Shown here one piece after another: positions 1-24,702 of a stretch of 24,702 nucleotides of DNA. Position numbers and translations under genes: made by a program. Below the pieces are notes generated by a model that was not told the DNA's origin, did not search any database, and was given only the letters and a program-made list of their open reading frames with translations. How positions within the stretch are numbered: the first letter of the stretch is position 1; the number at the start of each line of letters is the position of its first letter. Location: the IMG/VR virus record IMGVR_UViG_3300021963_000624, positions 1 through 24,702 of that record; one strand, 5' to 3'. Source of the DNA: a virus.

Positions 1-164
1 GTACCCTTCTCGTTCTTGGAGTATTCTACCTCATCTCCTACGGAGTACGAGGGGGTCTGTGATTTGGCGAACGCAGTACCGAAGTCTCCGTTGTCGAAAC
101 GGATTTCCAACTTGTACAAGTCCTGCCATTGCCCTTGCGGGGTGATTGAAATGATTTTTGCCAT
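1..164 (-). CDS. Conserved phage protein, 3' end cut by window edge
   Basis: The gene starts at the ATG at 164-162 and runs off the left edge, so about 54 residues are visible. The protein opens MAKIISITPQGQWQDLYKLE and continues with alternating short strands rich in F, D, G and Y (around DNGDFGTAFAKS and YSVGDEVEYSK). This looks like a small beta-barrel protein and resembles small conserved proteins of Bacteroidota phage replication blocks that I would guess are OB-fold nucleic-acid binders; that function is inference. The leader is TTTAAAACCAATCACA directly before ATG, with no Shine-Dalgarno, and nearly matches the leader of the gene just upstream. It follows the coiled-coil miniprotein by 11 bases and is the last gene of the RusA/DUF3310 block in view. 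Confidence 0.7.
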   Translation of the reverse strand, partial: MAKIISITPQGQWQDLYKLEIRFDNGDFGTAFAKSQTPSYSVGDEVEYSKNEKG

Positions 165-175
165 TGTGATTGGTT

Positions 176-316
176 TTAAATGAATAGATGTGATTGCTGC
201 TCCAAAACTTCGATGCGAGCCTTTAGCTCATCAACTTTGCTTTGTAGTGCTTGGATTTGCGCTTGCTGCGCTTGCATTGCTTGGGTGTAAACCTCTTGAG
301 AAAGTGATAGTGTCAT
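176..316 (-). CDS. 46-residue coiled-coil miniprotein
   Basis: A short open frame begins at ATG 316-314 and ends at TAA 178-176. The product is Gln-, Leu- and Lys-rich: after MTLSLSQEVYTQAMQ it has regularly spaced hydrophobics (I, L, V, L, I, L) from about residue 21 to 39, the pattern of one short coiled coil. It has no membrane segment or Cys. Support comes from a leader (TTAAAACCAATCAG-ATG) matching that of the next gene and from a good Bacteroidota-type promoter 26 bases upstream at 342-372. Function is unknown; a dimerising accessory protein of the replication block is possible. I am fairly confident it is translated and cannot name a family. Confidence 0.65.
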   Translation of the reverse strand: MTLSLSQEVYTQAMQAQQAQIQALQSKVDELKARIEVLEQQSHLFI

Positions 317-341
317 CTGATTGGTTTTAAGTTTGACACTA

Positions 342-372
342 CAAATATAATCAAGATTGTGAAACCACCAAA
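342..372 (-). promoter_or_regulatory. Bacteroidota-type promoter (TTTG-N19-TATATTTG)
   Basis: On the minus strand TTTG (372-369) is followed after exactly 19 bases by TATATTTG (349-342). This matches the Bacteroidota primary sigma consensus TTTG / TAnnTTTG with normal spacing. Transcription would begin near 336 and read into the miniprotein at 316 and the gene at 164. The promoter overlaps the 3' end of the RusA-like gene, so it would be internal to that gene cluster. Confidence 0.6.
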
Positions 373-737
373 CCTTGAAAGGTAATTTCTGCGGTATCGG
401 GATGGATGTCTGGGTCGTGTTCCATCTTCAGCTTGCGAACGTAGGCTCTTGAGTCATCCTTCACGCCTCCCCATTTGCGGAACGCATCAAGAGCAAACTT
501 GACTGCCATAATCGAATTGTCAATGTCGTAGCGGTAGTTGACCTTGCAGGTGATGTAGACGTGCTGAATTGGGATGCAGTCGTACTCTTGCAACTGCTCC
601 AACACTTCAGCACAATGCTTGTCCTTTGCCTTTGCCCGTACCGTCCAATGCTTCGATGCGTAGAACGCATTAAGGCTTGGAACCTTGCCCACCACAACGT
701 GGTAGGACTTTAGTTGTTCGGTTGTAGGTATCCGCAT
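351..737 (-). CDS. rusA: RusA-like Holliday junction resolvase
   Basis: This 128-residue protein has the length and motif order of the RusA family, dimeric metal-dependent nucleases that cut Holliday junctions during phage recombination and replication. The N-terminal part reads GKVPSLNAFYASKHW, like the family's first strand-loop region. The acidic core follows: D71 and D73 in YRYDIDN, K80, D84 and the pair D94-D95 in GGVKDDSRAYV, matching the spacing of the catalytic aspartates and lysine of E. coli RusA. The start (ATG 737-735) overlaps the preceding gene by 28 bases; there is no Shine-Dalgarno. Its location with DUF3310 and an OB-like protein fits a replication and recombination block. 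Family assignment is strong; activity is inferred. Confidence 0.88.
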   Translation of the reverse strand: MRIPTTEQLKSYHVVVGKVPSLNAFYASKHWTVRAKAKDKHCAEVLEQLQEYDCIPIQHVYITCKVNYRYDIDNSIMAVKFALDAFRKWGGVKDDSRAYVRKLKMEHDPDIHPDTAEITFQGLVVSQS

Positions 738-958
738 TGGATTGCGAAGTGGTGGTCGAGCTTTGCGATTTGAGCGAGAAGCTCCTGCTCTTTGTATTTA
801 GCCTGCTGGCGTTCAGCATACGAGCTGCCGCAGTTGGCGAACAGGGAAGCACATTCGGCAAGGATGAAGTCAATCTTCCTGCGTTTGGCGGGGTTAGTAT
901 AGTACTGCATACTTGACATTGATTCCTTCGCTTGTTGTGCTTGTTCCTGATTGCTCAT
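710..958 (-). CDS. Hypothetical small protein, 82 residues
   Basis: The open frame sits between the DUF3310-like and RusA-like genes. The product begins with a Gln/Glu/Ala-rich stretch (MSNQEQAQQAKESMSSMQYY), then a basic NPAKRRKIDF segment and a predicted helix with AERQQAKYKEQELLAQIAKL, which could form a short coiled coil. I recognise no family. The start is uncertain: ATG at 958 gives a 65-base overlap with the upstream gene, while in-frame ATGs at 919 and 910 reduce this to 26 or 17 bases and keep the conserved-looking part. The overlap with rusA downstream (28 bases) suggests translational coupling. Confidence 0.65.
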   Translation of the reverse strand: MSNQEQAQQAKESMSSMQYYTNPAKRRKIDFILAECASLFANCGSSYAERQQAKYKEQELLAQIAKLDHHFAIQCGYLQPNN

Positions 959-1175
959 CTGCTGATAGTTTGGCTTGTCGTTCTAATTCGAATTTCAAGT
1001 GGGCGATTGCCTTCTTGATGTCTTGGGTGATGGGGTTGTTAGGCTTCTTCCCCGCCCTCATCAAGTAGGTAAGGGCAGTCCCGAGATTGTAGTTGTCGGG
1101 CTGGAAGTCCATCACCACATCCTTCGCCTCGATGCCGAGCGTCTTGCCGATGTAGTAGGTTGGTGTCTTGCTCAT
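894..1175 (-). CDS. DUF3310-like phage protein
   Basis: The 93-residue product contains the pattern typical of the DUF3310 family: FQPDNYNLGTALTYLMRAGKK (residues 24-44) followed by QDIKKAIAHLKFELE. Members are small helical proteins common in phage early regions and sometimes loosely annotated as nucleotide kinases, although they lack a P-loop; their role is unknown. The start ATG at 1175-1173 follows AAACCAACGGAAA, one of the A-rich leaders of this genome. A TACCTTTG box at 1199-1192 resembles a -7 element but has no partner at -33. It is the first gene after the 336-base non-coding gap, so its transcription probably starts there. Confidence 0.8.
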   Translation of the reverse strand: MSKTPTYYIGKTLGIEAKDVVMDFQPDNYNLGTALTYLMRAGKKPNNPITQDIKKAIAHLKFELERQAKLSADEQSGTSTTSEGINVKYAVLY

Positions 1176-1303
1176 TTTCCGTTGGTTTGCTCAAAGGTAA
1201 TTCATCCCAGTACAAGAAGATGTAGTCACTCATTATTTAGAATCAGTATAAATTATACATAAGCACTTGCATATGTAAAGTTTATTTTGTTTTTTATACA
1301 AGT

Positions 1304-1365
1304 TAAGTTAGTTAAGTAAGTTATTATATACCTGAAGGTATATATCAACTCAAGTTACTAACTTA
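1304..1365. repeat. 62-base imperfect palindrome
   Basis: Two sets of perfect 9-base arms share one centre: TAAGTTAGT (1304-1312) with ACTAACTTA (1357-1365), and TTATATACC-type arms 1325-1333 with 1336-1344 around a GA centre. Between them 1319-1322 pairs with 1347-1350. In total 24 of 31 positions can pair. The inner part reads as a nearly perfect TATATACCT/AGGTATATA operator-like dyad. No T-run follows it on the minus strand, so it is not a standard terminator. Confidence 0.7.
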
Positions 1366-1400
1366 CCAAGTACCTGAAAGAAAAAAGAAACCAAGTAAAG

Positions 1401-1422
1401 AAAAAAGAAGAATCTTGCTTCT
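1401..1422 (-). terminator. Weak intrinsic terminator after lysis cassette
   Basis: On the minus strand AGAAG pairs with CTTCT around a seven-base loop, followed at once by TTTTTTCTTT. It lies 90 bases past the stop of the spanin-like gene, where a late transcript would be expected to end. The stem has only five pairs and is AT-rich, so efficiency is doubtful. Confidence 0.35.
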
Positions 1423-1450
1423 AACGCATCCAAATACATCAAGGTAGGGC

Positions 1451-1511
1451 ATTGCACCCTTTGAGGTATAAAGTCGCTTAAAACGTCTCTAATGCACCTT
1501 AAAAGGTATAA
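1451..1511. repeat. Two 21-base direct repeats 40 bases apart
   Basis: The copies begin at 1451 (ATTGCACCC then TTTGAGGTATAA) and 1491 (AATGCACCT then TAAAAGGTATAA). They agree at about 16 of 21 positions, with TGCACC and AGGTATAA identical. The second copy ends where the spanin-like stop codon begins. A spacing of 40 bases is close to four helical turns, which suits paired protein-binding sites. Confidence 0.5.
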
Positions 1512-1931
1512 TTACTCGGTGAGCTTGTCTACCCAACGCTTGATGAGGTAGGCAAACACCAAAATAAAGAGCAACGCACCAATCATCTGTTCGAAGTTCC
1601 ACCCCTTGCGCTTCGGCTCTTGCTTGGTCAGCACCTTCGTTTGGGTCACTCGGATGGTATCTGGCTCACAAATAGCCTCAACCACCACCTTTCGGTCGAT
1701 GTATTTGAGCTGCATTCTTACCTTGTCTTGGTAGATGGTCGTGTCCTTTAGAATTTCCAGCGTGTCCAGCAGGTACTTTGTTTCCGTGACAATCACCGTG
1801 TCCCGAACAATAACACTCTCGAGGATGGGTTGAGCAGTACGGCATCCACTAACTCCCGCAAGAGTCACACTCAGGATTGTCAATGCTGCAAACAGGGACT
1901 TCTTTTTCTTCGAGTTCATTGAGCCATTCAT
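1512..1931 (-). CDS. Putative unimolecular spanin (lipoprotein plus C-terminal TM)
   Basis: The 139-residue product starts MNGSMNSKKKKS, followed by a hydrophobic signal segment ending in a lipobox V-S-G-C with the lipidated Cys at residue 30. After Cys come RTAQP, with no acidic surface-export signal, so the lipoprotein should face the periplasm. Residues 35-100 are strand-like and rich in V, I, T, D and K. A C-terminal transmembrane segment (about 116-131, MIGALLFILVFAYLI) is followed by a basic tail. An outer-membrane lipid anchor plus an inner-membrane helix in one protein is the topology of u-spanins such as T1 gp11, which disrupt the outer membrane at the end of lysis. The start at 1931 makes a TGATG junction with the endolysin; an in-frame TTG at 1934 and ATG at 1919 are alternatives. 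Confidence 0.75.
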   Translation of the reverse strand: MNGSMNSKKKKSLFAALTILSVTLAGVSGCRTAQPILESVIVRDTVIVTETKYLLDTLEILKDTTIYQDKVRMQLKYIDRKVVVEAICEPDTIRVTQTKVLTKQEPKRKGWNFEQMIGALLFILVFAYLIKRWVDKLTE

Positions 1932-2356
1932 CAAAGTGGGAGGTATTTTGTTTTTCCATTGACCTTTACTGCCTTAAGTTTTTGTTTTCGGTTCTTGCCT
2001 TCTGAATAACTAACGTGAACCCACGCAGGTTCTACATCTGTGCCAAACTCCCAAATGAGTTGGTCATAATCCACGTTCCGTGAAATCCACTTGAACAGGA
2101 CATCGTTGCCGCCAAAGAACTTCAGGTCGGCTGCTTGCGCTTGGACGTGCTGCGAGGTCTTTGAGCCACCGACTTTGCGGTTGACTTCAGGGCTGCGGTA
2201 CGCACTCGTTACCTCGATGGCTCCTAATGCGTCTCTCGCTGGTTGTAAGACGTTTTCTGCAAGCGCACGAAGGTTAGGTTCCAAGTGCTTCGGTAAAGCG
2301 TTAGGAAGGCCAGTATTCGTTTGAGTCAGTTCAGCGAGTGAGAAGTTATTTGTCAT
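1931..2356 (-). CDS. M15-family peptidase endolysin
   Basis: The 141-residue protein matches Peptidase M15-type domains (D-Ala-D-Ala or related peptidoglycan peptidases). EVTSAYRSPEVNRKVGG (48-64) precedes the zinc site: H70 in SKTSQH, D77 in QAADLK and H114 in AWVHVS, with an acidic residue in the YDQLIWEFG segment. No signal peptide is seen, so export would need the holin-like proteins encoded just upstream. The start ATG (2356-2354) overlaps the stop of the 42-residue basic protein as ATGA, and the stop overlaps the spanin-like start as TGATG. It is the catalytic member of the lysis cassette. Family assignment is firm; the exact bond cut is not known. Confidence 0.88.
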   Translation of the reverse strand: MTNNFSLAELTQTNTGLPNALPKHLEPNLRALAENVLQPARDALGAIEVTSAYRSPEVNRKVGGSKTSQHVQAQAADLKFFGGNDVLFKWISRNVDYDQLIWEFGTDVEPAWVHVSYSEGKNRKQKLKAVKVNGKTKYLPL

Positions 2357-2481
2357 CGCCCTTGACCAACGTAGCCCTTCTTGTAGTTCTTGCTCGCCTT
2401 GTTGCTGCTTGCACTCTTGGAATGCTTGCCTCGCTTCTTGCTCTTGCTGATGAATTTACTTACCGTCTGCTGCTTTGCCAT
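2353..2481 (-). CDS. 42-residue very basic Lys/Ser-rich protein
   Basis: This frame starts at ATG 2481-2479 inside the end of the membrane-protein gene and stops at TGA 2355-2353, sharing ATGA with the endolysin start. The product begins MAKQQTVSKFISKSKKRGKH and ends in SKNYKKGYVGQGR, with about 13 Lys, 3 Arg, 1 His and no acidic residues. I recall similar short Lys-rich proteins with NYKKxYxGQGR ends near lysis or structural genes of Bacteroidota phages, but know no function; nucleic-acid or envelope binding is a guess. Overlaps on both sides and the lack of any other gene in the 99-base gap support it as real. Confidence 0.6.
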   Translation of the reverse strand: MAKQQTVSKFISKSKKRGKHSKSASSNKASKNYKKGYVGQGR

Positions 2482-2644
2482 CTTTAGGGTCTTTGAGGAA
2501 CATAAGGGCGAACGCCCCCATCAAGAATGCACTCACCTCCGTGAGGCTTGCCTTTTCAAAGAAGACCAAAACGAAACAAAGCCCGATGATAATCAGGCCA
2601 AGTAACGTGGTTTTAGGGTCTTTCCAGATGCGCTCGATAATCAT
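2456..2644 (-). CDS. Small membrane protein, holin candidate
   Basis: I place the start at ATG 2644-2642, which shares ATGA with the upstream small gene, giving 62 residues; a longer in-frame reading to 2770 only adds shadow sequence. The product reads MIIERIWKDPKTT, a first hydrophobic segment (about 14-28, LLGLIIIGLCFVLVF), a short polar turn (FEKASLTEV), a second hydrophobic segment (about 37-52) and a charged tail (KDPKDGKAADGK). Two membrane segments with a hairpin turn are typical of class II holins. Position directly before the endolysin supports this. Holin function is inferred from topology and context. Confidence 0.7.
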   Translation of the reverse strand: MIIERIWKDPKTTLLGLIIIGLCFVLVFFEKASLTEVSAFLMGAFALMFLKDPKDGKAADGK

Positions 2645-2805
2645 CGCTTCTCTTTCAGCCAATCCCTGCGCCACTTCCACAAGGTGTAGGCGAGTGATGC
2701 TCCAAGCACCAACAAGCCCATCACCTGATGAACGTAGCTCACCAACAAACCAGCTCCCGTCAATGACCAAGAGGTGATAACGCTATCTGCGGTCTCTTTA
2801 GTCAC
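2641..2805 (-). CDS. Small membrane protein with GTG start, second holin candidate
   Basis: The frame begins at GTG 2805-2803, two bases after the stop of the upstream gene, and ends at TGA 2643-2641, overlapping the next ATG as ATGA. The 54 residues read as a polar start (MTKETADSVITS), a hydrophobic stretch (about 13-45, including LLVSYVHQVMGLLVLGASLAY) that can form one or two helices, and a strongly basic end, LWKWRRDWLKEKR. A membrane segment with a basic cytoplasmic tail fits a holin, antiholin or pinholin. It pairs with the two-segment protein immediately downstream, as in phages with a holin/antiholin pair. No family recognised. Confidence 0.62.
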   Translation of the reverse strand: MTKETADSVITSWSLTGAGLLVSYVHQVMGLLVLGASLAYTLWKWRRDWLKEKR

Positions 2806-2807
2806 GA

Positions 2808-3203
2808 CTACTCAATTACGGGCGGTACAGGAGGCTGGCAGTAAGCAGCAGCAGGATTCGCTACGCAAAACGCTTGAGCGTACTCTTGGTCTAACGTGTA
2901 GCCCATTGAAGAAACTCCAACGGGGTTAGGCCAAACGAGGTACTGATTGAAGTCAGCAAGAGGCTCACCAACCCAAACGATGTCAATGGAAACCTTTGAG
3001 TTCTGCTTGATGCATACCTGCTCACCTTGCTCGTTGGTTCCCCACTCCGTGCAGAGCTTGCCCAAGTCCACCAGAACCGAAACGAGGTCGGGGTTCCAGT
3101 AGGTGTAGGTTTCGCCTTCGGGGTCGGTTCCCGTTTTCTCAATCTTCTTGCGAGCCGTTGCCCATTGCGTGGGGGTTAGCTCATATTTGCGAAAATGTTC
3201 CAT
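2808..3203 (-). CDS. Hypothetical protein after fibre gene, 131 residues
   Basis: The protein starts MEHFRKYELTPTQWATARKK and continues with mixed strands, four Cys residues in its central and C-terminal parts, and a proline-rich end (CQPPVPPVIE). No signal peptide, membrane segment or known motif is evident. It lies 11 bases downstream of the fibre-like gene and just before the lysis cassette, so a fibre accessory or virion role is possible, but nothing in the sequence proves it. The ATG at 3203 is the only sensible start because the upstream gene ends at 3215. Confidence 0.75.
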   Translation of the reverse strand: MEHFRKYELTPTQWATARKKIEKTGTDPEGETYTYWNPDLVSVLVDLGKLCTEWGTNEQGEQVCIKQNSKVSIDIVWVGEPLADFNQYLVWPNPVGVSSMGYTLDQEYAQAFCVANPAAAYCQPPVPPVIE

Positions 3204-3214
3204 CGTATGTTGAT

Positions 3215-4831
3215 TTAAGCGGTTAAGGCAGCGCAGTCAGCATCTGACAAAGCCGTTGGGAAGTACAAAAGTTGATTGACCTTTAGCCCTTCTTGGTCAT
3301 TATTGTAAATATATCCATCGGCAAAGGTTCCAAGTCCAGTTGCTGGAATTGACAGAAACAGCTGACCGTTGCGGTAATATTTGGCGGTTGTCCCGTCATA
3401 TTTTATAAGCAGTTTATGTACTGTATTAGGTGCTAATGCCGTCCCGAAAGTTTGTGTCCCGCCACCAACGTTGTATATGGCAATAAATCCATTGTAAAAC
3501 GAAAAGTAGTTTCCGCTAAATTGGTTTACTCCCACGAGCAAATCAAAAAAATCAGAGTCCGCTTCAGTGTAGCTACCCTCAAAAAATAAGGTAAAGCTCG
3601 TGTTGTTCACAAGTGCCGAAAAGTTCAAAGCGCCCTCCGCACCCCTTGTCACCGCTGCTCCCAATGTGGGGATGTACGAGGTGGCGTAGGCTCCTGCTTC
3701 AAGTTGGCAGCCCCATACATAAATACCGCTACCTATTGTTCCAGTATACGCATAAGCGCTCGTTGATGTTTTAGATGGATTAACAAAAACACCAGTATTT
3801 AATGCCACAAAAGTATATGTGCATCTGTACCATCCATTTCCATAATTGGTTATGGTGGCTCCGACCCCATCTGTTGAAACAACCGTTCCAGCATTTAAGT
3901 CAAAAATGGCACCAGACTTATCGTAAGCGTGTAATTGCCCGTAATTATATTCTGCCTTTTTCATAAAGGCCGACCAAGTATATGTAATTCCAGCAGTCGC
4001 TAAAGGCCCAGAGCTAATTAAATGATTGGCTGAAGTATTTGTTGAGTCTTGTAATTTATCTGCGTTATTATATCCATCTGGAGAAACTGTTGAATTTGCA
4101 TTAACTGTTAAACTATTCTTGCTCCAAACCGCATTGTCAAACTGCTCGGAGTAGGTTGCCAAGTTCGTGCGCTGCGGCTCAAGCAACAGGCGAGGACAAG
4201 TACTATTCAAGTAGTCCAAACGGGGTAACCCACTAACAGGGCCAACGCTTACTGCTGCGCTGGTGGTGGCGATGTAGTCTGTTGCGATGTCGCCATACTC
4301 AAGCTGGGCGTGCCAAATCAACACATCACGAGCCGTTACGCCTCCGTAGGTATTGAGCTGAATTGATGTAGTGCTGCTTGATTGGTATTTTGTCAAGCGC
4401 TGCCAAGTGCCATCAAGAGTAAATGAAGACTCTGCCGAACCGACTCCGAATTGAATTGTTTCTCCAGCCGTTCCTTTGATATACAAAGAACCAGTTACTA
4501 CGCTTGCCGAAATAAGTTGATATAGCGTTTTATCACCAGCTGAAAAAACTGCACGACTTGCAGTCTGCGTTCCGTCTGGAGCGGTACCATAGTTAGCCGT
4601 AATGGTGCAACCATCTTTTACCCAAGCTGCATTAGTAAAAGTATTTGAGTACAAAGCAAGATTTGTCCGCACCTTCTCAATAAGGCCATTACTTGCCACA
4701 CGGCTGGCCGTATCGTTGCTGCGGGTGAACGTAAGGTCGCCCGTGCCATCGGTAGGCTTGACCGAATATACCTTGCTTGTCTTGTAACCGCTTGGAATCA
4801 TTACCAAGCTCGCATCATCAAAATAGCTCAT
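3215..4831 (-). CDS. Fibre-like protein: two carbohydrate-binding-like repeats and LamG-like end
   Basis: The 538-residue protein begins with a short attachment-type region (MSYFDDASLVMIPSGYKTSK) and a TFTRSNDTASRV segment. Two related jelly-roll-like units follow. The first starts near residue 55 (RTNLALYSNTFTNAAWVKDG) and the second near 221 (RTNLATYSEQFDNAVWSKN). Each has an APDG/SPDG motif and ends with a WHAQLEYG or WGCQLEAG segment before an ATDYI/ATSYI motif. The last 140 residues look like a LamG/concanavalin-type lectin fold ending in LPTALSD-like FPTALSDADC. Such architecture suits a receptor-binding fibre that recognises surface glycans. Parts of the repeats are visibly more AT-rich than the rest. 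No chaperone or pectate-lyase-like helix is seen. Confidence 0.8.
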   Translation of the reverse strand: MSYFDDASLVMIPSGYKTSKVYSVKPTDGTGDLTFTRSNDTASRVASNGLIEKVRTNLALYSNTFTNAAWVKDGCTITANYGTAPDGTQTASRAVFSAGDKTLYQLISASVVTGSLYIKGTAGETIQFGVGSAESSFTLDGTWQRLTKYQSSSTTSIQLNTYGGVTARDVLIWHAQLEYGDIATDYIATTSAAVSVGPVSGLPRLDYLNSTCPRLLLEPQRTNLATYSEQFDNAVWSKNSLTVNANSTVSPDGYNNADKLQDSTNTSANHLISSGPLATAGITYTWSAFMKKAEYNYGQLHAYDKSGAIFDLNAGTVVSTDGVGATITNYGNGWYRCTYTFVALNTGVFVNPSKTSTSAYAYTGTIGSGIYVWGCQLEAGAYATSYIPTLGAAVTRGAEGALNFSALVNNTSFTLFFEGSYTEADSDFFDLLVGVNQFSGNYFSFYNGFIAIYNVGGGTQTFGTALAPNTVHKLLIKYDGTTAKYYRNGQLFLSIPATGLGTFADGYIYNNDQEGLKVNQLLYFPTALSDADCAALTA

Positions 4832-4833
4832 AG

Positions 4834-5376
4834 TTATTTGTAAATTTTTTGAAGTTTCAGAATGTTATGCTTTGGCTCGTTTAGCATCTGCCGAATGTAT
4901 GAATGCGAATAGCTGAAGTCAGCCATCACCTCTTTTGAGTTATTATAGGTTTTATCATTTGCTCCGCAGTAGACATTGTAGCGAGTCATTGATTCGCTCA
5001 TCTTCTGCTTTGTTTCGTTAGATACAATTTTGTTTCTAAGCTTTTGTTTCGTCTCTTCTGACCTTTTTGAACCAGTATTTTTAGCAACCATCTTTTTGAT
5101 TCCCTCTGCGCCCATATGACCGCCAAGTGCGGCATTCTTCATATTGTAGGATTTCTCATCTGCTGCTGCATCAAGAGTTAAAAGTACCAACTCCTCAACT
5201 TCTTGATAATCGTTGCCCACGTACAAGATTTCACGCTCAAATTCGTGTGGTCGCTTTTTATACGCTCTACGGAATAGAACACCGCTGCCGATATACTTGC
5301 TATCGGTAGAGCCTTTGTGACTTCCAACGTAGTATTTGCCATTGGAGTTATCGTGCCATCGGTAAACGAAACCCAT
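4834..5376 (-). CDS. GIY-YIG homing endonuclease
   Basis: The 180-residue protein has an N-terminal GIY-YIG nuclease domain in variant form: FVY (residues 3-5) and YVG (16-18), then SGVLFRRAYKKR supplying the conserved Arg, a Glu in the EVEELVLL helix and the asparagine in SYN. The C-terminal half is basic and contains two NUMOD3-like DNA-binding repeats (SKRSEETKQKLRNK and SNETKQKMSES), then a helix-turn-helix-like NSKEVMADFSYSHSYIRQ segment. This is the layout of free-standing phage homing endonucleases of the Seg type. It lies between the two-module protein and the fibre gene, starts with a TAATG overlap and is more AT-rich than its neighbours, which points to recent insertion. It appears intact. 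Confidence 0.88.
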   Translation of the reverse strand: MGFVYRWHDNSNGKYYVGSHKGSTDSKYIGSGVLFRRAYKKRPHEFEREILYVGNDYQEVEELVLLTLDAAADEKSYNMKNAALGGHMGAEGIKKMVAKNTGSKRSEETKQKLRNKIVSNETKQKMSESMTRYNVYCGANDKTYNNSKEVMADFSYSHSYIRQMLNEPKHNILKLQKIYK

Positions 5377-5696
5377 TAGTTCAAAATAAATAGTTGGTCA
5401 ATTAGGCATTCTTCGCCCTCAAGTGTTGCTCCGTCATCAGTCATTCGCTGAATGTAGGTATCAAAAATGTCGTAGTAGGTGTCCTCACCCAAGTCCTGAA
5501 TCGCAGCAACCAAGCAATCGTAGCCCTCTACAACGCCACCATCCGTTTCAACACGGGTGACAAATTGGTCTACAATCTCATTAGCAGGAGCAAAGCAAGG
5601 AGGTGCTGACTCGTTCTGAATAGACAAGGTGGTCTCATCGGCTTGGCCAAACCAAGTCGAGCAGTATACAACTCCCCATCCGATTAGATTACTCAC
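5376..5696 (-). CDS. Small virion-type protein built of two DGG-E-C modules
   Basis: The 106-residue product starts at GTG 5696-5694, which shares GTGA with the stop of the 23-codon gene upstream. The first 40 residues contain GWGVVYCSTWFG, a start I associate with small structural proteins of these phages. The rest is two copies of one module: residues 44-69 (FVTRVETDGGVVEGYDCL..AIQDL) and 80-104 (YIQRMTDDGATLEGEECL..LFIL). The same module occurs once in the proteins at 8296-8793 and 16705-17976. Function is unknown; membership in the head-tail or fibre part of the late operon suggests a virion adaptor or decoration protein. Confidence 0.75.
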   Translation of the reverse strand: MSNLIGWGVVYCSTWFGQADETTLSIQNESAPPCFAPANEIVDQFVTRVETDGGVVEGYDCLVAAIQDLGEDTYYDIFDTYIQRMTDDGATLEGEECLIDQLFILN

Positions 5697-5764
5697 TTCT
5701 TTTTCTTCTTACTTAAAAACACCTTGAGCTTCTGCACATTGGTATTCTTTACGTTATACTTCAT
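5693..5764 (-). CDS. 23-codon Lys-rich microgene
   Basis: ATG at 5764-5762 overlaps the stop of the connector gene as ATGA, and TGA at 5695-5693 overlaps the GTG start of the next gene as GTGA. The peptide is MKYNVKNTNVQKLKVFLSKK followed by three more Lys, with 9 Lys in 23 residues and no acidic residue. It fills the only gap between these two genes. It might be a real basic peptide or a coupling frame that carries ribosomes from one gene to the next. No homologue is known to me. Confidence 0.5.
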   Translation of the reverse strand: MKYNVKNTNVQKLKVFLSKKKKK

Positions 5765-6261
5765 AGGTACCATCCGTGAAATGATTGTCCGTCTGTTGGG
5801 TACATCTCGCCATTCTGGTTGGCGTAGTATTCGGGGGTGAGGCTGCCGTAGAACGTAAGGTAGCTGACCAAACGCCTGCCGTAGTGTTCTGCTGTATCTC
5901 GCTCCTTTTGGATGAGGTACTCCAGCTCGCTCTTGTCGATGCCTTCCGAGTTCTCGCTCTGCTTCTTGAATACGCCCCCATTGCTCAGCTTGTAAGCAAG
6001 AAACGGCATAAGCTCCACCATCGTGTAGTGAACCAATACGTCCTGAACGTACTCCGTCATGAGCGTGAGGTAGTTGCCCGTGAGCGTATTCGCCAAGACA
6101 TCGTTCTTGAGCTTGTCGTATAGGGCGGTGCCCAGAAGTGCTTGGATGTGGATGTCCTGTGCGGTCTTAATAAACTGCACCATCTGGTCACGGTCTACGT
6201 TGCCAGAGATACCCGTGCGCTTCACGATGTCATCAGGTGAGATAAAAAGGGCGTATGCCAT
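5761..6261 (-). CDS. Head-tail connector, DUF6712-like
   Basis: The 166-residue protein opens MAYALFISPDDIVKRTGISG and has the helical signature QFIKTAQDIHIQALLGTALYDKL (about 29-51), followed by helices with YVQDVLVHYTMVELMPFLAYK and an end in YYANQNGEMYP. This pattern matches DUF6712-type proteins, which take the head-tail connector (gp6-like adaptor) position next to the portal in Bacteroidota phages. It directly follows the portal gene, with a 32-base gap. The start at 6261 has the leader TTATTAGGTATG, seen at two other structural genes. Family identity is from memory of the pattern; the adaptor role is inferred from context. Confidence 0.78.
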   Translation of the reverse strand: MAYALFISPDDIVKRTGISGNVDRDQMVQFIKTAQDIHIQALLGTALYDKLKNDVLANTLTGNYLTLMTEYVQDVLVHYTMVELMPFLAYKLSNGGVFKKQSENSEGIDKSELEYLIQKERDTAEHYGRRLVSYLTFYGSLTPEYYANQNGEMYPTDGQSFHGWYL

Positions 6262-6293
6262 ACCTAATAAACCTCAGGAGTCAGATGTTGCGA

Positions 6294-8306
6294 CTATTTG
6301 GGAATGCCGTGTTCACGGGCATACTCAGCCGTGTAGCCTTGATAGTCCGACTCGATGGGAGCAATCGCTACCTCCTTAGCGTTCTTGGGTAGCTTGAAGC
6401 CCTGACGTACCGCCTCATTCACGTTGATGATGTCGGTGCCGTTAAGCGTTCCGCCTCCCCATATCTTGCCGTCTTTCGTTAGCTTCTTGCGGTATACCCT
6501 GCGCTCCCAGCGATGGTAGCAGTTAGCACCACCCTTGTAGAGCCATACGCTATACGGCTTGCCTTGCGCCTCTGCGCCTCCGTTAGAGCTTAGCTGCTCG
6601 ATGTCCTCCTTGCGGTAGACACGGGCTGCGTTCATCAGCGTAGAGCATAGCACACGGCTTGAGCCGTTGGGACTTCTGCGGGTGCCGATAGCGTAGAAGT
6701 AGCGCACCTTGTAACGCTCCGTGTCCTGCTCGCTCTTGTCTTGAGCAGCAAGCTCGATGCGTGAGTTGAGGTATGCCTCTACATCGTACTCGGCCTCCTC
6801 ATCATCGACAAGCTCAGCATCGACCATCTCAAAGTCCTTGAGGATGTCCTCCTCGCTCTCTCCAATCTCTTGGAGCTTGGCTACCAATTCAGCAGCAAGC
6901 TCCTCCTTCAGAAAAGGGCGGCTATCCCCGCCTCCCTTCTGCGACTTCATCTGCGTGATTACCGCTGATGAGTTACCTGCGAACAGAGCCTGTGCAACAT
7001 TCGGGTCGAACTGAAGCATCTGAACGAGGAAGGTGATGGCTTGGTCTTGCGTGAGGACTCCCTCTTGTACGGCACGCATAATATCCAACGAGCTTGCAAT
7101 CTGCGGTCCGTTGTACGATGCCTCCTTCTGGATGAGTTCCTCTTGAGCCTGCGGGTCTACCTGTGCATCTACAATGACCTCCGTACCTACGGCATCACCT
7201 ACTTCCTTCACGTCAGCGAACTCGGCAGGAGTCAAGGTCTTAAAGTACAGGTCAAGGTTCACCTTGTTGTAGGCAAGCAGTTGGTCGATTCCCTTTGCAA
7301 TCTCCTCTTGCTTGGGGCGGATAACCACATTGTCGAGCAGGTTGTATGCGTTCTTAATCTCATCGGCATTGTTACCCAGTCCCGTGTTGTCCTTGATACC
7401 AAAGAGCATCGGTGAGGTGATGCGGTGAGCCACCAGAATCTTGCTCGTTGATTCCTTCGACAGGAACTCGTACTGAAGGTGGGCCTCCGACAGGGTAACA
7501 GGCTCAATCGTTGCGGCCTTCTGGCTATCATCGTTGAACGCCAAGATGTACTTGCCTGCGTTGTTGGTTCCGCTCCACTTCTGCTTGATGGCAAAGTCGA
7601 TGTTATCCTGCTCCTCCTGCGGTGGGATGCCGTTGTTAAAGTTGATAATCATTGACGGAGCAAGTCCGTTCTTGATGTTGTTGATGTGGTAGTTCGCAAT
7701 CTCCTCCTCGAGCTCTGCGTAAGGCAGGCCGCCTTGATAGTCGACAGGCGAGTAGTAGTACGAGCCGCTGCGGTATGGGCGTATGTAGAGGATTTCTACC
7801 TTCTCGCCTGCTGCTCCGTAACCGAACGCAGGAATGCGCTCCGCTTGGCTCTTGTTACGCACCTTGCTCCAGTCATAGGCGTAGTAGTACGCTTCAATCT
7901 CACCCTCCTCGTTGCACTTCTCAGCACGCAATGTCTCCACAGGCATATGGTATACCTCCGCAATCTTGCTCTTGTCAGCCGTGTAGATGACTTGGAATGC
8001 TGCGTTACCGAGCATATAGAAGTCATTGACTACCCGCTTGAGTTGCTCAGGCTGGATGAGTCGCTTCAGCTCCATATACCCCGCAGGATTGTCAGCAGCA
8101 TTCGCAGCATCAACGCCCTTACCGTAAATCATATCAACGATTCCCGTGATGACTGCGTTGTTGGTGGGGCTTCCGTTATAGCGGTCGATGAGGTACTCAA
8201 AGAAGTTATTGTCATCGCCATACTCCACCCAGCTCAGGCGAGGGTTCTCGCTGATTTGTGGCGTGGTGTACGAAGCCAGATTGATGAGGCGAATGTTACT
8301 CTCCAT
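6294..8306 (-). CDS. Portal protein with long C-terminal extension
   Basis: The 670-residue protein resembles PBSX-type portals, which form the dodecameric DNA channel at one capsid vertex. Typical parts are an N-terminal INLASYTTPQISENPRLSWV, NNAVITGIVDMIYGKG, the DFYMLGNAAFQVIYTAD segment, the SAP-like NHIN-type NYHINNIKNGLAPSMIINF, and the stem region SKILVAHRITSPMLFGIKDN. Most portals of this type end at 400-500 residues. Here an acidic linker (about 485-525) leads to an extra domain (about 535-670) with SRVLCSTLMNAARVYRKEDI, VWLYKGGANCYHRWERR and a C-terminal GYTAEYAREHGIPK. I recall a similar block at the end of portal or minor head proteins in related phages; its job is unknown. The start overlaps the upstream gene by 11 bases. 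Confidence 0.87.
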   Translation of the reverse strand: MESNIRLINLASYTTPQISENPRLSWVEYGDDNNFFEYLIDRYNGSPTNNAVITGIVDMIYGKGVDAANAADNPAGYMELKRLIQPEQLKRVVNDFYMLGNAAFQVIYTADKSKIAEVYHMPVETLRAEKCNEEGEIEAYYYAYDWSKVRNKSQAERIPAFGYGAAGEKVEILYIRPYRSGSYYYSPVDYQGGLPYAELEEEIANYHINNIKNGLAPSMIINFNNGIPPQEEQDNIDFAIKQKWSGTNNAGKYILAFNDDSQKAATIEPVTLSEAHLQYEFLSKESTSKILVAHRITSPMLFGIKDNTGLGNNADEIKNAYNLLDNVVIRPKQEEIAKGIDQLLAYNKVNLDLYFKTLTPAEFADVKEVGDAVGTEVIVDAQVDPQAQEELIQKEASYNGPQIASSLDIMRAVQEGVLTQDQAITFLVQMLQFDPNVAQALFAGNSSAVITQMKSQKGGGDSRPFLKEELAAELVAKLQEIGESEEDILKDFEMVDAELVDDEEAEYDVEAYLNSRIELAAQDKSEQDTERYKVRYFYAIGTRRSPNGSSRVLCSTLMNAARVYRKEDIEQLSSNGGAEAQGKPYSVWLYKGGANCYHRWERRVYRKKLTKDGKIWGGGTLNGTDIINVNEAVRQGFKLPKNAKEVAIAPIESDYQGYTAEYAREHGIPK

Positions 8307-8793
8307 AAATTACAAAGTCATTATTCATTGTGCGCTCTGTCGTTTGCAGCACGGGTTGGTAGGTTCCAATGTTTTGACCGCTGGGCAGCATATAAATCTT
8401 GTCGATAGCCAAGACCTTTGAATCGTTTGCTCCCAGTTCGGTGAGTTCATTGGTTACGCAAGATAGTGATTCTATCGTTCCTGCATCCGCAATAACTCGG
8501 TCTTCGTACTCGTTTGCGACTCCTGCTGCGTAGCGTTGGTCTTCAAGGCGCAGGATATACGGCACCTCTTGGTCGAGGTTTGCGCTATTGTATTCAAACG
8601 TCAGCTCTCGTGTGTCCTCATCGAACGATGGGTCAACGAGCGTGTAGGTGATGATTTCCCGTGTGTCCTTGTTGATGAACTTGGCCTGAATACGCCAATA
8701 GTCTCCGTAGTTTGTGCGGTCATCGTTGCCGTACTTCCAGTCACGGATGGGCAAAGTGATGTCCTGTTGGGCATTATATGATAGGAAAATCAT
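8296..8793 (-). CDS. Structural protein with one DGG-E-C-type module, 165 residues
   Basis: I choose the ATG at 8793-8791, preceded by TTATTTAGGTATG, over an upstream in-frame ATG at 8814. The protein starts MIFLSYNAQQDITLPIRDWK and is rich in strands (YWRIQAKFINKDTREIITY). Residues 96-120 (YEDRVIADAGTIESLSCV..ELTEL) are one copy of the short module also found in the proteins at 5376-5696 and 16705-17976. It lies just before the portal gene and overlaps it by 11 bases. A virion role is likely from context; no named family is recognised. It is the first gene after a cluster of terminator hairpins, so it may need its own promoter or readthrough. Confidence 0.72.
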   Translation of the reverse strand: MIFLSYNAQQDITLPIRDWKYGNDDRTNYGDYWRIQAKFINKDTREIITYTLVDPSFDEDTRELTFEYNSANLDQEVPYILRLEDQRYAAGVANEYEDRVIADAGTIESLSCVTNELTELGANDSKVLAIDKIYMLPSGQNIGTYQPVLQTTERTMNNDFVIYGE

Positions 8794-8834
8794 ACCTAAA
8801 TAACCCCAACTCATAACAAAGTGGTGAATGAGTC

Positions 8835-8861
8835 AAAAAGAAAAGGGGGCCGAAGCCCCCT
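8835..8861 (-). terminator. Intrinsic terminator with TTCG loop (distal copy)
   Basis: Minus-strand GGGGGC-TTCG-GCCCCC forms a very stable stem closed by a C(UUCG)G tetraloop, with an extra A-T pair, followed by TTTTCTTTTT. It is a textbook intrinsic terminator for minus-strand transcripts and the second of two similar copies after the tube-like gene. Confidence 0.85.
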
Positions 8862-8911
8862 AATCCAAACTAAAAAATGATGTTGGCTACAACAACACAA
8901 TGCAAATATAC

Positions 8912-8937
8912 AAAAGAAAAGAGGGCCGAAGCCCTCT
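8912..8937 (-). terminator. Intrinsic terminator with TTCG loop (proximal copy)
   Basis: Minus-strand GAGGGC-TTCG-GCCCTC with a flanking A-T pair is followed by TTTTCTTTT. It lies 55 bases past the stop of the tube-like gene and is the first terminator met by transcription. Stem, loop and tail closely match the copy 76 bases further on, suggesting duplication. Confidence 0.83.
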
Positions 8938-8991
8938 CATCCATCCTAAATACACCCCGTTCCGCTCAACGGGATGATGCGAATATACGAA

Positions 8992-9543
8992 TTAACCTCG
9001 TACAATCGTGGGCTTCGTTCCAGAAAGTCCAGCAAACGGGTTGTTTGCAACGGCTCCTTTGAGGAAGTTAGCAGGCGTACGCTCTTGGCCCGTGAGGGTT
9101 ACGTTGTATCCCGTCAGGTCTCCCATAGCAGAACCCGTAACGATAGAGCCTCCAGTTACCTCTGAGCCGTGCTCCAAGCCCATTACCCAAGAGTTGCCGT
9201 TGTTGTCTTCTACGACTACAATCGGTTTAGCCCAAGAGAGGAGCTTGATTTGCTTCGTGGTCTCGGCATCTTGCTTCTTGAGTACGATGTTCAACACCTG
9301 CTCGAAGAAGGTCGTGCCGTTATCACGGCTTGAGTTGATAGCCTGCTCGAAGTTTGAAGTGCCCTTCAGTTCGTAGGCGTATGCTGATACCGCTGCCGTA
9401 GCAAGCTGGCTGATGACATCCGTGTTGGCGGTGTCGTAGGCTACGCTGGCGAGGTCAAGCGAGTTAATGAAGTAAACGTAGTTGAGTCCGCCTACTTGGT
9501 CTTTACAAGGCTCAATGCGGCCTAAGGTGAGTGTACAAGCCAT
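8992..9543 (-). CDS. Virion protein, possible major tail tube
   Basis: The 183-residue protein starts MACTLTLGRIEPCKDQVGGL and consists mostly of strands. The end of the chain (about 115-165) reads VVVEDNNGNSWVMGLEHGSE, then AMGDLTGYNVTLTGQERTPA, a pattern I associate with tail-tube-type or capsid-associated proteins in Bacteroidota phages. It lies immediately after the major capsid gene and is framed by strong terminators on both sides, which suggests a high, separately set expression level as expected for an abundant virion protein. The leader is AATAAAAACAA-ATG. Real gene with high confidence; tube function is moderate, and a capsid decoration protein is the main alternative. Confidence 0.7.
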   Translation of the reverse strand: MACTLTLGRIEPCKDQVGGLNYVYFINSLDLASVAYDTANTDVISQLATAAVSAYAYELKGTSNFEQAINSSRDNGTTFFEQVLNIVLKKQDAETTKQIKLLSWAKPIVVVEDNNGNSWVMGLEHGSEVTGGSIVTGSAMGDLTGYNVTLTGQERTPANFLKGAVANNPFAGLSGTKPTIVRG

Positions 9544-9560
9544 TTGTTTTTATTAGAATT

Positions 9561-9596
9561 AAAAAAGGAGGGCGAGGGCAATGCCCAAGCCCCCCT
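9561..9596 (-). terminator. Intrinsic terminator after capsid gene
   Basis: Minus-strand AGGGGGGC pairs with GCCCTCCT (one G-U pair), with an inner GGGC/GCCC stem and ATT loop, followed by TTTTTT. It lies 20 bases past the capsid stop and 18 bases before the start of the next gene. It probably reduces transcription between the two. Confidence 0.8.
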
Positions 9597-9615
9597 AATT
9601 AGTTAATGCAGTTGA

Positions 9616-10548
9616 TTAGGCGTAGTAAACCACGTCAGCACCGAAGCCAACCTGAACACCAGCCGTAAAGCGCATAATGAAACGTACGTTCTTAGAGCCA
9701 TCGAGGTCAGCCATATCCAGAACCTTAACCTCTTGATGGTCAGAAAGAAGACCAGTTCCGAAGTACAAGTTTGACTTCTGAGCCAATACCATCTTGTTGC
9801 TTCCCAAGCCAGGAGCGTGGAATACGCTCACGCCATCAAAGGTCAGGTCTTGGTTAGCGTACCAAAGGTTACCCTTGCTCTCAACACCCGCAGCACCCAA
9901 GCCAGAGGCTCCGAAGCCACCAAGAGCACGGATGTAAGCCTTGAATACGTTGGTAGAAACGTAGAGCTTCAAGTCATCCTTGCCGTATACTGCGTTAGGA
10001 GCAGCATCCATAACCTTACCCATCTCCGTGATGACGTTTGAAGACGTAATACCACCCGTAGCGGCAGTCACATCGATAACGGTGGTGTCGGCAGCAAGAA
10101 GGGTTTGGAAACCGTTGAACTCACCAGCGTTGCCAGTAGAGCCAGTCCAAATCTTTTGCTCAACCCACTCAGCTACTTTAGCAGCGTTGTAGCCGATGAA
10201 GTAGTCAACGAATGACGTAGGCAGTTGGTCGAATGCAGAGTAACCCATTTGGATAGCCTCCCAGTCAGATTCGAAGTCGCTCTTGCAAAGCTCCAAGTTT
10301 ACCTGAAGGAACTCAGGCTGGAGGATGGCTTCCGTCATCGTCAAGGTTGACGTATCGGTGAAGTCACACGTTTGGTCTTTAACGATGTCGTTCAAGGCAA
10401 CCTTCTTCAGGACTTCCTTGTACTTGACATTCGGCTTAACGGTGATACCGCCCTTAGCGATGGTGTCACCAGACAAGAGGGCTGCAGAAATGTATTTTCC
10501 TGCAAACTCACCTGCGTAAGTAGTAGTGATTGAAGTAGTCGTAGGCAT
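9616..10548 (-). CDS. Major capsid protein, HK97-like
   Basis: The 310-residue protein forms the icosahedral shell. It has no long N-terminal delta domain, in line with a separate scaffold-like gene upstream. Recognisable parts are an N-terminal arm (MPTTTSITTTYAGEFAGKYI), a region rich in charged strands up to LQVNLELCKSDFESDWEAIQ, the helix YFIGYNAAKVAEWVEQKIWTG, a glycine/threonine-rich loop with DVTAATGGITSSNV, the helix-strand unit of the A-domain (DLKLYVSTNVFKAYIRALGG) and the C-terminal strands with NVRFIMRFTAGVQVGFGADV. Context (protease, scaffold-like protein, then this gene, then a terminator) supports the call. The A-rich leader ends GCCAAA-ATG. Confidence 0.85.
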   Translation of the reverse strand: MPTTTSITTTYAGEFAGKYISAALLSGDTIAKGGITVKPNVKYKEVLKKVALNDIVKDQTCDFTDTSTLTMTEAILQPEFLQVNLELCKSDFESDWEAIQMGYSAFDQLPTSFVDYFIGYNAAKVAEWVEQKIWTGSTGNAGEFNGFQTLLAADTTVIDVTAATGGITSSNVITEMGKVMDAAPNAVYGKDDLKLYVSTNVFKAYIRALGGFGASGLGAAGVESKGNLWYANQDLTFDGVSVFHAPGLGSNKMVLAQKSNLYFGTGLLSDHQEVKVLDMADLDGSKNVRFIMRFTAGVQVGFGADVVYYA

Positions 10549-10564
10549 TTTGGCTTACAATTAT

Positions 10565-11134
10565 TTATTGGAACAATTTAGAAAACACTCGGTCTTTAGT
10601 ATTTGCAACACGCTCTGCACCGATGTGAAACTTCAGCTCGTGTTTCTTTTCTACGGGAGCGGCAACGATGGGCTTTTGAGCAGCCATTGCAACCTCAACC
10701 TCAGCGGGTTCTTCAGCAGCTACGACTTCTTCAGCCATCTCTTGCTTCTTACCCATCTCTTGCTTCATCATCTCGACTTCTTCACGGAGGGCAGATACCA
10801 TCTCCACGAGGTCTTTGATAGTCAATTCGGGAGCCACTTCTTCAGCAGCCTCTACCTCAATCTCAATGGCGGCCTCTTCTTCAGCGGCAGCCTCTTTGAT
10901 TTCCTTGATGATGCCTTCCTCCTCGATAACGAGAATACGGCCATCTTCAAGTTTATGCTCGCCAACAGGTGCAGCGACTTTCTCGCCATCACCTCCAACG
11001 AGGAATACGTTAGCACCTGCCTCAAACACTTCGGCCTCGACCATAGTGCCATCAGCAAGCGACATAGAAGCCAGCTCTACCTTCTCAGGAGTTAGAGCCA
11101 GTTCGATTTTCTTGAATACGTCTTGCAGATTCAT
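10565..11134 (-). CDS. Scaffold-like protein
   Basis: I start at ATG 11134-11132 after TTTTTTAGGTATG, giving 189 residues; an upstream ATG at 11191 is in frame but lacks such a leader and overlaps the miniprotein gene. The protein has a folded-looking N-terminus (MNLQDVFKKIELALTPEKVE, then DGTMVEAEVFEAGANVFLVG), a very acidic Glu/Ala-rich middle, a coiled-coil segment (about 105-135, EMVSALREEVEMMKQEMGKK) and a basic C-terminus with RVANTKDRVFSKLF. Acidic coiled-coil proteins with a basic tail encoded between prohead protease and major capsid are usually scaffolding proteins. The basic end would bind capsid subunits. Function inferred from composition and position. Confidence 0.75.
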   Translation of the reverse strand: MNLQDVFKKIELALTPEKVELASMSLADGTMVEAEVFEAGANVFLVGGDGEKVAAPVGEHKLEDGRILVIEEEGIIKEIKEAAAEEEAAIEIEVEAAEEVAPELTIKDLVEMVSALREEVEMMKQEMGKKQEMAEEVVAAEEPAEVEVAMAAQKPIVAAPVEKKHELKFHIGAERVANTKDRVFSKLFQ

Positions 11135-11168
11135 ACCTAAAAAATTGTTATTAGTTAAATTGGGTATT

Positions 11169-11327
11169 TTACTCCTGAGCTTTTCCGCCAATGAATCCTA
11201 TGCCTTGTGCTTGCATATCGTTCTTGTCGCAACATCTACGGGAGTAAGTTTTACCATCAGGGCATAGGCAGCCTCTGGTGGAGTTCTGTGGTACGGGTGG
11301 TTTAGGCCCTTGATTGAAACCCTTCAT
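11169..11327 (-). CDS. 52-residue Cys-rich miniprotein
   Basis: The frame starts at ATG 11327-11325, overlapping the protease stop as ATGA, and ends at TAA 11171-11169. After a proline-rich start (MKGFNQGPKPPVPQNS) it contains GCLCPDGKTYSRRCCD, then NDMQAQGIGFIGG. The C-x-C ... CC cluster followed by QAQGIG is a pattern I recall from short segments in Bacteroidota phage proteins. It could bind a metal ion. It lies between the protease and scaffold-like genes, so a head-assembly role is plausible but unproven. Confidence 0.65.
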   Translation of the reverse strand: MKGFNQGPKPPVPQNSTRGCLCPDGKTYSRRCCDKNDMQAQGIGFIGGKAQE

Positions 11328-12286
11328 ATTTTACCGAGTTCTTTAAGTTTAGATTCTGCCCAACGCTTCCCAGCAAGGCCTCCCCAGAGGAGGTAGCTGA
11401 TGGTGCCGCAGGCTTGGGTATCGTTCTCATCGTAGTATTCTTCGGCTCTTGATAGGTACGAATACATCCGAGTGATGGTCTCTACCGACAAGGGCTTGCC
11501 CTGTGCGAGCTGCTGCGCTCGTATCTTACCGACAGGCGTAGCGCACTTGTTGCCGTTCTTCTCGTTCAGGTCGATGCCTCGCTGGGCGTTGTTACTCACC
11601 GCATCGGGGTAGTCGGCATACGACTCCATCTCAAGACGCTTGCCGCTTTTTCTGCGCTTGTCTTCTTTGATGATTGCCTTCGCCATACCCATGACATACT
11701 GCTCTACGATATGCTCGGCCTCTGCCATCTCGATTTGAGCAAGGGCATCTTGCAGGTCTTCAGCACGCATCTTCTCACGCTGGGCGAACCATCCCTCAAT
11801 CGAGAAGCCTTTGACCTTACCCTCTTTGACGTACTCTGTCCAGATGGCTTCGTTGTTCACCTTCATCATCACGACCCAAGTACCAACGGGGTAGTCAAGG
11901 CCGTAGGCACGGCTCTTGTCGTTGTTCTCATCCTCGATAATCCAGCTCTCTACTACGCTCAGTCCGTTAAGTTCCTCTGCGTGTTCGAGTGTTGCGTTGT
12001 TCTGATTGCCCTTAATCATATACAACTCAGCCGCCTTGCGGATGGTGTCCTGAGAAAAGTACACATAGTACTCCTCACCCGTCTTGTCATCGTATCGGTA
12101 GATGGGCTTGTTGGGTACGAGTGCTGCTCCGATTAGGATGCGCTTGTCCTCGTTCTGTACCTTGAACTGGATTTGCTGCTTCGAGAGCGCAATGAACTGC
12201 TCCTCGATGGCGGGGCTTTCAACGATGCTGATGGCATCTACGCCCATCAGTTTGTCATCTTCAAGAATTAGCTCGTAGATTTTCAT
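11324..12286 (-). CDS. XkdF-like prohead protease with C-terminal domain
   Basis: The 320-residue protein begins MKIYELILEDDKLMGVDAIS and IVESPAIEEQFIAL, the usual start of XkdF-type capsid maturation proteases. The likely catalytic His is H102 (NATLEHAEELNGLSVVESW) and the likely Ser is S162 (VKGFSIEGWF), as in this serine protease family. After a charged helical linker, residues about 225-320 form an extra domain: NNAQRGIDLNEKNGNKCATP, VGKIRAQQLAQGKPLSVETI and a Trp-rich end (YLLWGGLAGKRWAESKL). This block also appears fused to phage head proteins elsewhere in my recollection; its job is unknown. The gene overlaps the tape measure stop as ATGA. Role: cleavage of scaffold or capsid precursors. 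Confidence 0.85.
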   Translation of the reverse strand: MKIYELILEDDKLMGVDAISIVESPAIEEQFIALSKQQIQFKVQNEDKRILIGAALVPNKPIYRYDDKTGEEYYVYFSQDTIRKAAELYMIKGNQNNATLEHAEELNGLSVVESWIIEDENNDKSRAYGLDYPVGTWVVMMKVNNEAIWTEYVKEGKVKGFSIEGWFAQREKMRAEDLQDALAQIEMAEAEHIVEQYVMGMAKAIIKEDKRRKSGKRLEMESYADYPDAVSNNAQRGIDLNEKNGNKCATPVGKIRAQQLAQGKPLSVETITRMYSYLSRAEEYYDENDTQACGTISYLLWGGLAGKRWAESKLKELGKI

Positions 12287-14019
12287 CCTCCGATTGTTGC
12301 GCTGGAGCGGATTCTGCGCTCAAGCTGGTTAGCGTTTGTGATGTCTTGGTTTACAACGTAAGCTCGCATCGGTCGACCAAGCAGTCCAGCAAGCTGGTTC
12401 TCGGTGTTGCCGAACTGGATGTTCGGGGTGAGCGGCTGAGCCGTAGCGGTAGAGGTCGGGATAGATGGCTGCGAGGTGCGGGTAGTTCCTGCTCCTCCGC
12501 CTCTTTGGAATTTGGTGGCTGCGATTGCTGCTACCTGTGCGGCACCCGTAGCCGCAACGATTCCAGCCTTCACGAAGTTTGCGCCCGTGAGTGCATCCTG
12601 AGGCACGGCAAGCTGCGACATAATAGCGGCAGCGGTGTTGGCTACGGCTTCACCGATACGCAGGGCTTTGGTGATTTTAAACGTCTTCTCAGCGTTCTTC
12701 TCGTTGCCCTTGCCGAGAGCCTCAGTAAGCTGCGCCAATGCACCGAAGGTTTGACCAGCAAGCTCTACGGATTTGGCAGCCTGCTCAACCTCACGCTGGC
12801 GGTCTTCATCAGCATACTTCTTTTTGATTTGGGCTTTCTTGGCCTCATACGTTGCGGTGGCTGCGGCAGTATCTTGACCCGACTTGATGGCCAAGTCAAG
12901 TAGCTGCATATACTGAGCCTGCGCTGCTTGCAGTTCTTGTGCTTGAGCGGACTGGGCTGAGGCCGTAAACTGAGCGAGCATCTGATTGTAGCCAACGAGA
13001 TTCTGCGCTCGGCTTTTCTTCTCCTCCTCATCTCTCTTTTTACGAATCTCAGCATCCTCAAACGACCATTGTCGTTGGGCATCTATGAACTTTTGTTGCT
13101 CCTCACTTAGCTTCTTTTGGTTGGCTAATGATTCGGCCTCTTGCTGCTTTCGCTCGTTAGCCAACGACTTGAGTTCGTTTTGCAGTTTCTTCTGTCTGCG
13201 TAGCGATTCCGAACGCATCTCATCAACCTTAGCCTCTGCTTCAGCAAGCGCACGCAAGTCCTCATCCGTAGATTCTCCAAGCTTGATGCGCTCTTTGAGG
13301 TACTTGACATACGCTTGTGCGTTAGCTTGCTCGGCTTTTGCTACCTTGTTTTCAAGTGCATCAGCTCTTTTTACCGCTTTGATTCGCTCATCAATGCTTT
13401 TGGTTTGGTCATCTGCAATGATTCGGGCTTTCGTTAATTCCACATTTGTTGCAGCACGGAGCTTGATGAGGTCACGCTCACGGTCTTCGATGTCATCAAG
13501 TTGCTTGGCTAACGCTGCACCTGCTTTGGTTTCTTTTACAATCTCATCACCCAAGCCAGTGAATGCCATTTTTATACCGAGAAGTCCACTCTCAAAATCT
13601 CCACTCAAAAATGTGGCTATTGATTCACCAAGAAAAATAATTCGGTCAATTACTACCTTAACGGCAGCAGATACGCCACCCATAATCTCAGCGAACTTAT
13701 CTGCACCACGAGAGGTCTGGGTGAAGTAGGTGAACAGAGTGCCAAGCGTAACTACCAGCGCACCCAATCCCGTAGCGATGAGCGCACCCTTAACTGTGGT
13801 AAGCGAAGTGATGAAGCTCTTGACTCCACTTACTACTGCCTTGAATCCAGAAGCAGCACCACCCGTAAACTTGTCTACTGCCTCCGTAGCAGAGGACATT
13901 GTGTCGTTCAGGGCATCGGTCTTCTTGTTGGTGTCACCGAGAGCCTTGTTCAGCTCCTCTACGTTGAGCAGGGCCTCACCGTTCTCGACTCTTAGCTTGA
14001 TAACTTTCTCGACCGCCAT
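12283..14019 (-). CDS. Tail tape measure protein
   Basis: The 578-residue protein has an N-terminal helical part, hydrophobic segments at about 65-110 (SFITSLTTVKGALIATGLGALVV broken by short turns) and 125-160, a very long charged coiled coil from about 165 to 420 (many E, K, Q, A), a second apolar region (about 470-515, with GEAVANTAAAIMSQLAVPQD) and a Thr/Pro-rich stretch. It ends YVVNQDITNANQLERRIRSS, an ending I recognise from tape measure proteins of Bacteroidota phages. Tape measures set tail length at about 0.15 nm per residue, which would suggest a tail near 85 nm. It is short for the family. The TAATG-style packing with neighbours and position after large tail genes fit the assignment. 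Confidence 0.85.
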   Translation of the reverse strand: MAVEKVIKLRVENGEALLNVEELNKALGDTNKKTDALNDTMSSATEAVDKFTGGAASGFKAVVSGVKSFITSLTTVKGALIATGLGALVVTLGTLFTYFTQTSRGADKFAEIMGGVSAAVKVVIDRIIFLGESIATFLSGDFESGLLGIKMAFTGLGDEIVKETKAGAALAKQLDDIEDRERDLIKLRAATNVELTKARIIADDQTKSIDERIKAVKRADALENKVAKAEQANAQAYVKYLKERIKLGESTDEDLRALAEAEAKVDEMRSESLRRQKKLQNELKSLANERKQQEAESLANQKKLSEEQQKFIDAQRQWSFEDAEIRKKRDEEEKKSRAQNLVGYNQMLAQFTASAQSAQAQELQAAQAQYMQLLDLAIKSGQDTAAATATYEAKKAQIKKKYADEDRQREVEQAAKSVELAGQTFGALAQLTEALGKGNEKNAEKTFKITKALRIGEAVANTAAAIMSQLAVPQDALTGANFVKAGIVAATGAAQVAAIAATKFQRGGGAGTTRTSQPSIPTSTATAQPLTPNIQFGNTENQLAGLLGRPMRAYVVNQDITNANQLERRIRSSATIGG

Positions 14020-14150
14020 TGCCTCTTAATTTGTTGCTTCGCTTCTTGCCAGCTCTCAATGACTTCCCACTTGCCCTTTGCGATTTCAATCTCCTCGCAT
14101 ATTCCGTAGTGGTCACCCTTTAGGCCAGTAATTAAAGAACCTATATTCAT
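13992..14150 (-). CDS. 52-residue hypothetical tail-block protein
   Basis: I choose ATG 14150-14148, which shares ATGA with the stop of the large structural gene; an upstream in-frame start at 14183 is less likely. The product reads MNIGSLITGLKGDHYGICEE, then IEIAKGKWEVIESWQEAKQQ and a basic end (KRQWRSRKLSS). The WEVIESW segment resembles endings of small phage proteins encoded before tape measures. It overlaps the tape measure start by 28 bases. No function is known. Confidence 0.65.
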   Translation of the reverse strand: MNIGSLITGLKGDHYGICEEIEIAKGKWEVIESWQEAKQQIKRQWRSRKLSS

Positions 14151-16714
14151 AACACCTGTTGTCTTTGAGCTATGATACTCCACGTCTCAGCCACCTGCGT
14201 ACCGCCCGTGTGGGTGAGCTGCAAGTAGGATGCGAATCCGTTAGAGAGTTCAATCGTTAGATGATAGCGGTCTGGGCCTAAGTTGCGAAGCGAATGGATG
14301 GTATCACCTGCTGCTCCACGCACAATAGAATACTCTGCGTGGTACGAATAGGTGTTGCAGGTGTAGATGATTTGAACTACCTGCGTGTCACCCTCCGCCA
14401 TATCGAACAACGGAGTAGCGTAGTTGTGCAGCGGCACGCATCTCACGCTTGCATTCTCAAGGTCGCTTGTTGCTTCGTACCAATACTGCGTGTTAGTGGG
14501 GCGAGTGGTGTGCGTAGTCACGTTGGCGATGGGTGCCTTCTCAAGGCCGACCAATCCCTTTGACTTAGCCGCCACGAATTTACTCGTGCGCCAATAGCAG
14601 TTATTGTCGGTCCACTTGTAGCCGTAGAACTCGCAGCATTGCTGCGTAGCGGCTCCGCTGAAGCTCACCGTGCCGTTGTTATTCAGCGCAGTCACCGTAC
14701 TCGCACAGAGCGATGAGTTCACAAACGAGGCACGGAATAGCTCTACTCGTGCAGTCATCTTATCAGGGTCGTATCCCGTGATTTTGTTGATGCGCCAATA
14801 CTCACCATCGTAGTACACTTGGTCGTTGAGATTGAGCTGGAATAACTCCGAAGGCTCAAGTACAATACCCACCTCCATCATCACCGCATCGCTTGCGTAA
14901 AGCTCAAGCAGGTAGGTGGCGTAAAAGTCCGTGAGTAGGTTGTTGCTTGGCGGCTTGGTGCCTTCCACTTGTGGGATGCCGTATGTTGCGGTGAACGTAC
15001 CACCATAGGTCATATTGAACACGGGGTACTCGTTCTGCGTTTGGAATGTACCATCGGTACTACGGAAGATGTAGTAGTTGGAGGTGCCGTTCAAGCCGTT
15101 GTAGTACAACAAGCGGGGCGGTGAGTCGATAGGTTTGCCCTCAGCATCAAACATCTGAATCACCTCAAAGGTGGTGTTGGAGTTGATGCGGTTGGTGATG
15201 GTAGCAGCAAACGGAGTGTCAATGACAATCTCGCTATCTGCGAACTCGTTGTTCGTGTCATCTACCTCTACGCTTCCGTGCGGTATGCCGAATGCTGAAT
15301 TGTAGGCGTTATCGAGAATCGAGTTGCCGTTAGCCATCAGCATCTTGATGCTCTTGCCTTGCAGCTCGGTGGTAGGCTTAATCGTTATGGGCTGGCTGAT
15401 GTCTACTATCTCATTCCAGTTGCGTACCGCACCATCACCAATCCACTCATCGTAGGCGTATACGTTTAGGCGGTTGGGTATCTCCTTGCTTGGAACGAAT
15501 ACGAGGTTGAACATCTTAGCCAAGCCAGCAACGAAGTCCTTTTGCTTCATCTTAGGCAGGAACATCGATGGGTTCACATCGAACCCTGCTGGGAAGTCAG
15601 GCGCACTAATGACCGTCATCTGGCACGTTGATGCCAGCGTACCTCCCGAATCTATGCCGCCAATACGAAACGACACAAGGTCGCTCGTGGATAGGTTCAT
15701 AAACGAATGCACAAAGTCAATCGAGAACGCACCAAGCGTGATGACATCCTTCGACTGGATAGCCGTGTTGCCCAAGTACATCGTGATTTGGTACATACTA
15801 ACTCCCGTAGGCGATGTGATGCTTCCCTGTACGTTGAACTTGTACTCACCTATGATGGGCAGTTGGTAGCGGTAGGTGCCCGTGTTGAAGTTGTTGCCGT
15901 TATCGTAGACCTCCGTGTTGAATTGGATGATGCTCGGTGTGGTAGCCGTAAGCTCAGGAATCGAGAGCGAGGCACTTGAGTACACCTGCGCCAAGCGGTC
16001 ATTGAATGGTTGCTCCAAAGGCACAAGGCCCTCCTTGTTGTAGCACAACAGGTAAAGGTTCGTGAACTTGGGATTGTCAAAGATGCCTATGTTCGGGTCA
16101 ATCGTGTAGCCTGCCTCTGATAGGATTTGCTGAAATACGATGCTCGCCTTGAAGGTCGGGAAGAAGTCGGTCTCCCACATTGGAGTAAACAACTGCTGCG
16201 GGCTAAATAGCGTATCGCTTGCGAAGACACGGGTATCGACAGGAGCATAGACAATCTCGCCACTAAACAGGCCATCGTTCCAGCTATCGGTGATGGCCTC
16301 GTAGCTGAACGTGTGGGTGTATGAGTCGAAGTCCAGCTCACGCAGCTCCTTCTCGCCTACGTTACGAGCGAAGCGTGCGTTCTCACCAGCGACCAAGATT
16401 TGGTACTGCTTGGGTACGCCTCTGTCCATCGCCACATCAAGCAGCTGGAGGTAGCCGCTTATCATCGTGAGGTCATCCGAGTACAGGGTGACATCCTGCT
16501 TGGCGTATGGGTTAAACCCACCGCTCACGCTCACATCGTAGTAGTGCTTGAAGAACTGATTGTTCACATCCGTAGCGGGTACGGAGAAGCTCTTAGAGAT
16601 GGGGCTGAAGATAACCGCAGGGTCACGCAGGTCAGCAAGGTTGTAGTCGATGCTGATGCTCTCATCTGCGTACAGGTCAAGGTAGCCTGTTGATGTCTGA
16701 AGCGTTAGAGCCAT
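14147..16714 (-). CDS. Large tail structural protein, hub- or distal-tail-like
   Basis: The 855-residue protein starts MALTLQTSTGYLDLYADESI and has an N-terminal unit with DLRDPAVIFSPISKSFSVPA and NNQFFKHYYDV, which I recognise as the typical opening of a large tail protein in Bacteroidota phages. Residues 100-450 contain many strand-rich units, including KMKQKDFVAGLAKMFNLVFV (about 390-410), which resembles the hub or baseplate part of tail tip proteins. Near residue 690 is a Cys cluster, TQQCCEFYGYKWTDNNCYWR, that could bind metal or form disulfides. The C-terminal 140 residues look like a small beta domain. No lysozyme or peptidase motif is seen. Role: tail tip or hub, inferred. Confidence 0.75.
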   Translation of the reverse strand: MALTLQTSTGYLDLYADESISIDYNLADLRDPAVIFSPISKSFSVPATDVNNQFFKHYYDVSVSGGFNPYAKQDVTLYSDDLTMISGYLQLLDVAMDRGVPKQYQILVAGENARFARNVGEKELRELDFDSYTHTFSYEAITDSWNDGLFSGEIVYAPVDTRVFASDTLFSPQQLFTPMWETDFFPTFKASIVFQQILSEAGYTIDPNIGIFDNPKFTNLYLLCYNKEGLVPLEQPFNDRLAQVYSSASLSIPELTATTPSIIQFNTEVYDNGNNFNTGTYRYQLPIIGEYKFNVQGSITSPTGVSMYQITMYLGNTAIQSKDVITLGAFSIDFVHSFMNLSTSDLVSFRIGGIDSGGTLASTCQMTVISAPDFPAGFDVNPSMFLPKMKQKDFVAGLAKMFNLVFVPSKEIPNRLNVYAYDEWIGDGAVRNWNEIVDISQPITIKPTTELQGKSIKMLMANGNSILDNAYNSAFGIPHGSVEVDDTNNEFADSEIVIDTPFAATITNRINSNTTFEVIQMFDAEGKPIDSPPRLLYYNGLNGTSNYYIFRSTDGTFQTQNEYPVFNMTYGGTFTATYGIPQVEGTKPPSNNLLTDFYATYLLELYASDAVMMEVGIVLEPSELFQLNLNDQVYYDGEYWRINKITGYDPDKMTARVELFRASFVNSSLCASTVTALNNNGTVSFSGAATQQCCEFYGYKWTDNNCYWRTSKFVAAKSKGLVGLEKAPIANVTTHTTRPTNTQYWYEATSDLENASVRCVPLHNYATPLFDMAEGDTQVVQIIYTCNTYSYHAEYSIVRGAAGDTIHSLRNLGPDRYHLTIELSNGFASYLQLTHTGGTQVAETWSIIAQRQQVL

Positions 16715-17976
16715 ACTCGGTTTTTGACTTGTGCTGCGTATTCGAAGCTGAAGGTGTACTGCACGAGGTTATCGTTGAGGCTGGTCTTGTATTCTACCTG
16801 AGTGTCTTTCAGGGTAACGTACCGCTCCTCCTCCACCAAATATACGGCATTTGAGAGCAGCATCTCTTTGACCATCTGGTTATATCCATCGTTAAGGAAG
16901 CCCGTGTTGAGTACGATGCTATCCCGTCCGAAGTTGTTGAAGGTCTTGGTCGGTGATGCGGTTGCTGCGTTGTACGTCCAAGTGCTGCTACCAATGGTGC
17001 CCACGTTGGTCTCGTAGGTCTCTTTGCTCGTAGCCGTTGAGGTCGTGCTTTTCTTGAACGCTACGATGTAGTCCCAAGCCCCCCATTTGTTTTGGTAGGC
17101 GATGGTGTATGGCGTGTAGCGTGGCTCACAGGTAGGATAGAAGCGGCAGGTGTACGCATCATCATCCTCGCCAAGCTCACGAAGTTCGTTCTCAACGCAC
17201 GAGAGGCCCTCGCAAGTTCCCCCATCAGCCTCTACCCTGCGAGCATATGCAACGCTCTGGTAGTTGCCCAGCGACAAGTCGTAGTATAACAGATTCGTTA
17301 TATCCTCAGGAGCGGGGTCAAGGACTGAATCGTTGAGGTTAGCAGGGCCAGCAGGCAAGAACCAGAGCTTGTCGGTTGAGTCGGTAGAGTCCACTGCTCC
17401 GAAGTCAGCGATGTCGATGGTGGTGTCTTGACCATCCGAGTATTCGACCCGCATACCATTTACCAGAGCAGGCACGACACCGATGGTCATAGCCTGTCCC
17501 TCTTGGATGTATTGCGTGGTGCTGCCGCTGGTTAATACTCCCGTTGCGGTTGTTGCGTTTACGCCATCCACGAACTCGGTGTAGCCGTCATACGCTTGGA
17601 TGGTGTTGGATGTTGCGCTTACCGAAGCAACACCTCCAGCGGTCGTGTACTCACGGAATTTTACCTGCACGTTGACTACCGTCTGCTCATTGTCGGTAGC
17701 GGTTCCTGCTGCGTGGTCGATGTCGGTCTGCGAGAGGTACGAGCTTACGATGTTGCTCACATCAAAGTAGCCGTACAGGTTGCTCACCGACTCCTTCGGC
17801 TTGATGAGGCGGTAGGCATACTGCGCTGGCACGCTTGCGCTTGAGCCAAACCAGATGAATACATCAGCAACGTACTTGAATCCAGCGTTGCCTGAGTTGT
17901 TTGAGCTTACCGCATAGACCATAGGGCTGCCTGCGAAGGAGCTGGTGGTCGGCTGCTGGTTGATGGTAATTGCCAT
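16705..17976 (-). CDS. Tail structural protein with one DGG-E-C module, 423 residues
   Basis: The protein starts MAITINQQPTTSSFAGSPMV, an opening typical of phage tail proteins of this group, and consists mainly of strands with many Thr, Ser, Val and Tyr. Residues 244-268 (YARRVEADGGTCEGLSCV..ELREL) form one copy of the short module also present in the proteins at 5376-5696 and 8296-8793. A second Cys pair follows (TCRFYPTCEPRY). The C-terminal part, with TVNYK-like VEYKTSLNDNLVQYTFSFEY, looks like a tail tube or distal tail domain. The start overlaps the upstream stop as TAATG, and the end overlaps the large tail gene by 10 bases. Distal-tail function is a guess. Confidence 0.72.
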   Translation of the reverse strand: MAITINQQPTTSSFAGSPMVYAVSSNNSGNAGFKYVADVFIWFGSSASVPAQYAYRLIKPKESVSNLYGYFDVSNIVSSYLSQTDIDHAAGTATDNEQTVVNVQVKFREYTTAGGVASVSATSNTIQAYDGYTEFVDGVNATTATGVLTSGSTTQYIQEGQAMTIGVVPALVNGMRVEYSDGQDTTIDIADFGAVDSTDSTDKLWFLPAGPANLNDSVLDPAPEDITNLLYYDLSLGNYQSVAYARRVEADGGTCEGLSCVENELRELGEDDDAYTCRFYPTCEPRYTPYTIAYQNKWGAWDYIVAFKKSTTSTATSKETYETNVGTIGSSTWTYNAATASPTKTFNNFGRDSIVLNTGFLNDGYNQMVKEMLLSNAVYLVEEERYVTLKDTQVEYKTSLNDNLVQYTFSFEYAAQVKNRVWL

Positions 17977-18485
17977 TACTTGTACTTTTTATTCAGTTCG
18001 TTGATGGTGAACTCCAAGAAGTCCTCCACGTCAAGGCCGTATGCCTGCTGCACCTCAGCAGGTAGCTTCTCGAATCCCAGATTAAAAGGGCGAGAGTAGA
18101 AGTCGGAAGGCTCGATTCCTTTGGCCTTAATCTTTATCATCACCTTGCGAGCGGTCTCAGCATACGACAGGAGCTTGCCCTTGTTATCACGGAACTGGAA
18201 ACGCCTGCGAGCAACCCACGCATAGATGGGGCCGAATGGGGGCATTTTCCCTGCCTTACGTCCCTTATCTACCCACTCACCATACTCAGCCATCAAGAAG
18301 TCAAAGTCGAGGCTATTAGGGCCTGTGGTGACTTTGTAGTCGAGCGAGTTGTAGAGGTTGTTGGTGACGTTCTTTTTCTTGCGGGTTAGGTTCTTGCGGC
18401 TTTCAGCCACGAGGTACTTCCCGAACTTCTCAAGAGCAAGTCGGGTATTCTCCGCTTTTTTAAGGTCAGGGCTACCCTTAGCCAT
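17976..18485 (-). CDS. HK97 gp10-like head-tail joining protein
   Basis: The 169-residue protein is basic and opens MAKGSPDLKKAENTRLALEK with a helix, then KFGKYLVAESRKNLTRKKKN and NLYNSLDYKV. The core motif AEYGEWVDKGRKAGKMPPFG followed by IYAWVARRR is typical for gp10-like neck or minor tail proteins, which connect head and tail. It starts immediately after the stop of the gene upstream and ends with a TAATG overlap. The usual family length is 100-170 residues, so it is complete. Function from family pattern and from its place among tail genes. Confidence 0.78.
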   Translation of the reverse strand: MAKGSPDLKKAENTRLALEKFGKYLVAESRKNLTRKKKNVTNNLYNSLDYKVTTGPNSLDFDFLMAEYGEWVDKGRKAGKMPPFGPIYAWVARRRFQFRDNKGKLLSYAETARKVMIKIKAKGIEPSDFYSRPFNLGFEKLPAEVQQAYGLDVEDFLEFTINELNKKYK

Positions 18486-18953
18486 TTAGCAGATGATGGT
18501 CGGGTTGGGTGTTTCGATTTGCAGCGTGGCCTTCCACCCACAGAGCGTGTTCTCGAAGTCCTCATCAAACGGCTCACAGGTGGGGTCGTTTACAAGGCGG
18601 AAGCCATCAGAGTACAGGTCACCCCTGCGGAGGGAGGCTATCATCTGCTGGAGCGTGAACAAGCTGCGGTGGTAGATGTCCTGCTTCTGGGCTACGCCCT
18701 CAAAAGAGTAGGGTTCTACGTTCGGGTCTTGCTTGGAGTAGTCCACCACATCCATCACCAGCACGTCAATCGAGTAGGTCACCGTGCGCTCTTGGATGTC
18801 TGCCGTTCCCGTGAGGATATGGCACAGAGGGAATAGGGTCATCTTACGCATATCCACGTCAAAGATGTTGCCCCACGTTACAGAGTTTACATAGGATGCG
18901 GATTCGGCTGCTGATTGCAGAGCCTCGCATACCTGATAGTAGCCGTACTTCAT
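18486..18953 (-). CDS. Tail-completion-like protein
   Basis: The 155-residue protein reads MKYGYYQVCEALQSAAESAS, then KMTLFPLCHILTGTADIQER and YSIDVLVMDVVDYSKQDPN, with a helix RSLFTLQQMIASLRRG and an end in LCGWKATLQIETPNPTIIC. The TLFPLxHI ... DVLVMDxxDxSK ... GWxxxxxIxxPN pattern is one I recognise in Bacteroidota phages at the position of tail terminator or completion proteins. It directly abuts the gp10-like gene. The specific tail-terminator role is inferred from neighbours. Confidence 0.72.
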   Translation of the reverse strand: MKYGYYQVCEALQSAAESASYVNSVTWGNIFDVDMRKMTLFPLCHILTGTADIQERTVTYSIDVLVMDVVDYSKQDPNVEPYSFEGVAQKQDIYHRSLFTLQQMIASLRRGDLYSDGFRLVNDPTCEPFDEDFENTLCGWKATLQIETPNPTIIC

Positions 18954-18967
18954 AAATAGAAAACCCC

Positions 18968-19235
18968 TTAGCGGCTATTCTGCCGTGAGAGCTGGGCCTC
19001 CAGTTTCGCCTTGTCGGTTTCGTAGGTCACCCACATCAGGCATTGGTACAGAGGTAGGTCGGTTACCGCTTCAAGATTTTGTACAGACCCCGCAGCGAGT
19101 TGATGGATGACTGCATACCATCCCCATCGTTTTCCGAAGGCGGTTCTTGCATCGAGGATTTCTCTTGTTTCGCCACTTGCTTCAAATAGGTCAGAGAAGA
19201 CATTTGCAGTCCTATCTCTAAACGATAAAAAAAAA
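18968..19235 (-). CDS. Tail-chaperone extension reached by -1 frameshift
   Basis: The -1 frame overlapping the chaperone-like gene stays open to TAA 18970-18968. Its last 60 residues look like real protein: FGKRWGWYAVIHQLAAGS, then EAVTDLPLYQCLMWVTYETD and KAKLEAQLSRQNSR. I recall this WGWY ... LP ... YE pattern at the end of helical tail proteins in this phage group. No ATG, GTG or TTG in this frame lies between the T9 run and the WGWY segment, so the frame is best reached by slippage from the upstream gene. Slip candidates are T9 (19235-19227), which fits T-TTT-TTT in the zero frame, and GGAAAAC (19135-19129). The start given here assumes T9. The full fusion would be about 246-248 residues. 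Confidence 0.55.
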
Positions 19236-19710
19236 GCAGCGCACCTTGTACAATGTCCATTGTGATGTCCTCGAATGCTGCTCCATCGTGCTTGTCTGGA
19301 TGGTACTTTTCTATCTCGTGCCGACCATACTGCTCCTTTACCACAGGGCGATACAAGATGCCCAGCCACTTGTGGGCGTTCTTGATGGGGTCTTTCATAT
19401 ACTCCTCCAAGTCCACGAACTCACCGAGTGAGATGTCCTCCAGCTTGGGATGGAATCCGTACTTCTTGTCACCGATGGTCACGAACCGCTGGAGCGGTGG
19501 GTTCTCGGTGAACACCCCAGCGATGATGGTCTTGATGTCTTCCAGCTCGCTGACGGGGAACGAGGCCTGCTCATCCTTGTCGATGCCGCAGAAGATAGCA
19601 AGGGCCAAGTCCTCAGCGGTGTCATCGGTAGGGTTAGCACCCATAAACCTTTGGAAGTCCTTGAGCTTGATGTCAGCCCATACGGTTGGGACACTTATTG
19701 TGCGTAGCAT
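19063..19710 (-). CDS. Tail assembly chaperone-like protein
   Basis: The 215-residue protein opens MLRTISVPTVWADIKLKDFQ and has mostly helices: DLALAIFCGIDKDEQASFPV, SELEDIKTIIAGVFTE, then EFVDLEEYMKDPIKNAHKWL and AFEDITMDIVQGALLFFYRL. The end (about 180-215) is low complexity. I recognise the opening and the central DLEEY...N.HKWLGILYRPV block as a conserved tail-block protein of Bacteroidota phages. An overlapping -1 frame carries a second conserved-looking segment, which suggests a G/GT-like frameshift pair as in lambda, where both products chaperone tape measure assembly. The gene overlaps the glycosyltransferase end by 16 bases. The chaperone role is inferred. Confidence 0.72.
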   Translation of the reverse strand: MLRTISVPTVWADIKLKDFQRFMGANPTDDTAEDLALAIFCGIDKDEQASFPVSELEDIKTIIAGVFTENPPLQRFVTIGDKKYGFHPKLEDISLGEFVDLEEYMKDPIKNAHKWLGILYRPVVKEQYGRHEIEKYHPDKHDGAAFEDITMDIVQGALLFFYRLEIGLQMSSLTYLKQVAKQEKSSMQEPPSENDGDGMQSSINSLRGLYKILKR

Positions 19711-20615
19711 TGTTGGCGGGTGTTGTTGATATTCTCAATAGAGTAGAACTGCACGTCCTTATGCAGCTGCTCGGCTAACGCCTTGCACCGCTCAGGGTCG
19801 AGGTTCTTGAGTTGCTCCTCCCAATCGGCAGAGCCTTTGCAAAGGATGGCGTTGCTCTCGTTTAGGAAGGGCGTGTAGGGGTGCATATCCTGTGCGATGA
19901 TGCACGTCTTGGTGAAGCCAGCCTCGATAGCCTTGAGGTTGGACTTGCAGCGGTTGAATGCGCTTGGTGCAAGAGGGGCGATACTGACGTGAATCTTCTT
20001 GTAGAGCTTGCCATAGTCAGACCAATCAGCCCGCTCGAACTCATTAGAGGCGTTTAGCCGCTCTTTGTAGTATGGGATGCAGTACGAGTTCATCCCGCCT
20101 AAATTGATGCGATTATACGCCAAGTCCTCATCGTGGTGTAGCGCACCCATATAGCCCACGTTGAAGCCCTCCTCCTTCTCGATGTCCTCCCATTGCCCCC
20201 TGCGGGTGTCGATGGCGTTAGGCAGAATCCAGATAGGCACATACGGATTCTCCTTCTGTATCTTCTCAGCGAGGTATGCGTTGGTCGTATGAATCTCATC
20301 GGCTATCTTGATAGTCCAGATGATGTCCTGTGTTTTTTGGTTGCTGCGGTTTGCGTGGCTGCGGGGCAGCAACCACCAGTCATCGAGGTCGAGGATGAGC
20401 TTGATGTTGTTCTTCAGCAGCATCGCTTTGAACGCTCGATGGTTCTTTGAGCTTACGCCACGATTGACCACGAGGTGAGTCATCACATCCTTGTACTTGT
20501 CAATCTCATCAAGCTGCCCGAACTTGACTAAGAAGCCCCGCATCAGCAGGTCTTCGTATGGTATCTGGAGTCGGTGGTAGAACACTCCACCCTGTTGGCC
20601 TGCTACAAAAATCAT
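19695..20615 (-). CDS. GT-B type glycosyltransferase in the packaging/tail operon
   Basis: The 306-residue protein looks like a family 4-type glycosyltransferase. The N-terminal half holds YHRLQIPYEDL, ILDLDDWWLLPRSH (74-87) and WILPNAID (129-136), the hinge of the GT-B fold. The C-terminal half has GYMGALHHDEDL (154-165) and the donor-binding part SIAPLAPSAFNRCKSNLKAI-EAG (211-233), including the conserved Lys and Glu. It starts with ATGA inside the end of the large terminase gene, so it is co-translated with virion genes. It may glycosylate virion proteins, phage DNA or a host glycan. There is no signal peptide or membrane segment, so it acts in the cytoplasm. Family confidence is good; target unknown. 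Confidence 0.82.
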   Translation of the reverse strand: MIFVAGQQGGVFYHRLQIPYEDLLMRGFLVKFGQLDEIDKYKDVMTHLVVNRGVSSKNHRAFKAMLLKNNIKLILDLDDWWLLPRSHANRSNQKTQDIIWTIKIADEIHTTNAYLAEKIQKENPYVPIWILPNAIDTRRGQWEDIEKEEGFNVGYMGALHHDEDLAYNRINLGGMNSYCIPYYKERLNASNEFERADWSDYGKLYKKIHVSIAPLAPSAFNRCKSNLKAIEAGFTKTCIIAQDMHPYTPFLNESNAILCKGSADWEEQLKNLDPERCKALAEQLHKDVQFYSIENINNTRQQCYAQ

Positions 20616-21772
20616 CGTACTGAGTATCGCCCGAAGTTGGGATTGTTTTTCTTGCTAAAGATAGCGTATCTCGCAGCATCGATAGCGTGGTTAAAAGCAT
20701 CGATTGGCTTGTTCAAGAGGTTGCCGTTCTTATCCTCCACCCATTTGTAGTTACGCATCTCCTTTTCGAGGTTGGTGCTGCGTGGGGTGATGAATAGCTT
20801 GTAGCGTTTCATTATGTCGATTCCTGCGTTCACCGAGTCAGGGCCTTTGGTGGTGGGCTTGATGTTGAAGCCCCTGCGGTATAGCTCCTCGATGGACTTA
20901 GGCTCTGCGCTATCGGCATACACCTCGCTCCTTCTGTCGATGCTTAGGGAGGTGAATAGGTTGGCGATGTCGTTGTTGGTCATCCCTGTGCGGTATACCA
21001 GCTCATCGAAGTATAGGTTGCCTTGTGATTCGTATGCTGCTACCAATGCGGTAGGGTCGTTGGTGAATCCAAAGTCAAGGCCATAGGCCAAGAGCTTTGC
21101 GTTCTCAGGCACGTCCATCGTTCCGAACTGGAAGATGGTGGCACGGCTCATCCCACGTTCACCGAGACCATAGATGCGCCAATAGTCCTCATCGGTATGC
21201 TGGAGGCGTTCAATCTCCTCTACAATCGAAGCATCGAGGAAGGGGTTATCCTTGTAGGTGGACTGGATGTAAGTGACATCATCACGGGTGAGGAGCTTGT
21301 CGTATATCCAGTGGAACGCATCTGATGGGTTGTAGTCAATCCATATCTTGCCCGTTGTACGAACCAAGAGCTGGAAGAAGTCCTCCCAAGACAGTTCGTT
21401 GGCCTCGTTGCAGAATAGGTAGTCACGTCTTGCTCCACGCTTCTTCTGCGGTTGGTCAAGGCTGATGAACTCAAAGAGGTTGCCATTGAGCGTGTAGGTG
21501 TAGTCGCTCTTGTTATGGCGAGCCTCATCGTAGAGGTCGAGGTTGCGTAGGATTTCAAAGAAGTCCCTGTACGCAGTCATCTTGAGCGATGGTAGCGACT
21601 TACGTACAATAGAGAAGACCTTCCCCTTCTCTTGCATTGCGATGATGATTAGCATCTGCAAGATGGAGTAGGTCTTACCTGAACGGCTGCCGCCTTGATT
21701 TACGACTATGCGAGTGGGCGCAGTATAGTTGCGCTCAAATAACTCACTTGTCTTGACTTCCAGAACGGACAA
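20612..21772 (-). CDS. terL: Terminase large subunit
   Basis: The 386-residue protein packages phage DNA into the capsid. The ATPase domain has Walker A QGGSRSGKT (26-34), a Walker B-like YLFCNEANE (118-126) with the catalytic Glu, and coupling motif STYKDNP (171-177). The RNase-H-like nuclease has its acidic residues at D233 (GLDFGFTNDP), D287 (ADSAEP) and D365 (NHAIDAARYA). The layout is that of PBSX-type large terminases, at normal length for that group. The start overlaps the small subunit gene by 29 bases; the stop overlaps the glycosyltransferase start. All key residues appear intact. Confidence 0.95.
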   Translation of the reverse strand: MSVLEVKTSELFERNYTAPTRIVVNQGGSRSGKTYSILQMLIIIAMQEKGKVFSIVRKSLPSLKMTAYRDFFEILRNLDLYDEARHNKSDYTYTLNGNLFEFISLDQPQKKRGARRDYLFCNEANELSWEDFFQLLVRTTGKIWIDYNPSDAFHWIYDKLLTRDDVTYIQSTYKDNPFLDASIVEEIERLQHTDEDYWRIYGLGERGMSRATIFQFGTMDVPENAKLLAYGLDFGFTNDPTALVAAYESQGNLYFDELVYRTGMTNNDIANLFTSLSIDRRSEVYADSAEPKSIEELYRRGFNIKPTTKGPDSVNAGIDIMKRYKLFITPRSTNLEKEMRNYKWVEDKNGNLLNKPIDAFNHAIDAARYAIFSKKNNPNFGRYSVR

Positions 21773-22061
21773 TCTCTACTTTGATTTGTGTGAGTTCATC
21801 TGCTGCTTCGTGGGAGTTCTCTACCCGTGCGAGCTTGGGTGTTGTGTACTCCGCCATCTTGTTCAGCAGGTCAAGTGCGCCCTTCGGGTCATCAGCAGCC
21901 ACCTGCGTGAGCCATAAGGTCATATTCTCAAGGTTGGCTTCAATGAGATTCTGGAACGCCTCACGTATTTTGTTTGTGGTTTTGTTGGGTACGCCTGCTG
22001 GTCTACCCGATGGGTTGAGGCTTGGGCCTCCCTTTACGAGATTGGGGTTTCCTTTTGGCAT
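21744..22061 (-). CDS. Putative terminase small subunit (DUF5681-like)
   Basis: The 105-residue protein opens MPKGNPNLVKGGPSLNPSGR and PAGVPNKTTNKIREAFQNLI, the KGxxxNPSGRPxGxxNK signature of DUF5681-type proteins. A helical middle follows, then a charged tail. Proteins of this type often stand directly before the large terminase and are taken to be the DNA-recognition subunit. The position here, overlapping terL by 29 bases, fits. The leader is AATAAAACCAAA-ATG. No helix-turn-helix is obvious in the sequence, so DNA recognition is inferred from context. Confidence 0.78.
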   Translation of the reverse strand: MPKGNPNLVKGGPSLNPSGRPAGVPNKTTNKIREAFQNLIEANLENMTLWLTQVAADDPKGALDLLNKMAEYTTPKLARVENSHEAADELTQIKVEIVRSGSQDK

Positions 22062-22083
22062 TTTGGTTTTATTTGGTTCTATT

Positions 22084-22347
22084 CTAAATAACCCGCTTTG
22101 ACAAGTGGTGTTTGTGTACTTCAGATAGATACTCCTCTGATAGCTTTGTTCCGAAGTCTGCTTCGTGGTGACAGGATTGGCATAGCGCCATAAGATTCTC
22201 TATGTTATCTCGTGTCTTGCTTCCACCCATCCCTCTTGGTCGTATGTGATGCACCGCATTCGCTTGCGCTTGACACACTTCGCAAGGCACAAAGTCAGTT
22301 GTATCGTAGCCCATCCCCTTTAGGTAGACTTTGGTGTGGTTCTTCAT
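22084..22347 (-). CDS. HNH endonuclease next to terminase
   Basis: The 87-residue protein has a complete zinc-finger HNH domain: C22-x2-C25, the HH pair (33-34) in AVHHIRPRGMGGSKTRDN, the Asn in DNIENLMALC, C56-x2-C59 and a final H60/H61. I use ATG 22347, which overlaps the upstream stop as ATGA; a longer reading to 22371 adds only overlap sequence. Small HNH proteins encoded beside the terminase, such as HK97 gp74, stimulate cos-site cutting during packaging. That role is likely here because the small terminase gene follows 22 bases downstream; a free homing nuclease is the alternative. Confidence 0.88.
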   Translation of the reverse strand: MKNHTKVYLKGMGYDTTDFVPCEVCQAQANAVHHIRPRGMGGSKTRDNIENLMALCQSCHHEADFGTKLSEEYLSEVHKHHLSKRVI

Positions 22348-23201
22348 AGTCCGCAGTATCCTGAATCGCAAGAGTTGAAGTCATCATCAAATAGCGTATG
22401 CTGCGATTTGTGTGCTTTGATTTTTGCGTATGTTGTTTCCTTCTTCCATTGCGCTCCGTGTTGCTCTTGCTCCACGAACCAATCAAACTTATTGGGAGCT
22501 TTGTCGCTCATATGCTTTAGGAGCATTGGACTTCGGTGGAAGCATCCCACGCAGTTGTTCATATAGGCAAAGCGTACAGGCTTGTCTTGCCAATAGGCTT
22601 CAATGGTATCTTTGTAGATATTGTCTTCTATCAATGGGAACTCTACTACACGATAGGCAACGTCCTTCCATTTGTTTCGGCTCTTGCTCTTTCCGACAAT
22701 CACCTTTGCGTATTCAATGCCTTCAGTTTGACGTAGCAGCATTCGCTGCGCTCGCTCTTGTTCGCTTGCACGGAATCCCATCCGCATCCTTATAGGTAGT
22801 TCGGTGTTATCGTATAGCCATTGGGTGATTGGCTTCACCTTTAGCTCGGTGGTGCAGTATCGCATCATTACGTTTGGTAGGTAGCGGTACTCCGTTCCAT
22901 CAGGCTTTGTCCCTCTTGTGGAGGCAAGGACATCTTCAAAGGTCTTTGGGCTTATCCATTGAATCTTGCGACCTATGTATTGCTCAAGGTCAAGCATAGT
23001 GTAGATGATTTCATCTTGCTCAAGCGTTCCAATGAATTCGTGTCCTATGCGGTCGGATACTTGCTGCCTTATTGACGCATCTGGAAACAAACACTTCTCG
23101 CTATTGGTACGCACTAATGAGAATAACTCAATATCGGCAGGGTAGTGTACCGCCATATACGATGAAGTCTTGCCTCCCGATAGTGAGTTTACTGTTTTCA
23201 T
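22344..23201 (-). CDS. PAPS reductase-like PP-loop protein
   Basis: I start at ATG 23201, an ATGA overlap with the glycosyltransferase stop, giving 285 residues. The N-terminus MKTVNSLSGGKTSSYMA carries the SGGxTSS PP-loop (8-14) of adenylating or PAPS-reductase family enzymes. Further motifs are YCTTELKVKP (central), a basic RMGFRASEQERAQRM segment, and four C-terminal Cys: C217 and C220 in NNCVGCFH, C278 and C283 in NSCDSGYCGL, which could hold an iron-sulfur cluster. Such genes occur in many phages, and their substrate is unknown. Options include sulfur assimilation, tRNA or DNA thiolation and nucleotide modification. No other Dnd genes are visible. Confidence 0.83.
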   Translation of the reverse strand: MKTVNSLSGGKTSSYMAVHYPADIELFSLVRTNSEKCLFPDASIRQQVSDRIGHEFIGTLEQDEIIYTMLDLEQYIGRKIQWISPKTFEDVLASTRGTKPDGTEYRYLPNVMMRYCTTELKVKPITQWLYDNTELPIRMRMGFRASEQERAQRMLLRQTEGIEYAKVIVGKSKSRNKWKDVAYRVVEFPLIEDNIYKDTIEAYWQDKPVRFAYMNNCVGCFHRSPMLLKHMSDKAPNKFDWFVEQEQHGAQWKKETTYAKIKAHKSQHTLFDDDFNSCDSGYCGL

Positions 23202-23725
23202 CGCAGAGCGTTGTAGTAGCAAAGGTACGCCTCTACGCAGATTAGATTGGTTAGCCTTGTTGCTGCCTGTGCGAACATACCATCGGCTTCGTAGATGTTT
23301 TCAAAGCGTAGCTTGTTGGTCTTTGTAGGTCGGAACATAAACGATGCGGTGTCTATGTTTCCGATTCTTGGTTGGTCGGTAGGGCGTAGCCTTCCCTCCT
23401 GCCCCCAAGTAACGATGCCAGCGTTTAGGTAAAGTAGGGACTCCAGCTGCTGGATGAACTTTGGGTGGAGTATGTTATCATCATCCAGAAAGTATACCCA
23501 GTCATCTTCGGTGAATTGGTCTTGGTATAGGTCTAAGAACTCGTTGCGTAAGGGGTGGCCCCAAAATCCCGTCTTACGGGAGTAGTGGGTGACGTTTGCA
23601 CCGCTTGGTGCTTTGTGGTCTGTCGAGGCATCCATCATCACTACCCACGTCAATGCTTCGGGTATGGACTTACGGATGGTGGCGAGGTTCTCAGGTCGAG
23701 AGCAAGGCGTGACAATGTATAGCAT
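23198..23725 (-). CDS. Small GT-A type glycosyltransferase
   Basis: ATG at 23725 makes a TGATG junction with the upstream gene and gives 175 residues; the longer reading to 23845 is overlap sequence. The protein starts MLYIVTPCSRPENLATIRKS, the beta-strand/nucleotide-binding start of GT-A enzymes. WVVMMDASTD follows, then GFWGHPLRNEFLDLY and the metal-binding DxD-type motif WVYFLDDDNILHPKF, and later GNIDTASFMFRP. The DDDN motif and the G-x2-LRN segment recall both family 2 and family 43 enzymes. The protein is short, with no membrane segment. The next gene encodes the PAPS-reductase-like protein. Acceptor unknown. Confidence 0.8.
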   Translation of the reverse strand: MLYIVTPCSRPENLATIRKSIPEALTWVVMMDASTDHKAPSGANVTHYSRKTGFWGHPLRNEFLDLYQDQFTEDDWVYFLDDDNILHPKFIQQLESLLYLNAGIVTWGQEGRLRPTDQPRIGNIDTASFMFRPTKTNKLRFENIYEADGMFAQAATRLTNLICVEAYLCYYNALR

Positions 23726-23970
23726 CACTCGTAGTGTTCTCCTGTATTGCCGTTCTGACCGATGATGTCCATTCGTTTGTTCAACGCATTCTCCATCTTC
23801 TGCCATTCCTCTTGTCGTGCAATCTCTTGTTGCTCCTTGAACCATTGCTGCATAGCCTTGCGGTCAAGGTATCTCACCCACATCTTTGCGGCTACCGCTT
23901 GGCGTTGGGGTTTGAATAGGTAGGTGCTACGAAGACGTGCCATAGCTATCCTCATAAATTGTTCTCTCAT
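23725..23970 (-). CDS. Hypothetical basic helical protein, 81 residues
   Basis: The protein starts MREQFMRIAMARLRSTYLFK and is strongly basic and helical, with two Trp residues (KMWVRYLDRKAMQQWFKEQQ) and a C-terminal coiled-coil-like EEWQKMENALNKRMD. No family recognised. It is joined to both neighbours by overlaps: ATGA with the gene before and TGATG with the glycosyltransferase. A DNA-binding accessory function is conceivable from the charge but nothing more can be said. Confidence 0.72.
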   Translation of the reverse strand: MREQFMRIAMARLRSTYLFKPQRQAVAAKMWVRYLDRKAMQQWFKEQQEIARQEEWQKMENALNKRMDIIGQNGNTGEHYE

Positions 23971-24188
23971 AGCGATAAATCGTTTTCGGTTAGTAGTGAA
24001 TGTAGCTTGTCTCTTGTTTTCTCGTAGGCTTTGTGAACCTCATCAGGCATTGAGTCAGGAGCGTACTTGGTGTTGGCTCTCAAGAAGTGGTCAAGTTCCC
24101 AAATGATGTAAGCGTACTTGCCTCCGTTAACGGCCTTCTCGAACTCGTTTTGTTCATCGGGTAGGTCGTATTCAAGTGTTGCTTTCAT
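23967..24188 (-). CDS. Conserved phage hypothetical protein, 73 residues
   Basis: The protein reads MKATLEYDLPDEQNEFEKAV, then NGGKYAYIIWELDHFLRANT and a charged helical end. The opening LEYDLPDEQxEFExAxNGxKY...xWELDxxLR is a pattern I recognise in small acidic proteins of unknown function that are frequent in tailed phages. It overlaps the gene before it by 17 bases and the gene after it by ATGA. No catalytic motif is visible. Confidence 0.78.
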   Translation of the reverse strand: MKATLEYDLPDEQNEFEKAVNGGKYAYIIWELDHFLRANTKYAPDSMPDEVHKAYEKTRDKLHSLLTENDLSL

Positions 24189-24333
24189 TGCTTTTTGGCT
24201 TTACTTTTTTTAGAAGCTCGGTGTCAATGGTGATATGCGTGAAGTATGTTGCTCCGTTGCTACCGTATGCAAACCGCTTTCGCTCATTGCTTGTCATATT
24301 AGACAAGGCAATCAATTCGGTTGCCCTTCCCAT
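24172..24333 (-). CDS. 53-residue hypothetical protein
   Basis: The frame starts at ATG 24333-24331, in a TGATG junction with the stop of the exonuclease gene, and ends at TGA 24174-24172, 17 bases into the next gene. The product reads MGRATELIALSNMTSNERKR, FAYGSNGATYFTHITIDTEL and a Lys-rich end. I see no motif. It exactly fills the space between two well-supported genes and is coupled at both ends, which is the main reason to accept it. Confidence 0.62.
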   Translation of the reverse strand: MGRATELIALSNMTSNERKRFAYGSNGATYFTHITIDTELLKKVKPKSNESNT

Positions 24334-24702
24334 CACAATGTGCCGATAATAGTATAGGAGTCCAAGTCCTCACCCAAGATGAAGAACTGCTTGTAGAGTT
24401 CAATAGCCTCCATTGTCTTGCGTTCTCCCTCCTCTACAAATTCTGGGCTGATGCCATAGATGCCGATGTCGAGGCTTCCCTTGTCAATGGCGATGAAGTA
24501 GAACTTGTCAATCGGCACACCAAACAAACGGGTGTAGATGAACGCTTGTACGTCATAAAAATACTTGCGAGCTGAATGGGGGAAGGCACGCAGGTCTGTG
24601 GTAGTCTTCAGGTCAGCCAAGAAACCATCAGCGTAGATGTCAGCCTTCGCCCTGAAGGGCAAGCCGCCAATCATACCAATCTTTGGTACTTCAAACTCCC
24701 AG
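24333..24702 (-). CDS. PD-(D/E)XK exonuclease, 5' end cut by window edge
   Basis: The visible part covers about 122 residues and continues in frame to the right edge (WEFEVPKIG before an internal Met at 24674), so the true start lies outside. The key segment FRAKADIYADGFLADLKTTT carries the acid and D-x-K of the PD-(D/E)XK nuclease fold. The following YDVQAFIYTRLFG is the QxxxY-type helix seen in RecB-, RecE- and Cas4-like exonucleases. This resembles DUF3799/RecE-type phage exonucleases, which resect double-stranded DNA for recombination, often with an annealing or ssDNA-binding partner encoded nearby. It heads the visible gene cluster and ends in a TGATG junction. Confidence 0.8.
   Translation of the reverse strand, partial: WEFEVPKIGMIGGLPFRAKADIYADGFLADLKTTTDLRAFPHSARKYFYDVQAFIYTRLFGVPIDKFYFIAIDKGSLDIGIYGISPEFVEEGERKTMEAIELYKQFFILGEDLDSYTIIGTL

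Follow-up and report, generated by a model that had tools for sequence, protein, structure and literature searches.

A short module recurring in phage virion proteins as a candidate mount for a head-spike-type fibre

Why would one short sequence module recur four times in three virion proteins of a single phage? We addressed this question in a viral record of 24,702 bases, hereafter the window, which represents a fragment of a tailed phage. Its genes lie on the minus strand in the order terminase, tail genes, protease, capsid, portal, connector, small module protein, fibre and lysis genes. Two copies of the module follow the W/G-rich N-terminus of a small adaptor-like protein of 106 residues (5376..5696, minus strand; 39 relatives aligned). 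One copy lies in a loop of a 172-residue beta protein encoded upstream of the portal gene (8296..8814, minus strand), which belongs to the family of gp05 of Nonlabens phage P12024S. The fourth is in a distal tail (Dit)-like protein (16705..17976, minus strand). The window also encodes a phosphoadenosine phosphosulfate reductase-like protein (22344-23222), a glycosyltransferase (19695-20615) and, judged by eye, a second glycosyltransferase-like protein (23198-23845).

The Dit-like gene is followed by a Tal/hub-like gene (14147..16714, minus strand; phrog_38559), in which the module profile found no module, and by the tape-measure gene, which is the position of a Dit. The protein has an Ig-like N-terminal part, to which the structure-alignment rows were confined. 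The best Foldseek matches of its low-confidence model were the monocin tail tip and tube, with E values of 1.8e-4 and 9.7e-4, respectively. By sequence, a profile of the Dit-like protein had no match in the PDB.

The module and its conserved residues

The pattern [FY]xxR[VM]xxD[GA][GA]xxExxxC[LV]xxx[IL]xxL had exactly four matches in the six-frame translation of the window, all on the minus strand. These were YARRVEADGGTCEGLSCVENELREL in the Dit-like protein (17173-17247), YEDRVIADAGTIESLSCVTNELTEL in the 172-residue protein (8434-8508), and FVTRVETDGGVVEGYDCLVAAIQDL (5490-5564) and YIQRMTDDGATLEGEECLIDQLFIL (5382-5456) as copies 1 and 2 of the 106-residue protein. An earlier note on this DNA had reported four copies, and all four lie where it placed them. 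The spacing it gave after C-(L/V) is corrected here from four residues to three, the four-residue form having no match. Neither the full pattern nor a shorter core matched in 300 residue shuffles.

A module profile, built from relatives with the window left out, picked up all four window copies at 33-45 bits (40.8, 44.8, 32.9 and 42.9 bits, in the order given above). At a threshold of ≥8 bits, the module profile identified 182 domains in 12,495 viral ORFs versus none in reversed ORFs. A refined profile found 367 copies in the fetched loci, again versus none in reversed ORFs. The concern, raised in the earlier note, that a profile might match no better than chance is thus not borne out.

In loci chosen regardless of the module, all 68 distinct copies retained the Glu and the Cys, and the Arg was kept in 63 of 63; the Asp and the first Gly varied. 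The Cys is the residue that had been singled out from the four window copies. A scan that did not require it returned mainly Cys-bearing copies, together with a few Cys-less or shifted forms. In the Cys-less variants, ED..L replaces E...C; they occur in L127, L130 (Dit-like) and L128 (mini).

According to AlphaFold2, each of the three copies that were modelled folds as a helix-turn-helix, with modest to low confidence (pLDDT of the models 50 and 58). The predicted helices span residues 38-51 and 59-70 for copy 1 and 74-87 and 95-104 for copy 2 of the 106-residue protein, and 243-250 and 259-267 for the Dit-like copy. In these modest- to low-confidence models, the DGG..E stretch forms the turn of the hairpin. 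Comparing the folds of the copies had been proposed as a check, and no unrelated folds appeared among these three. The module is accordingly described below as a predicted helix-turn-helix unit of 25-30 residues.

Pfam had no match to the module, nor had NCBIfam in the module proteins of the window. PHROGs contains no dedicated module model, and its matches were through the P12024S gp05 family only. A sequence-profile search of the PDB returned only a meaningless 9-residue match to a mucin, and a text search of the literature found no paper describing the motif. In the isolate collection of cultured phages, close module matches were limited to Nonlabens phages P12024S and P12024L, and tblastn of the 106-residue protein against phage isolates gave no credible match. 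Searched as a degenerate DNA pattern, RVxADGGxxExxxC had at least as many matches in the viral collection as those listed. The same pattern matched only 90 stretches in bacterial and archaeal genomes totalling 257 billion bases. As few of these were real and most were fortuitous or antisense matches within GC-rich sequence, we dismissed the possibility that the module is a common cellular domain. From the Nonlabens host and the few real cellular matches, several of them in flavobacterial genomes, we infer Bacteroidota hosts for the phages carrying the module, which are mostly uncultured.

Linkage to a fibre gene

Stand-alone module ORFs are about 55 residues long, and the small ORFs bearing modules span 45-150 residues. 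The gene that directly follows a stand-alone module ORF encodes a protein starting ..SLVMIPSGYKxGKLYSVxPxDGxGD... In a reverse test, 80 loci were gathered by this fibre N-terminus alone and then scanned for modules. A module ended ≤60 nt upstream of the fibre gene in 72 of the 80 loci and ≤1.2 kb upstream in 77; one of the remaining three has just 45 nt of upstream sequence. As a control, a module was sought upstream of 186 other large ORFs and was found at none.

The gap between adaptor and fibre genes is typically −4 nt (an ATGA overlap) or −1 nt. Seven natural fusions join module and fibre with a spacing of 17 or 23 residues, versus mostly 22-25 in the split genes. Where the module is at the C-terminus of an unrelated longer protein, the fibre gene is mostly next, as in gp09-gp10 of the cultured Nonlabens phage P12024S. 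In the window, a homing endonuclease gene (4834..5376, minus strand; Pfam NUMOD3 with a GIY-YIG remnant, phrog_314) is inserted exactly at the junction of adaptor and fibre. Two relatives, L265 and L278, carry a different endonuclease-like gene encoding about 240 residues at the same junction. In three others, the first fibre gene is immediately followed by another fibre-like gene (MIEQASLVIGEGNWAVKSDSLLGYK or similar; L340 1909-3639, L357 7910-9601 and L347 5225-6985), which has no module ahead of it.

The fibre of the window (3215..4831, minus strand) has the SLVMIPSGYK N-terminus and a GTA head-spike-fibre domain (NF048003, E 6.8e-77). In the PDB, it matched the RcGTA head-spike fibre Rcc01080 (6tb9_F3, E 5.6e-31); weaker matches were to baseplate proteins of other phages. 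The earlier note had stated that nothing nameable explains the module, which no longer holds given that homologues of the RcGTA head-spike apparatus are encoded next to it. On the comparative evidence, the shared partner of the module proteins is likely the receptor-binding, head-spike-type fibre encoded beside the small module protein.

Adaptor N-termini, insertion sites and baseplate copies

In one class of adaptors, the preceding gene encodes a homologue of the RcGTA spike base Rcc01079 (NF048002 to 1e-19; PDB 8cjz_h and 6tb9_E3); the gene stands beside the anchor and fibre genes in L278, L087, L257 and L120. Adaptors that follow a spike base often begin like MIGLGL or MSIGIGIGIS, and the vertex anchor of the RcGTA fibre is IALGLGLGL (PMC7296036). 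Alternating Ile/Leu/Val-Gly runs were present in 23 of 94 adaptor N-termini, versus 6.6 after shuffling. The window has no spike base gene beside its adaptor, the neighbour being a DUF6712 protein (5761..6261, minus strand; PF20459, E 5e-23). Its adaptor starts MSNLIGWGVVYCSTWFG, without an alternating Ile/Leu-Gly anchor peptide, and is of a W/G type. This type comprises 76 of the 77 adaptors located after DUF6712 proteins, and the DUF6712 family precedes most W/G-type adaptors; the Ile/Leu-Gly type comes after small beta proteins. Because the adaptor type tracks the upstream gene, the N-terminal part appears to be paired with that gene, which presumably marks the anchor site, and the module with the fibre.

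Two further groups of small beta proteins that occupy the spike-base slot, A9 and A10, are related to each other and have no detectable relation to Rcc01079; their position suggests that they too may be spike bases. Some adaptor N-termini consist of ten-residue repeats such as IGWGQGAxNN (L045:3059-3307, L224, L267 and similar). A 42-kb viral contig, L353, has a gene recognized by eye as a GroEL-like chaperonin (7635-9224) upstream of its spike-base/adaptor/fibre cluster. An absence of the baseplate module from spike-base phages was considered and set aside as a trend only (P 0.08).

The module was also found in many unrelated larger virion proteins, and a single family can have it at several positions. 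The Dit-like family has three or more insertion sites, the Tal/hub-like family many, and the small beta protein encoded ahead of the portal has two, both in loops. A tail-tube-like family carries the module at its C-terminus, and a head-closure protein and further virion proteins are also carriers. The phage of L065/L336 encodes a Dit-like protein 95% identical to that of the window and a homologue of the 172-residue protein free of the module. Similarly, the hub protein of G049 is without the insertion seen in L263, and the flanks align closely. These clean module-free relatives indicate that the module is an insert, usually at a loop, that has been gained and lost.

In most contigs, a large virion protein bears a module in addition to that of the adaptor. 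Some carry the adaptor module alone, even at 64 and 122 kb, and a second mounting site is therefore not general. Tandem copies occur in adaptors. The idea that the number of adaptor modules equals the number of partner proteins fits the window and is contradicted by G042 and G082, in which one adaptor module is found with two partners.

Among adjacent Dit- and Tal-like genes that were both readable, 22 pairs had the module in Dit only, 15 in Tal only, 7 in neither and none in both, at differing insertion sites; the set was partly chosen by the module and the counts are not independent because the phages are related. Of 15 cases in the set selected through the fibre, 12 had the module in exactly one of the two proteins. 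Adaptor and baseplate modules were more alike within a genome than between genomes (21 pairs; 10 clades, P 0.003). Such likeness is expected if both modules have a common partner to fit, or have to fit one another; duplication or gene conversion could also be its source.

A possible fibre mount and its relation to known systems

With respect to mechanism and ALTERNATIVES, the best reading of these data is a fibre mount, with one module on the adaptor and, in many cases, another on the baseplate. We assign a probability of roughly 0.6 to the module being a docking unit that mounts one fibre at chosen sites of the virion. The small helical hairpin would be the mounting unit for the receptor-binding fibre. 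The small module proteins would serve as adaptors whose N-terminal peptide grips the particle, at the capsid-vertex spike base in some relatives and at a different site in others, and whose C-terminal module contacts the N-terminus of the fibre encoded by the adjacent gene. In Dit, Tal, the 172-residue protein or another virion protein, a module carried as a loop would provide a place for the same fibre on the baseplate or elsewhere. We infer that the module physically binds the fibre, that the fibre is displayed at several sites and that the invariant Cys has a role. More tentatively, the transferable hairpin of about 30 residues may be a universal socket on vertex adaptors, neck proteins, Dit or Tal, which would give one fibre several mounts.

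The earlier note had proposed a docking unit that attaches several virion proteins to one partner. Such a unit, with one shared partner, fits the linkage, the fusions, the Dit/Tal exclusivity and the within-genome likeness; modules might instead pair with each other. If so, a fibre-bound adaptor would clip to the module of Dit, Tal or another protein through a helical bundle, perhaps with Cys-Cys disulfides. We consider such pairing rather unlikely. It would account for the two modules of most contigs, for their co-variation within genomes, for the invariant Cys and for the tandem copies. It is at odds with the adaptor modules that stand alone on several large contigs and with the adaptors after spike-base genes, which seem self-anchored. 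In addition, the Cys-less ED..L variants of L127, L128 and L130 argue against an obligatory disulfide.

It is quite improbable that the module is an adhesion unit of the virion surface, binding host or environment and spreading promiscuously as phage Ig-like domains do. Insertion at several sites in many virion families would agree with this, but the strict position ahead of one gene family and the Dit-or-Tal exclusivity are unexpected for a free decoration, and a classical ligand domain would be larger than the module. Least probable of all is an assembly tag recognized by a chaperone or a modifying enzyme, for example at the Cys, and idle in the finished particle: the invariant Arg, Glu and Cys exceed the needs of a hairpin and the window has two glycosyltransferase-like genes, but an unsystematic look saw no enzyme gene tracking the module, and its in-place fusion with the fibre points to a structural role. 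Both possibilities account less well than a fibre mount for the fibre linkage and the Dit/Tal exclusivity.

If the fibre mount is correct, a very common, unnamed unit of uncultured Bacteroidota phages flags the fibre gene and its attachment points, and receptor-binding genes and their mounts could be read straight from metagenomic phage sequences. The position of the fibre would evolve through one small socket moving between proteins, and a phage could shift or multiply the positions of a single fibre with the fibre gene unchanged.

The module resembles the promiscuous Ig-like domains of phages in being scattered over many virion proteins. An Ig-like domain is a beta sandwich of roughly 90 residues, whereas the module is a predicted hairpin of two helices, some 30 residues long and associated with a single fibre gene; all three modelled copies were predicted to be helix-turn-helix rather than beta sandwich, and Pfam gave no match. 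The nearest existing model, phrog_31097, matches 60 of 106 isolated modules. It represents the P12024S gp05 family, gp05 itself containing a module, and it models the whole 125-residue protein, without an assigned function, rather than the module.

Small re-used units that attach receptor-binding proteins (e.g. PMC6872550) and RcGTA spikes are already known. Neither the papers searched nor Pfam, NCBIfam, PHROGs (as a dedicated model) or the PDB revealed the module itself, its promiscuous spread through virion proteins or its association with a head-spike-type fibre. The receptor-binding protein systems of Klebsiella phages comprise anchor domains, T4gp10-like docking domains and short conserved peptides (PMC6872550), and likewise re-use short standard units to attach receptor-binding proteins to the particle. 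Their peptides, however, are the N-termini of the receptor-binding proteins, whereas the module usually forms a protein of its own and has been inserted in many virion proteins; compared by eye, the two have no apparent sequence relation.

The closer parallel is the RcGTA head spike (Rcc01079 and Rcc01080; PDB 6tb9; PMC7296036). The fibre domain of the window is homologous to Rcc01080, and some relatives have the base homologue followed by an adaptor with an Ile/Leu-Gly start. Unlike in RcGTA, the anchor and the fibre here are usually separate genes and the module is also found in baseplate proteins; the PDB chain of the RcGTA fibre gives no match to the module profile. If the module does mount the fibre, it would connect GTA head spikes with baseplate appendages.
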